DNA of 64,000 nt, from IMG/VR virus record IMGVR_UViG_3300030430_004105, positions 19,219 through 83,218 of that record, one strand, 5' to 3'. The translations under genes were made by a program, and so were the position numbers. The number at the start of each line of letters is the position of its first letter. Within the stretch, counting starts at the first letter, position 1. The stretch comes from a virus. The notes under the pieces are model-generated. The model was not told the origin of the DNA, did no database searches, and saw only the letters and a list, made by a program, of their open reading frames with translations. Below, piece after piece: positions 1-64,000 of this stretch.

Positions 1-3000
1 CCATCTGCTAGATCAGATTCCATTTTCTCGTCATAATTTCTAGCGCCTTTCTGCTTGACTTTGAATATCATCCACTTGACGTCTTTAAGAGATTCAATTC
101 CGTCTCCGTTTTCATCAAACAGCCCGCCAAGAAGTTCATCAACATTGACATCGTGAGAGATGGTTTCTTGTTTGAATTCAACCTTCTTTAGGCTTTCCGT
201 TCTTACGCCCTGCCAGATGCCGTTGAGATCTTCTCTATCTAGGCTCTTTTCAAATTCAAAGATATACATCGGCAAAGGTTCAATGTCATTCTCAATGAAA
301 TCTAAGTGAGGAGGTAAGTTATATTTTTGCATTTTGTCAATTTGATCCTTGACAGATTGCCCAATTGAACTTTCGAATCCTGTGCGACTGGCTGGAGTTC
401 TTGCAAGTCTATCTTTGGATACCAGATTATTCTGGAATAGATACTTATCTACTTCGAACTTATCTAGAGTCAAAAATTGTCTTTCGTTGTCTTCGATTGC
501 AATGTAAGGAATTGCAATAACCGCTTCACGTATTATTTTAGTCTGAGCGGTGACACCCATTTTGACTTTCTCTTGACTAAACCCTACCAAATCTGCTAAA
601 GATTTAGTTGAGATTGTAGATCCTTCACTGTGCATAAATTTACCCCATCTAACAGTAGATGCGTTTCTAGCAAAGTTCTTGTCGTTTTGAGGAGCCATTT
701 GAACTTTATTTTCAAAAGCCAAGCCTGTTCCGCCACCAGCGTTGTATCTTATGCTACCCCTGATAAATGTCGGCTCTGGATAATCATACGATGAGGTGGT
801 AGCAGCGGATGGACTTGAGGCAACTGCTGGATTATCTGGTATAAGTTTAAATCTCCTAGTGACTGATCTGCTTTTGAGTCCCTTAAATTTCTTATTATTT
901 TTCTTCTTTTTTCCTTTTAAGCCAAAGAAATCTCTTCTTTCTTTATCGGACATATCAATTTTGGCAAAAGACTTGATACTTGGGTTCAGTTCTACCAATT
1001 TATCTTCTAACTCTACAGGTACAATCTGTTTTTTGCCGTCAACATCTACGCAAGATATATCTGCTCTATCTGACAAATCTGCAGACTGATCTGTGTACTT
1101 CACTCCAATTGAGAATTCTTTCAAGAAATCTTCGAATAATCCTCTGGAGAAACTACCATAATCAAAACTTAAACTAGCATAATCTTTCGCTTCAATCAAA
1201 ATAGGAGTATATGTGCCTGCCCTGTCATAATTGTAATATGCAGTTGCCCAGTTGCCTTGATAAGATCCACTTGATTTTTGAGGGTAGGATGCCGATGATG
1301 CTGTAGTGTTAATAAACACAGTGTACAAACCACCGGTGAAGGCAGAGTTAGTAGTCAACATGGTTTTATCAGAAGATTGAATAATCGTAAACAGCCCACT
1401 TGAACTTTGTGCATTCTGGATTGATCCATATACTGCTGTCAATTCTGCAGAATTTAATTCAGCATCTATAATAATCCCATCATCTTTGTTTATCAACTGT
1501 ATAGAACTACCTAGAACAGACAGATCTTCTTTGCCAACCAACTTTCTTCTTATTTCTTGCTTCTTAAAATATGGAAGGATTGTCTTGCCCGGATTCTTGT
1601 TGTAACCCAAGTTAAGCCCTGCACCATCACAATCGTTGATATCTGGCTTGACTACAGTGTATTTTGGATTTGCAATTGTCAGTTCTGTTCCTAAAATAGT
1701 GTAGTCATCTGGAACATCCATCATTTGCATGAAAATACCTCTTTCGTCAGATTCAGGGAATTCACCATACTGGTGCCACATTCCGATAGGATTCAGGATA
1801 CCGCTTAGTTCATGAACTGCAGACAAAGAAGAGTGTGCTGCACTCAAAACATCAGGCTCGCTTCTGGTGCCACTCAGGCTCATGCTTGCTGTGTGGATGT
1901 CAGAAGTGGAAACTTCGCTTTCAAAAGCAGCGTTGTGTGGACGATTCAAGTATTTAGAGAAGTCAAGTATCGGAGTCTCAAACTTGGATTCGATTACCCA
2001 AGCCTTTCCAGCGTTTTGCTGATTAGTGTCAATTTCAGATATAACTCCTTGACTGCTGTACTTAGCAGGATATACACTGACTTGCTTGAACAGGTTGAAA
2101 GAAGCGTCAATTTGCATTGCATTTTCATTGATGGCGAATCCTTGCGGCCCGAACGTCCCTCTGTCTCCATAAGATCCTGATTCATGGTTTAACTCATATC
2201 TCAAGAAATCCACAGTAGTTTTTTCAAGTATCTCAGAAAGCGTGTGCTTGCCTGCTCTTTCCGGCGTAAATGTGTAGATAGCCCAAGCCTCTCCATCATA
2301 GTACGGAGGCGTAAATGGAGCATTGTAGCCGTTTGTAGAGTCATACATCATATATGTTGTATTGTTATGCTTGCCAGTCAAAGGTGTGATGTCATCCGTG
2401 TCCAAACCTTTAAATTCAACAGCGACACCACCAGCACAAGGAGGGCCGAAAGCATTTGGCTGTGAGTACATTGTGATTGTCTCAACTTCTGCATAAGGAT
2501 TCATTTGAGGACGTGGATAGCCAACTGATTCTAGATCGTACTCTAAGTCAGTGCCAGTCAAGTTCTCATATTCTCTCAAGAAATAGTTTGTTCCACTCGG
2601 TGGGCGATAATAATATTTATCAACCTTGTTGCTGTCAATATACTTAGTACCCGGAACAGTACCGTCAGTCTTTACGACTTCAGTGACACCTTTGAACTCA
2701 ACCCAAGGATGTTGCTTCTTGGACTTATATACTTTGAATATCGAACGATAAACTGGAAGTATTCCTGCATGATTGGCGATAACAACACCAAAATCAGGAT
2801 GATTGTCGGGCTTAGAAATGATTCTAGACGTCTTGCCATCTTCTAAGAAAAATCCAATTGCTTCTGCAAAGAAGTTATTAGACATTAGTTTGTAATTTTT
2901 ATCTCCAATACCATTCCACTCGGTTCTCAAGTTGACTGAGGAACTAATATGCGGATTAGCATCTACAATTCTCTTTGAAGCCAAGTATGCCTCTGGGTTG

Positions 3001-6000
3001 ATAAGAGTTTCGAAAGGCAATCTGTCATCAAAGTATTCATTGTTGATCATATAGTTTTTACCACCATAGGGATCCGAGAGAGACGCTGTGGCAAGTTTTG
3101 ATGTGATGATAGGGTAATCTACTGCCATACCAGACTTAATGGTGTTATACAGCAATCCCGGCGACATAATGGCATCAAAAATTGGACGTGACTGTGCAAA
3201 TGTATTGTTGTCAGGAAATAGCAAATTGGTGTTGCTCTCGTCTGCTTCTTCAGCCAAGAAGTTTCTTCCATAAGAATCGGCGAACGCTTCACACATTTGA
3301 ACAGTTCTAGACTGAGGATAGAATCCATCATAAGGTAAGAAACTCATAATCGCATCACATGTCAAAGTCAGTTTAGCGACACTAGCATCTCCTCTGTTTT
3401 CTTCAATAAAGTTTTCCATATTTTTTATATCTGAAGATATGGAGTATTCTTTTAGAAATTCATTTCCAGATATGTTTATCGTATTGCGATTAACTGTTAC
3501 GCCGTTATCTGCACTGGTACCAGTTATCTCAAGCCAATAATTCTTCTTGAAATATTCAACCTCAGAAGACTCACCAGCGACTATATCCTTTACGTGAGAA
3601 CTAATTCTGAACTCAGGCACCAAAGAGAAGTGCTTATTGTGTCCTCTGATATTCTCGTACCAAGTATTATAATCATCATCCATAGGAGTCAGCCCAGACA
3701 AGTCTGGAGTTGTCCATCTAGAAGTATTATCATATAGTCCATCTGTGGCATATCCCAAAGAACGTGTTAGGTTGAAATGGTTTGATCTTAACTTGTATTC
3801 TGCGCTAATTAGCCCAAGACTTGACTTGGCAGTCGGAGATCTCAAAGATCCCGGCGAGGTTAGTACGTGAGGATAGTTGTACCTAGGTTGTGGTATTATT
3901 TCTCCAAACCTTAACAAAACTGGATCGTATCCTCCGCTCATGCCGGTGGCTGCAAAAGTATTTCCTGTTTCTGTTATTGGAATATTTCCTGCAGTTCCCA
4001 GCAAAGATGAAGTCATATGTAATCTAGCAGCGTCGCCAACAGGTTCAATAGTCACTGAGGCGATAGAAGCAGACGCTTTGATTGATGCTGAGAGATTGTT
4101 GAAATAATCGGCGTTCGATATGGTATTCAGATTGTTCACATTTGTTCCACAAAGAACCTGCCCTGCTCCTGCAGATGATCCAGTTACAAGAGTGAGAGTC
4201 ACGCCATTAATCGTAATCGTGTCGCCTGCTTTTGCACCAGATTCATCTGATCCACCATCTGTGTTGGCAGCGATCGTGAACCCAACGCCGTCGGCGCCAT
4301 TATATACAGATGTTATATCACTGTTAAACAATGCACCAGTTGCAGAAGATGTAATACTAAATGTTGCGATATTATTTGAAGGCGAAATTGATATTGTGTC
4401 AAATACGGTATTATCTTTGATCGACTGCGATAAGTCATTCCAAAACAAAGTGCTTTTTTCTTCGTCAGTTCCAGAGTAGCCAGAGGCATCAATGAATTTG
4501 TCCACTACGGTTGAGGACTCATCTCCATTCAGATCTACTTTAAAAATCAAATTTGTCTCAGTGCCGTCTCCATCTGTGTCAGTAAAAAATCTGATAAAAT
4601 CCAAATCTCCAATACCAATTGGTGTAGTTCCGCCTGCAGCACCTTCCAAATTAAAGAAAGTTCTATTATTGGAGGATCTAACAAATGCAACGTTTTGAGC
4701 GGTACCTGTCACAGATGAGGTTAATTTCATGAATCTTCTGCCAGTAGGCATACCAGAGGTAGAGGAACCGCCTGATCCAAACGAAGATGAATTTAATATT
4801 TTAAAAGTTAATTCATTTGAAAATGCATTGGCTGATACTCCGGGACTGGCGTTGATCTCATGAACACCGGGTGAAGAATCGTGAACAATTGTGAAAGTTG
4901 TTCCACCAATCGTTATTGTGTCTCCTGCCTTGGCACCAGATTCGTCAGTTCCCCCAGATCCAGCGTCTATAATGTTGTATGAAAGCCCAGAATTTGCCCC
5001 ATCTTCTGTAACGTTCGGATTGGAGTTAGTTGTACCAGTAACAGAACTTGTAATAGAAAACAACATCATTCCACCCACAACAGAACCGGTATTCGCTGTG
5101 TGTGTTGTATTACTATTTATTTTAGATCTTAAATTTTCCCAAACAGCAGAACTGGAGTTAACAGAAGAAGATAAAACGTTAAATTTGACGCCCGAGTTGT
5201 CGCTTGTTGTTGGAGTGAAAGTTTTCGTACCGCCTGTTCCGGGATTAAATATAATAATATCATCACCCGGACGAATACCAGATTCATCTGTTCCGTTTGA
5301 AAAGTTTGTTCCTGCTGTAAAAGTTGGAGACGAATAAGCAGCGCCGGTTCGATTACCAGTGGCACCAGATTCTGATGAGGTTACTGTAAAGGTTGCAGTT
5401 CCGTTGAGATTATCAACATATGAGGCAGCGTAGTACCAAGGCGCACTTTCTAGTTGCGCTTTTAAAGCATTCCAAAAATTAGTATGAGTGGTGCCGTAAA
5501 CAGTTGAGTCAAGATATTTACGAGTAGTAGTGTTCTCACTAGTTCGATCACTATAAGCAATGTATAAATATCGAAACTGGCTGCCAGCGATAGGGAATTT
5601 GATACGATCATTCTCTTGTGCACCAACATCATCTTGCCCATTTGAGCCAGAATTTGTCACATTAAATGAAGAGTGTGAAGATGTCACCACACCATTGTCA
5701 GCCTCTCCTCTGTTCTTGGAAACAATATTGAATGTTGCCTTATTGCCCACAGAAGATCTATTTAAAACTTCCCATCCCGGAACAAATCCAGAATTTATCA
5801 CTGTTTCCATTCTGCTCCAAACATCACTATCAGCGACGCCTACGACATTTACACTAGTGTTTGCAGAGTTGTTGCTTGCCAAATTGACAGTTGTTCCATC
5901 AATATCTATGGAGTGTCCGGTAGTAGAGCCAGATGGAGCACCTCCTCCAGTTGCTGTATTGATAGTAACTTGAGTTGAGGCTTCATACAAAAAGTATGCG

Positions 6001-9000
6001 TTGCCTCCACCAGCGTTGACGGAATCAACACGTATTTCATTTGTGTTTTGCAAAGTAGCAACAACATTGACAAGACTGGAATTGTTGATTGCGGAAACTA
6101 TTTTGTTGTACAGATTGGCTGTGTTTGTGTAGTCTGTTATTTCAATATTCACTGGGTTCAAGGTATGTCCTGCACCTGCAGTGTCCGTACCATTACCAAA
6201 ATCATTAATATTAATATAAAGATAATTACCATCATTAATGACGGCTCCAGTTGTATAATCATTACCTTTTCTTATTTGTATAGATGCAGCATATGGAGCA
6301 ACTCCAAGCCCAGAAGCCGCATTTCCACCAGTAAAGTTTGCACTAGTGCCAAAATCGTTAAATGTATTGGCAAACATCGATCCTGTATCAAGTGTTACAG
6401 CATCATTATCCGTCTCCTGAACGTTTCTTGTGACAACATAAGTCGCTTGATTACTAAGAGTGGTATAATTGGCGCTGGCAATTTCTGAGTCTGATTCGAG
6501 AGAGTATTCAAGGTGATTGAAGTAATGTTCAGTGCTTGCAGTGTAGTGAACTAGCGAACTTAAACCAGTTGTATAAGGAACTGGCCTACCTTCGTGAACA
6601 ACCCCAAATGTCAAGTTAACATTACTATTGTGACTAGGAGTAACAAAAGTCAAGTTTTCATCTTTTATAGTATATGCCTGTGAATCTACGCCAGTTACAG
6701 GCGTAGTAATACCTGATAAAGTTTTTTCTGCTCCAAGCACTGTTGAAGGTGTGGCATTAAAATTTGGCATGTCGCCAGTGGATGGATTATCTTGTCCTCC
6801 AGAAAATACCCACCAAGACAAACAATTTGAAAAATATTTAGGATGTGTTTGGAGATTTCTTGCATAACCCTTATTGTATATTTCTTCGATGTCTGTAAAG
6901 CCCAAAAGTGTGTCCCAAATCGATAAATGCGCTAAGCAGCCTTGTAGTTCAAAATTTGAACTATTAACAAATGGACTATCAGCGACAAAAATAGAGTTCA
7001 CCTCTCTCAAGGCTCCAGTATTAGATTTCGATGTAGTGTCGTAACTTTGAAGAGCACTGTTAATTCTCAATTCTGGATCATTTTGTATACTATCGACATC
7101 AAAAGTAATTGAAAAGAACTGAAATCTAGTTGTTTTCATTATACCTTCTTTCTTCCATTCATTATAGTAGCCACTAGAATTGTACATGCGAATGTACAAA
7201 TCATCATATTGATAGTATACCACTATTGTTTGATCTGAAGGGGTAGTATCTTTGCTGTCCTCAGCAAAACTAAGAATATATTGATTTGTGCTACTAGCGA
7301 TATTGTCAGACTTTAACCAAAAGCAAACTGTGAAATCTCCGGAGATAGTATATGAATCATTGTGGACATCCATTCTTTGAGCCAAACCGGTGGATGTCCA
7401 TCGCCATGATCTAGATCTTTGCTGAGCAATCAAAAAATCTCGTGGCGTGTAAACGTTCGCAGTACCATCACCAGCGAAAGTATATACATTACCTTCATCT
7501 AGAGGGCTTGAGTGCTTTATCTTGTGAGTTCCTCCTTTAATATTTACATTAGAGTTGGAAACGATTTCGCCGCTTATTGTGTTATGCTGAGCGCCGAAGT
7601 ATGTGGTTGAACTAAATGGCTCATAAGTAGTTGTAGTTTCACCGACAGTTACGTCTTTAGTGATGTCATATGCTGTTGGCAAATCATAGCCTACATCGTC
7701 TGCTAGAATCCTAACTGTACTGGAATTTCCGAAAACTTCTGCTGTATATGGCTGTGAATTTGCGGTAAAACTAGCGTTTAATTTTTCTACCCATGCTAGC
7801 CCGAACTCTTGATCCGATTTTAAATTTTTGTTTGAGTATGACGCTTCAGATCTTAACAACTCTACGGCGGTGGCGGTGGACGGAGTAATTGACAAGTGAT
7901 TTGTTCCGCCTCCGATATCTGTGATGTCTCCAGATGATATATCGTCAGAAACATAATTTCCCGGACTCCAATAAGTAACTAAGTTTGTACTAGGAGCCAA
8001 GTCATTTAAACTTGTCCATTCTCCACTATTATAATAGTCTGTTTCACTTGGGGCACTGGTGCTATCATATATGCCTATTTCTCCGATTGATAGATCAAAA
8101 TTTGTGCTGTTGTCTCCGACGAAATAATTTCCAGCAGGAGCACTTGGCGCATACGTGTTGATAACAACGCCGTTATAGGTTGTTGTCTTGGTGGTGTATT
8201 CTGTGCCATCACTGTATGCACTCCATTCTTCAGTAGCAGGATTTGTATCAGAAATTGATAACTTAATGGCATGCCAAGCGTTGTTTCCGTTCGTACTGAA
8301 TGCGAAAAAATTGGTAAACCGTGTCTCAATGTAATTACTATTAGAGTTTTGATAGTATCGTCTGCATATTAAGTGATTATTGGCGCCAGACTTTTGGTAA
8401 AGTATTTCAATCGCATGAGTACCTGAACCAGTGCGATAAATCTTTAAAATATTATATGTACCGTCAGCAGATGGGTTGATTCCAGTTTTATTCTTCATCG
8501 TAAACAAAATGGTAGTACCCTGATCGTTTGTGAATCCGCTAAAACCGCCTCCAGAAAGCATTGAGTTTGATGTAATCTTTATAAAACTAACTGGATTATA
8601 CACTGGGATATGAATATTACTAGCGTAGTTGTCTGTATGATCATTATTATCAGTTACAATGTGATATGTTTGTGTCTTGAAAGTTAATCCGGTTTCATGA
8701 TAGTTAGAAGGAGTTGAAGTAATAGTTGAGATACTTTTCGGAGAAAATATGAATGCAAATCTATCTCCATATCTTGGTATAGCCAATACTTTTAAATTTG
8801 CAGTAGCGGCAGAACCTGCCGTGTATCCGCCACCAGAAAAAGTGAAAATTTGCTGTGTTGTAGAGCCAGCGAAACTTGCCCCACTCATCTCAAAAGAAGC
8901 GGTAGAAAATTGTCCAACAGTTGTCGCTCCTGTGACATTAAATTGAAGGGACGCACTAGCAGCAGGGACATGCGCTCCAGAGACATAGAATTTTGAAATA

Positions 9001-12000
9001 TGACGTGTTCCCAGAACAGTTGCAGAAGAAGTGAACTCAAATGATCCAGTTGCTTTAACGCCCGTAGGAGTCATGCCGTGGACTGTGAAAGAGCCAGAAG
9101 AATGCTTTCCAAAAACTGTTGCTTTTGTGGTTATAATAGATCCAGTTGCTGTAGATCCAGTAACTAATACTGTCTGTAATCCGTTATGAAAATGATGATC
9201 TTGATTCTGCAGAACACCGGGTGCTCCGGCAGAGTTTGATGCAGCCACTTTAGGACTAGAACTGGTAAAGTTAATTCTAGAATCCATGTTCCATATTGAC
9301 TGCGAAGGGATGATGTTTGTCAATTGCCCTGAATCAATGAAGGTTTTTGTTTGGCTGTTTATCGCTTCTTTTGAGAATAATGATGCAGTAACGTTTTGTT
9401 GCCTTCTTCCTACTTCGTCCAGCCCTAGATAAGAGTTTTCTCCAGTGTCTGTGTTGTAAAGAACGTTCTCGCCATCTGTCCAAAACTTAGATACAAAGTA
9501 GTGTCTATGTCTTACATTATATTTTGTGTGCTTCAAGAAATCAGGGAATAGATTTTGTCTAACTCTAATTGCTTTCAGCGAGAATGCCTCATGATCTTCA
9601 TTCTTGTAGTATCCCAGAACGTTATCATAGATCGTCTCATTGACACTTGGATTAACTCCTTCTTCGTCAAACTTGGTGTTATCAAAATGATACTTCATGT
9701 TCACGTAAGGATGCACAAAGCGAAAGATCTCGTCTTTGAATTTCATAGTTGTGTATATGGGAATGTTTTCTGTGATTCTAGATTCTTCAATTGTTTCCGC
9801 AGTACCGTCTGTCTCTAGGCTATATCCATAAGATTTTTTGTTGACTACGTTCTTGTTTGTGTCGTTGTTTCTGACTTGTTCCCAAGAAGGGTAGCCATAT
9901 ACAGTGGTACCTGTCATTCTTTGGTTAGTGACACTTTGGCTCACCACAGCATAGTTGATGTTTTCGTGTGGATATATAGAAGATGTCCCACTTGGCTCTG
10001 AGAAATCTGATAAGATGTGCCCAGCAAGTGAAGATGTAGCCAATGAAGCAGTGTGTGATGCTTTAACCCACTTGTATTGGAAGTCAGACTGTGGAATCTG
10101 ATGCTGTATCCAGTAGTTGTCAAAGTCTTTCTCGCCTTCTGAAGCGTCCCATTTTGGGTTTCTATTGACTTTATGATATGCAGGATTGGTACCGCCCAAT
10201 ACAGAATCAATTCCAAACTGTGCTGCATGACGTGTCAAGTGCACAACAAGTCCAAAGCGATTACCGTGAATATCTACGAGCCTAATCGTGCCAGATTCTC
10301 CAGAGCCTGAGCCTCTAACTTGCAAGTTCCGGAAAGGGAGAGAGTTGTATGCAGACTTTTCTTTGCCGAACATGTCTAAGAATACTTCTGACATTGTTTC
10401 GAAACCTCCGGGAGCAGAGAAGCGATTTACTATAACAGATTTTCCTGTACCAGCAACTGAATTCTCTGTTGTAGTTTTGACACCGCCCAGATACAAACTC
10501 GAAGTGTTGAAGTTAGATGCTAAATTACCGTTCCCACCTACACCCCTAGAGATCAAACTTGCTTCTAAGTTAGTCTCTGGTAAGGCTGAATTGATGGGAT
10601 TGTGCAAATTACTGTCACCTATGTCTCTAAATCTTGTTTTGTTTACAGATCTCCCGAACGTATGAACAAACTGATATGTCTTCTGGTAGTTACCAACTGC
10701 TCTTTCAGATGTTTTGATGTTCTTGATATTAACAGGGCGTTTTGCTCTTTCGTCTCGATAGTATCTAGCCTTTGCTTGATTAACATAAAAGTGAGGCGGT
10801 GTAGAGAAACTAGAATTAGGAACAGGATAATCTGCCCCAACAATACCAATAGAACCAGATTCGTTAAGGATATTGTTGATCAATATTTTATAACCTTCGG
10901 CACGGTTTGTGGGCGAGTCAGATCCTCTGTTTATGTTACTGTGTCTAGATTGATGTCCTCCAACCCATCTCTCTGTAAATGGAGACTGCATTGGAATTTC
11001 GTTCGTGTTATCCGTTGTATCGGAATGAACATTAACAATGTCAATATTTTGATTACCTCCGGGGATTCCGTTAACTTCTGCTGAGTATCCAGTGGTGACA
11101 GACGAAGACATGATGTTGAATGGCATAACCATGCCACCCTTGAAAAGCCCGTCATGTCCACCAGACATGGCGTGATGAAACGCTGTGAAACCATCAATGG
11201 CACTGAATGCTCTCTTGATCTTCTCTGTTACTGGACGTTCATCTGTGCAATCTTTCAAAGACTGGAACATGTCGCTGTTCGCAACAACGTATCTCAAAGG
11301 GAAAGCACCAAATTGTCCATATAGTAGTGGATACTCAGCGGCTTCTTTTGTGGCACTCCAGATGTAATCTCTTTTCTTGTTATCTTCGTAGTTAATTCCG
11401 CCATGTATGACTCTATCTCTTTTCACTGCAAAGTGTTGCGGTGTTGTAAAAGAACGATTCAAGACTGAATTTCTGGCTTGAAATACTTTAACACGAGTAT
11501 TGTTAGAGCCAGATGCCGATCCAGATAAAGGAGGACGATCTCTCTCTGCTCTCTCAAGCCACCAAAAACAGTTTTTGTTCTCAGGAGTTCCGCCAACTGG
11601 AGCATGTCCTTGCTTCCATGGATATAGGTGACGGTTAATCGTGTTCATGCCACCTTCTGGTGTTGGAGCCTTGAATTCAATCGTGGGGAACTTATTGGTG
11701 TATTTGTCTCTAGAGAAGACGTAGTTCTCGATAACATTATTAACACCATCAGAATGGGCTAAGGATGCAGGTACAAGCGCTACTAGCATCTCGCCTAGTG
11801 CATCATCCAACCATTTGTAGTAATCGATGTATTTGTCCAAATCGGGCTCGTTAGACACCCTTTCGAAGAAGAGTTGACGCAACTTGGACAGAGCCTTATA
11901 CTCCATTCTGTATTTGTCAACAGGGCGTCCAATAAGATTATTGAAGTCTGTCACTGATGACATAAAGTTTATCATCTCTTGTGACACTGTTTGCGCCATG

Positions 12001-15000
12001 GACTTCTCAAAAGCGATGTAATATTCTTGTGGAAGTGTCTCTTTTGTGAAGACGATATCATCTTGAGTTCTGATCTCGATCATGTCATCGCCTTGGAGGA
12101 TCTCAGGATAAGTTGATCTTGCCGCTGTGATGTAATCTACATCTATAGCCTTCTCGTCACTGACAGGCATGAAATCTAACTTACCAAAATAAAATTTGTT
12201 CTTTACTGCTTCAAAGTTGGCGTTGTATTTGACTGGTGCCGAGCCACTTGAAGCGTCTAGCACTATCGCCTGTCCGCTTGAATCTGTCTTCGAGAGAGTT
12301 GAAAAATTCCAGTTAAGCACCAAAGTATCGATTTCTGGTACTTTTGGAGAGTTTGCATCAGTCTGTGCCAGATATGCTGATCTAAATGGAGAGTTGGCGC
12401 CATAATTTCTGCTATCGGAACTGTGTCTTTTGAGAGTTTCGTTCGATAACTCACTGTACCATAACCTAGTGAAACCTAATTTGATATCACTTCTGTCTAC
12501 CAGAGATCCAGTGAAGTTTGTTCTTTTCGCTCCAGCGTAGATTCTTTTTGAATTTACTAGGAATGAGTGAGCACTGGCAGATGCCACAGAAGAAGTAAGC
12601 ACAAACGAGTTCAACTCAGAACTATCAACTGTGTTATATCCTATGAAGTGCAATTTATAATTACCATCATCTGAGGACGATACTAAATTTGCAGTAGGGT
12701 GTTTGTCGTTTACTATCTTGAAAGCGAGAAGCCATTCGTTATTGTCATACATCCCATCATATAGAGAAGAAGAAAGGTGAACACCCAGTGCAGATGAACT
12801 CAAGTGAAATTTAACTCTTTTTGATTCAGTCTCATCTCTCTCCACGTACATTTGCATGTCGCACTTATCAGGATTTGCTATGGCATAATTTGTATTTGAT
12901 GTAGCCTGATGCATACCAGCAATCACAGACTTTGTAAAAGGGGTGGCGAATCCAAACGGTTCATCAAAAGGCAACTTATTAGGCAATATTATCTGTGTTT
13001 CGAAAGTCAAAGGTATGAACTTTTCAAAATTAGACGTAGAGCCGGTTATGAAACTAATGTTAGATCCAGAAGGTATCTGGTATATAGAGGCATTAAATCG
13101 ATCTGGGTTGTTGAAATCAATAAACTTCTCTTTAACAGATCTAATAGAGTACCTGTCTTTTAATTCAAATTCTACATTGTTGCCGTAAAAATTAATCTTA
13201 ACAACTTCTTCGTCAATACCAAATGCATGCAGTATGTTACGGAAACCTTTGTTAGTTCCCTTTTCTTTATATGTGTTTATTAGTCCAGAATACACATTTT
13301 GGTAAATCTGGTTCTTCACGTCGTGAAGTTTCATCTCGTAATTTTCATCTTCGCTTCTTTTGGCAAGTTTTTCTAGCACGGTAGCATCAGAAAACAATTC
13401 AGGGGCAACAAAACTAGCATTTGTTAAAAGCCTGTCAGCGAATGGAAGAGGCTTGACTGATCCAGAAGTGCTAGTATTTCCATACTCATCGCCTGTTTTT
13501 GTTTGAAAATGTGCGTATATATCTTTCAGGCGATTAACTTCTCTTATATGCAGGTGCATATTGTCAAAATAAGATGCAATAATTTGCGTTAGGTTCCTAA
13601 GATTTCCTTCTTTGACATCATCGTCTTCTAGAATCCATTGTGGCATTGTGTGAAAAATCGATGAGTTGTTGTACATATCGTAGTGTGATCCAGACGCCTC
13701 TAGTTCGGATAGAGTAGAAATGTAATCTGGATGGTTAGAACGGATGGTTGGATCTTTAAATTCTTTATCTATGACTTTTGCCAATACCATGGCAGAATCA
13801 GTGCTTCTCGCACCAGACACATAACCCGTCCAAGCGCCATTTGAAACTCTACCAGAATAGTCTAGAACATTTGAGTCGAAACTAGCAGTCTGAGTGATTC
13901 CTTCATTGAATTTGTAATATACGCCAAGTTTAGTATTAGCCTCATCAGTGTTTGTTCCACCACCGATTGTATTCCAATAATATCTACCAATTTGTTTTGC
14001 AGTTCTCTCGGTTTTCCAATATCTGAACTCGTCTAGCGAGCCTGAGAACTTACCTGCACCTGTCTGAATGGTAGGAGATCCAGAAGGAGCGGTTTGTAGC
14101 GCCCCAATAAATGAAATTATCGATCCTGTTATATTATTAAGAGCGGCAGATGAAATTGTCTGTTGATGGTTTAGTGCTCCGTTAATATACAGATTGGTTG
14201 ACAGGTTAGAGCCTGTATTCTTCAAAGACAAGGCAATGTGAGTCCAATCTGTAATTGATGATGTTGTAACATTTTGCCCACAAGACTGATTCTGTATGCC
14301 GTTTGTTCCGCTCAAAGCAGTAAATAAGAACGGAGAACCGGCAGCAGCACCAGTAAGTTCTAATCGAAACCTACCATACTGTGCTGAACTGGACGGCTGT
14401 CCGTTCCACAAGTCAAATAAAACCTCTTTTTCTGTTTTTGATGTGTCAAAAGCAGGCTTTTTTACCCACATTTCAACCGTAACACCCTCGTTTAAATTAA
14501 ATTTGAGGTTTGATTCTCTTGATTTTACTGTGTCAAGTTTGTTGGCGTCACCAAATTGATTCTCAAGCCCTGATAAATCAGATTTGTTAGGGCCGCCAAA
14601 TGTCTTAATAAAAGTATTTGTTGTTGATTTCCCATATCCATCGATTATTCCACCACTAAGAGAACCCCATGTAGGATACCCTAAGTTGATGTGTCCGTTA
14701 AATCTAGGATATTTGTGATCGAATATGTATTTGTCAATGAATGTAGATTCATTTAGCCACTGTGCTTTTTCTGCCTCTGAGCCGTCATACGGGTACAGAG
14801 TCCTAATTCTGGCAAAAGCATCAGTATAGTATTTTTCTGCCGAGCCGTATATCGCAAACTGGCTTGGATCGCTAAAATCTACGTTTGGATAAAACCTTTC
14901 TTCATCTATACTAGTTTGTTCGATAAAACTTTCAGACTCAACGTCTGCTGCCATATCTTCTAGACTTGATGATTTTATCACTTTTGTTGAATTATATAAA

Positions 15001-15014
15001 TCTTTTAATTTCAT
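1..15014 (-). CDS. Giant tail/fibre-like structural protein, 3' end beyond window (at least 5004 codons)
   Basis: Reading the minus strand from the ATG at 15014 in steps of three I found no stop codon down to base 3, so the frame spans at least 5004 codons and continues out of the window. The start overlaps the stop of the preceding gene as ATGA. N-terminal residues are MKLKDLYNSTKVIKSS. A laminin-G/concanavalin-like fold is suggested at about residues 165-350 (EMWVKKPAFD ... GSLDEFRYWK), and two more at about 2150-2350 and 2545-2715 (FTVCFWLKSDN ... LAHLSIWD). Residues about 1930-2085 are short Ser/Thr/Gly-rich beta repeats, and 2918-3695 hold about seven tandem modules built on DESGAKAGDT-like turns. 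A Lys-rich stretch sits near 4705. Position after the baseplate wedge genes suggests a baseplate-attached fibre or adhesin (inference). The frame was read by eye, so isolated misreadings are possible. Confidence 0.88.
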   Translation of the reverse strand, partial: MKLKDLYNSTKVIKSSSLEDMAADVESESFIEQTSIDEERFYPNVDFSDPSQFAIYGSAEKYYTDAFARIRTLYPYDGSEAEKAQWLNESTFIDKYIFDHKYPRFNGHINLGYPTWGSLSGGIIDGYGKSTTNTFIKTFGGPNKSDLSGLENQFGDANKLDTVKSRESNLKFNLNEGVTVEMWVKKPAFDTSKTEKEVLFDLWNGQPSSSAQYGRFRLELTGAAAGSPFLFTALSGTNGIQNQSCGQNVTTSSITDWTHIALSLKNTGSNLSTNLYINGALNHQQTISSAALNNITGSIISFIGALQTAPSGSPTIQTGAGKFSGSLDEFRYWKTERTAKQIGRYYWNTIGGGTNTDEANTKLGVYYKFNEGITQTASFDSNVLDYSGRVSNGAWTGYVSGARSTDSAMVLAKVIDKEFKDPTIRSNHPDYISTLSELEASGSHYDMYNNSSIFHTMPQWILEDDDVKEGNLRNLTQIIASYFDNMHLHIREVNRLKDIYAHFQTKTGDEYGNTSTSGSVKPLPFADRLLTNASFVAPELFSDATVLEKLAKRSEDENYEMKLHDVKNQIYQNVYSGLINTYKEKGTNKGFRNILHAFGIDEEVVKINFYGNNVEFELKDRYSIRSVKEKFIDFNNPDRFNASIYQIPSGSNISFITGSTSNFEKFIPLTFETQIILPNKLPFDEPFGFATPFTKSVIAGMHQATSNTNYAIANPDKCDMQMYVERDETESKRVKFHLSSSALGVHLSSSLYDGMYDNNEWLLAFKIVNDKHPTANLVSSSDDGNYKLHFIGYNTVDSSELNSFVLTSSVASASAHSFLVNSKRIYAGAKRTNFTGSLVDRSDIKLGFTRLWYSELSNETLKRHSSDSRNYGANSPFRSAYLAQTDANSPKVPEIDTLVLNWNFSTLSKTDSSGQAIVLDASSGSAPVKYNANFEAVKNKFYFGKLDFMPVSDEKAIDVDYITAARSTYPEILQGDDMIEIRTQDDIVFTKETLPQEYYIAFEKSMAQTVSQEMINFMSSVTDFNNLIGRPVDKYRMEYKALSKLRQLFFERVSNEPDLDKYIDYYKWLDDALGEMLVALVPASLAHSDGVNNVIENYVFSRDKYTNKFPTIEFKAPTPEGGMNTINRHLYPWKQGHAPVGGTPENKNCFWWLERAERDRPPLSGSASGSNNTRVKVFQARNSVLNRSFTTPQHFAVKRDRVIHGGINYEDNKKRDYIWSATKEAAEYPLLYGQFGAFPLRYVVANSDMFQSLKDCTDERPVTEKIKRAFSAIDGFTAFHHAMSGGHDGLFKGGMVMPFNIMSSSVTTGYSAEVNGIPGGNQNIDIVNVHSDTTDNTNEIPMQSPFTERWVGGHQSRHSNINRGSDSPTNRAEGYKILINNILNESGSIGIVGADYPVPNSSFSTPPHFYVNQAKARYYRDERAKRPVNIKNIKTSERAVGNYQKTYQFVHTFGRSVNKTRFRDIGDSNLHNPINSALPETNLEASLISRGVGGNGNLASNFNTSSLYLGGVKTTTENSVAGTGKSVIVNRFSAPGGFETMSEVFLDMFGKEKSAYNSLPFRNLQVRGSGSGESGTIRLVDIHGNRFGLVVHLTRHAAQFGIDSVLGGTNPAYHKVNRNPKWDASEGEKDFDNYWIQHQIPQSDFQYKWVKASHTASLATSSLAGHILSDFSEPSGTSSIYPHENINYAVVSQSVTNQRMTGTTVYGYPSWEQVRNNDTNKNVVNKKSYGYSLETDGTAETIEESRITENIPIYTTMKFKDEIFRFVHPYVNMKYHFDNTKFDEEGVNPSVNETIYDNVLGYYKNEDHEAFSLKAIRVRQNLFPDFLKHTKYNVRHRHYFVSKFWTDGENVLYNTDTGENSYLGLDEVGRRQQNVTASLFSKEAINSQTKTFIDSGQLTNIIPSQSIWNMDSRINFTSSSPKVAASNSAGAPGVLQNQDHHFHNGLQTVLVTGSTATGSIITTKATVFGKHSSGSFTVHGMTPTGVKATGSFEFTSSATVLGTRHISKFYVSGAHVPAASASLQFNVTGATTVGQFSTASFEMSGASFAGSTTQQIFTFSGGGYTAGSAATANLKVLAIPRYGDRFAFIFSPKSISTITSTPSNYHETGLTFKTQTYHIVTDNNDHTDNYASNIHIPVYNPVSFIKITSNSMLSGGGFSGFTNDQGTTILFTMKNKTGINPSADGTYNILKIYRTGSGTHAIEILYQKSGANNHLICRRYYQNSNSNYIETRFTNFFAFSTNGNNAWHAIKLSISDTNPATEEWSAYSDGTEYTTKTTTYNGVVINTYAPSAPAGNYFVGDNSTNFDLSIGEIGIYDSTSAPSETDYYNSGEWTSLNDLAPSTNLVTYWSPGNYVSDDISSGDITDIGGGTNHLSITPSTATAVELLRSEASYSNKNLKSDQEFGLAWVEKLNASFTANSQPYTAEVFGNSSTVRILADDVGYDLPTAYDITKDVTVGETTTTYEPFSSTTYFGAQHNTISGEIVSNSNVNIKGGTHKIKHSSPLDEGNVYTFAGDGTANVYTPRDFLIAQQRSRSWRWTSTGLAQRMDVHNDSYTISGDFTVCFWLKSDNIASSTNQYILSFAEDSKDTTPSDQTIVVYYQYDDLYIRMYNSSGYYNEWKKEGIMKTTRFQFFSITFDVDSIQNDPELRINSALQSYDTTSKSNTGALREVNSIFVADSPFVNSSNFELQGCLAHLSIWDTLLGFTDIEEIYNKGYARNLQTHPKYFSNCLSWWVFSGGQDNPSTGDMPNFNATPSTVLGAEKTLSGITTPVTGVDSQAYTIKDENLTFVTPSHNSNVNLTFGVVHEGRPVPYTTGLSSLVHYTASTEHYFNHLEYSLESDSEIASANYTTLSNQATYVVTRNVQETDNDAVTLDTGSMFANTFNDFGTSANFTGGNAASGLGVAPYAASIQIRKGNDYTTGAVINDGNYLYININDFGNGTDTAGAGHTLNPVNIEITDYTNTANLYNKIVSAINNSSLVNVVATLQNTNEIRVDSVNAGGGNAYFLYEASTQVTINTATGGGAPSGSTTGHSIDIDGTTVNLASNNSANTSVNVVGVADSDVWSRMETVINSGFVPGWEVLNRSSVGNKATFNIVSKNRGEADNGVVTSSHSSFNVTNSGSNGQDDVGAQENDRIKFPIAGSQFRYLYIAYSDRTSENTTTRKYLDSTVYGTTHTNFWNALKAQLESAPWYYAASYVDNLNGTATFTVTSSESGATGNRTGAAYSSPTFTAGTNFSNGTDESGIRPGDDIIIFNPGTGGTKTFTPTTSDNSGVKFNVLSSSVNSSSAVWENLRSKINSNTTHTANTGSVVGGMMLFSITSSVTGTTNSNPNVTEDGANSGLSYNIIDAGSGGTDESGAKAGDTITIGGTTFTIVHDSSPGVHEINASPGVSANAFSNELTFKILNSSSFGSGGSSTSGMPTGRRFMKLTSSVTGTAQNVAFVRSSNNRTFFNLEGAAGGTTPIGIGDLDFIRFFTDTDGDGTETNLIFKVDLNGDESSTVVDKFIDASGYSGTDEEKSTLFWNDLSQSIKDNTVFDTISISPSNNIATFSITSSATGALFNSDITSVYNGADGVGFTIAANTDGGSDESGAKAGDTITINGVTLTLVTGSSAGAGQVLCGTNVNNLNTISNADYFNNLSASIKASASIASVTIEPVGDAARLHMTSSLLGTAGNIPITETGNTFAATGMSGGYDPVLLRFGEIIPQPRYNYPHVLTSPGSLRSPTAKSSLGLISAEYKLRSNHFNLTRSLGYATDGLYDNTSRWTTPDLSGLTPMDDDYNTWYENIRGHNKHFSLVPEFRISSHVKDIVAGESSEVEYFKKNYWLEITGTSADNGVTVNRNTINISGNEFLKEYSISSDIKNMENFIEENRGDASVAKLTLTCDAIMSFLPYDGFYPQSRTVQMCEAFADSYGRNFLAEEADESNTNLLFPDNNTFAQSRPIFDAIMSPGLLYNTIKSGMAVDYPIITSKLATASLSDPYGGKNYMINNEYFDDRLPFETLINPEAYLASKRIVDANPHISSSVNLRTEWNGIGDKNYKLMSNNFFAEAIGFFLEDGKTSRIISKPDNHPDFGVVIANHAGILPVYRSIFKVYKSKKQHPWVEFKGVTEVVKTDGTVPGTKYIDSNKVDKYYYRPPSGTNYFLREYENLTGTDLEYDLESVGYPRPQMNPYAEVETITMYSQPNAFGPPCAGGVAVEFKGLDTDDITPLTGKHNNTTYMMYDSTNGYNAPFTPPYYDGEAWAIYTFTPERAGKHTLSEILEKTTVDFLRYELNHESGSYGDRGTFGPQGFAINENAMQIDASFNLFKQVSVYPAKYSSQGVISEIDTNQQNAGKAWVIESKFETPILDFSKYLNRPHNAAFESEVSTSDIHTASMSLSGTRSEPDVLSAAHSSLSAVHELSGILNPIGMWHQYGEFPESDERGIFMQMMDVPDDYTILGTELTIANPKYTVVKPDINDCDGAGLNLGYNKNPGKTILPYFKKQEIRRKLVGKEDLSVLGSSIQLINKDDGIIIDAELNSAELTAVYGSIQNAQSSSGLFTIIQSSDKTMLTTNSAFTGGLYTVFINTTASSASYPQKSSGSYQGNWATAYYNYDRAGTYTPILIEAKDYASLSFDYGSFSRGLFEDFLKEFSIGVKYTDQSADLSDRADISCVDVDGKKQIVPVELEDKLVELNPSIKSFAKIDMSDKERRDFFGLKGKKKKNNKKFKGLKSRSVTRRFKLIPDNPAVASSPSAATTSSYDYPEPTFIRGSIRYNAGGGTGLAFENKVQMAPQNDKNFARNASTVRWGKFMHSEGSTISTKSLADLVGFSQEKVKMGVTAQTKIIREAVIAIPYIAIEDNERQFLTLDKFEVDKYLFQNNLVSKDRLARTPASRTGFESSIGQSVKDQIDKMQKYNLPPHLDFIENDIEPLPMYIFEFEKSLDREDLNGIWQGVRTESLKKVEFKQETISHDVNVDELLGGLFDENGDGIESLKDVKWMIFKVKQKGARNYDEKMESDLAD
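3930..6260 (-). repeat. About seven tandem ~90-125-residue beta modules inside the giant protein
   Basis: Translation of the giant frame shows diverged repeats recurring roughly every 300-375 bases. Landmarks are DESGAKAGDTITING near 4234, a TPIGIGDLDFIRFF turn near 4610, DESGAKAGDTITIGG near 4934, DESGIRPGDDIIIF near 5275, DDVGAQENDRIKFP near 5617, GHSIDIDGTTVNL near 5915 and AGAGHTLNPVNIEI near 6180. Between landmarks a W/F-x-x-L/M-x-x-x-I/L helix-like segment (for example FWNDLSQSIK) and an ATFSITSS-like strand recur. The modules look like stacked beta domains of a fibre shaft or carbohydrate-binding array. I do not recognise a named family. Confidence 0.7.
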
Positions 15015-16450
15015 TTTCCTACTCTAAATTTAAATACTTTGTCGATTGGTTTATACTCTTGTAAAAAATCGTCATAAAATGCCAACTTTATCCCATATGA
15101 ATATCCGGGCTCAAGTATAGACATATCAAAATCGAAATAACTTCCTGAACCGTCGAAAGACAATTCGGTGTACTTAGTACTGCCAGTTGCGTGTTCAATA
15201 ACTTTGAAATTGTCAATGATTCTAAATATCTCATAAGATCCTGATGTTGGAATGTACAGTTGCGGTTCAGAAACTGCTCTTGTATAAATAGTTGGGCTCC
15301 AACCTTTTAATCTTGTGTAGATTCTAAATCTTGCATTTTCATCATTATCATATTTAGCCTTTAAATTTGTGATAGAAACGAAATAATCGTTTGTTTTAGT
15401 TGTAGTTCCAGTGTATCTAATTTCTGGATAGATTGTTCCGGTGTGGAACTGTGTTGATCCCGTGAACCATACGTCGTGTAATGTTTCAGATGTTCCGGTG
15501 ATAGCGACAGAAGCGCTATATATGCCGGTAGATATATGTGATCCTGTTACAGTTACAAGTGCCGATCCACTTGGTGCGGAAGCCGATGACTCATATATTG
15601 CCACCTTTAACTTGCCAGTCCCAACAGAAGGAATGTTTTTGAGTCTTCCGCCAATATTGTTGTAGATGTATAGATCATTTAGATTATCTACAGCAGGTGC
15701 CAAAGACGAACTGTAGTAAAAGTTTGATCGATCATCTTTAATTGATGAATTCCATTGTGCCTCAATCACAGGGCGCTTCATATAGAATTCTGATTCTCTT
15801 GCCGAAAACTTTTTTGTGTAATATGAATTCGTGTCAGATAACAAACTAGAAGTCAACATCAATACGAAGCCATAATTATTTCCTGAATTAAGGGTATTGC
15901 TCAATACGTCTTCTACATATCTTGTTACATCGATATCTAAATCTTCTGTGCCTTTGACGAACTCTTGCTCAAAAAGATAAGTATTATCAAAGTCACCTCC
16001 AGCAGAACCCCAACCAACACCGCTTGATGCAGATAGCCAATTAGACTGATCTCTGTCCGAAAATTCATCTAGATCAACTCCATACCCTTCATTCCAGTTC
16101 TTGGTGAGAGGATGAGCAACAATTTTGTAGTCCCTAGGGACAGTCGATGCATGAACAACGTTAAACATTTTTAATTTAAATTTTACCGATCCAGATCCGG
16201 GAAGAATGTTCGCTTCTCTGTCTTGCTTGATAGTTCTAATAGAAGATTCTAGATCAGTCTCGTTAACTGGGAACTTTATTAACACTCTTGCCTGCTCCAC
16301 AGAAGCAGTGTTAGCCTGTCCATACATTTTAAATATTTCCAATGAATCTGCTTTACCAGCATTGCCTGATGTGGTTCTAGTTGTCAGCGCTTGATTGAAC
16401 TGATTAGATATCGTATTATCTGCAATTGCAGTGTATCTTTTGATAGCCAT
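15011..16450 (-). CDS. Virion structural protein with DNRLRE-like N-terminal domain
   Basis: A 479-residue protein between the gp6-like wedge gene (TAATG overlap) and the giant fibre-like gene (ATGA overlap). Residues about 60-200 contain a VLIKFPVN strand, a KLKMFNV strand and a VPRDYKIVAHPLTKNWNEG segment. This is the pattern of DNRLRE-type carbohydrate-binding or adhesion folds (F-x-L-x-L, then val-pro-tyr, then W-x-E-G). The middle contains Ser/Thr/Gly-rich strands, and the C-terminus (EPGYSYGIKLAFYDD) looks like a beta-sandwich. No signal peptide or membrane segment is seen. The context suggests a baseplate periphery or fibre-attachment protein, perhaps the adaptor for the giant protein. 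The DNRLRE assignment is moderate; the structural role is inferred from neighbours. Confidence 0.75.
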   Translation of the reverse strand: MAIKRYTAIADNTISNQFNQALTTRTTSGNAGKADSLEIFKMYGQANTASVEQARVLIKFPVNETDLESSIRTIKQDREANILPGSGSVKFKLKMFNVVHASTVPRDYKIVAHPLTKNWNEGYGVDLDEFSDRDQSNWLSASSGVGWGSAGGDFDNTYLFEQEFVKGTEDLDIDVTRYVEDVLSNTLNSGNNYGFVLMLTSSLLSDTNSYYTKKFSARESEFYMKRPVIEAQWNSSIKDDRSNFYYSSSLAPAVDNLNDLYIYNNIGGRLKNIPSVGTGKLKVAIYESSASAPSGSALVTVTGSHISTGIYSASVAITGTSETLHDVWFTGSTQFHTGTIYPEIRYTGTTTKTNDYFVSITNLKAKYDNDENARFRIYTRLKGWSPTIYTRAVSEPQLYIPTSGSYEIFRIIDNFKVIEHATGSTKYTELSFDGSGSYFDFDMSILEPGYSYGIKLAFYDDFLQEYKPIDKVFKFRVGK

Positions 16451-18261
16451 TACTTAACCCCTCCTTTGATATCAATTGTTGGGAACTTAAATTCAAAAAT
16501 ACAGTTTAGTGGACAAGCAACAAATCTTCCATCAGGAGTTGTTGACTTGTCAATGTCAAATGAAGTTGTAGAATATGCACCTCCAACCACTGTTGTCAAG
16601 TTTACATCTGTGGTGTCAGATACACCTTCAACCCTGTTCAAGGTTGAATATATTTCTGTATAACTAAATGGCTCAGAAATGTCATAGTGTCTAGAGAGCC
16701 TGTCTTGCAGCGTCAACAAGCACTTGTTAAGCACTTTAAATTTATCGAAGCCACCTTTAGTCACAATCGTAAAAGAAAGCGCTAGATTGATCACCTTGGC
16801 GTCCATAATGTCCAATGTATCATTAACCATACGATACTGATTTAGCCAAGTCTTCAAGTTCTCTTTTAATACAACATTCGAAGGTGTCAACAAGCCATTG
16901 GCATCTTCTGAAATGATATACATGTTTAAGTTTCTTTTAAAAGAATCTCTATCTTGCATGATAGCACATCTCTTGACAGAGCCAAACTTAGGAGGCATAG
17001 AGTAAACTAGTGCTTTATAATCCTCTCTGGTTACTGCCCTGTTTTGAGTTGCAAAGAATGCTTTTGTTCTAATTTTCAATTCTTCAGTGGATGGTAGGCT
17101 AACATTCCCTATGATAGGATCATCGTTAGAACATTCTAGCGAAGATCTTACCTGATTTATTGTCGCTTGGTTCAAGATAGTTGGGTTCTCAAAACTAAAA
17201 TTAGCCGCTCCTACTGTGTTGACTTTGCCAGTTCCTGCATTAGGGTTGTCGCTTACATTCTTTCTGTAGATCACTCTTAGAGTCGTATTGACAGGCGCAA
17301 CGCCAAACTTGTCCGTTCCTAATAGATTTGAAGGATCGAAATCAGTATTTGTAACATAATCTTTGGCATACTGCTCCAAAACAACATTTGACGGATCAAC
17401 GACTTTATCAATTTTCACCTCTTCTTCAGAGCCATAGCCAAACTGCATGAAAGTGTCTTGCCCATCTCTTTCTACTACAAATCTCCTAGGAGCAGAAATA
17501 GGCTTCAGAATACTTGGTACAGTGTCTGATGTGGCTGAATCTGAATTATCAATTGATCTATAAATAACATCTTGCCCCAGATGCTCAACTTCAAAAAAGT
17601 CATGTCCTTCTGTGTCAGTACATTCCAGCACTTCTGCAACATTTGATGCATCTAGTTTAATTCTATTGAACCTTTTGAACGCTCCAACCGTAATCTTTTC
17701 TTGAGCCAATTGCCCGGAAACTACTCTAGCAATTGCCTTGATGATATAGTGGGTTGGCAATCCAGTCGTGGCATCGACTCTACCTACAACAATTTCGTTT
17801 GCACTGTTTCTGAAATCTACATCTTGAGTAGTCAAATACGATTCACCACTGTCTGATATTACTTGCGATCCACGCTTCAATATTGGCACATAAGAAGAGT
17901 CAACTGCTAATCCAGTAGCATTGGAAGGTACTAAAACATAAAAACTGACAAACCCGTGTGCCGCTGGGCGTCCACGATATTTATATCCCATTTGACGTGT
18001 CAACTTCACGACGTTTTCATATTCGTTTGCTGTGTCTAAAAACGATTCGTTAACTTGATAGTCTAAGTAAAAAGACATTACGTCTCCCACGTAAGACACA
18101 GTATCAAGCATAAGCGATCCAAAAGAAGCCTCGTTAAAGTCTTTAAAAGTATTAGGATAATACCTTTTTGCATAGTTAACCAAGTCAGTCTTTATAGAAT
18201 TGAAATCTCGACTGGAGTATCTGATTGGTATCTTTTTGTTTTTATCATCGTATTTAGCCAT
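16450..18261 (-). CDS. Baseplate wedge subunit, T4 gp6-like
   Basis: A 603-residue protein of the T4 gp6/baseplate J-like type, which forms the ring of wedge subunits around the baseplate hub. The N-terminus (IPIRYSSRDFNSIKTDL, then FKDFNEASFGSLMLDTVSYV and DYQVNESFLDTA) is the characteristic beginning of marine T4-like gp6 proteins. The C-terminal half has the J-like segment with ALVYSMPPKFGSVKR and the MDAKVINLALSFTIV strand. Length agrees with T4-like gp6 (about 600-660 residues). It follows the gp25-like gene by 11 bases, and wedge proteins gp25 and gp6 are partners in T4, so order and spacing support the call. Confidence 0.93.
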   Translation of the reverse strand: MAKYDDKNKKIPIRYSSRDFNSIKTDLVNYAKRYYPNTFKDFNEASFGSLMLDTVSYVGDVMSFYLDYQVNESFLDTANEYENVVKLTRQMGYKYRGRPAAHGFVSFYVLVPSNATGLAVDSSYVPILKRGSQVISDSGESYLTTQDVDFRNSANEIVVGRVDATTGLPTHYIIKAIARVVSGQLAQEKITVGAFKRFNRIKLDASNVAEVLECTDTEGHDFFEVEHLGQDVIYRSIDNSDSATSDTVPSILKPISAPRRFVVERDGQDTFMQFGYGSEEEVKIDKVVDPSNVVLEQYAKDYVTNTDFDPSNLLGTDKFGVAPVNTTLRVIYRKNVSDNPNAGTGKVNTVGAANFSFENPTILNQATINQVRSSLECSNDDPIIGNVSLPSTEELKIRTKAFFATQNRAVTREDYKALVYSMPPKFGSVKRCAIMQDRDSFKRNLNMYIISEDANGLLTPSNVVLKENLKTWLNQYRMVNDTLDIMDAKVINLALSFTIVTKGGFDKFKVLNKCLLTLQDRLSRHYDISEPFSYTEIYSTLNRVEGVSDTTDVNLTTVVGGAYSTTSFDIDKSTTPDGRFVACPLNCIFEFKFPTIDIKGGVK

Positions 18262-18272
18262 TTATAGTCCTC

Positions 18273-18656
18273 TTATAAGTTTAAATTCAGTTCTTCACTA
18301 GCGTTAAGTGGGCGAATATAAAATCTGATTGTGACATTCACCCTGTTTGATTGAATACTCAAGTCAGTATCTTGAGATTCAAAATTTACTTCCTCAATAT
18401 CAACAAAGGGTAAGTACTTTTTAACTTGCCTATTGATTTTTGATTTGATTTTTGTATAAGTTGAAATATCATTTTGTTCAAACAAAAAATTTCTCATTCC
18501 AACTCCAAATTCCGGATCCATTATTCTTTCCCCGGGAGCCGTGAGTAGTATCATTTTTAAATTTTGTGTAGTAACCGATATCAAATCCTGTAAGTTCTCA
18601 AAGGCTCCATCTCTTGGGCTCAGAGTTAGCGGTAGCGCTGGTGAATAATTTGGCAT
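18273..18656 (-). CDS. Baseplate wedge subunit, T4 gp25-like (GPW/gp25 family)
   Basis: A 127-residue protein with the GPW/gp25 fold signature: N-terminal ENLQDLISVTTQNLKMILL, then PGERIMDPEFGVGMRNFLFE with the conserved G-E-R and P-E-F-G, and a C-terminal strand VNVTIRFYI. gp25-like proteins sit at the sheath-proximal core of the wedge and start sheath assembly. It is short of the fused lysozyme-like variants. The upstream 47 bases contain the ribosome binding site GAGAGGA and a small possible hairpin (18666-18688) that includes part of it. Confidence 0.93.
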   Translation of the reverse strand: MPNYSPALPLTLSPRDGAFENLQDLISVTTQNLKMILLTAPGERIMDPEFGVGMRNFLFEQNDISTYTKIKSKINRQVKKYLPFVDIEEVNFESQDTDLSIQSNRVNVTIRFYIRPLNASEELNLNL

Positions 18657-18703
18657 GTTATAATCCTCTCACTTAAATAGTTTGAGAGACATATTTTTGT
18701 TTC

Positions 18704-21700
18704 TTAATAGCCATTGTCTTTTAAGTAAGGAATTACTTTATCTGAAACATAGGTTATCAATTGTGTCCAAATGTCATAAGTATACGTCTCTGTTTGATCA
18801 AAGATTTCATGACTACTGTATTTCCATTTAGCCAGTTTGTGTCTAGTTTTGGTGGCTGTTTTATCTACAACTTCTAGATAATTCCTCTTTTCGCTATCAC
18901 GCTTGCTTTCATAATTTGAATATATGTCTGTGGCGCTTTTGCCCCCTGATCTTGGGTTGTAAGTGACATCAATGTCTACAGGCTTTTCTTGTGGAGGTGG
19001 ATACACGTCTTCGACGGCTGGGTTGGTATTGTAGTATATAAGTGCAATCATATTCAGCCCTTCGCATATCCAAAAATTTGCTTTTAGAGAGTTCTGTAAA
19101 AAAAGTTTAAACTTTGTAAAGTCTTCTTGCACAAATAATTCCTTTTCAATGGCATCGTCTGAAAATTCTTCGTTATCAAGAAGATTGAACCCGATGAGTA
19201 ATGCGTATTGTAACAGCAAATCACTGGCACGAGTTATTAATTGCTCCAATCTTTCACTGAGAGATCCAGAAGGGCTGAAAGCGCTTTCCGTTATTGAGGT
19301 TAAGTCACGAGTGGGAAAAACATCATCTCTATTTCTCCCATCTTTGGGCTGGGGATATCCATCTGTATCTTCGGGATACCCTCCTTCAAAGTAAAGATCT
19401 TCTATCGCTTTGTATTCATTTATAAACGTCTCTATTACACTAGTGTAAATATCTAACTCCTCTTGTCTCATTTGTTCCTCAACTATTCGATTTACGTTTT
19501 CCAACTGTTCTAAAATACTATCAGTATCGCCTGTGGCAACATCTTGTTTGGTATTTCTATTGTTAACCATTTCTTTGATTCTTTTTCTTTCTTTAGGTTC
19601 CAAATATCCAGTAGCCAAATACATTAACCCAATTGGATTGGGTGGTATAGTAAAGTTAGAAATTCCAAACGCAATCAATGACGCAATCTGTGGAGGTATA
19701 TAAATCCCAGCCAAGTCGGCTCCCGTTCTTATTGTAGATCCAATTTGAGTATTTGTGTCAAATTTCTCTGCTATCCCTTTCAATATCAGAGGAACAGTTT
19801 GTAAAGCCATTTTTCTTGCAATATTTGAAAAATCCGGATTTGTTGCTGATTCTTCTGGATAGTTTGAAATTGACAACTCTAGTGCTTTGTCGTCATTGTC
19901 AAAAGTTTTCTCTGAGTTTTTCAAACTCTGGAATGTCATTCTTATAGCATCCTTTGTCGAGGCAAAAGCAGTTAAAATTTGCGGTGCTTGCTTAGCAACC
20001 TCATTAGAGATTGTTGCTATTATTATATCATTTAGATCAGAGAACATGGTATATTTTGAAATAAATTCGTCCACTATCGTATCTTCTGAGTCTGAATCAA
20101 ATATAGGGATTACGCTTAATGTTTGAGATCTTTTGATTTCGCTCACATTAAAACCTTCGTTCCGATTGAATTCTCCGTATATTGGGAAAAGTAATGTTTG
20201 TGAAACAGAGCCAGAGGTTTTCGCAACCAGTGGCAGACTGTCGCTGTTTTCGTAATAATTGGGGCTCCCATCTTCCTCTATTCTTCCATAATAATTTAAG
20301 ATTTGACGAGATGCGTTTACTTCTGTAATGTCTAATTCGGCAAATTCAAACCTATCGTCTATTTCGACATCGTCAAGCCTAGTAAGATGAGATAGTCTAA
20401 ATCTTTGAGGCTGATACTCTAACTCATCTGGGAGGGCAGATAAGTTTGTTCTTCTGGGTAGTTCTTCTCCAGTCTCTTGGTTCAAAAAGTAAGTGTTGAC
20501 AACATACTTTTTCCCTTTTAAATACCTGTTCAGTAATTGGGTTGTCAAATCTTCATCTGGGCTAATAAAGTAAACAAAATCATTGCCCTCTAGAGCAAAT
20601 AGGCTAAAAGCAGTCCGCTTGGCATCTTCGAATATTAGCCCCATTTCGCTTACTACCTCAGTATATATTTTTTCCATCATTGAGGTGTATTGTAAAGGGA
20701 TCGAATCATATTTGATGATGTCATTTATCTTTGAGATATAATCCGGATAATCTTCGAAGTCGTTTTCGAAAGCGGATTTTACTCTCTGAGGAAATTGATT
20801 GGGCATATCATCGGGATTATAAAATAAATCAAGAGCAAAGTAGCCTCTCAGCAACAACTCTATAGTATAAATTTTAAAATTGGCATACACTAAACCTTGT
20901 AATATGCTTTTTGTCATTTGGTTTTCTTCACCCTCTTTGAATGTAAAATTACTATTATAGTCTTCTTTGGCAACATTTTTTATAGATTCAATATCCAGTA
21001 AGTCAACCCTTTCTGAATCAATAACCATGGTATATAATCGCTGTACACTGTTTAGTGTAGAATAATCTCTATAAAGACTGCGTAGTGTTTTTACAACATG
21101 CTCATTGATATTTTTGAAAATTAGTTCTAAATCGTTCCGAATCTCGTATTTGTATGTTTGCCCTCTATACATATCATTTAAATTTGATCTTATATTGTCT
21201 TTAAAAAGTGTATATGGGTTTTGAGTATTTTTTATTTCCGATACTGAATCTTCTAGACATTCATCTTCAGATATTGTCAATACCCTAGACGAACCTGTAT
21301 ACTCCAACTCGACGTCTCCATTATTGCCACGCTTATTGTTTAGATATAAGTAATCACCTGTGTCGGTTGTAATGTTTATTTCGAATGTTCTTAAAAAGCC
21401 TTTTAGATCTGGAGGTTGTAGTTCTATTGTATCTTTCTTTACGTATATATTACCTTTTTCTGCATCATCAGACTTAATATACTTATTTTCGCCATAATTG
21501 GCAGCACTTACATTTTCGACAACTTCAATGCCACCTTCATATTCTATAAATTCATTTCCCGATTTTTTATATAACTTTGTTTCTAAGTTTTTGTAATAAG
21601 TTTCAAATTCTAGATTATACTTGAAACTTTCACGAACTGGTTCAACCTGAAGTCCATCTTCGGTGCTGAATCCAGTCACAATCCCATCACCATATTCGAA

Positions 21701-24700
21701 ATACATTTTTACATACTCTTCAGGTTCTGATGGTATTACAAGATTGTCAGCATATGTGGCTGCCTCTCGCTTATATTCTTTCTTGATCGGATCAAATATG
21801 GCATCGATCACCACGTCGTTTGCAAAATCCATTGCTGGAATATCACTAGGCGATGGCATAAAAGAATCTGGATCACTGTTAAATGGCAAGTCAATATTGC
21901 CAGTTTTACCTATCGCATCAGACACATTATCTTTAATTTTATCTAATAAGTCTTGCATAATTTGTGCTATATCGTCTTCGCTGATTCCTTCATAATTTTC
22001 AGCCAATTCTTCACCCAGTGTCTTGACATCAGGATATGGAGATAGTCCATAATTCAATCCTAGGTTTTCACAAAGTTCTCCAATTGGAGCCCTACTGTCG
22101 TATATTGACTCTATCTCATCGATCAAATCTAGATCAACTAGTTCTGAGCATGTCTCCGAAACAGATTTTACTAATTCTTTGTCTAATATCAACTTCATTT
22201 TTGGATCTTGAACTAAAGCAAATATTTTTGAATACTCTCTGTCATCCGTATTACCTCTCATAAATTCAAAAACTTCTTTGGGCTTAAGTCCATCTGATAT
22301 TTGCTGCAACATATCTGCTATGTCTTGCTTAGAAATCGACAAGTCTCCCAATGAAGGCAAATCAATAGGATCCAAAACCCCTATTTTAATTCCAAGTTCT
22401 TCTATATCGCTACCTGTTCCGGTAATGTCTTCGAGTCTTCTCCTAGGAAGGAACTCAAAGTCTTTAAAATCAGGTAAAGTAAATGATGAGTTGCTTCTAG
22501 TTTCGCCTCTTCTCTTTAGTTCAGACAGTAAAGAATTTAGTTTGCCTTCAAATTTAGGCAACAAGCCTTCCAAGGCAAGATCAAATCCTGTTCCATTGCT
22601 AGCATCGAACAGTTCGCTTATACTTTCTCCACCAAAATCCGGAACGGACAAATCGAGCCCTCCTCTAAGAGATTCTAAGAGATTGTTCAATAAAATCTTA
22701 AAAGATGATACAAGGCTAGCCTCAATACCACTTTTTATATTGCTCTCGATTTGTTCCATGACACTTCCAAAAATGTCATCAATTCCACCAATTTCAAAAC
22801 TTGAGAAGTCAAAGTTTGGATTAACTGATTTTAAAGATTGCAGAGAAAAGCCTTTGTCAGATCTATTCAATTCTATGTCAATCCCTACTCCTGAATTTCT
22901 TTTAAACAACTTATTTCTAGTTTTTGACTCTTTATCAAACTCTAATCTGAATTTTGGTATTGATATTAGCGCTTGAAAAAAGTCAGTGCTTCCGTTTTCT
23001 TTGTCTCTTTTGAAGAGCCTTTTTATGCCCAAGTCAATAGGAGTTCTGAGTGAAGAAGATCCCAGTTTTTTTAAAGAAGCCTTAATGTCTAACTTCATTG
23101 ATTGAAAGTCTGGGGGATTCCTCAAAAGTTGCCCAATCTCTGGAAATTGTAAGTCTATTTCAGGGCATGGGTTGGTGAAGGTAGGTATTTCACCCTGTAG
23201 TATTTTACATATTATCTCTCTGGCAGATTCTTTCTCGAATACATCTCTGTACTTAAGATTCAAAAGCAAGGATATACAGTCTGTATAGCCAAGTTCATTA
23301 ATTTTATCTAAAACAAAGTCTGCAGCCTGTGTGGGGAGATTGTCCGTTAACATTCCTTGCAGATTTCCTTGATCATCGTAATGTAATATAAGACTAAGCA
23401 AATTCGTTTCAAATGTTTCTAGAATGGTTTCTATCTCTTCGAATCCAAAATCATAGTTAAGGCATATGTCTTCTAAAATAATCTTAAGATTTTCTTCGGT
23501 AAGGCTCTCAAAAATCATGTCAATCAATCTTTCATATTCCATTTTTTTCATAACTGCCCTAGCAATAATCTCATTGATATCTTGTACTCCCAATTCTTCT
23601 GATGCTTTTTCCAGAAGCAAAGAGGCTAAATCATCGACTGATATCTTGTCAAACACTAATTGATATAACGATTCTAGATCATCTATGTTTGCTATAATCT
23701 CAGGCAAGTTAAGCAAAAAGTTGTCTCCAATTTGATTTCTTGCTTTGCTAAGTATTTGAGACGTAACGTCTTTAAACTGTTCAGATTCTACTAAATTTGA
23801 CAAGTCAAGAGCATCTTTAGCGTCTTTAAAAGGATCTGTATATTGATCTTTAAATTGATTAAATGTATCTTCTAAGTCTGATATTGGAATATTGAGTCCT
23901 AAATTTTCTTTTAACTTGTTGAACAAGATTAAATAATCACCACCAAAGTACGTGGATAGAAATTGTTGCCATGGCATTCCTGATTCTTGAGAGTTCAGAA
24001 TATTTTTTGCATTTAACATCAACTTAGATATTTTTGTGTCAGTCACGAGAGATAGTTTGTTTATACCAATGTTCAAAAACTTGCCGGGATTCTCTCCGTC
24101 AAACATCGTTATATAAGCCAACTCTAAAGTCGTCGGATCAAACCCAAATTCCATTTTTGAGTCTGTGTTCAGATTCTCTAAAACATATCCATTCTCTTTT
24201 AATAAATTTTTAACTCCATTGAAAAACTCAAAGTTTTTGTCAGATAGTTTTTTCAGATCAATACCTTCAACAACCCCACTAAATTTGGAAATACTATTGT
24301 GATTTTTCTTGAGAACCTTACTTAAGTTTGAAATTATATTTGAAAAATCTCTAGATTTAAAATTCACAGACAATACATTTTCATAAAAATTTTGAAAATA
24401 TGCAATATTTCTGTCTGGTAGAGCGTCTAGATACTTTGATTTGATGGACAACACTAATTCATGTGAGGCACCTTTTCTTGTTGGAGTCAATATCTCTTCG
24501 AAGTTTATAAACCCAAATGCATCTCTGAGTTTTCCAATATCCGCATCAGCAACATCTTTGCCATAATAGTCTAGTATCTCTTTTACACCTAGTAGTTTGA
24601 AATCTTCTATTCTGTTCATGACTTCTTCTTTGTTTTTCATTCCGGTATCAAACTTTACCAAATAAGAATCATCTTTAAAAAAAGGAATATTAAATCCTGC

Positions 24701-25153
24701 AGACTTAAAATCCGAAAATCGATCAAAGACTACTCTTTTTAATTTCTTGAACGGCTTAATTCTAGACATTGGATAATCTGGATTATTTAAAAACTGAACA
24801 TCACTCTCTTTCAAAAAGTATCTTTCTTGATTACTATCTTCAAACAGCCCAAACTCAAAATTTTCACCAAGATCTAGTTCTATTGCTTTTAGTTGAATTC
24901 CGTCTGTTAATTGCCCAACAGGCAATGCCCCAGCGTCGAAAGAAGAAAAGATCTTTGTAATTGATTGACAAAAGTGTGTCGCTCCTTCAAAATTAGGTGT
25001 AGGTAATTCAATCTTGCCATCTAGTGGAGGGCTTATAAAGTTCAAATCAGACTCTTCCGAGGTTGATCGAAGTCTTTCCATGTATTCCTCTTTTGCATTA
25101 TCAAGACGCTGTTGGACTGATAATTCTTCTCTTGTCCCTTCTACTCCTGCCAT
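18704..25153 (-). CDS. Very large (2149-residue) virion protein of the baseplate cluster, function unknown
   Basis: A 2149-residue frame with a clean ATG just downstream of a good ribosome binding site (AAAAGGAG). I recognise no enzyme domain. The sequence is rich in Asp/Glu, Asn, Leu and Phe, with long predicted helical stretches (for example around residues 430-640). A central beta-rich part lies near residues 1150-1300 (FEYGDGIVTGFSTEDG, FEINITTDTGDYLYLNN). A hydrophobic segment near residues 1820-1850 (IASLIAFGISNF ... GLMYLATGYLEP) is followed by an acidic C-terminal region. Its position between the spike-like gene and gp25-like gene argues for a baseplate or tail component. It could be a tape measure, but it lacks the obvious repeated coiled-coil pattern. 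The role is inferred only from context. Confidence 0.8.
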   Translation of the reverse strand: MAGVEGTREELSVQQRLDNAKEEYMERLRSTSEESDLNFISPPLDGKIELPTPNFEGATHFCQSITKIFSSFDAGALPVGQLTDGIQLKAIELDLGENFEFGLFEDSNQERYFLKESDVQFLNNPDYPMSRIKPFKKLKRVVFDRFSDFKSAGFNIPFFKDDSYLVKFDTGMKNKEEVMNRIEDFKLLGVKEILDYYGKDVADADIGKLRDAFGFINFEEILTPTRKGASHELVLSIKSKYLDALPDRNIAYFQNFYENVLSVNFKSRDFSNIISNLSKVLKKNHNSISKFSGVVEGIDLKKLSDKNFEFFNGVKNLLKENGYVLENLNTDSKMEFGFDPTTLELAYITMFDGENPGKFLNIGINKLSLVTDTKISKLMLNAKNILNSQESGMPWQQFLSTYFGGDYLILFNKLKENLGLNIPISDLEDTFNQFKDQYTDPFKDAKDALDLSNLVESEQFKDVTSQILSKARNQIGDNFLLNLPEIIANIDDLESLYQLVFDKISVDDLASLLLEKASEELGVQDINEIIARAVMKKMEYERLIDMIFESLTEENLKIILEDICLNYDFGFEEIETILETFETNLLSLILHYDDQGNLQGMLTDNLPTQAADFVLDKINELGYTDCISLLLNLKYRDVFEKESAREIICKILQGEIPTFTNPCPEIDLQFPEIGQLLRNPPDFQSMKLDIKASLKKLGSSSLRTPIDLGIKRLFKRDKENGSTDFFQALISIPKFRLEFDKESKTRNKLFKRNSGVGIDIELNRSDKGFSLQSLKSVNPNFDFSSFEIGGIDDIFGSVMEQIESNIKSGIEASLVSSFKILLNNLLESLRGGLDLSVPDFGGESISELFDASNGTGFDLALEGLLPKFEGKLNSLLSELKRRGETRSNSSFTLPDFKDFEFLPRRRLEDITGTGSDIEELGIKIGVLDPIDLPSLGDLSISKQDIADMLQQISDGLKPKEVFEFMRGNTDDREYSKIFALVQDPKMKLILDKELVKSVSETCSELVDLDLIDEIESIYDSRAPIGELCENLGLNYGLSPYPDVKTLGEELAENYEGISEDDIAQIMQDLLDKIKDNVSDAIGKTGNIDLPFNSDPDSFMPSPSDIPAMDFANDVVIDAIFDPIKKEYKREAATYADNLVIPSEPEEYVKMYFEYGDGIVTGFSTEDGLQVEPVRESFKYNLEFETYYKNLETKLYKKSGNEFIEYEGGIEVVENVSAANYGENKYIKSDDAEKGNIYVKKDTIELQPPDLKGFLRTFEINITTDTGDYLYLNNKRGNNGDVELEYTGSSRVLTISEDECLEDSVSEIKNTQNPYTLFKDNIRSNLNDMYRGQTYKYEIRNDLELIFKNINEHVVKTLRSLYRDYSTLNSVQRLYTMVIDSERVDLLDIESIKNVAKEDYNSNFTFKEGEENQMTKSILQGLVYANFKIYTIELLLRGYFALDLFYNPDDMPNQFPQRVKSAFENDFEDYPDYISKINDIIKYDSIPLQYTSMMEKIYTEVVSEMGLIFEDAKRTAFSLFALEGNDFVYFISPDEDLTTQLLNRYLKGKKYVVNTYFLNQETGEELPRRTNLSALPDELEYQPQRFRLSHLTRLDDVEIDDRFEFAELDITEVNASRQILNYYGRIEEDGSPNYYENSDSLPLVAKTSGSVSQTLLFPIYGEFNRNEGFNVSEIKRSQTLSVIPIFDSDSEDTIVDEFISKYTMFSDLNDIIIATISNEVAKQAPQILTAFASTKDAIRMTFQSLKNSEKTFDNDDKALELSISNYPEESATNPDFSNIARKMALQTVPLILKGIAEKFDTNTQIGSTIRTGADLAGIYIPPQIASLIAFGISNFTIPPNPIGLMYLATGYLEPKERKRIKEMVNNRNTKQDVATGDTDSILEQLENVNRIVEEQMRQEELDIYTSVIETFINEYKAIEDLYFEGGYPEDTDGYPQPKDGRNRDDVFPTRDLTSITESAFSPSGSLSERLEQLITRASDLLLQYALLIGFNLLDNEEFSDDAIEKELFVQEDFTKFKLFLQNSLKANFWICEGLNMIALIYYNTNPAVEDVYPPPQEKPVDIDVTYNPRSGGKSATDIYSNYESKRDSEKRNYLEVVDKTATKTRHKLAKWKYSSHEIFDQTETYTYDIWTQLITYVSDKVIPYLKDNGY

Positions 25154-25165
25154 TTTATTCTCCTT

Positions 25166-26101
25166 TTAGTTTGTAGTGTTAAAACTGCTGTTGATATACT
25201 TAGCACCTGATACAGCGTAGTATGTTTGCTTATGAAATTTAAGATTTGTTCTAAATTTAACCAAACTAGGTATTGTCTTGGTACCTAAGTTTGCCGCAAC
25301 TTCTGCACCAGCCGGGATTAATATTTCAGATGGTGCCGTTGGTACTCCATAAAAAGGAGATATGTGAGTATGTCCTGATACTTTTGCATTAAACTTCATT
25401 TGATATGTTATCGCTGATGATAAGATTCCTGATAGTTTATCTACTTGATCGCAAAGTTTGTTCAATGACTCGTTCACATTGTCTCCCAAAACAAGCGGTT
25501 GGAGGCTCTCACCGTCGTTTCCTGCTATCAAATCAATCCCAGAGACAGAATATATATCCTCTCCATTAGAATCCTTTAAATCAGTACCTGTGACGATCTT
25601 AACACCATCTCTGGAGATGATCCTTACTGCGTCTGATTTGATTGCTAATCCTGCTTTGGCAATTGAATTACCAACCTTGCCTTCTGATAGATCAAAATTG
25701 TCATCAATATCTGTCTTTTGGCTGACATATATACGGCTTGCATCCAGTTTAAAACTAGGATCTACAATTATTTTATTGCCATAATCGTCTTTGTACCTAG
25801 GCTTGTGGGACATTCTGCCAACAACTACATCAATTGTGCCAGCACCAGAGTCCCCTCTGCCGCCATACCCAGACAATATAGATCCGGGACGATCTTTGCC
25901 TATCACCATATAAGCATTTGTTCCGTTTTCTAATACTCTCTCGGCTGCTGCTTGATAGAAATCTGGAAATGCTTCTGTTACTTTTTTCCCGGCAGATCCT
26001 TTACCTATCGCTTGATTTATGTAGGATGGAGAACTGTCAAGTTTTTTTCTAAGTTTGTCGTCAATATTGTTTAATTCTAGTGCTTTTTTGAATCTAGGCA
26101 T
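25166..26101 (-). CDS. Baseplate spike-like protein with beta-helix segment
   Basis: A 311-residue protein. Residues about 140-205 contain the repeated turn pattern AGLAIKSDAVRIISRDGVKI and SGIDLIAGND, typical of triple-stranded beta-helix or hub-spike segments in contractile tails. The preceding part has a Gly-rich GYGGRGDSGAGTIDVVVGR motif, and a late SGHTHISPF segment could hold a metal. It sits between the OB-fold/peptidase tail lysin and the 2149-residue protein, with short gaps (12 and 27 bases), in the expected place for a central spike or puncturing-device partner. The family is not named with certainty. Confidence 0.65.
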   Translation of the reverse strand: MPRFKKALELNNIDDKLRKKLDSSPSYINQAIGKGSAGKKVTEAFPDFYQAAAERVLENGTNAYMVIGKDRPGSILSGYGGRGDSGAGTIDVVVGRMSHKPRYKDDYGNKIIVDPSFKLDASRIYVSQKTDIDDNFDLSEGKVGNSIAKAGLAIKSDAVRIISRDGVKIVTGTDLKDSNGEDIYSVSGIDLIAGNDGESLQPLVLGDNVNESLNKLCDQVDKLSGILSSAITYQMKFNAKVSGHTHISPFYGVPTAPSEILIPAGAEVAANLGTKTIPSLVKFRTNLKFHKQTYYAVSGAKYINSSFNTTN

Positions 26102-26128
26102 CGTTTTTCCTCATATATCTAATTATCT

Positions 26129-28438
26129 CTACCTTGGAAAAGTGATGTGAATATGTTCTTGATAATCTTCTACCTTAAAGCCTGCTCCAAGTTCTCTACA
26201 TGCCTGAATTACCACTTTAACAAATCTAGATTTCGCCATCGTTTCCTCGTCTAGTCTCTGTCCATCATACTGCTTTATACCTTCTGCAAGCAAATGAGTA
26301 TTTGTTCTAAAATCAATCCCATTGCCATAAAGGTGTCCACTTCCTCCCTTTGCTACTCTTTGTTTAACACGAGCAACTGCAGTTGCGTAGTTAGGATGAG
26401 TTAAAGAAGATTTAAATTGACTCTCCGCTTGTTCTTCGGTTAATCCACTCCCGATAATCTCAACTCCGGTACCATAAGGGTAGAGATCGACAACCGCATT
26501 TGCCCATGCCGTACTTGGGGGATCCTTACTGCTGTATAAATCTTTTATCTGATATGCTGTTTTGTTTTTTCTTTTATCCCACATCAAATACACCTGCTGT
26601 TCAGGAGTTCTAGTGGTTGATGTGACATATAATTTTTTATGAGTTGTGGAAGAAAATATAGGATCTGTTAGGGGAATCTTTTGGTATACTTTTTGTGCCA
26701 GTTTGTTCGCAAAATCGACATGAAGTTGCGTGAAGATCCTATCCGGAGCAGCAGTCCAAAGAAGATTTTCTCTGCCTACTATACTATCAAACCTAAACGA
26801 TGGCTGGGGTGGATCTCCTGTGGCTGTAGCGTAACTTACGGCTCCTGCTGCAGAGGGAGAACATTGAAGTCCGGGAGTAAACCCGTTTGTTGGAGGGCTT
26901 ACAGCCTTAATGTCTTGTGAGCCTTGGGCTTCAGAATTGAAAGTTGGGGGCTCTTTTTCGTCTTGAGTAACTGATCTAGAATCAAGATTTGCTTTTGGTA
27001 TCTGTATGGTTTCTTCTGTAGTACTTAGTAAGTTTTGTAAATCACCAACCTTTTCATCTATGACTTTTACAAAGTCTTGGCTCAGCATACCATAATCTAA
27101 AAATCCGTACTTCTCCATCGATAGTGATGTATTCATTTCGCTTCTTAGTCTTTCCGGGCTTCTTGTTCCATCATCGCATCGCTCTCCAGTCACAGATGGT
27201 AAAAAATTATATCCATTCAAATGATACAATCCATACCCAAATGGTGCTTGGCTTTCTTCTATAGGCGCCTCAAAACGATTTATTTCATAATTATCGACAT
27301 GATTTCTGAGGACATACGCTATGTCTAAATCTTCTGTAAACGAGAAAGTTGACATTGGATCAGTCATTAACGCTCCAAAACTTAATCCCAATTCCTTCAC
27401 AAAACTAGACAGCCTGATGCTGAATTGGTATGATTGATCTTCGTTCCAATCACCGGTGGCTTCAAAGAAAACTCCTCTTGTATTTATTTTTTTAACTATA
27501 TCTAGCATATGCCCAACAGCAGCACTAGAGTTTTCATAATTCGTAGATATCCAAATATAAACTCCGACATTGTTCTCAGATAGTATTTCAGCAACCTGCT
27601 TCAATCTTTGGAAATCTATCAATAGTTCAGCCTGATTTGCGACTTGAATTGATACATTGAAGACTTTCTTCTCCTTGATAATATTGTAGGTTTGAGAGTA
27701 GTTACGAAACTCAGTCATGGTGTTAAAATCTGAAATAGAAACAAAATAATTTGAAACTAGTTGATTATCGTCAACATCTTTCTTGAAGTCTACACCCGTA
27801 GAAGTAGATTCTATCGCAGGATCTCCAGTTATTTGAGTTGAGTAAGAAGTTTGTGTGTCTCCTGAAGCCTGAGCGCTGTTTAAAGACGGAACTGCAGAGT
27901 TGAAAGTGTCGGACGTGCTACAATCAACCTCAGTCGCTGGTGTTGAATTTTGAGATCCCTTTGTGACAACTGAGGTTATGAAGCCATCTCTGAAGTTGTT
28001 TTTATCAGCAAAGTCAACGTCCACAATATCTCCCACTTCTGGAATGGATCCATCAGTAGACTGGAACAAAAGAGCAATTGGATGCTTATTGATAGCCGCT
28101 TGATCGCTTGGATCTGCTGGCTCTGGAAGGTGAGCATGTAGTTCAGGAACTCTAATTCTTATTTCTGCGAATGGTACAGCCTTGTCGTCAACTGCCATAG
28201 CAATTGTTTTAGAATACTTCCAACTAGTGTTAGGGGTGTTTTCAAATTTTGAAACAACCTCTAGTACAACTGCCTTCATAGTGCCAATCTGCTCAAAGGC
28301 ATCTGGACTATATGAGTCTCTAATTAATCTCTTAGATTGCCTTAATACAGACTGATTTTGTCTGTCACTAAATGCAGCCCTAGATCTTCTAGGTGTTATA
28401 CTGTTGAGTTGATTTACCGGTGGTATGAACTTTCCCAT
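26129..28438 (-). CDS. Tail-associated lysin: OB-fold, TIM-barrel-like region and C-terminal M15-type peptidase
   Basis: A 769-residue protein. The N-terminal 150 residues (MKAVVLEVVSKFENTP ... GDIVDVDFADKNNFRDGFI) resemble the gp5/VgrG OB-fold hub domain. Residues about 225-460 (VGVYIWISTNYENSS, GVFFEATGDWNEDQ) look like a TIM-barrel glycosidase-like domain. The C-terminal ~200 residues carry M15 D,D/L,D-carboxypeptidase signatures: SGHLYGNGIDFRT (Zn ligands His and Asp) and EDYQEHIHITF (catalytic Glu, ligand His). A low-complexity linker joins the parts. Such hub lysins cut peptidoglycan during injection. The M15 call is strong, the OB-fold moderate and the barrel tentative. It lies next to the spike-like gene. 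Confidence 0.83.
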   Translation of the reverse strand: MGKFIPPVNQLNSITPRRSRAAFSDRQNQSVLRQSKRLIRDSYSPDAFEQIGTMKAVVLEVVSKFENTPNTSWKYSKTIAMAVDDKAVPFAEIRIRVPELHAHLPEPADPSDQAAINKHPIALLFQSTDGSIPEVGDIVDVDFADKNNFRDGFITSVVTKGSQNSTPATEVDCSTSDTFNSAVPSLNSAQASGDTQTSYSTQITGDPAIESTSTGVDFKKDVDDNQLVSNYFVSISDFNTMTEFRNYSQTYNIIKEKKVFNVSIQVANQAELLIDFQRLKQVAEILSENNVGVYIWISTNYENSSAAVGHMLDIVKKINTRGVFFEATGDWNEDQSYQFSIRLSSFVKELGLSFGALMTDPMSTFSFTEDLDIAYVLRNHVDNYEINRFEAPIEESQAPFGYGLYHLNGYNFLPSVTGERCDDGTRSPERLRSEMNTSLSMEKYGFLDYGMLSQDFVKVIDEKVGDLQNLLSTTEETIQIPKANLDSRSVTQDEKEPPTFNSEAQGSQDIKAVSPPTNGFTPGLQCSPSAAGAVSYATATGDPPQPSFRFDSIVGRENLLWTAAPDRIFTQLHVDFANKLAQKVYQKIPLTDPIFSSTTHKKLYVTSTTRTPEQQVYLMWDKRKNKTAYQIKDLYSSKDPPSTAWANAVVDLYPYGTGVEIIGSGLTEEQAESQFKSSLTHPNYATAVARVKQRVAKGGSGHLYGNGIDFRTNTHLLAEGIKQYDGQRLDEETMAKSRFVKVVIQACRELGAGFKVEDYQEHIHITFPR

Positions 28439-28441
28439 TCA

Positions 28442-28744
28442 TTATTTCTCCTTATCATCTTTTTGAATCATATCATAGATATCATCCTTGTCTTCTCCGG
28501 AGAAACTGAACACAGAATCTTTCTTCTCATCTTTTTGGATCAATCCAGCAAGTTTGACTAACTGTTCATTTGATCTTTGAAGTGTCTCTACGTATTTTGC
28601 TGCAGCCAATGACACTTCTTTATGATTGTGTTCGCTTTGCCCTGCAATTACAATAAGATCGCTCAACAACTCTTGGGTTATCTCACGATCTTTTCTTATG
28701 TTTTCAACTGCTTCTTCTATAAATTTATTAAGCCTCTTAGACAT
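28442..28744 (-). CDS. Small conserved T4-like phage protein, function unknown
   Basis: A 100-residue, mostly helical, charged protein. It begins MSKRLNKFIEEAVENIR and contains AAAKYVETLQRSNEQLVKL, a segment I associate with a conserved hypothetical protein next to the late sigma gene in marine T4-like phages. It starts where the sigma gene stops (overlap at 28744) and ends three bases before the tail lysin, so it is translated with them. No membrane segment or catalytic motif is visible. Confidence 0.8.
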   Translation of the reverse strand: MSKRLNKFIEEAVENIRKDREITQELLSDLIVIAGQSEHNHKEVSLAAAKYVETLQRSNEQLVKLAGLIQKDEKKDSVFSFSGEDKDDIYDMIQKDDKEK

Positions 28745-29433
28745 TATTCCTCACCATTCTCATACCTAGTTTTAAAATCAGAGTATTTCTCTCTCATCTT
28801 AGACAACTGAGAAACAATTTGCTTGGTGTTTAGTCCAGTTATCTCTCTCAGGTACAAGTAAATAGCCTTTTTGTTAAATATTTCAATCTTATCAGCATTA
28901 TCAATAAGGGTATTGATAGCATCATATACTTTTCTTTCATTCGGGCGCATCGTGACAGATTCCCAAGACGCTATTTCTTCTTTCAAAAGCCTCATGAACT
29001 CCTGCCTCTCTCTGTTTTCGTGATAAACATCTTCTATGCCGGGCTCAAATCCATTTGCGACTTGCCCTTCTAGTGATGTCTCTCTTTGATTTTTCTTTTT
29101 ATTCTTTTTTACTTGAGCGATAAACCAGTTTTTGGTAATCACTGAGAAATAAGAGAATGCTTTATGTCCTTTTTCGGGCTTGAATTTGTGCAAAATAGTT
29201 ACCAACATAACCTTGCAGTCTTGTTGCAATTCGGAAATGTTTGGCAACGATGTAAATTTATATGTGTATACAATTTTGTCAACCATCTCATCCAGTGCTG
29301 GATGTATTAGGGTTTCGTAAAGTTCAGATTTCCTCTTCAAATCTGTTTCTGGATTATTAAATTCAATAATCGCATCTTCATGCACTTTTGTGAAGTACAT
29401 TCTTTTGGTTCTAGGCTTTCTCGTCTTCGCCAT
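28744..29433 (-). CDS. Late-transcription sigma factor, T4 gp55-like
   Basis: A protein of 229 residues if started at the ATG at 29433, which has a perfect AGGAGG ribosome binding site six bases upstream. An earlier in-frame start at 29466 lacks one. Residues HKFKPEKGHKAFSYFSVITK and NWFIAQVKKNKKKNQR form the sigma region-2-like core shared by T4 gp55 and marine relatives, which direct host RNA polymerase to late promoters. The C-terminal part has a predicted helix-turn-helix-like region (YLREITGLNTKQIVSQLSKM). It overlaps the upstream membrane-protein gene by 23 bases. In T4, gp55 recognises TATAAATA; here one promoter-like element carries exactly this sequence (43383 region). Confidence 0.88.
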   Translation of the reverse strand: MAKTRKPRTKRMYFTKVHEDAIIEFNNPETDLKRKSELYETLIHPALDEMVDKIVYTYKFTSLPNISELQQDCKVMLVTILHKFKPEKGHKAFSYFSVITKNWFIAQVKKNKKKNQRETSLEGQVANGFEPGIEDVYHENRERQEFMRLLKEEIASWESVTMRPNERKVYDAINTLIDNADKIEIFNKKAIYLYLREITGLNTKQIVSQLSKMREKYSDFKTRYENGEE

Positions 29434-29722
29434 CGTTATCCTCCTGTAGATCATCTTCGAACACAACCATAACTTGAGAATAGTTTTCTATATCTCCTGC
29501 AAGCCTTTTCATATGCTCAACTAAGGATGAAATGGTTGGATCTCCATAAAAGGATTCGACTTTGTTAATAGCCCTTAGATGAGTGGCAAACTCAAGTAAC
29601 TTTGATTTCAGTTCTAAAAACTGATCTTCAATGGAAATTAAGTTTCTTAAAAGTTTGTAAATATACCACCCCAAAAGAGCATTGATAAGGATTGAAAGTC
29701 CTAAGATAATGTATAAAATCAT
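29411..29722 (-). CDS. Small membrane-anchored coiled-coil protein
   Basis: A 103-residue protein with one N-terminal transmembrane helix (about residues 2-24, ILYIILGLSILINALLGWYI), a basic edge (KLLRN), then a coiled-coil-like stretch and an acidic tail (EDDLQEDNDGEDEKA). Similar small proteins occur beside gp55-like genes in marine T4-like phages. The topology resembles an inner-membrane spanin subunit, but no partner lipoprotein is adjacent, so this is only a possibility. It overlaps both neighbours by a few bases. Confidence 0.75.
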   Translation of the reverse strand: MILYIILGLSILINALLGWYIYKLLRNLISIEDQFLELKSKLLEFATHLRAINKVESFYGDPTISSLVEHMKRLAGDIENYSQVMVVFEDDLQEDNDGEDEKA

Positions 29723-29970
29723 AATTTAAAATTCCTGTCAATATTCTTTTTGTACTCCTTTACTTCTTTTTTAGTCTCTTCGATTGTACGATTTACAACA
29801 TCGCCAACTTTTTGCTTAGGAGTATTGATTGTAACTTCCCCTAACAACGCAGGAATACGAACAGCCGAAGGAGCATCACAAACATTACAATTCGTGTGCT
29901 CCTCAGTCATTCCATGCCAGACTTCATATTCGCTTTCACAAGCGTCACAGCGGTATGAATACTTAGGCAT
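29719..29970 (-). CDS. FmdB-like zinc-ribbon protein
   Basis: An 83-residue protein beginning MPKYSYRCDACESEYEVWHG, with a second Cys pair in NCNVCDAPSAVRIP. This Cys-x2-Cys ... Cys-x2-Cys arrangement after an aromatic strand is the FmdB-type zinc ribbon common in phages and bacteria. The rest is a Lys-rich helix. Its function in phages is not established; nucleic acid binding or regulation is the usual guess. It overlaps both neighbours (ATGA/TAATG style). Confidence 0.85.
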   Translation of the reverse strand: MPKYSYRCDACESEYEVWHGMTEEHTNCNVCDAPSAVRIPALLGEVTINTPKQKVGDVVNRTIEETKKEVKEYKKNIDRNFKL

Positions 29971-30197
29971 TATTGTACACTCGTCTCGATTGTCTCACCT
30001 TTTGAAAGACTATCAGAATTAGTCCTTAAGATGGGTGGATTAATCACAACAATGCCCTCAGTTGGGTGTACAGTCAACTTCAAGCCTTTAAGCACAGGCA
30101 CGATATCAGTTTGATTTAGAAGACTATTTTGCAAAGCCATCATAATCGCTCCTAATGCTTGATCAGATAAATGTGTAGTTTGAACTTCAGTGCTCAT
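29970..30197 (-). CDS. Small conserved T4-like phage protein, function unknown
   Basis: A 75-residue protein, first gene after a promoter-like element, with ribosome binding site AAAGGAG eight bases before the ATG. The sequence HLSDQALGAIMMALQNSL followed by QTDIVPVLKGLKL resembles a hypothetical protein found upstream of the FmdB-like and gp55-like genes in marine T4-like phages. No catalytic or membrane motif is seen. It is probably the promoter-proximal gene of the sigma/baseplate transcript. Confidence 0.78.
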   Translation of the reverse strand: MSTEVQTTHLSDQALGAIMMALQNSLLNQTDIVPVLKGLKLTVHPTEGIVVINPPILRTNSDSLSKGETIETSVQ

Positions 30198-30215
30198 GTT
30201 TTTCTCCTTTTACTT

Positions 30216-30246
30216 ATTATACGATTCAGATATCGATTTTATTCAA
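30216..30246 (-). promoter_or_regulatory. Phage promoter-like element before the sigma/baseplate genes
   Basis: Reads TTGAATAAA, 16 bases, TATAAT on the minus strand, with GAATCG directly before the TATAAT. It lies 19 bases upstream of the ATG at 30197 and overlaps the last codons of the GDPD-like gene. It matches seven other copies in this window. Confidence 0.8.
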
Positions 30247-30687
30247 ATATTTTGTTACATAATCCGTACAAATGTAATCGTACTTCTGTTCGTCAATATC
30301 CGGATATCTTTCTGGGAATAGAAACACAGTGTTTTTGCCACTAGTCTCTTTATTAGGGTATGCCCAGATATGCCCTTTAGATGTTATTGTATAATCATCT
30401 TCTTGGTGCCAAAAACAATGTATTTCAGAAGCCAACATTCGCTCTAGAGCATCTTTGTTTTTAGCATGGCACCAAAGCCCTTCTTGCTTAAGGAAAGTCT
30501 CTTGGATTTGATATTTGGGACTGTCATGTCCTAACAAATATTTTTCATCGATATACCAAACATCTATTTCAACATGAAAACCAGAATCCAGCAATGCTTG
30601 GATCGCTGCTGGGTGGTTTTCTACGGTTGTATCTTCTCCTTCGGTATATGCTCTGTGAGAAATAATTATCACTCTGTTAATCCCCAT
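30226..30687 (-). CDS. GDPD-like phosphodiesterase, short form
   Basis: A 153-residue protein with the catalytic pattern of the glycerophosphodiester phosphodiesterase/PI-PLC-like barrel: SHRAYTEG (His-Arg), VENHPAAIQ (Glu-Asn), VEIDVWY (Glu-x-Asp) and GHDSP (His-Asp). The usual family length is about 240 or more, so this is a short form, although the C-terminus (YICTDYVTKYLNKI) still resembles a final barrel strand with its substrate loop. It overlaps the RuBisCO-like gene by 19 bases and closes the sugar operon. It could release a glycerol- or polyol-phosphate from a lipid or polymer precursor (inference). Confidence 0.78.
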   Translation of the reverse strand: MGINRVIIISHRAYTEGEDTTVENHPAAIQALLDSGFHVEIDVWYIDEKYLLGHDSPKYQIQETFLKQEGLWCHAKNKDALERMLASEIHCFWHQEDDYTITSKGHIWAYPNKETSGKNTVFLFPERYPDIDEQKYDYICTDYVTKYLNKIDI

Positions 30688-31859
30688 TTTTCAATTGCGA
30701 TGTGATATTCTTCGCCATATTCCTTGTCAATTGATTGCCTCATAGCCATCGCTCCGCTCTTGGATCCATTAGGGTGTCCGTGAATCGCTCCTCCGACATT
30801 AGCCATATAGTCCAATCCAAAACGCTTGTTGATGGCTTTTACAAGCCCAGCATGCATACCACAACTGAGGGCTGGCATTACATTTCTATTATGAAGAACG
30901 TCCAAAGTATTCTTAAGTTCGTCTTCGTTGTCAGACATATACCCTCCCCACATTCCAGCGTGAATAAAATCAACTCCCATCAAGCCAGCAAGATCACAAA
31001 TAACATCCCAAGAGATGTGATAGTCATGAGATTTATTAGTCAAAACTTTGTCTCCGCTTTTCTGAAAGTGTATGAACATAGGAAGATCCAACTCTCTGAT
31101 CGATTTGTAAACTCCCAGTCCACTCCAAAAATTAATGTGTACTGCGTTTGCTCCAAGTTCATATACCCTCTTTACTCTATCGATAACATGATGAGGATCA
31201 CAATTTATACAAACTGCATAGACAACATTCTTATCCTTCAAATATTCCATAATCTTTGGAACCCTTTCTTCGATTGGGCAGCATGCAGGATTAGACATGA
31301 TCTCATCTTCTTTGATGAAATTGATTCCACCTTCTACCATTTCTTTAACCATCTCTAGCAAGACATCACTGTTGACACCAATCTTAGGCTTCACGATCCC
31401 TCCAAATAGTGGTTTATCGTGAGCACCAGTAAAGTCTCTAATACCATCAATTCCATATTTCGGCTTCATGAAATAATTATCTTCTATATGCTGTGGAAAG
31501 TCCACTTCCAAAAGATGACATTTGGTAACAATATCGATATCCATTTGTCCTCCCATAAACTGGCACAGCAAATGTGAAACGCCATCAGACTCAAAGTCAG
31601 TGTTGGCAATAGGAAAGGCAATTGTTACCTCTCCCTCTTGTTTTGTTTTAAGTACTTCTTCGTTACCAATCACAAAACAAGAGTGATTTTCAAACAACTC
31701 ATCTGTTTCCCAATGGTTTCGGACATTAGGGTTTCCAACACTCTGTCCTATGCTCAAACCCCATGCAGCATCTCTTAAAGTTTCATTAGAAGATAAAAAA
31801 TATCTACATAAAATGTATTTCTCTCTATCTATCTCGTCTATTGTTCTAAAAATTTTCAT
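30669..31859 (-). CDS. RuBisCO-like protein (form IV type), phage-encoded
   Basis: A 396-residue protein that aligns with RuBisCO large subunits by its motifs. GGIVKPKIG gives K157 and K159 (K175/K177 in spinach). GGINFIKEDE gives K183, D185 and E186 (carbamylated K201, D203, E204). PMFIHF gives H264 (H294), DFIHAGMWGGY gives H300 (H327), PALSCG gives S332 (S379), and NVGGAIHGHP gives G356/G357 (G403/G404). The loop-6 position of K334 is Tyr307, and the N-terminal Glu60/Thr65 region reads GQSVGNP. True carboxylation is therefore unlikely, while Mg-dependent enolase, decarboxylase or isomerase chemistry on a sugar phosphate remains possible. It overlaps the nucleotidyltransferase upstream by 4 bases and the GDPD gene downstream, so it belongs to the sugar operon. 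Assignment to the family is strong; the reaction is unknown. Confidence 0.93.
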   Translation of the reverse strand: MKIFRTIDEIDREKYILCRYFLSSNETLRDAAWGLSIGQSVGNPNVRNHWETDELFENHSCFVIGNEEVLKTKQEGEVTIAFPIANTDFESDGVSHLLCQFMGGQMDIDIVTKCHLLEVDFPQHIEDNYFMKPKYGIDGIRDFTGAHDKPLFGGIVKPKIGVNSDVLLEMVKEMVEGGINFIKEDEIMSNPACCPIEERVPKIMEYLKDKNVVYAVCINCDPHHVIDRVKRVYELGANAVHINFWSGLGVYKSIRELDLPMFIHFQKSGDKVLTNKSHDYHISWDVICDLAGLMGVDFIHAGMWGGYMSDNEDELKNTLDVLHNRNVMPALSCGMHAGLVKAINKRFGLDYMANVGGAIHGHPNGSKSGAMAMRQSIDKEYGEEYHIAIEKWGLTE

Positions 31860-32578
31860 AATTCCTCCAATTTTGTTAAAAAATTATTTAGTTCTTCAGG
31901 AGTTCCCATTCCCCTCATTTCATACACTGGATAAGGTTTAACAACCCCTCCTCTTGAGTTTATTAATATATTATACACTGGGCATATATAAAACTCATTG
32001 TTAAATCTAACGTTTCTAGATATCATCTCTTCGGCACAAGAAACATACTCTGATCCTTTAGCCCAATAATACATTCCAACTGTTGCAAAGTTACTTATCA
32101 CTTGCTTTTCGGCAACTTGTGTAATGTTTCCTGTATTATAGTCTACTCTTGAATACGAGTGCTTTGGGCTATCAGATAAGAAAAACGGTATGCAACCATC
32201 CAAACCTTTACAATAGTTCTGGAAGTGTTTAGGATCCCAATCAACCCATTGATCCGCATTTGCAATAAATAATGGCTCGTCATTATCAATATACTCTTTG
32301 GCTAGCAATGTTGTACATGCAGCACCCTCAGTTAAGCCATCTATCTCAACTAAAACAGAATTTTTTACACAATTTCGCAAATACTCTTTCATCTTTGGGT
32401 ATTTTTCCATGTGTTGTTTTTGGACTATGAAAATGTGTTCATTTTCAGGTAATCCAATATTTTCAATGACTCTTTGAATCATTGGTTTTCCGGCTACATC
32501 TATTAAAGGTTTAGGATCTGAGTAACCTGCTTTAAAAAATCTAGATCCTGCTCCTGCTAATGGTATTAATACTTTCAT
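31856..32578 (-). CDS. Sugar-phosphate nucleotidyltransferase
   Basis: A 240-residue protein with the nucleotide-binding start VLIPLAGAGSRFFKAGYSDP and KPLIDVAGKPMI of the NTP_transferase family. A metal-binding FIANADQWVDW segment and a late GTPEELNNFL helix follow. It should couple an NTP with a sugar or polyol phosphate. The base and sugar cannot be read from motifs. It is shorter than long GDP-mannose pyrophosphorylases and resembles small enzymes placed in capsule and phage sugar clusters. It overlaps the RuBisCO-like gene by four bases, so one may prepare the other's substrate. Confidence 0.85.
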   Translation of the reverse strand: MKVLIPLAGAGSRFFKAGYSDPKPLIDVAGKPMIQRVIENIGLPENEHIFIVQKQHMEKYPKMKEYLRNCVKNSVLVEIDGLTEGAACTTLLAKEYIDNDEPLFIANADQWVDWDPKHFQNYCKGLDGCIPFFLSDSPKHSYSRVDYNTGNITQVAEKQVISNFATVGMYYWAKGSEYVSCAEEMISRNVRFNNEFYICPVYNILINSRGGVVKPYPVYEMRGMGTPEELNNFLTKLEEL

Positions 32579-32587
32579 TTTTTCTCC

Positions 32588-33331
32588 TTAAAGTTTGTAT
32601 GCCCATCTTACCAATGGCACCATTCCATCTTCTTTATTTTTGTAATAATTGTCATATTTTTTTTGTATCATAAAGTTACCCATGTCTTCGAATAACCCCA
32701 GTTCTCTTAAATGCCTAGCGGCAATCATATGGTTAGAATCTAGTCCGTATGTTTCTAAAATATCATAAATTCTAGTAAAATTATACATATTATCGGAATT
32801 TGCAACAAACAATAGATCCCCAACTTCATAGTAATGAGACTCTCTATCGCAGCAAGAACCACGACATATTTCTGGATTGTACATATGTATTGGATCTGAG
32901 CCATTGTGATAAAATCTTTTCATGTCTAATCTGGAATCTTCAAAGTCAATCTTTTCTTGCAATGCTAAATCAAATCTAGATAATAATACGATATCGTACT
33001 TTATATTATGTTTTTGTTCATACTTTCTCATAACATCTAAAGATCGTTTGATAGAATACCAATTGCTTTTTATGGCAAATTGTCTAGTACTAAGATTAGA
33101 GCCAAAATCAATTTGATCTTGAAAAATACATCCTTTTGGATTATACATAGAAACCAACTCATCTTTAAATTGTCTATCCCAGCAATGAAAAAACACATCA
33201 ACATCATTATGATCTAACAAGTTCTCTTTCCAATGTTTAAACCCAATCTTTGCCGCATTCATATTCTGCCGTCCTAAAACATACTTTTTATTATTTCCTA
33301 CTTTTCCTCTCATACATAATGCTATTTTCAT
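32588..33331 (-). CDS. Putative glycosyltransferase-like protein of the sugar operon
   Basis: A 247-residue protein starting KIALCMRGKVG. The strand-loop YDIVLLSRFDLAL, with R-x-D, is reminiscent of the nucleotide-sugar binding and metal site of GT-A-like transferases in phage and bacterial capsule clusters. An HNDVDVFFHCWD segment precedes it. No membrane segment is seen. It lies three bases from the PhyH gene and nine from the nucleotidyltransferase. The family is not firmly recognised; the transferase call rests on the strand motif and neighbours. Confidence 0.6.
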   Translation of the reverse strand: MKIALCMRGKVGNNKKYVLGRQNMNAAKIGFKHWKENLLDHNDVDVFFHCWDRQFKDELVSMYNPKGCIFQDQIDFGSNLSTRQFAIKSNWYSIKRSLDVMRKYEQKHNIKYDIVLLSRFDLALQEKIDFEDSRLDMKRFYHNGSDPIHMYNPEICRGSCCDRESHYYEVGDLLFVANSDNMYNFTRIYDILETYGLDSNHMIAARHLRELGLFEDMGNFMIQKKYDNYYKNKEDGMVPLVRWAYKL

Positions 33332-33334
33332 CTC

Positions 33335-34219
33335 TTACTCCCTTATATATAACCTAGATGCATACTTCACTAATTCACTTAATTCATTCCATTTAGAATA
33401 TCGATACGATTTATAATTGAATATCGGAACTGGGTTGTAACTATATTGCAACTGCAGAATCAGTCTTGGTTTAGTCTTAGGCACAGTGCCTCTATGAATT
33501 CCATATGTGTCAGCAAACCAACTAGTTCCCGATTCTCCTGAAATAGTCTTTGCCAGATCACGACTGAAGTATTTGAAAACTTGCTCGTCTGAATATCTCA
33601 CAATCTCAAACATGTCTTTTGGGAGATCGTCTTCTGTATGGCTCCTCTTTACATACACCTGCTCTCCTTCGCCCAGTTCCACATCACTAAGTAACACAAA
33701 AAATTTCACAAACTTATAATCGTCAGCATCTCTATGGAACAACTGCATGTTAATTGGCTCGCTCACATCTTGAGGAAAACTCCACATTGGAAGAACCAAT
33801 GAAAGAGTTGCAGGGCATCCCAAATAACTAGATGCCATTTTTGTCAACCTTTCGTTAGTAATTAATTCGATCATATTAGGGCATAATAGATTATCTTTTA
33901 TCGTGTGTCTCCCAAGTTTAATGTTCTTAGGTATATTTGCCAAATCAAATTTTTGATGGCTACCATAGAAATCATAACAAGGTTTTGTTAAAAAATATTT
34001 GTACATATCCTGTGATTGATCTTGATCAAGAACGTTATCGATTATCATGACACCGTTTTTTCTCAACTCTTCACAGTCCATGTTAAAATCAAATTTGTAC
34101 TCAGTCACAAGTCTGTTACAAGTTTCCATAGATCTGGAATGTCTTGTTGCAAGATCCAGAGTTGCTCTCTGTTCTTCCCACTCAGGAGTAGGAAACTTGA
34201 GTATCCAATTTTCAAACAT
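33335..34219 (-). CDS. Phytanoyl-CoA dioxygenase-like Fe(II)/2-oxoglutarate oxygenase
   Basis: A 294-residue protein. The metal-binding facial triad is visible as H162-x-D164 (QLFHRDADDY) and H242 (YGIHRGTVP). R252 (KPRLIL) stands where the 2-oxoglutarate-binding Arg is found in the PhyH family. The N-terminal VMIIDNVLDQDQSQDMYKYF is the usual PhyH entry helix. Such enzymes hydroxylate or otherwise oxidise small substrates and are frequent in sugar and natural-product clusters. The probable substrate is an intermediate or a finished glycan of this operon. It overlaps the phosphatase gene by eight bases. Confidence 0.88.
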   Translation of the reverse strand: MFENWILKFPTPEWEEQRATLDLATRHSRSMETCNRLVTEYKFDFNMDCEELRKNGVMIIDNVLDQDQSQDMYKYFLTKPCYDFYGSHQKFDLANIPKNIKLGRHTIKDNLLCPNMIELITNERLTKMASSYLGCPATLSLVLPMWSFPQDVSEPINMQLFHRDADDYKFVKFFVLLSDVELGEGEQVYVKRSHTEDDLPKDMFEIVRYSDEQVFKYFSRDLAKTISGESGTSWFADTYGIHRGTVPKTKPRLILQLQYSYNPVPIFNYKSYRYSKWNELSELVKYASRLYIRE

Positions 34220-34808
34220 GTTTTATTTCCTTTAAGCAATTTTCGTGAAAGAAGTACACAGTGTCTTGTTTGTGCTTCAAAGGTAGTGTTTCTTCTGGGT
34301 GTAAGTTCATGAGTTTACCTCTCATTACTTTTGAAACCATCTCATGACATATAAAAATAATTTTTTGTCCCTCATATTTATCTAAAACAGATGATATTCT
34401 CTCACTTAATAATTCGTAACTCTCTCCCATCGGCACAATGTAGTGCCAATAATTACCTTTTTTGTACCTTCTGTCCAAAAACCCCGGAAAGTCTCTTTCT
34501 ATCTCTTCTTCTGTCTTTCCTTCCCAAAGCCCAAAGCAGTGTTCCTTTAAGTTTTCTTCTGTTATACACTGCATAAAATCAACACCTAGAGATTCACATA
34601 TTATGCTAGCATATTGCTGACATCTCCATTGAGGTGATGTAATAAATTTATATTCTCCTATATCTTTTCCTTCAAACTCCCTTTTGATCAAATCTGCTGT
34701 TCTTTTTGCTTGATCAATTCCTTTAATAGTCAGAGGAGAGTCTTTTTGTCCCTGCTTTCTTTTAGCCAAATTCCACACAGTCTGTCCATGTCTAATAATA
34801 TAAATCAT
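34212..34808 (-). CDS. Histidine phosphatase (phosphoglycerate mutase-like)
   Basis: A 198-residue protein with the active-site start MIYIIRHGQTVWN (RHG, catalytic His), SPLTIKGIDQA, TSPQWRCQQYA (second Arg), GLWEGKTEEE, and the late IIFICHEMVSKVMRG, where His stands in the second-His position. Members dephosphorylate sugar phosphates. It overlaps NeuB-like and PhyH genes and could remove a phosphate from the condensation product or its precursor, as dedicated phosphatases do in nonulosonate and KDO pathways. Confidence 0.9.
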   Translation of the reverse strand: MIYIIRHGQTVWNLAKRKQGQKDSPLTIKGIDQAKRTADLIKREFEGKDIGEYKFITSPQWRCQQYASIICESLGVDFMQCITEENLKEHCFGLWEGKTEEEIERDFPGFLDRRYKKGNYWHYIVPMGESYELLSERISSVLDKYEGQKIIFICHEMVSKVMRGKLMNLHPEETLPLKHKQDTVYFFHENCLKEIKHV

Positions 34809-35647
34809 ACGTACTTCATATCCTTGAGAAAATCCAATTCCTCTTTATGAAACTCAGTCAGTCCAGCATTATTCTCTAGAATCAATTTATCTATCGTTTC
34901 ATTCATTTCTCTGTACTTTTCTGGTGTCAGAGCGCAACCTAAATGGTGGATACCCCAATCTAAAGAGAGAGAAAAGTGTCTTTCAATCATTCTGGCGCCT
35001 TGGAGAGTTGCTAAAATAGATGGTGCATATCCAATTTCATGCCCAGAATACCCTATCTTTATATTATCACTTTCAAATTTGTTCCGAAGGTGTGTTATAT
35101 AAGTGATATTTGACTTGCCATCTGGTGTTGGGTAAATCGAAACTGTATGAAGCAAGAATGCTTTAAGTTTAAATCTATTAATTTTATTAACTAACTTTGA
35201 AACAAACTCATCAGACTTTCCACCCAAACTTATTATTAGTGGCTTATCCTCCTTAGCGCACAAAGTCATAACCTTATCAACTAATTCTGTTTTACCAGCA
35301 TCCATACTAGCAACTTTGTAGAAAGGAGGATCAAAAGTTTTAATGAATTCAAGCCCCTCTTCGTCATGTACAGTGCAGAACCATCTTATTCCTTTTGAAT
35401 TGCAGTAATTTGCTAAATATTCAAAATCTTCTTTACTTAACTCCAAAGATCCTCGATATGTCTTAAAATCAAAATTTCTCCATTTTTTACCATCGTCTTT
35501 GTAATATTTTTTAACATTCTTGAATTTAAGTTTAATTAGATTTGCCCCACCGGATACGGCTTCGTCAATCATTTTTTGAGCAATTTTAACCATACCTAGG
35601 TGGTTAATACTCAACTCTGCCACCATAATAGGTTTTTCAATTACCAT
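34805..35647 (-). CDS. NeuB-like nonulosonic acid synthase lacking the SAF domain
   Basis: A 280-residue TIM-barrel protein with NeuB signatures: VAELSINHLGMVKIAQKMID, GANLIKLKFKN, FYKVASMDAG, LLHTVSIYPTP, IGYSGHEIGY and MIERHFSLSLDWG (Glu-Arg-His-Phe). NeuB enzymes condense phosphoenolpyruvate with an N-acylated aldose to give sialic, legionaminic or pseudaminic type acids. The usual length is about 340-350 because of a C-terminal antifreeze-like SAF domain; that domain is absent here. It lies between the RraA-family gene and the phosphatase with short overlaps. No NeuC-like epimerase is visible, so the aldose is unknown. Confidence 0.88.
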   Translation of the reverse strand: MVIEKPIMVAELSINHLGMVKIAQKMIDEAVSGGANLIKLKFKNVKKYYKDDGKKWRNFDFKTYRGSLELSKEDFEYLANYCNSKGIRWFCTVHDEEGLEFIKTFDPPFYKVASMDAGKTELVDKVMTLCAKEDKPLIISLGGKSDEFVSKLVNKINRFKLKAFLLHTVSIYPTPDGKSNITYITHLRNKFESDNIKIGYSGHEIGYAPSILATLQGARMIERHFSLSLDWGIHHLGCALTPEKYREMNETIDKLILENNAGLTEFHKEELDFLKDMKYV

Positions 35648-36291
35648 CTTCCCATTTCCTCCACTATTTGTTCAAATGTTTTTTCCGTTTCATTAATCAA
35701 GAAACGAACTCTTTTTTCTCTTTCTAATTGTTCCAGTGCAATCGATTTAAATCTATCTTTAAGATCAGATCTTACAATTATAACACCATCTCTACTAGCA
35801 AACGAGTAATCATTTGGGGTTATCTTCACCCCCTCTATTTCAATATCAATCTGATATCTCGTCAAAGCCCAATAGTCTAAAGCATCAATTGGATTTTCGT
35901 CTTTACAAAACACAGGAAAATCTAGTTGATCAATAATATCGATATCTCTAACTACTCCATCTGTCACAAAACCTTTTGCTCCGAGTTTCTTATATATTAA
36001 AGAAGTTATATCACCACTATGTGCTACTTTGTCGTCATTCGCTTGTAAATAGACAATTGGATTATTCGCAAACATACTTGGCTTATACATATCAAGCCTT
36101 ATATTGTCTAGTTTTGAATAATCTACTTTCCAATCTCGTACCACTTCTCCATAAGTAGTGAAACAATCTCCCTGAATAATCGAGGTATAGCCACACTTGG
36201 GCTTTATATTAATATAAAAATCTTTATATTGTTCACCCATCAGCCTTAACGAATCATATACTATACCCATATAAATATCATTTGGTAACAT
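35641..36291 (-). CDS. RraA-family protein (HMG/CHA aldolase-like)
   Basis: A 216-residue protein with the RraA-family core HSGDITSLIY, GAKGFVTDGVVRDIDII (the conserved G-x-V-x-D-G-x-x-R-D, with catalytic Arg and Asp) and LDFPVFCKDENP, followed by GVKITPNDYSFASRDGVIIV, equivalent to the V-x-P-G-D ... D-G-V strand. The family includes 4-hydroxy-4-methyl-2-oxoglutarate aldolases, oxaloacetate decarboxylases and the RNase E inhibitor RraA. With the active-site residues present and with NeuA and NeuB on both sides (overlaps of 14 and 7 bases), an aldolase or decarboxylase role in the sugar pathway is more likely than RNase control. Confidence 0.83.
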   Translation of the reverse strand: MLPNDIYMGIVYDSLRLMGEQYKDFYINIKPKCGYTSIIQGDCFTTYGEVVRDWKVDYSKLDNIRLDMYKPSMFANNPIVYLQANDDKVAHSGDITSLIYKKLGAKGFVTDGVVRDIDIIDQLDFPVFCKDENPIDALDYWALTRYQIDIEIEGVKITPNDYSFASRDGVIIVRSDLKDRFKSIALEQLEREKRVRFLINETEKTFEQIVEEMGRW

Positions 36292-36946
36292 TCATCAACC
36301 TCTCAATTAATTCTAGATCTTCATTGACATTTATATCTAAAGATTCAATTTTTGAAACCCCTATCATCATTGGGCTCTCTCCAACTCTTGTCTTGTTTTT
36401 AAGTAGAGAATCTACAGTTATGCCGTAAAGTCCGTGTGTCTCCATTTTCAAGATATCTAATTCAAAACTGTTAGGCAGTTCTTTGGTTGAAAAATTATAA
36501 GATTTCCCATCTTTCCAGAAATACTCTTGAACATCTACAGTCGTGAAAAAAGAATCGTGATGAGGAAGTCCGTGGTTAACAAATCTTTCAATGCAAAAAT
36601 CTATAGTTTCAGATCTTAACAATGGTGAAGTGCAAAATGTCTGCAATAGTATGTCACATTCGTCAACGCTGTGAAGTCCGTATATCATCATTTCATTGGC
36701 ACCTATGTCATTTGTTGCGAGACTAGGGTGTCTTTTGATTAATTTCAATCCTCTAGAAAAAAGCGACTTTACACTAGCAATGATATCGTCACTTTCAGTA
36801 TCTAGATAAACGTTGTCTATGTTTTCACATTTGAGTGCTTTTTCACATGCAAGAAAAACCAATGTCTTTCCATTGATTTCGTACAAATTTTTATTTTTTA
36901 TCCTTTTGCTAGTTCCTTTAGCAGGGATAATTAAATTGATTTTCAT
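36278..36946 (-). CDS. NeuA-like CMP-nonulosonate cytidylyltransferase
   Basis: A 222-residue protein with the CMP-sugar synthetase start INLIIPAKGTSKRIKNKNLY (the P-A-x-G-x-S-K-R-I-x-x-K-N loop that binds CTP), NVYLDTESDDI, and LLQTFCTSPLLRSETID, equivalent to the Q-x-T-S-P-L-R motif. These enzymes activate nonulosonic acids or KDO with CTP. The full-length match to a single-domain NeuA and adjacency to a NeuB-like gene indicate a CMP-activated acidic sugar as operon product. Confidence 0.9.
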   Translation of the reverse strand: MKINLIIPAKGTSKRIKNKNLYEINGKTLVFLACEKALKCENIDNVYLDTESDDIIASVKSLFSRGLKLIKRHPSLATNDIGANEMMIYGLHSVDECDILLQTFCTSPLLRSETIDFCIERFVNHGLPHHDSFFTTVDVQEYFWKDGKSYNFSTKELPNSFELDILKMETHGLYGITVDSLLKNKTRVGESPMMIGVSKIESLDINVNEDLELIERLMNVTK

Positions 36947-37758
36947 ATTTTAAATCTCCGTATTTTTTTAGATAAAAAGCATTTGTCTGATTCATATGCT
37001 TCTATTGAGTTTCCTAGTTTTTCAAAATACTCTGCAAACACTCTAGACAGATTAATCGAATCTAGCATTTCAGAGTTGTATGGCTTTCCACAAGGATTTA
37101 TAGTTTTATTTCTAGATTCTTCATGATAAAAATGCTCAACAAAGCCTTCAATGCTGGGATCTGCATAATCCCACCCTACTGTTTTTACCTTATCAAACCC
37201 TAAATGCAAAGCAAAAAATAACACATTTTCATACATTATACCTGCTCCCCACTCTCTCATTAGTCCTGTTTTTTCAAAAGTATAATTCTCTAAACCATCA
37301 AAATCTTCAAAATATTGTTTTCTAGATAAAGGCATTCTAGTAGGTGTGCCATTACCAGTTGTGTCTCTGTTTATTATTTGTCCAGTAACTCTAGAACAAA
37401 TATCAACTTGTTGATTTTTCCAATACGCTGCTCTAGCAATAACCTCACTATTCCAATCAGATGATCCAATATAAAAACTTTCTTCTTTGTCGGGATAGTA
37501 GACATAGTTATTTGTATTAAAAAAATGAAAATCAATATAGTCTTTAAAAGGAAAATAACTTTGCTTGATAGTCATCAAACAATTGTTTTTCAGTTCTAGT
37601 TTTAACTTTTCTTTATCAATGTCTTTTAGAGATGGGCCGCATCCTAAAATATAACACGTTTGTCCCTTGAATTTGTCTTTAAAGAAAGACAGCCTCTCTT
37701 CATAAGAAGAAAGACTTTTTGCTTCAGCGATTATACTTTTTATATCTTTTTTGTTCAC
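36943..37758 (-). CDS. DUF115/GT42-like putative glycosyltransferase
   Basis: A 271-residue protein, first gene of the operon, with ribosome binding site AAAGAGG before the ATG at 37758. The nucleotide-binding start CYILGCGPSLKDIDKEKLK resembles both GT42 sialyltransferases (G-x-G-P-S-L-x-x-I-D) and the MptE/DUF115 domain of Maf flagellin glycosyltransferases. A later WGAGIMYENVLFFALHLGFD and VGWDYADPSI, followed by HFYHEE, fit the second substrate site of these families. Directly upstream of the NeuA-like gene, it is the natural candidate to transfer the CMP-activated acid. Assignment to a transferase is likely, the exact family less so. Confidence 0.72.
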   Translation of the reverse strand: MNKKDIKSIIAEAKSLSSYEERLSFFKDKFKGQTCYILGCGPSLKDIDKEKLKLELKNNCLMTIKQSYFPFKDYIDFHFFNTNNYVYYPDKEESFYIGSSDWNSEVIARAAYWKNQQVDICSRVTGQIINRDTTGNGTPTRMPLSRKQYFEDFDGLENYTFEKTGLMREWGAGIMYENVLFFALHLGFDKVKTVGWDYADPSIEGFVEHFYHEESRNKTINPCGKPYNSEMLDSINLSRVFAEYFEKLGNSIEAYESDKCFLSKKIRRFKI

Positions 37759-37774
37759 ATAAACCTCTTTATAT

Positions 37775-37805
37775 ATTATACGTTTAAGTTTGTCATTTTA
37801 TTCAA
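37775..37805 (-). promoter_or_regulatory. Phage promoter-like element for the RLP/nonulosonate operon
   Basis: TTGAATAAA, 16 bases, TATAAT on the minus strand, with AAACG before TATAAT. It overlaps the last ten codons and the stop of the GDP-mannose dehydratase gene and is 17 bases from the ATG at 37758. It should make the ten genes 37758 to 30226 a unit. Confidence 0.82.
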
Positions 37806-38780
37806 ATTAATTTGCTCTCTTCTTAGATCTTTCTCGTACATCTCCATTGCAAGTTCTTCAAAATCATATTCAGGCACCCAGCCCAATGTCTTCATCATCT
37901 TGGATGGATCTCCCCATAACTTTGGCACTTCGCAAGGACGATAAAACTTAGGATCAATGACTACGTGATCTTTGATGTCCAGCCCAGCATAGTCAAAAAC
38001 ATACTCTAAAAATTCTTGAACTGAGTTAGTTTTACCAGTTGCTAGCACATAATCATCTGCTACATCGTGCTGAAGCATCATCCACATTCCTTTAACATAA
38101 TCAGCAGCATGTCCCCAGTCTCTTTGGGCAGACAAGTTTCCAAGCCTTAGTTCATCTTGTAAGCCCAACTTGATTCTTGCAGCGGCTTTGGTAATCTTTC
38201 TGGTTACAAAGTTTTCTCCTCGTCTTGGAGATTCATGATTGAAAAGAATACCAGAGCATGCGTAAATCCCATAAGACTTTCTATAAGTGCTTACCATATG
38301 GTGTGCTGCTAATTTAGCACATGCATAAGGCGAGACAGGAGAAAAGTGGGTATCAAGTCCTTGCGGACACTGAGTATTATCACCAAACATCTCGCTCGTA
38401 GATGCCTGATAGAACTTGCAGGATGGCTTCTGGAGCCTTATTGCCTCTAGGGCATACAAACACCCCATCATATTGATCTCAGTCGTACTAACAGGCGTTT
38501 TAAAGGACGTACCGACATGTGATTGAGCAGCCAAATTATAGTATTCATCTGGTTGGTATTCAGATATCAAGCGATAAAGTGAAGAAGAATCTGTTACATC
38601 TGCCTCTTCTAAGATAAAATTACCGTCATCAAGTAAATGAGTTATGTTCTGGCATTTGTTTTCAAAGTCTGAAACTGTTCTTCGATATGTGCCTATAACC
38701 TTGTAGCCCTTATCAATCAGAAGATCTGAAAGATAAGAGCCGTCTTGTCCAGTTACTCCAGTAATTATTGCAGTTTTCAT
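37776..38780 (-). CDS. gmd: GDP-mannose 4,6-dehydratase
   Basis: A 334-residue extended short-chain dehydrogenase with the NADP-binding start TAIITGVTGQDGSYLSDLLI, the Arg-binding loop GTYRRTV, NLAAQSHVGTSF, the catalytic Thr/Glu and Tyr-x3-Lys set (STSEMFGD, YACAKLAAHH), and the Gmd-specific NHESPRRGENFVTRKIT and LGNLSAQRDWGHAADYV. It turns GDP-mannose into GDP-4-keto-6-deoxymannose, precursor of GDP-fucose, GDP-rhamnose or GDP-perosamine. A phosphomannomutase lies at 49210-50013, so part of the supply route is phage-encoded. The C-terminal codons double as the promoter of the next operon. Confidence 0.95.
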   Translation of the reverse strand: MKTAIITGVTGQDGSYLSDLLIDKGYKVIGTYRRTVSDFENKCQNITHLLDDGNFILEEADVTDSSSLYRLISEYQPDEYYNLAAQSHVGTSFKTPVSTTEINMMGCLYALEAIRLQKPSCKFYQASTSEMFGDNTQCPQGLDTHFSPVSPYACAKLAAHHMVSTYRKSYGIYACSGILFNHESPRRGENFVTRKITKAAARIKLGLQDELRLGNLSAQRDWGHAADYVKGMWMMLQHDVADDYVLATGKTNSVQEFLEYVFDYAGLDIKDHVVIDPKFYRPCEVPKLWGDPSKMMKTLGWVPEYDFEELAMEMYEKDLRREQINLNKMTNLNV

Positions 38781-40045
38781 AATAAAAACTCCTCTTCATC
38801 TGGGCTGTCAAATTGTATTCCTAGTTCTTCGTTAAAACGATTAAACCAATACTGCTCACCTTCATAAGAATCTCGAAGTTGCTCAGCCATTTCTGTCCAT
38901 TTGTCAATATTTTCATAAACATCTCTCATTTTACTTTTAGCATCAGCATCATCAATATAAGCCCAACTAGATTCAGCATGAAGAACTCCATCCCAAACTG
39001 CATTTTGAGGAACCTGTCTCAGTTCACACTTAACAGCAGCAAACTTTTTCTTGTATGTTGTGATTTTGCCCCTAGTTTTTCCACCTTTGAGTTTTCCGGG
39101 AGGGTTAATGTCCTCTTTGATGGCTAAAAAGTCTAAGTGTCCACTCCAATCTGTTGCTATAACAGGAAGCCCATTACAAGAAGCCTCATATAAAGGAAGT
39201 CCAAAACCTTCACCATGCGTAAAAGACACAACAGCCTTTACTTTAGGATGATTATATAAACCTTGCATTTGTTCGTCAGATAAATTTCCATGAAGTAGAT
39301 TTATAGAACATTTCCACCCTCCTTCTTTTGCTGTTTTCGAAACTTGCTCAAATTGTTTTTTAATGTTATGGTAGTCCATAACAGAATCGTTTGCCTGATG
39401 AACTTTGAAAAGCAAGCCAACTTCTTCATTCTTGAACTCTTCAAGAAAATTATGTAAAACAGCATCTACATTTTTTCGTGGGCCTAACTGAGCAACACAT
39501 AGAAAGTTGAAATCATGTCTAAGGTTTAGATCCAGTTCTTCTACTTCGATATCTCTCTTAGGAAAACCAACGAACGACATAGGTGTATCGCATTTGTATT
39601 CAGGTATCTTTTGTCCAGTCTTGGTATCAGTTGCTTCATAAGAAGTGTCTCTATAAACTTCCATGCTGTGTTTAGAAATTGTGATAATTTTATCAACCTC
39701 ATTTCCCTTTACCAACCATTCACCAGCAACTCTGTTAGTTTCAATACCTGCTGTATATCCAATATCATGAGGAGATAAACGCTTCCATTCGTTAGGTATT
39801 GTACACTGCACGGTTGCATCATATTGCCCATTGTTCTGCATATACAAAACTGTTTTTTGAAGCAACGCATCAATCAGTTTTCTTTCCTGATCGTCTCTCC
39901 AAATCCATCCTGATCTTCCCCAACTAATATTGTGTACATATAAATCAACTGCGGGGTTTGACATCAATGCCCTAAGAGCAAATCTGCCCATTTCACCATA
40001 TCCGGAACGTGAAAGTACCGGTGCCACTAATAATATTTTTTTCAT
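38777..40045 (-). CDS. GT4-family glycosyltransferase
   Basis: A 422-residue GT-B glycosyltransferase. The N-terminal loop VLSRSGYGEMGRFALRAL is acceptor-side. The donor-side part has FLCVAQLGPRKNVDAVL and the E-x7-E type motif in HGEGFGLPLYEASCNGLPVI, followed by ATDWSGHLDFL. An insertion, GGKTRGKITTYKKK, is present near residue 330. It overlaps both Gmd (ATGA) and the next GT4 gene. The donor is possibly a GDP-sugar made via Gmd. Confidence 0.92.
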   Translation of the reverse strand: MKKILLVAPVLSRSGYGEMGRFALRALMSNPAVDLYVHNISWGRSGWIWRDDQERKLIDALLQKTVLYMQNNGQYDATVQCTIPNEWKRLSPHDIGYTAGIETNRVAGEWLVKGNEVDKIITISKHSMEVYRDTSYEATDTKTGQKIPEYKCDTPMSFVGFPKRDIEVEELDLNLRHDFNFLCVAQLGPRKNVDAVLHNFLEEFKNEEVGLLFKVHQANDSVMDYHNIKKQFEQVSKTAKEGGWKCSINLLHGNLSDEQMQGLYNHPKVKAVVSFTHGEGFGLPLYEASCNGLPVIATDWSGHLDFLAIKEDINPPGKLKGGKTRGKITTYKKKFAAVKCELRQVPQNAVWDGVLHAESSWAYIDDADAKSKMRDVYENIDKWTEMAEQLRDSYEGEQYWFNRFNEELGIQFDSPDEEEFLL

Positions 40046-41307
40046 GCTACCTCCAATAGTCTATAGTTCAAATGCTTTCTGGTTTCCCAAGAACCTTCTT
40101 CTTCATATATTCGCTGCATCAAATCAACCCAAGTTTTTTCGAAAACTTCAAAACTGTAATTTTTTATCACATGTTCTCTACCTGCTCTTCCTAGGGCATC
40201 TCGATACTCTTGATCAGCCATGTACATATCTCTTAGGGCGGACGAAACCTTCTTACCATTTAGTCGATCTTCGTATATGTAAGGCACTTCTTGAGATCCA
40301 ATAATCGCCTTAGAATCAGGCTCCAGTCCAATCCCGAACCAAGTCTCTCCGTCTGTAACCTGTTCTTGTAGTCCGCCTGTCATATTCACAATTATTGGTG
40401 TCCCACAAGAAAGAGATTCAAGCGTTGCCAGTCCAAATCCTTCAGCATCTGATATGTTGATCGTACAGTCTGCTAGATTATAAAACATTGCTAGATTTTC
40501 CATTTGAACTTTGTTAGTAGAAAACAAAATCTGTCCATCAATTAATCCTAAGTTTTGAACAATAGCATTGAGATCTTGCCCATATCCATCTTTGGGATCT
40601 GTGTGCATGATTAATGATGCTTTATCATGTCCAACTTGATCTAGAAAGTCTTTAAACCAATAAATCAAAGAACCGCTCTGTTTTCTTCTAGCATTTCGAT
40701 TGTTCCAAAAAAACAAAAACTTTCCTTTTGAATCGTACTGTTCATCAAACTGTGCTCTAAACTCTTCTATCTGTTCTTTTGGCAAAGGCTTAAAAAAGTT
40801 AGAATCAACAGCATGCGGCACATACTGCTCTTTCACATCAGGTGCAACATTTTGCACAATATCACTTGTAACTTTTGATATAGTTGCAATAAAATCGTTA
40901 GATTCGTAAAACCTCTGGTTATATTTTGGTAGTGGGTAGTTGTCCCACACATGATAATATACCATGGGGATTAAAGAACGAATCTCTGCCTCTATTTCCC
41001 AAAGCCAGCCATAAAAACGAGGATCAGTCATAAAATACAAAATATCAGGACGTTCATTTCTGATAATAGATCTTACGATATCCTGTGTGCCATAGCCATC
41101 GACAGGGAAGATTTTCCATCTTTCACCCCATTGTTCCGTGATCTGTGGCTTATGATCCGGATGCTTGATTGCCCCACCAAGACTGACTACATCAAATTTA
41201 TCAGACTTAAGCAGGGCTTCTATAATATATTTAGTTTGAGTTCCGACACCCGATGGCGATAGTGGGTGATCAGATATAGTCAAAACTTTAATTCTTTTTT
41301 CCGACAT
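40042..41307 (-). CDS. GT4-family glycosyltransferase
   Basis: A GT-B glycosyltransferase of 421 residues from the ATG at 41307, which has AAAGGAG just before it; an upstream in-frame TTG at 41331 is less likely. The start is VLTISDHPLSPSGVGTQTKY; the donor site is ISDAEGFGLATLESLSCGTP with the E-x7-E spacing, followed by IIVNMTGGLQEQV. Domain order and length agree with GT4 enzymes. It is four bases in overlap with the second GT4 gene, so the two probably add successive sugars. Confidence 0.92.
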   Translation of the reverse strand: MSEKRIKVLTISDHPLSPSGVGTQTKYIIEALLKSDKFDVVSLGGAIKHPDHKPQITEQWGERWKIFPVDGYGTQDIVRSIIRNERPDILYFMTDPRFYGWLWEIEAEIRSLIPMVYYHVWDNYPLPKYNQRFYESNDFIATISKVTSDIVQNVAPDVKEQYVPHAVDSNFFKPLPKEQIEEFRAQFDEQYDSKGKFLFFWNNRNARRKQSGSLIYWFKDFLDQVGHDKASLIMHTDPKDGYGQDLNAIVQNLGLIDGQILFSTNKVQMENLAMFYNLADCTINISDAEGFGLATLESLSCGTPIIVNMTGGLQEQVTDGETWFGIGLEPDSKAIIGSQEVPYIYEDRLNGKKVSSALRDMYMADQEYRDALGRAGREHVIKNYSFEVFEKTWVDLMQRIYEEEGSWETRKHLNYRLLEVA

Positions 41308-41321
41308 TTCTTCTCCTTTTG

Positions 41322-42101
41322 TTACGGACAATGTTTGGTTCCCTTGAACTCACAATTAGCACAAGAAAGCCTATTCTTAATATAAACACCATTATCAATA
41401 TTGTAAAGCGCTCTTGACAATAATTGCATAGCATTTTCTGTTCTTCTCTTTCCAGAAGTTACTTTAAATAATTCTACTTCGTTAGTCTTGGCGGTTCGCT
41501 TTAGAAGCCCAAAGTGACATTCAATGTTTTTTGGATCAATGCCATGCTTCATTGCATAGTAATGCTTATAAAAAATTAATTGATAGACAACCATTTTGTC
41601 TGATCTTCTTTTAGCATCCCATCCCCATGAACAAGACTTCCAATCCAGAATATGATAAGTCTCGCCTTTTTTGACAACCAAGTCGATATATCCTTTAAAT
41701 TTGAAAGGATTCCCATCATAGTGGGAAATATCCTCAAAAATCTCTTCTTCGCACTTAATAATCTCATAATTCTCACCAAAGTAAGAATCTAACTTTACTT
41801 TATACTTGTCTACCAAGTTTTCTCCTTGAGATCTGAACTGATCAAAATGATTGTCTTTGATTTCTTCAATCAACAAGCCTCTTTCTTTTCCAAATGCTCT
41901 ACCGAAATAGTCTTTTAATTCTGTCTCATCGATCTCATTTTCTAAATGTTTCTCAATTGTCTCATGCAAAGCAGAGCCAAAAGCAGTGTAAATGTTTCCA
42001 GAAAATGATCCCTCAACCTTATCGATTGAAGCCAGTTTGTGATAGAATGGGCATTTAACCCAGTTTTTAAGTTGTGAAAAAGAAATATATTTGTTAGTCA
42101 T
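41322..42101 (-). CDS. PD-(D/E)XK nuclease (Cas4/RecB-like) with C-terminal Cys cluster
   Basis: A 259-residue protein. The start has ISFSQLKNWVKCPFYHKL (first Cys), then FGSALHETIEKHL (the conserved Gly-x3-His), KGYIDLVVKK (Asp of the active site), HILDWKSCSW (Asp-x-Lys, the D-x-K core) and VYQLIFYKHYY (Gln-x3-Tyr). The end, RLSCANCEFKGTKHCP, gives three Cys that with the first can hold an iron-sulfur cluster as in Cas4/AddB-type nucleases. This is a single-domain phage exonuclease, likely for recombination or DNA end processing. It overlaps the previous gene by one base. Confidence 0.9.
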   Translation of the reverse strand: MTNKYISFSQLKNWVKCPFYHKLASIDKVEGSFSGNIYTAFGSALHETIEKHLENEIDETELKDYFGRAFGKERGLLIEEIKDNHFDQFRSQGENLVDKYKVKLDSYFGENYEIIKCEEEIFEDISHYDGNPFKFKGYIDLVVKKGETYHILDWKSCSWGWDAKRRSDKMVVYQLIFYKHYYAMKHGIDPKNIECHFGLLKRTAKTNEVELFKVTSGKRRTENAMQLLSRALYNIDNGVYIKNRLSCANCEFKGTKHCP

Positions 42102-42430
42102 TAGTCCCCCGATTTTTTTGTTCTTTTCTTTTTATACGTTTGAGGCTTTTGTTTATTCAATTTTTCTTCTTCTTTGGCAATTTTGTTAAAAATCCAAGTT
42201 CCCTCTAGGTTTGGGCTTAGTCCTTTAGTGTTGTAAGACGTAAGCACATTAGAAGATTGTGACTCTAATTCATAATCTGTCAATATTACTCCTTGTTTTG
42301 TAAGGTATTCCACTAATTCCGAATTAGAAAATTCAATGACAGGATCTCTAGCATATGCTCTTGCTGGTAGTTTAACATCAACGATTAGTTTGTTGTCTTC
42401 CTCTGTCTTGTTAATAATAATTTGTTTCAT
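42101..42430 (-). CDS. Small protein with basic tail, function unknown
   Basis: A 109-residue protein, mixed alpha/beta by eye, ending in a Lys-rich tail (TYKKKRTKKSGD). It follows the zincin-like gene with ribosome binding site AAGGAG and is overlapped at its stop by the nuclease gene. The last third of its coding sequence contains a copy of the phage promoter-like element, giving LNKQKP in the protein. I do not recognise the family. Confidence 0.75.
   Translation of the reverse strand: MKQIIINKTEEDNKLIVDVKLPARAYARDPVIEFSNSELVEYLTKQGVILTDYELESQSSNVLTSYNTKGLSPNLEGTWIFNKIAKEEEKLNKQKPQTYKKKRTKKSGD
42131..42160 (-). promoter_or_regulatory. Phage promoter-like element before the PD-(D/E)XK nuclease
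   Basis: TTGAATAAA, 15 bases (one shorter than the other copies), TATAAA on the minus strand, preceded by CAAACG. It is inside the 3' part of the 109-residue gene, 30 bases upstream of the nuclease ATG at 42101. Confidence 0.72.
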
Positions 42431-42439
42431 ATTTTCTCC

Positions 42440-43165
42440 TTAAGTAATTTTGAAATCTGTATTCTTTTCTAGAAGTTCTATCCTAGAGTGCAATATTGGT
42501 GATATATTCTTAAGTTGCATGCCACCCTCTAAATAATAGTCTTCAAACCCAGTAGCGAAATATTCACGCACTGACGTGGCTGCATATGGGCGTATGAAGA
42601 GTGTCGGCGCCAAGTTTTTAATCTTTTCATACCCAACAACTTTATACAAAAACTTATCAAACTCTGGATCAAACTCGGTGTTTATAAAATCAAAATACGA
42701 CAAATCATATTCTTCTAAATTATATTCTTGAGTTACTAGATCGTGTAACCTATTCATCTTCCCAAGATATTCATTTATTATCTTACCGTCTTCATAGATT
42801 TTTTCTGAATTGTTCTCCTCAAACCTGTGAGCAAACTCATGCACTAAATCATCTAGTATTTCTTTTTCGCTTACCAATTCATCAGAAGATACGTATATGT
42901 TATCTTTATGATGTAGGGCAGTCAGTGATCTTTTCTTGAGGATATCAAAATCTCCAAAATAGACATTTTTAATCCCAGCATACGACGAAATGGGCAAGTT
43001 AGATCGTAACAAGCCCATAATCTTTTCAATGTCAATGTCATTCTTAAGAGGTTTGTCGAGAACAAACTCGATACCTCTGTTAAAATAGAATCTTTTCTTT
43101 TCCGAAAGTATTTTAGTCTGCGATTGTTGCAGTAACTTCGTTAAGTTGTTTCTGTTCTTTGACAA
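42440..43165 (-). CDS. Zincin-like metallopeptidase domain protein
   Basis: A 241-residue protein if begun at TTG 43165, which has AAGGAG six bases before it; the next Met is near residue 49. The sequence LVHEFAHRFEEN carries H-E-x-x-H, with possible downstream ligands Glu or His (the region KIINEYLGKMNRLHD). An ATSVREYFATGFEDYYLEGG segment, seen in phage and bacterial zincins of the anthrax lethal factor type, follows. A protease active on phage or host protein is likely. It overlaps the previous small gene by 53 bases. Confidence 0.75.
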   Translation of the reverse strand: MSKNRNNLTKLLQQSQTKILSEKKRFYFNRGIEFVLDKPLKNDIDIEKIMGLLRSNLPISSYAGIKNVYFGDFDILKKRSLTALHHKDNIYVSSDELVSEKEILDDLVHEFAHRFEENNSEKIYEDGKIINEYLGKMNRLHDLVTQEYNLEEYDLSYFDFINTEFDPEFDKFLYKVVGYEKIKNLAPTLFIRPYAATSVREYFATGFEDYYLEGGMQLKNISPILHSRIELLEKNTDFKIT

Positions 43166-43361
43166 GCCTCTCTCCTTCCTCTACATCGTTTAATGCCTGT
43201 TCATATCCACGAATCCAATTCTCTTCTGCTATAATCATAAGAAAATCTGGGAATTCTTCAGCCATAACTTCTATAATATGTTCTACAGTAACATCACCAT
43301 TCTCAGGATTCAATTTCTCTCCAACATATGTTACAAGTATTTCTTTAATAGTTTTTTTCAT
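43113..43361 (-). CDS. Small acidic protein, function unknown
   Basis: An 82-residue protein started at the ATG at 43361 because GGAG stands six bases before it. Alternatives at 43367 and 43373 lack such a site. It begins MKKTIKEILVTYVGEKLNPE and is helical and acidic in the second half (ALNDVEEGERLVKEQKQ). It is the first gene after a promoter-like element and overlaps the zincin-like gene. The function is not recognisable. Confidence 0.72.
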   Translation of the reverse strand: MKKTIKEILVTYVGEKLNPENGDVTVEHIIEVMAEEFPDFLMIIAEENWIRGYEQALNDVEEGERLVKEQKQLNEVTATIAD

Positions 43362-43382
43362 GAACATCTCCATTGTATAGTA

Positions 43383-43413
43383 TTTATACGTTTGAGTATA
43401 AAGATTTATTCAA
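43383..43413 (-). promoter_or_regulatory. Phage promoter-like element between phoH and 43361
   Basis: TTGAATAAA, 16 bases, TATAAATA on the minus strand, preceded by CAAACG. TATAAATA is identical to the T4 late -10 sequence. It sits in the 86-base gap after the phoH-like gene and 22 bases from the small gene's start. Confidence 0.82.
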
Positions 43414-43459
43414 AATTTTTACATAAAAGTTTTATTATGTAAGAGAAATTTGATTTTCT

Positions 43460-44884
43460 TTACAAACGCTTGGCTGCTTCTGTTGCAAGTCTTGATCTTT
43501 CACCCTTCTTGAATGATACATGTCCAGCAATGACTGAGTCTTTAAACTTCTCAATAGCGTATGTGAGTCCGTTAGAAGTCTCATTGGTATATACGTTATC
43601 GATCTGCTCAATATCTCCAGTGAGAACTACCTTGGTGCCTTCACCGGCTCTTGTGATGATTGTCTTGACTTCGTGTGCTGTGAGGTTTTGTGCCTCGTCC
43701 ACAATGATAAACGAATTGGATATCGATCTACCCCTGATGTATGTCAGCGCTTCTAATTCAATTGCGCCGGACTCCATAAGTTGTTCCATGATAATCTTGT
43801 CGTTCCCTACGATAAATTGAATATTATCTTGAATTGGCTTTAGCCAAGGCATCATTTTTTCTTCCATGGTACCGGGTAAGAATCCAATATCTTTGCCCAT
43901 TGGCTGTACTGGACGAGATACTACCATCTTATTGAATGCGATCCCCTCTTCTTCATCCTCTATTGTGTTATATCTTTTTGATACTTCTAATTTATGCTTT
44001 GTGTCCAGTTTGTTGTTAAACATTTTACCAAACGTCACTGACTGTTCCATACCTGCGGCAATAGCACATAGTGTCTTTCCAGATCCTGCTTGCCCTGTAA
44101 GTGTGACAAGGTGAATATCTGGATCCATAAGCAAGTCAAATGCAAATGTCTGCTCTTTGTTTCTAGGCTGCACACCCCAGTTAAGATTGTTCTTGCAGTC
44201 TAGCAGTCTATCAACTGGCTCATTGCAGTTGTAGTAGCGACACAGTGCTGTCTTCTTCTCATTATACGAAGAAACAAGCATCAAGAATATGTTTGGGTAT
44301 AGTGCAACTTTCTGTTCATCGGCAAATTCTTTTGTAATAAATATATCCTCACCAGAGTAAAACTGATCCACCAACTCATCATCAACCAAGACAGTAGCCA
44401 TACCTGAATACAGTTTGTCCGTGTCTTCAACTACTTGAGAAACAAGGTAGTCTTGAGACAGCATACCAACAGCATCGGCGATAACTCTCAAGTTTATATC
44501 TCTAGATACTAGGATCACCTTTCTAGATTTAGGGCTGTTTGCTTTTACTGTCATTGCTGTTTCTAAAATCATGTGATCTGCAACACCAGAGGTTAAGTCT
44601 TTTGGGAGTTTCTCAGAGACACTGTCGTAAGTTACAACAGATACAATTCCTTTCCCTTTGTCAATCCTTACGCCTTTTTGTAAAGATCCTTTTTCTCGTA
44701 AACTATCCAAGATTCTGATGAAAGAACGAGCATTGGAACCTACAGAATCTTGCCTCTTTTTGTGTTTGTCAACTTCTTCCAATACTTTCAATGGGATAAC
44801 TATATCATTGTTATCAAATTTTTTGATACAACTAAAATCACTTAAGAATACGCTTGTATCAATCACATATGTTTTCTTCGCCAT
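43460..44884 (-). CDS. phoH: PIN-PhoH protein (PhoH2-like ATPase)
   Basis: A 474-residue two-domain protein. The N-terminal PIN domain starts YVIDTSVFLSDF, with acidic residues D9, E37, D103 and D129 placed as in PIN nucleases. The C-terminal PhoH ATPase has Walker A GQAGSGKT (residues 264-271) and Walker B SFIIVDEAQNLTAHE, followed by VVLTGDIEQID. PIN-PhoH proteins are reported to couple RNA unwinding and cleavage. phoH-type genes are a common marker of marine phages. Promoter use here is unknown; the gene precedes (downstream in transcription) the 43383 promoter-like site. Confidence 0.95.
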   Translation of the reverse strand: MAKKTYVIDTSVFLSDFSCIKKFDNNDIVIPLKVLEEVDKHKKRQDSVGSNARSFIRILDSLREKGSLQKGVRIDKGKGIVSVVTYDSVSEKLPKDLTSGVADHMILETAMTVKANSPKSRKVILVSRDINLRVIADAVGMLSQDYLVSQVVEDTDKLYSGMATVLVDDELVDQFYSGEDIFITKEFADEQKVALYPNIFLMLVSSYNEKKTALCRYYNCNEPVDRLLDCKNNLNWGVQPRNKEQTFAFDLLMDPDIHLVTLTGQAGSGKTLCAIAAGMEQSVTFGKMFNNKLDTKHKLEVSKRYNTIEDEEEGIAFNKMVVSRPVQPMGKDIGFLPGTMEEKMMPWLKPIQDNIQFIVGNDKIIMEQLMESGAIELEALTYIRGRSISNSFIIVDEAQNLTAHEVKTIITRAGEGTKVVLTGDIEQIDNVYTNETSNGLTYAIEKFKDSVIAGHVSFKKGERSRLATEAAKRL

Positions 44885-44894
44885 AGGGACTCCT

Positions 44895-45170
44895 TTATGT
44901 TAGCATCTGTATCTCTAAAACCAGATTGCTAGTACCTTTAATTATCCTATGGTAAGACATTTTGGGAATAAAATATTCCTTTCCTTCAATTAATTTCGTT
45001 GGTAATTGATTATCCATTTGGAGGTACCAAGAAGCCCCCTCAAGGACTTTTACTACCCTATCCTCTCTATCCATATGCCAGACTAGTTCGGATGGATCTA
45101 CGTCCACTGAGAACGTTCTACGGACTATGTTTTCTCTCAATTTTACTTGTTTGAATGGAAAATCTTTCAT
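44895..45170 (-). CDS. Small cupin-like protein
   Basis: A 91-residue protein. The core DVDPSELVWHMDREDRVVKV and the late SYHRIIKGTSNLVLEI have the two-strand spacing of small cupin barrels, and His/Asp in W-H-M-D-R-E-D might bind metal. The same pattern is familiar to me from a conserved hypothetical protein in T4-like cyanophages. It overlaps the 291-residue gene by four bases. The function is unknown; the cupin call is by pattern only. Confidence 0.7.
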   Translation of the reverse strand: MKDFPFKQVKLRENIVRRTFSVDVDPSELVWHMDREDRVVKVLEGASWYLQMDNQLPTKLIEGKEYFIPKMSYHRIIKGTSNLVLEIQMLT

Positions 45171-46042
45171 TTCTTTCCTTTTCTAATTTCTTCCTTCACT
45201 AGTTGCCTAATGTATGATTTTGTCACTTTTGAGGCTTTAGACTCTTCAAGTCTACCGGCATATCCTAGATCTTCCATGTTATCTTTTCCAACAACCTTTT
45301 CTACAGCCAGTTCTGGTATAAAATTAAGATCTTCAAGATCATATCCAAATCTATCCCAAGATTGTTGAAGCCCGGGTGTTTGAGATGCGATATAAGCAAG
45401 TTCAGTCTGCCTTTTCTCTCCAGAATCATATGCATCTTGAACTCTTTTAACCGCTTTGTTTAGAAGATTATTAAATATTTCGCGATACTGTCCGATAGAA
45501 GGACTTTGCTGGTATGGAAAATTATGTACACCGATGGTACCATCCGATCCACCAAACTCGTCATAAATTCCTTGCTCATATTCTTCATCATCAGATAATT
45601 GTGGTGGTGCGACTTCGGGAGGATATACATCAGCCAAAGAAATTGCTTGATTTACCATTCTCATATTTTCTGAATTGAAAGATTTTCTGATTCTTTCATC
45701 TTGATGATTAGCCATTGCAGCAAAAAACTGATATTGTTTTTTTGCCTCTGCCTTCTCTTCTGGAGTTGGCACCCTAGGCTCTTCAAAATCAACCAAGGGA
45801 TCGTAGTCTTCAAGATCTGGCATGCCAACAGACTTAATTCTTAGTTTTTCCAACTTTTTCCTGAACTCTATATTTGGATGTCTATATAATGGTTCGTAAT
45901 ATTTTGCCTGAATCCTATTTCGTGGAGATAAATCTCCTCTTGCGAGATCCACAGCCCTACCTTTAGGATCTACAAATGTAGTTTCTTGTAATGCTTCTTT
46001 GACTAATTGTTTAATATATGATTTTGTTACTTTACTTTTCAT
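45167..46042 (-). CDS. Charged virion-type protein with the terminal KSYIxQLVKE helix at both ends
   Basis: A 291-residue protein starting MKSKVTKSYIKQLVKEALQE and ending SKVTKSYIRQLVKEEIRKG, so the same helix of about 15 residues stands at both termini. The middle is helical and charged, without a recognised enzyme domain. Similar helices begin the 46054-46950 protein and end others in this block. I infer an internal capsid or tail component. The DNA copies are also similar (a shared tatgattttgt core on the plus strand), suggesting duplication. Confidence 0.75.
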   Translation of the reverse strand: MKSKVTKSYIKQLVKEALQETTFVDPKGRAVDLARGDLSPRNRIQAKYYEPLYRHPNIEFRKKLEKLRIKSVGMPDLEDYDPLVDFEEPRVPTPEEKAEAKKQYQFFAAMANHQDERIRKSFNSENMRMVNQAISLADVYPPEVAPPQLSDDEEYEQGIYDEFGGSDGTIGVHNFPYQQSPSIGQYREIFNNLLNKAVKRVQDAYDSGEKRQTELAYIASQTPGLQQSWDRFGYDLEDLNFIPELAVEKVVGKDNMEDLGYAGRLEESKASKVTKSYIRQLVKEEIRKGKK

Positions 46043-46053
46043 GTTTTGTCTCC

Positions 46054-46950
46054 TTACCAGAATCTTCCCGGAACATTTGTCCCGAAATCTTTATGCGCCC
46101 TACAAGCCCAATATCCGGCTTTAGTGCGATCTTTCTTCTCGGCGCATCTATGACGTGAAGCAAAAGACTTACGAGCCTCAGCGCTGTTCCAGTTACCTTT
46201 AAGTCCACCTTGTGAGTCACCATAGGTAATCTTTTTGATCTTACCTGTCTTAGGATTACGTACAAATACCTTATACTTCTTTCCTCCTCCAGTGTTTTTA
46301 GTAGGCTTACCTATTGGAGGATCTTTCTTTTTCTTCTTCTTACGTTTCTTTCTTTCCTCTAGAGTCTCAGTGTACATTGGAAAGTCAAGTGGTACCTTTT
46401 CTCCTCTAAAAGTAGCCCATTCACCTAGATCAGACTCAAGCATTTCTTTTTCTTCTTCGTTGAGCGGAGTATAATTACCTTTCTTATACTGCACTCTTGC
46501 TTCTTTGATTAGGTTAAAATATGCATCAGAGCCAACTCTGTAAACATTCTCTGTCAATGGAGTCCTGTTTTTAATGTGATAGTTCAAGCCTTCGTTACTT
46601 TTTTTTTTATTTTCTCCCAAATTTATGGTGTACTCATATTTTGTGTGCCCTGTTTCTTGATCAAAGACTTCAGATCTTTCAGTAAACATTTTCTTAAGAG
46701 AATCTTTTGTCAACATTTTCATCGAACCCATTTCAAATCTTATAAAGCCGTTGCCCATAAATTCAACGTTCACAGTGGATGGCAGCACGTCTACAACTTT
46801 TAATGCAAACTTGTTGTCCGCTCTATCTTCTTTTCCTTGTGGAACCCAAATTTGCCCAACAAAGAATTCTTCCTGAGTAGAATCTTCTTCAAGAACTGCT
46901 AGCAATTCTTCTTTGATTATTTGCATTAAATAAGATTTTTTTACTTTCAT
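46054..46950 (-). CDS. Virion-type protein with basic linker and Cys-containing C-terminal module
   Basis: A 298-residue protein. It starts MKVKKSYLMQIIKEELLAVL, the terminal helix shared in this region. A lysine-rich linker (ERKKRKKKKKKDPPIGKP) precedes the C-terminal module: KYKVFVRNPKTGKIKKITYG, then AEARKSFASRHRCAEKKDRT and KAGYWACRAHKDFG. This last module recurs in many uncharacterised proteins of large phages. Two Cys and two His could bind metal. It overlaps the 350-residue gene by four bases. No enzyme activity can be read. Confidence 0.75.
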   Translation of the reverse strand: MKVKKSYLMQIIKEELLAVLEEDSTQEEFFVGQIWVPQGKEDRADNKFALKVVDVLPSTVNVEFMGNGFIRFEMGSMKMLTKDSLKKMFTERSEVFDQETGHTKYEYTINLGENKKKSNEGLNYHIKNRTPLTENVYRVGSDAYFNLIKEARVQYKKGNYTPLNEEEKEMLESDLGEWATFRGEKVPLDFPMYTETLEERKKRKKKKKKDPPIGKPTKNTGGGKKYKVFVRNPKTGKIKKITYGDSQGGLKGNWNSAEARKSFASRHRCAEKKDRTKAGYWACRAHKDFGTNVPGRFW

Positions 46951-47999
46951 TTCTTTTTACCTCTTCGTTTGGAATCTTTTTTACCCCATGACTTACCTTT
47001 AGATCCTTTCATTTTCTTACATGCACCGGGGGTTGGGCGACATGCAGGATATCGTTTTCTTTTCTCTCCAGATGATCTGCCACATGATTTATAGCCACCT
47101 TTGCCGTCTGGAGCATTACAATCAACCCAACCTTTCTTGCCGCCTTTTGCTCCTCTTCTCCCAAACCAATCTCTAAGAGATCGTTCAGATGACGGCTTTG
47201 AGGTTAATTTACGCTTCTTTTTGCGCTTTTTCTTTTCCATCAAAAATTTATCAACTTTCTTCTTCAATGATTTTATTAAGCCATCAATAGACATATCGTA
47301 CACTCTACTTGCATGGTATCCTGCACCTCTCATCATCAAATGGAATTCATCCAAAAAATTATTAAATTCCACATAATCCCTTTGAGAATCTGGGTATAAC
47401 ACTTCTACAGATGCGGCATATTGTGGATCAATCGACGGATTTTTAGCAGCCATTTCGCGAGTGGGGTACCTCTTTAACCAGTTCATACTATTAGTTGAGC
47501 CGTTATATTTTTTTTTTAGAATCTCTAATTGCTCTATGGCGTTAAAGATAAAGTCTTGATGTTGTTGGTAGTGTTGTTCTAACTGTTGACTACTCATTTG
47601 TGTGGTTTCTGAAACTATTCCCTCTAAGATTTCTTCATCTAGTTCCAACTCTTCATTAGTTTTCTTAGATTTATTACCCCAGTTCTTTGCTCCAACCTTA
47701 CGACACTTAACAAGTGCACCAGAAGCATAAGCACTCGGCCACACATCATAACGTGCACGTACCTTGTGATAACAAGCATCCTTCTTGCCCTTAGCCTTTT
47801 TCTTCTTCTTGCGACGCTTCTTTTTGGCAGCCTTACGTTTCTTTCCTTTCTTCTCGTCTAGAAGATCTTCAGCCTCATTTAAAATCTGAGAATAGTCTTC
47901 AAGATCCTCAAAATCGTCTTCAGATATGAGCGATAGATTCGGATCATATTCGTATTTTGGCTCTTCATCGATTAAAAAGTCTCTCCATTTGTTATTCAT
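46947..47999 (-). CDS. Very basic virion-type protein with two Cys modules
   Basis: A 350-residue protein with an acidic N-terminus, a polybasic run (KKKRRKKKKKAKGKKD) at about residues 59-74, then KVRARYDVWPSAYASGALVK followed by CRKVGAKNWGN, and a C-terminal module SLRDWFGRRGAKGGKKGW with DCNAPDGKGGYKSCGRS. Both modules are known to me only as uncharacterised families in large phages and viruses. The composition suggests DNA or RNA binding inside the capsid. A terminator and 150 bases of non-coding sequence lie upstream. Confidence 0.75.
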   Translation of the reverse strand: MNNKWRDFLIDEEPKYEYDPNLSLISEDDFEDLEDYSQILNEAEDLLDEKKGKKRKAAKKKRRKKKKKAKGKKDACYHKVRARYDVWPSAYASGALVKCRKVGAKNWGNKSKKTNEELELDEEILEGIVSETTQMSSQQLEQHYQQHQDFIFNAIEQLEILKKKYNGSTNSMNWLKRYPTREMAAKNPSIDPQYAASVEVLYPDSQRDYVEFNNFLDEFHLMMRGAGYHASRVYDMSIDGLIKSLKKKVDKFLMEKKKRKKKRKLTSKPSSERSLRDWFGRRGAKGGKKGWVDCNAPDGKGGYKSCGRSSGEKRKRYPACRPTPGACKKMKGSKGKSWGKKDSKRRGKKK

Positions 48000-48038
48000 G
48001 CGTAACCCTCATTTTGAAATAAATAGTCACTTAACAAC

Positions 48039-48069
48039 AAAAAAGAGAAGATACGAATATCTTCTCTTT
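48039..48069 (-). terminator. Intrinsic terminator with UUCG tetraloop
   Basis: On the minus strand a perfect 12-base stem (AAAGAGAAGATA / TATCTTCTCTTT) closes a TTCG loop and runs into TTTTTTG. It separates the nucleotidylyltransferase gene from the 350-residue gene. The rest of the gap 48000-48150 holds a C7 run (48081-48087) and AT-rich sequence, nothing else recognisable. Confidence 0.92.
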
Positions 48070-48150
48070 AAAATTCAGGAGGGGGGGAGAGTTTTTCATA
48101 AAAATGACAATTTTTACACTAGTAAGTATTATTTAAATAATTAAAAATCC

Positions 48151-48594
48151 TCAACTAGGATAATTTTTTACAAGATTTTTTGCTAAATCTGAAGAAGAAT
48201 TGAATTTATAGTCTCCTCCAATTCCCCATAACATCCCGATTCCCAATTCTTCACAAACATCTTGCTCTGGAGTGTTAGATTTTCCTCTGTCGCCGCCATT
48301 TGCGAAGTAGTCTGGGCGTATCATTCGAATCGCATTGCACACTGTGTCATCCGAATCATCCACTGCGGCAACCAAAATCACACCTTTGATCTCTCTAAGG
48401 ATTTTTGCCCTCTCTTCAAAGGACATAAACACATATCCTTTCTTTCTCATCAGCCATTCGTCTGAATTTGCAACAACAATCACATTACCTCGCTGTGCTG
48501 CATCACGAATCATTTGTACATGTCCTCCGTGAATAGGATCAAAACCTCCAGATACCATCACTGTTGGTAAATTAAGTCTTCTAGATTTCATCAT
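48151..48594 (-). CDS. HIGH-type nucleotidylyltransferase (RfaE/TagD-like)
   Basis: A 147-residue protein with VMVSGGFDPIHGGHVQMI (the G-x-F-D-x-x-H-x-G-H site), VIVVANSDEWLMRKKGYVF and the late NGGDRGKSNTPEQ loop. It resembles the C-terminal heptose-1-phosphate adenylyltransferase part of RfaE/HldE and glycerol-3-phosphate cytidylyltransferases. It likely activates a phosphorylated sugar or polyol for the glycan genes, though the substrate cannot be read. The 3' end is followed by the terminator at 48039. Confidence 0.88.
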   Translation of the reverse strand: MMKSRRLNLPTVMVSGGFDPIHGGHVQMIRDAAQRGNVIVVANSDEWLMRKKGYVFMSFEERAKILREIKGVILVAAVDDSDDTVCNAIRMIRPDYFANGGDRGKSNTPEQDVCEELGIGMLWGIGGDYKFNSSSDLAKNLVKNYPS

Positions 48595-49112
48595 TTTATC
48601 TCCTTTATGGTTACTTTTTCTCTTGCTTTGTCAATATCTTCCATTATATTTTCTTGCTTAGAAGACAGATAGTTTGCTTTTCCAGCAAAAGACTTTGGCA
48701 GTTTTGTATACTTTGATGACTTTCTGCTTTCCATATTTTTCATTATTTCACCAGTAAAAAGATCGATCATTGCTTTCAATTCTTTTATAGTTAAAAATAG
48801 AATTGTTAATAGTAAAATTTGATTTGTGTTGTTTTTATCATAGTAGCCACCGCACAAGTCACACCTTAAAGTTTGATATTCATCTGTGACAAACAAGAAC
48901 ATTTCTTCGTTATTTAAGGTTATAAATAAATCCTTCTCTTCAGTTATTTTAAAATCATAATCATCATCATCCTTCATCATAGACTGGAATAGATCAGTAT
49001 ACATCATGAAAAAGTTTTCCTTGTCATAATCACTCACAAACTTAAATTGAGATAAATCCAAACCATTTTCAATAAATGCTTGAATCATTTCGTCTATTGT
49101 TTTATCTTTCAT
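48591..49112 (-). CDS. Acidic protein of unknown function
   Basis: A 173-residue protein, helical at both ends, with CDLCGGYYDKNN in the middle, a possible zinc site of one Cys pair only. A hydrophobic stretch QILLLTILFLTIKELKAMI could be a membrane or buried helix. It overlaps the nucleotidylyltransferase gene and starts 12 bases after tRNA-Arg, so both may share the promoter at 49209. The family is not recognised. Confidence 0.7.
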   Translation of the reverse strand: MKDKTIDEMIQAFIENGLDLSQFKFVSDYDKENFFMMYTDLFQSMMKDDDDYDFKITEEKDLFITLNNEEMFLFVTDEYQTLRCDLCGGYYDKNNTNQILLLTILFLTIKELKAMIDLFTGEIMKNMESRKSSKYTKLPKSFAGKANYLSSKQENIMEDIDKAREKVTIKEIK

Positions 49113-49124
49113 TTTTTACCTCAG

Positions 49125-49200
49125 TGGTACACTCGGCTGGACTCGAACCAGCAATCGACTGCTTAGAAGGCAGTTGCTTTATCCATTAAGCCACGAGTGC
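49125..49200 (-). tRNA. tRNA-Arg, anticodon UCU
   Basis: A 76-base cloverleaf on the minus strand: acceptor GCACTCG/CGAGTGT (seven pairs, one G-U), D arm GCTT/AAGC, anticodon stem ACTGC/GCAGT with loop CTTCTAA (anticodon TCT), T arm GCTGG-TTCGAGT-CCAGC, discriminator A and encoded CCA. It decodes AGA/AGG. A promoter-like element lies nine bases upstream. Confidence 0.97.
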
Positions 49201-49208
49201 CTATATTT

Positions 49209-49239
49209 ATTATACGATTGAGTGTAGTATTTTATTCAC
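49209..49239 (-). promoter_or_regulatory. Phage promoter-like element for tRNA-Arg
   Basis: GTGAATAAA, 16 bases, TATAAT on the minus strand with CAATCG before TATAAT. It covers the last codons (VNKILHSIV) and stop of the phosphomannomutase gene and ends nine bases from the tRNA 5' end. Confidence 0.8.
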
Positions 49240-50013
49240 AATTTGTATAGTTTTTTCTGGTGATGTGGTTTCTAGCCCTATAGTTCTAGGGTGTGTATAT
49301 AATTCGTAATCGTTTCCATTCTGACTGCAACGATCTCCAATAAAATGTATGTTCCCATAATCTGAGAACGTGTTAGTCTTTTCTAGTACATAAGTCTTGT
49401 CCCATCCTATAGGAAATATATCAAACGAAGTGTCGCCACCATATTTCACTTTTAGTTCTACATCTGATGCTGACAAATCTCCTAGGTGTGAAACATGTTC
49501 GTATATTAGCGCTTTAAGTTGTTTGAGAAAAGGTTTTCTGATTTTATTATCTACATCTAACTTTTCCCACTTCTTTCTGTCTTCTAAGGATGCATTTCTT
49601 CCAATCGGACACCAATTAATTATACTTCCTCTGTAATCGAAGAAATGTCCAGTGAGAGGTATATTGTATTGCATTGTTAAGTCTCTTTGGAGTTCTATCA
49701 AAAGAAACATGAGGCGGTTCCAAAGTGCCTCACCCATATATTCCCTCATATTTCGCTCATAAACCGTTTCTCTGTTGAAGATATACTTTGTGCCATTGCA
49801 AGGCAGAAAATGGATTCTAGAGGTATCTACGAGGCTCAGATCAAACAATCCAGAGCACTGCTGTTTTACGTAGTTCATATCTGATCCTGTGATGATTCCA
49901 ATTTCATATCCAGATTCTTGGAGATTCTTAAGTTGTTGTTCCATTTGAATCCCCATTTTTTGCCTAGGCTCAGTCAGTGTGCCATCCATATCAAATAAAA
50001 CAATGTTCTTCAT
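49210..50013 (-). CDS. Phosphomannomutase, eukaryotic-type HAD enzyme (PMM2-like)
   Basis: A 267-residue HAD protein. The nucleophile motif is IVLFDMDGTLTEPR (D-x-D-G-T). The cap and core motifs GHFFDYRGSIINWCPIGRNA, VKYGGDTSFDIFPIGWDKTY and IHFIGDRCSQNGNDYELYTH, then PRTIGLETTSP, follow those of eukaryotic PMM1/PMM2 one for one. The enzyme interconverts mannose-6-phosphate and mannose-1-phosphate for GDP-mannose, which would feed the Gmd encoded at 37776-38780. Length matches PMM2 (about 246). Bacterial hosts usually use the unrelated ManB/AlgC type, which makes the origin interesting. Confidence 0.9.
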   Translation of the reverse strand: MKNIVLFDMDGTLTEPRQKMGIQMEQQLKNLQESGYEIGIITGSDMNYVKQQCSGLFDLSLVDTSRIHFLPCNGTKYIFNRETVYERNMREYMGEALWNRLMFLLIELQRDLTMQYNIPLTGHFFDYRGSIINWCPIGRNASLEDRKKWEKLDVDNKIRKPFLKQLKALIYEHVSHLGDLSASDVELKVKYGGDTSFDIFPIGWDKTYVLEKTNTFSDYGNIHFIGDRCSQNGNDYELYTHPRTIGLETTSPEKTIQIVNKILHSIV

Positions 50014-50026
50014 AATTTCTCCACGT

Positions 50027-50058
50027 AAAAAAAAAGACAGTTTTTAAAGAGAACTGCC
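50027..50058 (-). terminator. Intrinsic terminator after the lipoprotein genes
   Basis: On the minus strand stem GGCAGTT/AACTGTC (one G-T pair) with a nine-base loop is followed by nine T. It lies between the lipoprotein gene ending at 50076 and the phosphomannomutase gene starting at 50013; a C7 run (50066-50072) precedes it. Confidence 0.88.
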
Positions 50059-50075
50059 AAACTCAGGGGGGGTTA

Positions 50076-50246
50076 TTATTCTTCAGATGAAGATTCTTCA
50101 GGATCACCTTCTTCGCTTTCCTCAGCGGCGGTATCTTCCTCTTCCACTTCTTCAGCAGCCTCTTCGACTACCTCTTCTGCTTCTACACTTGTATCTTCTT
50201 CTTTATCTCCACAAGCAAAGAGCATAAACATTAAACTACTAATCAT
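50076..50246 (-). CDS. Small, extremely acidic lipoprotein
   Basis: A 56-residue protein started at ATG 50246, with AAGGAG six bases before it; the in-frame TTG at 50264 lacks one. The signal MISSLMFMLFACGDKEED has a lipobox (L-F-A-C); the mature part is almost only Glu, Asp, Ala, Ser and Val. Gly at +2 predicts outer membrane or outer leaflet sorting in a Gram-negative host. Two stop codons in a row (TAATAA) end it. It overlaps the next lipoprotein gene by eight bases. Its role in the host envelope, such as exclusion or lysis, is inference. Confidence 0.75.
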   Translation of the reverse strand: MISSLMFMLFACGDKEEDTSVEAEEVVEEAAEEVEEEDTAAEESEEGDPEESSSEE

Positions 50247-50484
50247 TATTTTCTCCTTCAACAATAGTTGTATTTTCCTCAGTCGTTTCAGTTACGACTG
50301 GTTCTTCTGCTGTGATTTCATTCTTTACTTCAACCATTTTAGTTGTTGTTTCAGCAGTAGTGTTTGTAGTATTCTCTACAGTATTGACTTCTTCAGTGGT
50401 ATTAGTGGTGGCAGTAGTTGCAGTTGCCTGCTCTTTGTCTCCACATCCAATCAAGAACGTCAGTGCTAATAATTTAGTTTTCAT
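50239..50484 (-). CDS. Small Thr/Glu-rich lipoprotein
   Basis: An 81-residue protein with the signal MKTKLLALTFLIGCGDKEQ and lipobox L-I-G-C. The mature part is low-complexity Thr, Glu, Val and Asn. It shares the CGDKE sequence right after the lipobox Cys with the following gene, so they are probably paralogues of composition if not of ancestry. It has AAAGGAG before the ATG and a promoter-like element 20 bases upstream. It could be an outer-membrane component of lysis or superinfection exclusion; nothing more can be said. Confidence 0.8.
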   Translation of the reverse strand: MKTKLLALTFLIGCGDKEQATATTATTNTTEEVNTVENTTNTTAETTTKMVEVKNEITAEEPVVTETTEENTTIVEGENND

Positions 50485-50503
50485 TGTTTCTCCTTTCTAT
50501 ATT

Positions 50504-50534
50504 ATTATACGTTTGAACAGATGATTTTATTCAT
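50504..50534 (-). promoter_or_regulatory. Phage promoter-like element for the lipoprotein pair
   Basis: ATGAATAAA, 16 bases, TATAAT on the minus strand with CAAACG before TATAAT. It overlaps the stop codon of the 53-residue gene and lies 20 bases from the lipoprotein ATG at 50484. Confidence 0.82.
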
Positions 50535-50688
50535 CTTTTTCTAATCTTGCCATTAAGATTTTTATGTACTGGATCATGTCTTCGATAATTTCCTTATCTT
50601 CAGTCCCAGCATAATCAAATTTAAGGTGCTGAATTTTCTTCAACACCGTACTCCATTTAAGCCACAATTTTTGATTCTGTCGATTCAC
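50527..50688 (-). CDS. Small helical protein, GTG start, overlapping uvdE
   Basis: A 53-residue frame from GTG 50688 with GGAG seven bases before it, inside the 3' end of the UvdE-like gene in another frame, ending at TAA 50527. It begins MNRQNQKLWLKWSTVLKKIQ and ends YIKILMARLEKDE, with regular heptad-like spacing. Reality is supported by the ribosome binding site and by otherwise unused space up to the next promoter. The function is unknown. Confidence 0.55.
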   Translation of the reverse strand: MNRQNQKLWLKWSTVLKKIQHLKFDYAGTEDKEIIEDMIQYIKILMARLEKDE

Positions 50689-51622
50689 CGTGTAACTCCA
50701 AGTATTTAAGAACAGTAAGTTCTTTCATCTTTGCTTCAACCATAACATCTAGCAAAACCCCATAAGTATCTATCTTGCGATAAATGTAGTCAGAATGTGC
50801 TTGAGGTTTTATAGAATTGTCACAAAACTCATCACGTCTAGACTCAGAGTAATGAACTACAGGTACAATGTCGCCCCAAGTTGAAGCCGCTAACTTAACT
50901 GCCTCTTCTTGCGATAAGCCGCCAGTGCAGAAGCCGTGGTGATGGTAGTCATGCACAATAGGAGTACCGATACGTGCATAAACTTCGTCGTAAAGTTCCT
51001 TTGTTGAGTATAATGTTGCTTTGTCATCGTTTTCCACCGTTAGTCTAGAACGCACACTTTCAGATAATCGCTCAAAGTTTCTACAGAAATTGTCCAATGC
51101 CATCTTTCGATTGTTATAGTGTGCGCCAACATGAATGTTGAGTTTAGCATATGGAGAGCGCTCCAAGCAAAGCAGATCAAATACCTTACCATGATTCTCA
51201 AGATCTTTGATAGTATTGAGAATGACTTGCTCATTAGGAGACGTCAGTTTATTGAACGGGCCGGGATGGGATGTGACTCGCATGCCGTTATCCTCAATAA
51301 ATAGTCCACAATCAAATAAAGCCTGCTCGATAAGGTTGAACTGAGGTAAGTCCTCAATGTTGTATTCTGATGCCCATGGGAACATATTAGACGATAGCCG
51401 AAAGAAATCGAAACCATTCGCCTTGTTCCATTTCAGAATTGTAAGAAGATCACGACAGTTCTGAAGTGCAAGTTGCCCAGCATACTCCATACCTTTAGCC
51501 TTGAATGTCTTCTTGATCATTGCACGGTTTGTAGTAACACGCTCCGCTTTTGGATTTGATCCATAGTTTTTTGGATCGTTGAGTTGCATGTTGATACATG
51601 CATAACCTAAATTGTTAATCAT
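50657..51622 (-). CDS. UV damage endonuclease (UvdE-like)
   Basis: A 321-residue TIM-barrel endonuclease if begun at ATG 51622. An upstream in-frame start at 51670 lies inside the promoter-like element, so it is rejected. The start is MINNLGYACINMQL, the family hallmark; FFRLSSNMFPWAS, RVTSHPGPFN, NIHVGAHYNN, LTVENDD and VHDYHHHGFC supply the metal-binding His, Glu and Asp. UvdE nicks 5' to UV photoproducts and other lesions. In a sunlit-water phage it would maintain the genome or aid host DNA use. It has CGGGGGTT before the ATG. Confidence 0.92.
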   Translation of the reverse strand: MINNLGYACINMQLNDPKNYGSNPKAERVTTNRAMIKKTFKAKGMEYAGQLALQNCRDLLTILKWNKANGFDFFRLSSNMFPWASEYNIEDLPQFNLIEQALFDCGLFIEDNGMRVTSHPGPFNKLTSPNEQVILNTIKDLENHGKVFDLLCLERSPYAKLNIHVGAHYNNRKMALDNFCRNFERLSESVRSRLTVENDDKATLYSTKELYDEVYARIGTPIVHDYHHHGFCTGGLSQEEAVKLAASTWGDIVPVVHYSESRRDEFCDNSIKPQAHSDYIYRKIDTYGVLLDVMVEAKMKELTVLKYLELHGESTESKIVA

Positions 51623-51649
51623 TTTAACCCCCGTTGTTTGATTACACTG

Positions 51650-51680
51650 TTTATACGTTTGAGAATTCAATTATATTCAA
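51650..51680 (-). promoter_or_regulatory. Phage promoter-like element for uvdE
   Basis: TTGAATATA, 16 bases, TATAAA on the minus strand with CAAACG before TATAAA. It lies 28 bases upstream of ATG 51622, fixing that start. It is the only copy with a changed base in the AATAAA part. Confidence 0.78.
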
Positions 51681-51681
51681 A

Positions 51682-51786
51682 TTATCTGTCGCCCCATATT
51701 TTCCAATATTCTTCTTCGTCGTCTGATCCGTGACAATCGCATGGATTACATTCGCACACTGGACATTTTTCTTCATTTGCATTCAT
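51682..51786 (-). CDS. 34-residue Cys-rich miniprotein
   Basis: A short frame from ATG 51786 to TAA 51682. It encodes MNANEEKCPVCECNPCDCHG, then an acidic tail with WKIWGD. Five Cys and one His in 13 residues suggest a zinc site. It starts 14 bases inside the 50-residue gene, with GGAAT before the ATG. It is probably real because of composition and tight placement before the uvdE promoter; the function is unknown. Confidence 0.6.
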   Translation of the reverse strand: MNANEEKCPVCECNPCDCHGSDDEEEYWKIWGDR

Positions 51787-51925
51787 TTTTATTCCATTCC
51801 TCACAAAGATTTTTGGCTGTAGCATAATTGTGACACGGATGCTCTTCTTTTTTAAAGGTGTCATATACACTGTATTTGCCTAAGTATTTTGTTGAATCTA
51901 TTATTATGTATCTTTTGTCGCTCAT
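51773..51925 (-). CDS. 50-residue protein, function unknown
   Basis: A frame from ATG 51925 to TGA 51773, overlapping the stop of the HTH gene as ATGA. It starts MSDKRYIIIDSTKYLGKYSV and ends LCEEWNKNECK, a mixed small fold with two late Cys and one His-Pro-Cys. The overlapping start and the contiguous chain of small genes argue that it is translated. No family is recognised. Confidence 0.6.
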   Translation of the reverse strand: MSDKRYIIIDSTKYLGKYSVYDTFKKEEHPCHNYATAKNLCEEWNKNECK

Positions 51926-52269
51926 TCTCTCTCCCAAGTTTTAATTTCGTAGCCAAATTCTTTGAGACATCTTTTGTACTGATTCATATCAATGCCTAGT
52001 AACCTAGCAGCCTCAGAATTATTGGAGGCAATACCAATTATAGAGTTTACCAACGCCTCCGAAACAATCTTATGAAAAGATTTCCAAAGAGGAAAGTTGA
52101 AAAACTTAAAGTTTAGAGATCTCATAATAGTTTCTAGTTTAATGCTAATAATATCTTCTAATGATAATGACTCAATATAATATACGAATTGATCGTCTAT
52201 TTTATTCAAACTTTTTAGTTCTGATATTTTAGAATAGTTTTTATAATATAGTTCTTTTGATTCTTTCAT
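51922..52269 (-). CDS. Fis-like helix-turn-helix protein
   Basis: A 115-residue protein. The C-terminal 45 residues (IVSEALVNSIIGIASNNSEA then ARLLGIDMNQYKRCLKEFG) follow the Fis/NtrC-type HTH (A-x-x-x-x-x-x-N-x-S-x-A-A-R-x-L-G-I-x-x-x-x-x-x-x-x-L). The N-terminal helical part may dimerise. It could be a DNA-bending or transcription regulator. The 42 bases upstream are almost only A/T and hold an 18-base palindrome (52287-52304), possibly its own site. A strong ribosome binding site is not visible. Confidence 0.72.
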   Translation of the reverse strand: MKESKELYYKNYSKISELKSLNKIDDQFVYYIESLSLEDIISIKLETIMRSLNFKFFNFPLWKSFHKIVSEALVNSIIGIASNNSEAARLLGIDMNQYKRCLKEFGYEIKTWERE

Positions 52270-52311
52270 AATACTTTAAATAGATTATATATAATATTAT
52301 ATATTAATATA

Positions 52312-53202
52312 TTAGAGTTCTAAATCACCTAAATCAACTTCCAACTCTTCATCTCCTCCAACATCATCAGTGCCGCCACCTTCATCACTTAATTTAGTTT
52401 CAGCATCATCAATTGCTTGCTGTGCATCGGCTGGGATGTCTGCTTTAGGTTCGTTTGAAAGTCCTGCTTCAAATTGCTTGAAATACATGCTCAGGTTAGC
52501 GATTAAGAACCTTTTGAACTCTGTTTGATCTGCAGGGTTGCCTAGTGTATCGTAAGCCGTTTTAATGCTATTCTCGATCTTTTTAAATGCCAAGTCTGCT
52601 CTTCTAACACCAGTAGCATCTTGCTTCATATCAATTGCAGCAGCATTCTCAGAATCTTCACGAGCCTGTTCTTTTTCCTTTTCCATCTCGTCCCTCTTAG
52701 GGCCGACGATCTTGTCTTCCGGAGGATCTTCATCATCAATAGTGATTTGGATATCTGGCTCTTCTTGTTCGAATAGTCTATGTAGGCTTTCGTTAATAGA
52801 TTCTTCGTCTCTTCCGATTTCTTCTTGCTTGAATAAATCTAGAACTAGTTCCATAATTCTTTCTTTGTAATCTCTTCTCTGTTCATAAGAAGTTGTTAGT
52901 ATTTTGTAGTCACCCTCAAGGACACTTAGTAAGTTAGTGTTAGAGAAAAGATCTTCAAGGGCATTCATTCCGGTAGTCTTGTGAACAAATGTAGTCTTTT
53001 TACCTTCGGTAAGTTCGATAGCAACACTAGCAAACTCTTTTCTCAATTTGGCTCTATATATCTTTTCTGCAATCAATTGCTTCTTCATTTTGTTTTCTTG
53101 GAGAACTTTGAATTCACCCAACTTCTTTCTAATTTGAGAACGGTAAACCTTCTCAGCAAGTATTTGCTTTTCGATACTCTCGAATAAATCTTCTCTTTTC
53201 AT
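52312..53202 (-). CDS. Charged virion-type protein with tandem N-terminal helices
   Basis: A 296-residue protein begun at ATG 53202 (GGAG nine bases before). The upstream in-frame TTG at 53217 is part of that site. Two tandem segments, QILAEKVYRSQIRKKLGEF and QLIAEKIYRAKLRKEFASV, form a diverged repeat of about 30 residues. The C-terminal half is strongly acidic (EGGGTDDVGGDEELEVDLGD). It is probably an internal capsid or scaffold-like protein by composition and neighbours. No enzyme motif. Confidence 0.72.
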   Translation of the reverse strand: MKREDLFESIEKQILAEKVYRSQIRKKLGEFKVLQENKMKKQLIAEKIYRAKLRKEFASVAIELTEGKKTTFVHKTTGMNALEDLFSNTNLLSVLEGDYKILTTSYEQRRDYKERIMELVLDLFKQEEIGRDEESINESLHRLFEQEEPDIQITIDDEDPPEDKIVGPKRDEMEKEKEQAREDSENAAAIDMKQDATGVRRADLAFKKIENSIKTAYDTLGNPADQTEFKRFLIANLSMYFKQFEAGLSNEPKADIPADAQQAIDDAETKLSDEGGGTDDVGGDEELEVDLGDLEL

Positions 53203-53220
53203 AAATATTTTCTCCAAAAC

Positions 53221-53251
53221 TTGAATAAAGTAATTAGTTCAAACGTATAAT
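53221..53251 (+). promoter_or_regulatory. Phage promoter-like element facing right, antisense to 53234-55933
   Basis: TTGAATAAA, 16 bases, TATAAT on the plus strand with CAAACG before TATAAT, a perfect member of the family but in the opposite orientation. Downstream there is no convincing plus-strand gene, so a transcript would be antisense to the ligase-like gene. Confidence 0.72.
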
Positions 53252-55933
53252 ATTATGTAGGACTTTCTCAACCAAATCGGTTATGATATCGTCCTTATCA
53301 TAATAGGGGGCTCGTTTGTCGGTATATGTACTGTCAATTTTAAATCTGTTCTTGACGTGTTTTTTAAATCCTGCGTCACTAACATTACCATCAGTACCGT
53401 CGTATTTGCCACTTGGTATAACTCTGACTGTCATGTATGATGATCCTCTTGGGTTTTGTATTGGCAATTCTGACGGGTGGTATTTGGCTTCTTTGACGTC
53501 ATCATCTTCATCGTCGTCCCTGTTTGGTTCAGGTTTAGATCCACCTATATGCACGGCTCCACTAGCCATAGTAGACGTTTCGTCTAGTTGCTCTGCCAAG
53601 ATCGATCTAACCATATCCTGAATAACAGTTATCGACTCTCTCACTTCTCCAGAGCCAAAAATAATACGAAGATAGTCTTCGAGGTTTTGCCCTACGAAGT
53701 CTTTGAGAAGTGAATCTACTGGGAGGTTATAAACTTTTTTCAAATCTAAAAGCAGTCTGAGATCAGTAGCACTAAAGTTATTCTTATCTAATCCGCTTGG
53801 TGTAGACTTCATAAACTTTGCAACTTTCTTTTGGTTTGATTTTGACAACACAGAAATATAATCTTGAACAGATGCATTAGCAGGTAACTTCTTTTGTCCT
53901 CTTGACGAGACAAGTCCTTTAGCAAGTTCTAACGCTTTTAATTCAATATCATCTGATATTTGTTGAATCAAGTCAGCAGAATTAGACATTAACTCAGCAA
54001 TAGATTGTGCATATTCAGGATCATGGTTAAAAGCAGGTACTAATTTTATTTCTACGTTATCCATATCTTCGTAAAATGAAAATCTTCCCATAGATCCCGG
54101 ATCATTTCTTTCTTTCTCTGACATTGCTAAGAAAAACTTTGAATACTCTTCAGGATAGAAATCGACGTCTTCATAGTTGTTTCTTTGATCTGCTGGTTGC
54201 ATAATTTCTGCTAATGCAGTGATAGGAGATGGACTTGGGCTGGATGACTCTACGACTTTAATATTACCAGATGCACCTTTCAATAGGAGATTCCAAAGTT
54301 CAATGGCTTTTTCATATGACACTTCGGTGCCGGAAAAAGGTAACAATCTTTTGGAGCCCTTTGGCGCAGATACAAAAATCAGAACCTCGTCTGCAATACC
54401 CGAAAGATGCTCAGCCATTAGTAGATGTCCTTTGTGTGGAGGCTTAAAAGAGCCCGGCATAACAGCAACTGTTCTAGTTCCTGTAGTAGTTACTATTGTT
54501 TGTTCTTCTGGTTCATCACCTAATTCACCTTCTACTGTATCTTGTAGTTCAGTTGACTCATTAACTGCTTTAGGTTTCCTTTGCATAGCCAAAGCAAGGT
54601 TACTTCCCATCCCATCTCTAATAAAATCACCAGTAATTTTTATTGGCTTGTCAACACCAAATAAATCTTTCGAACGCATTACAATACCTTCGTGACTGGT
54701 TAGAGCCTCATTTCCTACTTTTGATTTATTAACCAAAGTCTGTAGAACCGCTCTTCCAAGTAATCTAGTTGCGTGATAGAATACAGCACCAGATGCGAAA
54801 TCATAATATATGTCATCGTCTAAATCTGGGTGCGCCTCTTCGCTGAGAAGTTCTCTGATAGAGTACTGTTGCTCTCCTTGATCAGGTATCAAGGCTATAT
54901 AATTTGCTTTACTAAAACTAGATCTCACCTTACCATCAGAAAACGTGTATCTAGTTGAATATGATGGCTTCTCGATGTTTGTGTCATTTAACCAAGCAGA
55001 CAATGCTTGCGATGTAGACGTTTGTGAGTCCAATTTTATCTCTATAATCGTTCCTAGGACTTGAGTATAGTCAATGTCCACCTCACCTTTCATAGCCACT
55101 GTATCAAAGGGTGAGAGCGCTCTAAAGCCCTCTACGGTATTAGTCTCGTTAATGATCTTCACTAACTCATTCAGTGCAGCCTTTTGTTGATCATTGATTC
55201 TGATTTCTTTTGTTTTTCTTGTAGTCTTGCCTTCAGGGCTGTATATTTCGTTTAGTCCGTGAAAAGCAATGAAGTCTTCTCCGTATTTAACAGAGCCAAC
55301 TTGCCCATCAGGCTTTGAAGATTCATGAACAATATCATTGTTAAGACATACATTGGGATTATTCCACATGTCTAATACTCTTAGAACTGCTTCCATTTCT
55401 TGTGGTTTTGAATTTAGAGCATTGTTGAGGACAGTAAGGGCTATAGTTCCATCGTTCACAAAACCGTGTCCAGATGTGATCTTCTTTATGATCACGGGCT
55501 TTTTCTTCTTTCTGTGAATGATTGTTAGGTTAGTCCCAATATTTAGTTTGTCCATTGGTATACCCATGGCAACCAATTTGTGTAGAGGAATCTCCAATAC
55601 CTCATCAGTATCAAGTGCCTGTAAGACAGCCTTTTCGAATCTTTCTTTAAGTCTATCCGCAGTAACTCCTTCAACATCAATAGAAGCCCTAGACATTCTA
55701 TCAATAGCAAACTCTTTCTCGCCGGAGTTATTAACAACTAACCTGATCGGCCCGTTGATGCCATCAATCTTGATAGAAGGCGTAAATTTGTTTATATATT
55801 GCTCTGGGAGTCCCGGATTACCATCTTTACCAATAAAGAACTCTAACAAGTCTTTACCGTTCTGAACACTGTCCAGATCAAACGGATGCCACATATGCCC
55901 AACCGGGCCTTCCATCAATAATTGTCTGATCAT
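53234..55933 (-). CDS. Fusion of ligase-like covalent nucleotidyltransferase and HIGH-type nucleotidylyltransferase
   Basis: An 899-residue protein. The N-terminal half carries motifs of the ATP-grasping ligase superfamily: FTPSIKIDGINGPIRL (motif I, K-x-D-G), SHEGIVMRSKD (motif IV, E-G-I-V) and DKPIKITGDF (motif V, K-x-T). The C-terminal half has VAVMPGSFKPPHKGHLLMAE (the H-x-G-H site with G-S-F-x-P-x-H) and helical domains. A late VIQDMVRSILAEQLDE and the end VEKVLHNIIRLN resemble the recurrent terminal helix. I infer end-joining or RNA/DNA adenylylation, or virion-borne nucleotide chemistry. The two halves could also be structural remnants; catalytic residues look present. Confidence 0.75.
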   Translation of the reverse strand: MIRQLLMEGPVGHMWHPFDLDSVQNGKDLLEFFIGKDGNPGLPEQYINKFTPSIKIDGINGPIRLVVNNSGEKEFAIDRMSRASIDVEGVTADRLKERFEKAVLQALDTDEVLEIPLHKLVAMGIPMDKLNIGTNLTIIHRKKKKPVIIKKITSGHGFVNDGTIALTVLNNALNSKPQEMEAVLRVLDMWNNPNVCLNNDIVHESSKPDGQVGSVKYGEDFIAFHGLNEIYSPEGKTTRKTKEIRINDQQKAALNELVKIINETNTVEGFRALSPFDTVAMKGEVDIDYTQVLGTIIEIKLDSQTSTSQALSAWLNDTNIEKPSYSTRYTFSDGKVRSSFSKANYIALIPDQGEQQYSIRELLSEEAHPDLDDDIYYDFASGAVFYHATRLLGRAVLQTLVNKSKVGNEALTSHEGIVMRSKDLFGVDKPIKITGDFIRDGMGSNLALAMQRKPKAVNESTELQDTVEGELGDEPEEQTIVTTTGTRTVAVMPGSFKPPHKGHLLMAEHLSGIADEVLIFVSAPKGSKRLLPFSGTEVSYEKAIELWNLLLKGASGNIKVVESSSPSPSPITALAEIMQPADQRNNYEDVDFYPEEYSKFFLAMSEKERNDPGSMGRFSFYEDMDNVEIKLVPAFNHDPEYAQSIAELMSNSADLIQQISDDIELKALELAKGLVSSRGQKKLPANASVQDYISVLSKSNQKKVAKFMKSTPSGLDKNNFSATDLRLLLDLKKVYNLPVDSLLKDFVGQNLEDYLRIIFGSGEVRESITVIQDMVRSILAEQLDETSTMASGAVHIGGSKPEPNRDDDEDDDVKEAKYHPSELPIQNPRGSSYMTVRVIPSGKYDGTDGNVSDAGFKKHVKNRFKIDSTYTDKRAPYYDKDDIITDLVEKVLHNIIRLN

Positions 55934-55943
55934 ATTATATTCC

Positions 55944-57308
55944 TTATTTTAGTTTTAATATTTGTTCCATTAAGTTTCTGACATCCCGACGGAAAGATTC
56001 GTTCTTTTCTTTGTCATCTTTCTTCTTGGCTTGATCTTTCATGGACTTTTCAATAGCCTTTCCTCTTTTCTTTTCGTATCCAGAGAGTTTGCCATCTTTA
56101 TCTAAATCAGCCTTTTCAGGGTTTTCTAGTTCTTCGTTCTCGTATATGGGGGCATCTTTTTTCATAGTTTGAGATGCTGCCACGTCGAATATTTCTTCTG
56201 CTTCATAAGATTCAAGTTTAGGACGTACAGCAAATTCTTCATATTCACCGTCTTCTCTCATCACTGCCAGATTTAAATTCAGTACTCCATTGGGCTGCAA
56301 ACTGTTATTACCAAAAGGAATCACCGATATCGATCCGGCTATTTGTCCCGTTGAGGTTCCAGCGGATCCATAATATTTCATTGATTCTTCGACTTCATCT
56401 TTCTTCTTGCCTTTCTTCTTGTCGTCATCACGATTTCCAGTATTGCAGTGCATTTCTTCGACTTTCTTTTTTGCTTTCTTAACTTTCGGGTGTTTTTTCT
56501 CATCTTCATTTCCATCTTCATCTCTGTTTCCTGAATGCTCAGACTCGTTAAAAGCCTGAAGAACTTCAAGTTCATTGATAGAGACATTTCTCTTGATAGT
56601 TCCATCTCTAAAGCGAATATCATATTCAGTCACTTCTTGCAATTGCTCGTCCCAGTTATGATCTACTGTATAGGCTTCTTCACCTTCGTGCACTACGTGA
56701 TGGGCGCAGTAATGGTTGGGAGCAAATATTCTATCCGCACCTTCTTCAAGATCGTATTCCTTTTTCTTTCCACCGAAATTGAACTTCTCCATCAACAATT
56801 TGTTAAGTTCATTATTTTTGTTAGTTTTATATTTTCTCATTTTATTACTTCTCCTTTTAAATGAATTTTGTCGATGGATGGATTCCATCATTTGTCTTTT
56901 ATAACCGTCTTCCCAGTCACGGAAACACATATTACCCTTTAAATAGGCTTCTTTTTCCATATTTCTCAAATGTTGATCATTCTGTGCATAACCTTCTCCA
57001 ACAGCCCCAATCTTATCGAATTCACCTCTGAGATTTTGTCCGTGGTGGATTAACTCATGGGCAATAGATCTAAGTATGTCTTTAGGGTGCCTATTCGTCA
57101 CGTAGACAGTCACTGCTTTGTTTTGGGGATCATAGTAGGCTGTCCTCCCTAGAAGGACGTCAGCGTTATCCTCGTCGTCCTGAAGGGTAATACTGGGCAT
57201 GGACTTGAACCCAACCTTCTGCTGAACTGAGGAAGCCAAATCATCAATAAGAGGATTAAGATCCTTCAAGTTCATATTTGAGTTATTTCGAATTTTACAT
57301 TTCATCAT
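55944..57308 (-). CDS. Zincin metallopeptidase-like protein with C-terminal EF-hand
   Basis: A 454-residue protein. Residues about 80-145 hold SIAHELIHHGQNLRGEF (H-E-x-x-H-H) and EKEAYLKGN, whose Glu may be the third zinc ligand. The C-terminus has ADLDKDGKLSGYEKKRG, a canonical EF-hand loop (D-x-D-x-D-G-x-L-x-x-x-E). The middle is very acidic or basic (EKKHPKVKKAKKK). A protease carried in the virion or acting on capsid proteins is plausible. It lies between two virion-type genes; the last residues (RRDVRNLMEQILKLK) resemble the recurrent helix. Confidence 0.78.
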   Translation of the reverse strand: MMKCKIRNNSNMNLKDLNPLIDDLASSVQQKVGFKSMPSITLQDDEDNADVLLGRTAYYDPQNKAVTVYVTNRHPKDILRSIAHELIHHGQNLRGEFDKIGAVGEGYAQNDQHLRNMEKEAYLKGNMCFRDWEDGYKRQMMESIHRQNSFKRRSNKMRKYKTNKNNELNKLLMEKFNFGGKKKEYDLEEGADRIFAPNHYCAHHVVHEGEEAYTVDHNWDEQLQEVTEYDIRFRDGTIKRNVSINELEVLQAFNESEHSGNRDEDGNEDEKKHPKVKKAKKKVEEMHCNTGNRDDDKKKGKKKDEVEESMKYYGSAGTSTGQIAGSISVIPFGNNSLQPNGVLNLNLAVMREDGEYEEFAVRPKLESYEAEEIFDVAASQTMKKDAPIYENEELENPEKADLDKDGKLSGYEKKRGKAIEKSMKDQAKKKDDKEKNESFRRDVRNLMEQILKLK

Positions 57309-58972
57309 TTGATTTCCTTGATCACAGAACGTACATATCGATTAATTTTTTCTTCCAAATATTTGACATCTCCTTCTACATTTTTATCAATGATTTTTTT
57401 AATCTTCTTCATGAGAATTGGTGTAATCTTTTTGGCAACATCTTTACCAAGCCCACCTTTTTGAATTGCTCTGCCAACTGTTTGGCTAATATTGATTTTT
57501 CCTGCCTCTGGTTTTGCCATTGACATATCTTTAACATCAACTCCATCTTCTTTTCTGGCTTTTTCACCTGCAATTCTATCTTTATCGCCTGATATTTTCA
57601 TCTTCTTTTTCGCTTGCACATATCTTTTTTTGTACTTTCTACCTTCTTCAGGCTCAGAGAATTCACTATAAATTTGCATTTGAGTTATTCTAGTGTTAAT
57701 TGATTTACGAAGTTCTTTGAACTCTTCTTTTGATTCTTCATCTGCTGCTTTTAAAGCCTTTCCACCAGCAGTTCTAATTTTTCTCAAATCTAGGTACAAG
57801 TCATACATATCTACAAAGTTGTCATCATTATCCGTGTCTTTCATTTGTCTAATCACTTTTTTGTTCGTGAAGCCTAAATCTTGGAATTTTTTAATTGCTG
57901 CTTTTGCCAACGTCATCCATTTTTCAGGATCCATTAAAGAGGCAGTTTGTTTAACCAGTTTTGCCTCCAATAATTCAAGTTCGATCTCTCCAATAACTGA
58001 TTCTTTTAAATCTTTAGAGACACCTTTAAACTCAACACCATTTGCCCTCATTTGGTTAACGAGGTTCTTTGTGATTGTGATAGCGATTTCTTGTGCTTGC
58101 TTCACAGTCACGTCAACACCTTGAGCAGCAGCAGTCCTTTGTACCAAATTAATAATTGGACGTTGAACACTGCGCACAGTGATTGGCTTTTTAGATTCAG
58201 GAGATTTTTCTTCTGGCTTTTCTTCAGGGGACTTTTCTTCAGGTTTGTCATCTGGCTTATCGCCACCGCCATCACCGTCACCTCCGGTTCTACCACCTCC
58301 GCCTGTTCCGGGCTTTCTAAAGTCAACATACGCCTGATCTTCTGGTGGGAGTTTTGATTTTTTGCTTGTTGAACTTCCACTAATCACTTTATATCCAGCC
58401 AAAAGATCTTTTGGATCCATTCCCAGTGTTTCGGCAACTTTTACCAAAGTCTCGGCATTGTTAATTGCTTTGGTTCCGGGTTCCAGACTTGCCAATTGAT
58501 TATAAAGCATATTAGTTCTTAACACAAAAGCATCAACATTTCTCTTCATACCTTGGTAATTTGGATCGTTTGCCAACTCATCTGCTGTTTTTTCTTTATA
58601 ACCTTCCAAGGTAGAGAACAATTTCTTTGTTGCTTCATCTTCTAGAATTCTTCTAAGTTCGGCTCTAATTTGCTCTGCAGACATATTCCTGTCTCTAAAA
58701 TTCTGAGCCTTACCTCGTAAACCTTGTAGTATAGAGCCAAAAATTCCTTGCTTAGCAGGATCTTTAGCCTTTTCAGCCTCTTCATATATTAGTTCGTACA
58801 AATCGATTCTTGAAACTTTAGACAGTTCTGCTCTAGATTCATATTCGGGCAACAATGCTACCAGCCCTTGATATTCTGCCTCATTAAGAGATTCTTTTGC
58901 TTTTTTGAGCATGATTGCTCTTGCTGATTCTTCTTCAAAGATGATCATTTGTGCTTCGTTTAGTTTTTTCAT
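57305..58972 (-). CDS. Charged virion-type protein with Gly-rich and Pro/Glu repeats
   Basis: A 555-residue protein begun at ATG 58972 (GAGGG before it); the adjacent TTG at 58975 is unlikely. The start is MKKLNEAQMIIFEEESARAI. A Gly-rich run (residues about 220-240) is followed by short PEEKSPE repeats. The C-terminal part is basic and helical, ending KINRYVRSVIKEIK, the recurrent terminal helix. No enzyme domain is seen. Four bases of overlap join it to the zincin gene. A structural or scaffold-like role is inferred. Confidence 0.75.
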   Translation of the reverse strand: MKKLNEAQMIIFEEESARAIMLKKAKESLNEAEYQGLVALLPEYESRAELSKVSRIDLYELIYEEAEKAKDPAKQGIFGSILQGLRGKAQNFRDRNMSAEQIRAELRRILEDEATKKLFSTLEGYKEKTADELANDPNYQGMKRNVDAFVLRTNMLYNQLASLEPGTKAINNAETLVKVAETLGMDPKDLLAGYKVISGSSTSKKSKLPPEDQAYVDFRKPGTGGGGRTGGDGDGGGDKPDDKPEEKSPEEKPEEKSPESKKPITVRSVQRPIINLVQRTAAAQGVDVTVKQAQEIAITITKNLVNQMRANGVEFKGVSKDLKESVIGEIELELLEAKLVKQTASLMDPEKWMTLAKAAIKKFQDLGFTNKKVIRQMKDTDNDDNFVDMYDLYLDLRKIRTAGGKALKAADEESKEEFKELRKSINTRITQMQIYSEFSEPEEGRKYKKRYVQAKKKMKISGDKDRIAGEKARKEDGVDVKDMSMAKPEAGKINISQTVGRAIQKGGLGKDVAKKITPILMKKIKKIIDKNVEGDVKYLEEKINRYVRSVIKEIK

Positions 58973-58982
58973 CAATATACCC

Positions 58983-59318
58983 TCATTTTATAAACTTTTG
59001 ACATTTTTCGCCATAATGTATGAATTCTATCACATTTCCATCCGGATCTTTAAGATAAACACCAGTTGTTCCGTCTCTGTGGCTGATTCTGGTTCCACAT
59101 TCAGGCAAATGCTCAATATTGTTGCACAATATGCCAATATGGGGCTTTGAAGTGTCGAATTTCTTATCTAAAAGCGCAATATTAGTATTACCAACCTTTA
59201 GGCGAACATAATTTTCTTGACGGTGAGTAATTTCACCACTCAGAGCATCAAGATACCATTTTTCTGAAACCTCTAAATCATTAACCAGTAAAGCAACATG
59301 ATCCACAACAGAATCCAT
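58983..59318 (-). CDS. Glyoxalase/VOC-superfamily protein
   Basis: A 111-residue protein with VDHVALLVNDLEVSEKWYLD and the late GTTGVYLKDPDGNVIEFIHY, the classic paired beta-alpha-beta modules of the vicinal oxygen chelate fold. Metal ligands would be His7 and Glu of V-I-E-F, with further His or Gln possible. Substrate unknown; members act in glyoxalase, dioxygenase or antibiotic-binding roles. GGAG eight bases before ATG. Confidence 0.9.
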   Translation of the reverse strand: MDSVVDHVALLVNDLEVSEKWYLDALSGEITHRQENYVRLKVGNTNIALLDKKFDTSKPHIGILCNNIEHLPECGTRISHRDGTTGVYLKDPDGNVIEFIHYGEKCQKFIK

Positions 59319-59340
59319 AAATTATACTCCTTAACAGTAT

Positions 59341-59586
59341 CTAAGTAGTGCTTTTGCTTTCTATTTTGGCATTAATTGCCAAAATATTGACGATCTTGTT
59401 TTCAGATCCATCAACAACCTTAAGCATTGCCACTTTTCTTTCTTTGTGTAAGTCCAAATCAGTTACAACAAACTTTTTTAGAACAATTCCTTTCCTTTTT
59501 CTTCTCTCTTTGCTTATCTCTGTCCAAGAAATGAGATCACCAACACTTATTCTAGAAAAATTAGCCTCTCCAAGCACTTTTTTCAC
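59341..59586 (-). CDS. Small SH3-like barrel protein
   Basis: An 81-residue frame from GTG 59586 overlapping the stop of the previous gene as GTGA; the exact start is uncertain. The segment RISVGDLISWTE, then KGIVLKKF and VAMLKVVDGSEN, has the G-D-L-I/V-x-W ... G-I-V ... A-x-L pattern of a small barrel found in cyanophage hypothetical proteins. The 62267-62614 protein has a similar start (EIGDLVTFTES). The function is unknown. Confidence 0.65.
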   Translation of the reverse strand: MKKVLGEANFSRISVGDLISWTEISKERRKRKGIVLKKFVVTDLDLHKERKVAMLKVVDGSENKIVNILAINAKIESKSTT

Positions 59587-60083
59587 CTAGATTGAGTTGG
59601 ATTTTGCTGATTTATGTTTCTTTGAAGGTTTTTAAGTTCTCTATCCTGTTCTTCTTCCTCATCTTCCTCTTCTTCACGTCTTTTTTCTTCTTCTTCGGCT
59701 TGTTTTCTCAACGCATCTTCTAGTTCACCTGCTGCATCAGCGACATCTGACTCTTTGAGATAAGGATTGCCATCTTTGAGTACGTCTTTTATCGCTTGAA
59801 GCGTTTCTATAGAAGGATTTTCGTCTCCAATACCCGGAATGTTAGCATCTTCAATATCTTTCATGACTTTTTTGAGATCTGAAAGCCTAGATCCATATTT
59901 TGTAACCGCTCCAGACACCGCTTTGCCACTTGGTTTATGAGTTATGATGTATCCTTTGCCAGATTTATACGCAAAGAAGTGTTTTGTGTCTCCTCTGGAA
60001 GGTTTTACTTCCTCAAAGCCATCTTTTGTAGCGATTCTCGCTTCATTTGTGAATTTTCTCCAATTTTCAAATAATTTTTTCAT
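59583..60083 (-). CDS. Virion-type protein with MKKLFENWRKF leader
   Basis: A 166-residue protein. The start MKKLFENWRKFTNEARI is a leader seen often in marine T4-like phages, comparable to the short cleaved targeting peptides of T4 internal proteins (inference). The middle (HFFAYKSGKGYIITHKPSGK) is a small beta unit; the end is almost wholly Glu, Lys, Arg and Asp. It has AGAGGA inside the previous small frame as ribosome binding site. Confidence 0.72.
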   Translation of the reverse strand: MKKLFENWRKFTNEARIATKDGFEEVKPSRGDTKHFFAYKSGKGYIITHKPSGKAVSGAVTKYGSRLSDLKKVMKDIEDANIPGIGDENPSIETLQAIKDVLKDGNPYLKESDVADAAGELEDALRKQAEEEEKRREEEEDEEEEQDRELKNLQRNINQQNPTQSR

Positions 60084-60086
60084 AGT

Positions 60087-60260
60087 TTATAGTCCTCTGT
60101 ATACCTTATAAACGGCTTTTTCAAATTCCATGCCGCTTTCATACAACTCAACAACCCGACGGGCTGCATTGTGCGCTCACAAGCCGTATACGCCTGCTTC
60201 GTTGAACTTCTTCTCAAGTTTTTTAGTCATTTGTTCTTTCAATAATTTGTAATCTTCCAT
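60087..60260 (-). pseudogene. Small gene interrupted by one in-frame UGA (possible recoding)
   Basis: From ATG 60260 (AGGAAAAC before it) the frame gives 27 residues (MEDYKLLKEQMTKKLEKKFN, then EAGVYGL), a UGA at 60177-60179, then 29 more residues in the same frame (AHNAARRVVELYESGMEFEK, then AVYKVYRGL) to TAA at 60087. The second half looks like normal amphipathic helices, and the frame ends exactly three bases before the next ATG, whose ribosome binding site it contains. A hairpin (CAGCCC-GTC-GGGTTG) starts about ten bases after UGA. The cause may be a nonsense mutation, a sequencing error or readthrough. Confidence 0.6.
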
Positions 60261-60324
60261 TTTGTTTTCCTATTATATGCTTTAAAATATATTTTCGGAC
60301 ATTTTTTGGCTCAACTTTTGTTAA

Positions 60325-60843
60325 TTAGTCCGCTTTGATCTTTACCTTAAAGGTATTGTTTCCAGTAGTGTCATCTAAAGTGACAGTTTCACCATCATGT
60401 AACTTTTTCATGTCTGATTTTGAGATTGACACGTCAATTTCTATGTCATGACTGGCTTTTTTAATCTCACCCTCAGCAGATTCTTGCATCATGTGCTCAT
60501 CGTTTCCTAAATAATCTTCCAAATAGTGATATACTTTTGAAATATAGTCAGAAGCCTTAGTAATTTTGGCTTGAACCCACGCTGGAAGGTTTGCTTCACC
60601 TGCCATATCCATTCTAGAAGACAAAGATTGGGCATATCTGGCAGTTTTGTCTAATTGTCTGCTAGCCATAGACACTTCGTGATCCATTTCTCCAGTAATT
60701 GTCATGTTGGTGGCGTTGTGGGGCATCTGAGGTGTTGCTGAACTGTACATATCACCGCATCCTCCCTCATCTAAGTTTGCTTCTTTAGCCAATTCTTCGA
60801 TTAGCCACTTCATTTCTTCTTTCGTAAGATCGTAATTGCTCAT
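60325..60843 (-). CDS. Conserved large-phage protein, function unknown
   Basis: A 172-residue protein. It contains LPAWVQAKITKASDYISKVY then HYLEDYLGND, a helix-pair segment I know from uncharacterised, probably virion proteins of T4-like and giant phages. The start MSNYDLTKEEMKWLIEELAK is a helix similar in place to the recurrent terminal helices. It overlaps the stop of the next upstream gene. No catalytic motif. Confidence 0.75.
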   Translation of the reverse strand: MSNYDLTKEEMKWLIEELAKEANLDEGGCGDMYSSATPQMPHNATNMTITGEMDHEVSMASRQLDKTARYAQSLSSRMDMAGEANLPAWVQAKITKASDYISKVYHYLEDYLGNDEHMMQESAEGEIKKASHDIEIDVSISKSDMKKLHDGETVTLDDTTGNNTFKVKIKAD

Positions 60844-61499
60844 TTTTTCTTCTCCTTGTTCATTCTTTTGGTTTTTCTCTTTGATGCTTCTTTACGTTTC
60901 TCTGCATATTTGTAGGCTTTCTTTAATCTAGCCTTAACTTTTGGATCTTTGGCGTTTCTATAAGCCGCTCTAGATCTTTGATGTATCAAATTGATAATTT
61001 GAGACTGTCTTTTATGAGATTTTGACTTAAAACTTGACTTGGAAAGAGTGTCTTTTATGTCTTGAACTGATGCAAACTTCACTGAGACTGTGTCTTTGGG
61101 GTTTTCATCTGTATAAAGTCGCCTACTAGAGCCCTTTGGCTTCTTTCCAGTGCCAACTTTTGGATCTTTACCTTCATTTTTCTTGCTTCCACGATAACAA
61201 TCTTTGATTCCCTGAGATTTGCAACTTGCTTTTTGGGTAAATCCCATTTCATCACAAGGAGTTGACTTGCAATACGATGGAGACGCTCCTCTTTCAGTAA
61301 GTTGCTCCTCTTTTATATCTTCTTTGGCGTCTAGATAGGCTGCGATAGCCATCTTTCTTCTTTCTTTTTTTGATTTTCCCTTAAATTGAGGAGCATCAGA
61401 CTTATAAAAGTCTTTTACATAAGCACCAGCACCCATGGAAGGGTTAAGTTTCTCTTCAATATTGATTTTCTTCTTTCTTATTCTCACTTTAATAGACAT
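60840..61499 (-). CDS. Very basic Cys-containing virion-type protein
   Basis: A 219-residue protein from ATG 61499 (AGAGGTG before it). An in-frame GTG at 61511 has no site. The segment PSYCKSTPCDEMGFTQKASC then KSQGIKDCYRG gives four Cys in a spacing that can bind metal. The C-terminal half is Lys/Arg-rich (AYKYAEKRKEASKRKTKRMN). Similar segments occur in hypothetical proteins of large phages and resemble the Cys modules of the 46947-47999 protein. DNA binding in the capsid is possible. Confidence 0.72.
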   Translation of the reverse strand: MSIKVRIRKKKINIEEKLNPSMGAGAYVKDFYKSDAPQFKGKSKKERRKMAIAAYLDAKEDIKEEQLTERGASPSYCKSTPCDEMGFTQKASCKSQGIKDCYRGSKKNEGKDPKVGTGKKPKGSSRRLYTDENPKDTVSVKFASVQDIKDTLSKSSFKSKSHKRQSQIINLIHQRSRAAYRNAKDPKVKARLKKAYKYAEKRKEASKRKTKRMNKEKKK

Positions 61500-61532
61500 A
61501 TACGAAAACACCTCTGCATAAATAGTGATTTT

Positions 61533-61853
61533 TTACATTAGTTTGTCATAAAATAAGATCAATCCCATTAAAAATTGAATAACTGAGAATCCGGCGATCG
61601 CCTTGGTTTTAAAATCTTTTAATTCCTGAACCTCTTGCTTCAGTTGCTTGAGTTGTGTTGGGGAGGTAATCTCATCGATTCTCTCTTTCCAGTTCTTTAG
61701 TTCGGCTACACTTCCTTGTTGTACCTTTACTTCAGCAATCTGAGTCTTAACTTCTTGAATCTCATTACGCAACTCTGACATTCCGTTGTTTAAGTCTTGC
61801 AATTGTTGCAAAACCATCTTACTGTACACATCCCATCCTGCTCCTGATTCCAT
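61533..61853 (-). CDS. Coiled-coil protein with C-terminal membrane helix
   Basis: A 106-residue protein. Residues about 10-85 form a long heptad pattern (MSELRNEIQEVKTQIAEVKV and LKQLKQEVQELKDFK). Residues about 87-103 (AGFSVIQFLMGLILFYD) form one membrane helix near the end. A tail-anchored topology suits a membrane-bound accessory protein, perhaps of lysis or assembly. It lacks the charged short tail of classical holins. It overlaps nothing and has a 2-base gap to the Nudix gene. Confidence 0.75.
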   Translation of the reverse strand: MESGAGWDVYSKMVLQQLQDLNNGMSELRNEIQEVKTQIAEVKVQQGSVAELKNWKERIDEITSPTQLKQLKQEVQELKDFKTKAIAGFSVIQFLMGLILFYDKLM

Positions 61854-61855
61854 TT

Positions 61856-62251
61856 TTACTTCCCTCCAAACTCTAATAGTAAGTAGTCTATAAATCCGTT
61901 ATGTGCAGTCTTTGTAAGGTAATAATCTAGCACCCTATCTAGTGGTACCCATCGATACTTTTCTATCTCTTCTTCCTGCAAAACAATATCCCCAGTCCAT
62001 TTTGTAACAAAGAAATAAATCTTATCTCTATCTGTGTCTTTTCCTAGGAATTTAGCCTTCTTTATCTTTAGTCCAATTTCTTCTAAGCACTCTCTGTATA
62101 CTCCTTGTTCAGGTGATTCACTAAATTTAATTTTACCACCGGGTATATCGTACCTATCTTCACTGCCTGTTGGCTTTACTAATAAAACTCTGCCTTCTTT
62201 ATAGAAGAAAGCCTTTGCGGACGTAGTTGTATCTCCTTCTTTTAATATCAT
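61856..62251 (-). CDS. Nudix hydrolase
   Basis: A 131-residue protein with the Nudix box GGKIKFSESPEQGVYRECLE then EIG (G-x5-E-x7-R-E-x2-E-E-x-G). It starts TTTSAKAFFYKEGRVLLVKP. The family hydrolyses nucleoside diphosphates linked to another moiety, such as oxidised dNTPs, ADP-ribose, NADH or nucleotide sugars. Substrate cannot be told; housekeeping of nucleotides during infection is likely. It has AGGAG before the start. Confidence 0.93.
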   Translation of the reverse strand: MILKEGDTTTSAKAFFYKEGRVLLVKPTGSEDRYDIPGGKIKFSESPEQGVYRECLEEIGLKIKKAKFLGKDTDRDKIYFFVTKWTGDIVLQEEEIEKYRWVPLDRVLDYYLTKTAHNGFIDYLLLEFGGK

Positions 62252-62266
62252 GATATTTTCTCCTCT

Positions 62267-62614
62267 CTAACTAGATCTTTGTAAAACAATAAAACTATTA
62301 TTATGAAACCATTCTTCGTTTATAAACCTGAAATTATTTTCAGCGGCTGTAGTTTCACCAGTCCATCGTATCAAATATACTTTAAAATTTTTTTCAATAT
62401 CAAACACTTCTTCGCCACTCCATGTCATAGGAAATGCTAGCGTACCTATTAAACTTGCTTTGCCTTCAGTGACAACAAGACTATCATATTCAAATATATC
62501 GGTAACTATGCCATACGGATATTTTCCATTCTTAGGAAATATTTCATTCCAACTCTCAGTGAAAGTCACTAGATCTCCGATTTCTGGTAATTGCGTTAAA
62601 TTGCTTAGCCCCAT
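62267..62614 (-). CDS. Small SH3-like barrel protein, function unknown
   Basis: A 115-residue protein with PEIGDLVTFTESWNEI, then YPYGIVTDIF and FKVYLIRWTGETTAAENNFR, the strand order of a small barrel with G-D-L-V ... G-I-V ... W-x-G. The same pattern is seen at 59341-59586. It could bind nucleic acid or be structural. No ribosome binding site of strength (AAT-rich upstream). No family named. Confidence 0.7.
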   Translation of the reverse strand: MGLSNLTQLPEIGDLVTFTESWNEIFPKNGKYPYGIVTDIFEYDSLVVTEGKASLIGTLAFPMTWSGEEVFDIEKNFKVYLIRWTGETTAAENNFRFINEEWFHNNSFIVLQRSS

Positions 62615-62625
62615 ATTATAACTAG

Positions 62626-63288
62626 TTACATTGAGTCTATAACATACTTTAAATCAATTGGAATTACCTTAACAATGCCTTCCACCAACTGAGCGTTGGG
62701 TGGCTCTCCAAATCCAGCAACTGACACAATGACGCCTACCACTTTTCCATATTTGTCAAAAACAACAGATCCTGAAGTTCCCGGTAGAGAAAGAGAGTCA
62801 ATGATATAGCCTGTTGGTTCGTATGTAGTGATCATCCCTTTGGATAAATTAAAACTAACTCCTAGTGGATGCCCACAGTGAAATACCTCTTTGCCTAGTT
62901 TGTTATCGTCTGCATACTCAAACTCTACTGCAGTTGTACCAGTCAACCTTGTAACTGGCTTTATTATTGCCAAGTCAAGATCTGGATTTGATAAAAATAC
63001 AATTCCGCTTGCTACGTTACCATCTTTTTCTAGAATATCTAGAAATAAAGTCTCAGAAACAACATGGTTTGCTGTAATAATATATTGCTCACCGTTGTAA
63101 GTAAATAAGTTACCTGAACCAAACGAAGCACCCTTCTCTGATATTGACACCAACTGCACAGAAGACTCAAATGCTAGTCTTAGTCCCTCTTCTGCGTCTT
63201 CATGAACTAAACTGCTGCTCAAGTTTTGTACTTCAGCATGTGAAGTGTCGCTAGCCAACAAGAGCAATGAAAATAAAATGTTTCTCAT
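62626..63288 (-). CDS. Exported trypsin-like serine protease (HtrA-type catalytic core)
   Basis: A 220-residue protein with a signal peptide (MRNILFSLLLLASDTSHA, cleavage likely after SHA). The catalytic triad is visible: His in YIITANHVVSE, Asp in NPDLDLAIIK and Ser in LPGTSGSVVFDK (G-x-S-G). HCGHPLGVSF and KGMITTYEPTG fit the chymotrypsin fold of the S1C type. No PDZ domain is present, so this is a minimal protease. Export to the periplasm suggests a role in lysis or in altering the host envelope. A GGGGGG ribosome binding site lies six bases before the ATG, partly inside a hairpin (63300-63317). Confidence 0.88.
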   Translation of the reverse strand: MRNILFSLLLLASDTSHAEVQNLSSSLVHEDAEEGLRLAFESSVQLVSISEKGASFGSGNLFTYNGEQYIITANHVVSETLFLDILEKDGNVASGIVFLSNPDLDLAIIKPVTRLTGTTAVEFEYADDNKLGKEVFHCGHPLGVSFNLSKGMITTYEPTGYIIDSLSLPGTSGSVVFDKYGKVVGVIVSVAGFGEPPNAQLVEGIVKVIPIDLKYVIDSM

Positions 63289-63299
63289 AATCTATACCC

Positions 63300-63317
63300 C
63301 CCTATAAGTATATAGGG
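63300..63317 (-). promoter_or_regulatory. Hairpin that partly covers the protease ribosome binding site
   Basis: On the minus strand stem CCCTATA/TATAGGG with loop TACT, directly followed by GGG, so half of the GGGGGG site is paired. No T run follows, so it is not a terminator. It lies between the acidic protein's stop and the protease ATG (63288). Confidence 0.45.
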
Positions 63318-63318
63318 T

Positions 63319-63975
63319 TTATCGGGCTTGAAGAAGATTTAAAATTTCTTTTCTTATGATTTCTTGCATGTCTTGAGGCTCTGACGGAGGTGTAACCTGC
63401 ACATTAGATCTAACCAAAGCAACCATATTTTGTTCAGCATCAATATGCCATCCATTGTTGTCTTTAAATTTTCCAAGCATCATGTTGCCTATAGTCTCTA
63501 TATCAATAGCGCTCCAATCTTCACAAGTAATTTTAATACTTAACTCTAAATCATGATTATTTGCAATACCTTGTAGAATCCCTTCAGGGCTGATATCGTT
63601 ACTACTGTTTCCAAGTGTTCCAAGACTTGCTTCAACTTTCATGTCTAGTTCGTTTAATTTTGTTGCCTGAGAGAGCCCTGAGTATAGGCTCTGGTTGTTG
63701 TAGAACTGTTCGTCTAGTAAACCAGCCTTAAGAATATTCATGTCCTCAGAAGCCAATATAGAGACTAATGTGGCTATGTATGATGATAACTTTCTAGCCT
63801 GCTCAACTGATTCAGGATTATCCGGATCAAACTCTTCATTGACTTCTTCAAATAAGTCAGTGAGATCAATACTGTCAGAAAACTCTGCAGTAAATGAAGT
63901 GATCACTTCAAATCCCAATGGGTTGTCGTCATCCACCTCTTCCTCGTCAATATCCCAGTTGTTATCTTCTTCCAT
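63319..63975 (-). CDS. Acidic protein of unknown function
   Basis: A 218-residue protein with a very acidic N-terminal third (EEDNNWDIDEEEVDDDNPLG), a central helical part (EQARKLSSYIATLVSILASE), and a C-terminal amphipathic helix (MQEIIRKEILNLLQAR) that resembles the recurrent I-I-R-K-E-I helices of the virion-type proteins. No membrane or catalytic motif. The 25 bases upstream reach the window edge; a TAG there may end another gene. Confidence 0.72.
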   Translation of the reverse strand: MEEDNNWDIDEEEVDDDNPLGFEVITSFTAEFSDSIDLTDLFEEVNEEFDPDNPESVEQARKLSSYIATLVSILASEDMNILKAGLLDEQFYNNQSLYSGLSQATKLNELDMKVEASLGTLGNSSNDISPEGILQGIANNHDLELSIKITCEDWSAIDIETIGNMMLGKFKDNNGWHIDAEQNMVALVRSNVQVTPPSEPQDMQEIIRKEILNLLQAR

Positions 63976-64000
63976 GGCTTCTAGGAACCTATTCAGATAA

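Follow-up and report, generated by a model that had tools for sequence, protein, structure and literature searches.

The DNA studied here, referred to below as the window, is a stretch of 64,000 nucleotides forming part (positions 19,219 to 83,218) of the 83,218-base IMG/VR virus record IMGVR_UViG_3300030430_004105. Its source phage is, at least partly, T4-like, with a baseplate wedge gene (phrog_219) and a late sigma factor gene (phrog_234). The minus strand of the window carries a tightly packed operon that includes a gene for a RuBisCO-like protein (RLP). An earlier note on this DNA had placed a 396-residue reading frame at 30669-31859 and described it as lying wholly within a sugar operon of the phage; the coordinates proved correct, the strand being minus, and the neighbouring genes agree with the description. 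The following genes were found.

30226-30687, minus strand: mini-GDPD-like protein (153 aa), half the usual GDPD length, with HRG/EID/GHD metal motifs
31859-30669, minus strand: RLP gene of 396 codons (396 aa), with an ATG start and a GGAGG ribosome site upstream
31856-32578, minus strand: NTP_transferase-family nucleotidyltransferase (NTPT; 240 aa; PF00483, 42 bits; 4evw, E 3e-31)
32588-33331, minus strand: protein of neighbour cluster 4, likely glycosyltransferase-like, which shuffles freely among loci (no Pfam hit)
33335-34219, minus strand: PhyH-like Fe/2-oxoglutarate oxygenase, a by-eye assignment from sequence (no Pfam hit)
34212-34808, minus strand: histidine phosphatase superfamily protein (PF00300)
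34805-35647, minus strand: NeuB family, sialic-acid-type synthase (PF03102)
35641-36291, minus strand: RraA-like/class II aldolase-like protein (PF03737)
36278-36946, minus strand: CMP-sugar cytidylyltransferase-like protein (PF02348)
36943-37758, minus strand: uncharacterised operon gene (weak MptE-like match, below cut-off)
37776-38780, minus strand: GDP-mannose 4,6-dehydratase family (PF16363; TIGR01472, 400 of 415 bits)
38777-40045, minus strand: glycosyltransferase group 1 (PF00534)
40042-41331, minus strand: glycosyltransferase group 1 (PF00534)

The NTPT gene overlaps the start of the RLP gene by 4 bases, and the mini-GDPD gene overlaps its end by 19. NTPT belongs to a broad family; its best solved relative, 4evw, is uncharacterised, and the match to LicC is weak. 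For the mini-GDPD the AlphaFold2 model has a pLDDT of 94.1, and its best Foldseek match is a GDPD with an E value of only 6e-3. Judged by Pfam score together with a full TIM barrel, this protein falls outside the GDPD family PF03009, though the metal motifs are present. The short GDPD-like forms gave no Pfam hit, and such half-length proteins (about 150 residues, with invariant motifs and some further invariant residues) look like a family of their own as far as their sequences go. Further along the operon, a NeuB-like synthase, an RraA-like aldolase and a PseF/CMP-sugar transferase stand in tandem (34805-36946, minus strand).

The RLP scored 116.6 bits against the Pfam RuBisCO_large model PF00016 (cut-off 30.1), and the structure prediction that the earlier note had suggested as a check gave a RuBisCO fold (AlphaFold2, pLDDT 94.7, pTM 0.92). 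By both of these properties it belongs to the RuBisCO superfamily. All 50 Foldseek matches listed for the model were RuBisCO or RLP structures, with TM scores of 0.80-0.89. Amino-acid change relative to the nearest relative is low (dN 0.08, with dS saturated), and thus the gene is under purifying selection.

The active-site comparison rested on an alignment of 114 rows of the RLP clade, 92 of them viral and 22 cellular, in which MtnW, OiaX, form I, archaeal form III and other sequences were included for reference. Form I was represented by Cupriavidus pHG1 and archaeal form III by sequences from Nanoarchaeota genomes. Spinach residue numbers are those which we take to apply, transferred by motifs via form I of Cupriavidus. 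The metal site of the RLP is complete: K183, D185 and E186 correspond to spinach K201 (the carbamate lysine), D203 and E204. These ligands and the two lysines K175 and K177 are invariant in 114/114 rows; spinach S379, G381 and G403 are also kept in every row, and G404 in all rows but one. The residues previously picked out by eye, namely K157-x-K159, the K183/D185/E186 triad, H300 (spinach H327), S332 (S379) and the pair G356-G357, all took their expected places in the alignment. A further one, H264, was only partly right, as the His is present but aligns with spinach H292 and not with the catalytic H294, which is Gln266.

The residues on which carboxylation depends are replaced. Tyr307 stands at the loop-6 lysine K334, as the earlier note had read it, and the alignment with four reference groups puts residue 307 nowhere else. 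This tyrosine is invariant in all viral and cellular rows, as are Gln266, Ser268 and Cys333, the last of these at spinach G380. The catalytic pair H294-R295 is lost, with Gln266-Lys267 in its place; position 295 is Lys in the clade, except for Ser in 13 phages and Arg in one cellular row. The Glu60/Thr65 region, also suspected of being altered, contains Gly38 at spinach E60 and Asn43 at T65, as does the clade at these two positions, and the N-terminal partner-subunit site is therefore changed. Position 300 is His in the clade and Gln in 22 phages. Among the 92 viral rows the noted residues vary only in this His/Gln alternation, in His/Phe at 264 and in Lys/Ser at 267. Such conservation is far beyond chance. 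Thus, the clade lacks the residue set E60, T65, H294, R295 and K334 of form I, II and III carboxylases.

To place the RLP, a tree of 82 rows, 57 of them from the RLP clade, was calculated with IQ-TREE, leaving out form II and IV-Photo references. These 57 rows formed one group with a support of 100/100, set off by a long stem (1.22 changes per column) from the form I, archaeal form III, MtnW and OiaX/rhizobial sequences in the tree. The OiaX/rhizobial RLPs form the neighbouring group (97/87), but the sister group is uncertain because the references have long branches that join close to the stem and form II and IV-Photo are absent. Two carboxylase groups, form I and archaeal form III, were represented in the tree, and the clade is nested in neither. 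Archaeal form III RuBisCO resembles the RLP in its fold (TM up to 0.89) and in the KPKxG and K-x-DE motifs. The suggestion that the RLP may define a distinct branch is upheld among the reference groups sampled, form II not included. In the broad sense of a RuBisCO fold and metal site without the full carboxylase residue set, the protein is a form IV RLP, and the tree supports the earlier assignment to a form IV-type non-carboxylase. None of the NCBIfam equivalog cut-offs was reached: the MtnW models TIGR03332 and NF007095 gave 137.1 of 513.6 and 167.6 of 409 bits, and the OiaX model NF042437 gave 123.3 of 700 bits.

Three sets of cellular sequences branch outside the main phage group: (i) Legionella with Azospirillum, (ii) Elusimicrobia, and (iii) one SAR11 group with nanoarchaea. 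Copies from other SAR11, from Bacteroidota and from Patescibacteria fall within the main phage group. This placement implies that the gene has crossed between phages and cells more than once (with five label changes for phage), and it should be mentioned that some cellular copies from MAG contigs may be viral sequence. The RLP of a Vibrio nigripulchritudo plasmid was not counted as a clade member, since its branch, a very long one, falls outside. Next to this divergent gene (L152, 4818-5963) are an FGGY kinase gene and the two halves of a transketolase.

The RLP is not the one-off oddity that it might have seemed. A single-protein scan of IMG/VR with it revealed 26 loci, whereas a scan with a profile led to 296 confirmed ones, the best 80 being retained; 22 further loci were found in species-representative genomes. 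The cellular carriers are Pelagibacterales, three Legionella isolates, Azospirillum, Elusimicrobia, Pacearchaeota/Nanoarchaeia/Woesearchaeota, Verrucomicrobiia, Bacteroidota and Patescibacteria. In cells the distribution is patchy, with an RLP in 2 of 297 SAR11-order genomes and a near-full-length match in 4 of 22 Legionella genomes, plus one weak partial match. No match to the RLP was found in INPHARED phages (tblastn) or in PHROGs, and the BFVD viral structures contained no RuBisCO fold (TM at most 0.40). Contamination of viral contigs with host genes was rejected as an explanation, since the clade occurs in long viral contigs and a T4-type baseplate wedge gene is present in 8 of the 10 viral records tested. 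A prophage-only origin of the cellular copies was likewise rejected, as a SAR11 copy adjoins a lepA-like gene and the Legionella copies lie among ordinary genes of isolate genomes.

Neighbour clustering and adjacency counts over 116 RLP loci revealed a conserved cassette of four genes, encoding NTPT, a small cupin, the RLP and the mini-GDPD. NTPT is present in 111 of the 116 loci, within 1 kb of the RLP in 97 of them and within 3 kb in all. The cupin (106 residues, with an HxH...E metal motif) occurs in 82/116 loci, in 71 within 100 bp, and the mini-GDPD (about 150 residues) in 90/116. Three of the four genes are found in the window, the cupin being absent there and in its nearest kin. The wider neighbours of RLP loci include methyltransferases, sugar dehydratases/epimerases, glycosyltransferases and acetyltransferases.

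All four genes are contiguous in Elusimicrobia and in Azospirillum oleiclasticum, where the following order was observed (locus L045).

3942-4403: mini-GDPD, followed by the RLP
5647-5982: cupin
About 5967-6749: NTPT

The Azospirillum cassette is directly followed by a PAPS_reduct-domain (cysD-like) gene and a cysN/cysC-like gene (L045, 6771-9568), by eye a sulfate activation set, and the product might be sulfated. In SAR11 the order is GDPD, nucleotidyltransferase-like gene, RLP, nucleotidyltransferase. The second nucleotidyltransferase-like gene of SAR11 (L037, 9225-9965) has a degenerate GxGxR motif and no Pfam hit. In the three Legionella loci inspected the RLP-NTPT pair adjoins a divergent LicD-like gene, confirmed in L. 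maceachernii (PF04991, 6e-44); neither mini-GDPD nor cupin was found in the Legionella genomes tested. A LicD motif search across the RLP neighbourhoods examined gave no further case outside Legionella.

Pairwise distances of the RLP and of its neighbours were compared by Mantel tests, and they support co-inheritance within the cassette. The correlation with the cupin was 0.52 (0.47 for viral loci only), with NTPT 0.54 over all loci and 0.20 among viral loci, the latter within the permuted range, and with the GDPD 0.34 (viral loci only). The glycosyltransferase-like neighbour of cluster 4 gave r -0.02 and epimerases 0.16 or less, while one FkbM methyltransferase group reached 0.58 in 16 loci.

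A cupin-seeded scan gave 453 matches, of which the best 80 were analyzed with flanks of at most 8 kb, so that the following proportions are indicative. Among these best 80 of 453, NTPT was found in 80/80 loci and the RLP in 58/80; the remaining 22 carried the cupin cassette without RLP. Most of these had a second nucleotidyltransferase fused to a C-terminal HAD phosphatase, sometimes at the place of the RLP. Within the same best 80 of 453, the nucleotidyltransferase-HAD fusion was present in 17/22 loci without RLP vs 2/54 with it (6/11 vs 1/27 after dereplication, Fisher p 0.001). Cupin-positive, RLP-less phage loci with HAD-nucleotidyltransferase and/or nucleotidyltransferase-HAD fusions include L172 (6634-9406), L219 (5525-8004) and L220 (6919-8001). 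Since RLP-less cassettes exist, and the window and its nearest kin have no cupin, the steps of the cassette are not rigidly linked.

We incline to the view that the RLP is a catalytic, non-carboxylating enzyme whose biosynthetic cassette supplies an activated building block to the surrounding glycan genes. Proton abstraction adjacent to a metal-bound ketone is the known chemistry of RLPs. As the metal site, K175 and K177 are kept and the carboxylation residues have been lost, the simplest outcome would be that a ketose phosphate is isomerised or epimerised. The best reading, to which we give a similar slight preference, is thus an enolising ketose-phosphate isomerase/epimerase whose product is activated by NTPT for glycan decoration.

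In the order of steps that we infer, Mg2+ held by carbamylated Lys183, Asp185 and Glu186 would bind a 2-keto-3-hydroxy sugar phosphate, with the phosphate in the kept glycine-rich P1 pocket (G334, G356-357). Proton abstraction would give an enediolate which, without E60, H294 and the loop-6 K334, would be reprotonated (isomerisation/epimerisation) and not carboxylated. NTPT would then join the phosphorylated product to a nucleotide; CMP is the likeliest, a guess prompted by LicD in Legionella. A glycosyl- or phosphotransferase would attach the activated unit, and the mini-GDPD would trim or make a phosphodiester. The activation step has a precedent: nucleotidyltransferases acting on non-anomeric ketose or alditol phosphates for surface polymers are described for Campylobacter HS:5 (CDP-6-D-fructose/CDP-glucitol) and for LicC/LicD. 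HS5.18 of C. jejuni forms CDP-6-D-fructose by activating the ketose phosphate fructose-6-P with CTP (PMC10918830), and LicC/PntC follow the same activation logic for surface decoration (PMC6697681). Unlike the cassette, these pathways, as far as those accounts go, include no RLP, cupin or mini-GDPD. Because the minimal shared gene set uses no dehydrogenase or kinase, we would expect the RLP to act on a common sugar phosphate of the host. A surface glycan as the target of the product is suggested by the neighbouring genes, and the operon probably also makes a nonulosonic-acid-type sugar.

It should be mentioned that Lys/Ser in place of R295 and Gln in place of H294 might be just as compatible with another reaction such as decarboxylation or retro-aldol cleavage. 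The RLP could be an OiaX-like sugar-acid-phosphate decarboxylase used biosynthetically, shortening a keto-acid sugar phosphate, which we consider unlikely. The adjoining position of OiaX (3-oxo-isoapionate-4-phosphate decarboxylase) and the rhizobial form IV RLPs in the tree is in line with this. They also share with the RLP the Gln after position 60. The RraA-like and NeuB genes of the window handle keto acids, and a dehydrogenase would be unnecessary if the operon provided the acid. However, neither RraA nor NeuB recurs as a conserved partner of the RLP from locus to locus, OiaX works in a catabolic operon with a sugar-acid kinase, and the OiaX model score is far too low. OiaX also has A, H, Q and K at K177, H294, H327 and K334, so that it keeps H294, R295 and the loop-6 Lys and has lost K177, the reverse of the RLP clade.

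Alternatively, the RLP might act not upstream of NTPT but on a nucleotide-activated sugar or on a phospho-alditol/phosphocholine-like group (Lic-type decoration). This is improbable to about the same degree. LicD adjoins RLP-NTPT in the three Legionella loci, the GDPD-like protein belongs to a phosphodiester enzyme family, and the cassette can occur without RLP. On the other side, RLP pockets take small phosphates, a CDP group would require a rebuilt P1 site, and no choline or ethanolamine kinase was seen among the partners.

The earlier note had named two catabolic parallels, the methionine salvage enolase and an apionate-type decarboxylase. Neither fits, as the RLP has biosynthetic partners (NTPT, cupin, GDPD-like protein, glycan genes) and the residues of its active site are unlike those of MtnW or OiaX. 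The RLP is very unlikely to be a phage-acquired DK-MTP-1-P enolase (MtnW/YkrW) or MTRu-1-P isomerase of methionine salvage. MtnW structures (PDB 2oem, 2oej, 2zvi) are its best PDB matches in sequence and fold (130 bits; 2oem, E 3e-31), sharing the Mg-carbamate site and a length of about 400 residues, at 27% identity and a TM of about 0.85. In contrast, K177, H294, H327 and K334 are Val, Ala, Leu and Ser in MtnW and Lys, Gln, His and Tyr in the RLP, the scores are far below the equivalog cut-offs, the clade is separate in the tree, and no mtn genes occur among the partners. It is just as hard to regard the protein as a non-catalytic structural or regulatory relic: several substrate-binding residues are replaced, but the metal ligands and the two lysines are invariant in 114 rows and purifying selection is strong. 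A working carboxylase/oxygenase feeding host carbon metabolism in infection is next to inconceivable despite the RuBisCO fold, the complete carbamate/Mg site and the retained K175/K177, as E60, T65, H294, R295 and K334 are replaced in all members examined (apart from the single cellular Arg at 295), the clade lies outside forms I and III, and among the glycan genes that surround it neither a phosphoribulokinase nor an AMP-pathway gene was seen.

Returning to the isomerase/epimerase reading, a broader proposition is that the RuBisCO fold has a largely phage-spread biosynthetic branch, in which a new ketose- or enol-derived phosphate and a dedicated NTPT yield a new class of activated sugars for surface or virion glycans. 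We regard this as possible, at somewhat less than even chances. All RLPs whose role has been assigned work, to our knowledge, in salvage or catabolic pathways, and a biosynthetic one that serves glycan assembly, if true, would widen the range of uses of the RuBisCO fold. No phage-encoded RLP, and no RLP tied to nucleotidyltransferase or glycan genes, was found in the literature searched, which left out most subscription papers and preprints.

The Global Ocean Sampling survey of 2007 described 65 RuBisCO homologues in new groups from the surface ocean (PMC1821046), and a later review names an ocean-sampling RLP subgroup IV-GOS (PMC10173188). Going by these papers' descriptions, the RLP clade may overlap IV-GOS, and the GOS homologues could naturally have come from marine phages and SAR11. 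In the text consulted, the GOS groups are not described as viral and no cassette is reported. Even should the viral setting and the cassette be new, the sequences themselves may not be wholly so, as the clade may include GOS groups. If the groups coincide, a biosynthetic RLP of this kind would explain RuBisCO homologues that were left without function in the 2007 marine survey. Because automatic annotation says 'RuBisCO' although the carboxylase residues are missing, the residue comparison also guards against misreading such genes as viral carbon fixation. The question can be tested at the bench, since a cultured Azospirillum has a complete four-gene copy.

Three further features of the window were observed outside the operon. 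On the minus strand at 3-15014 lies a single frame of at least 5,004 codons that runs left past the window and has LamG-like stretches by eye; it probably encodes a giant virion or adhesion protein. An ORF of 2,149 residues (18704-25153, minus strand) adjoins a baseplate-type gene. Finally, the gene at 43460-44884 encodes a PIN-PhoH fusion protein, which is closely matched in PHROGs.
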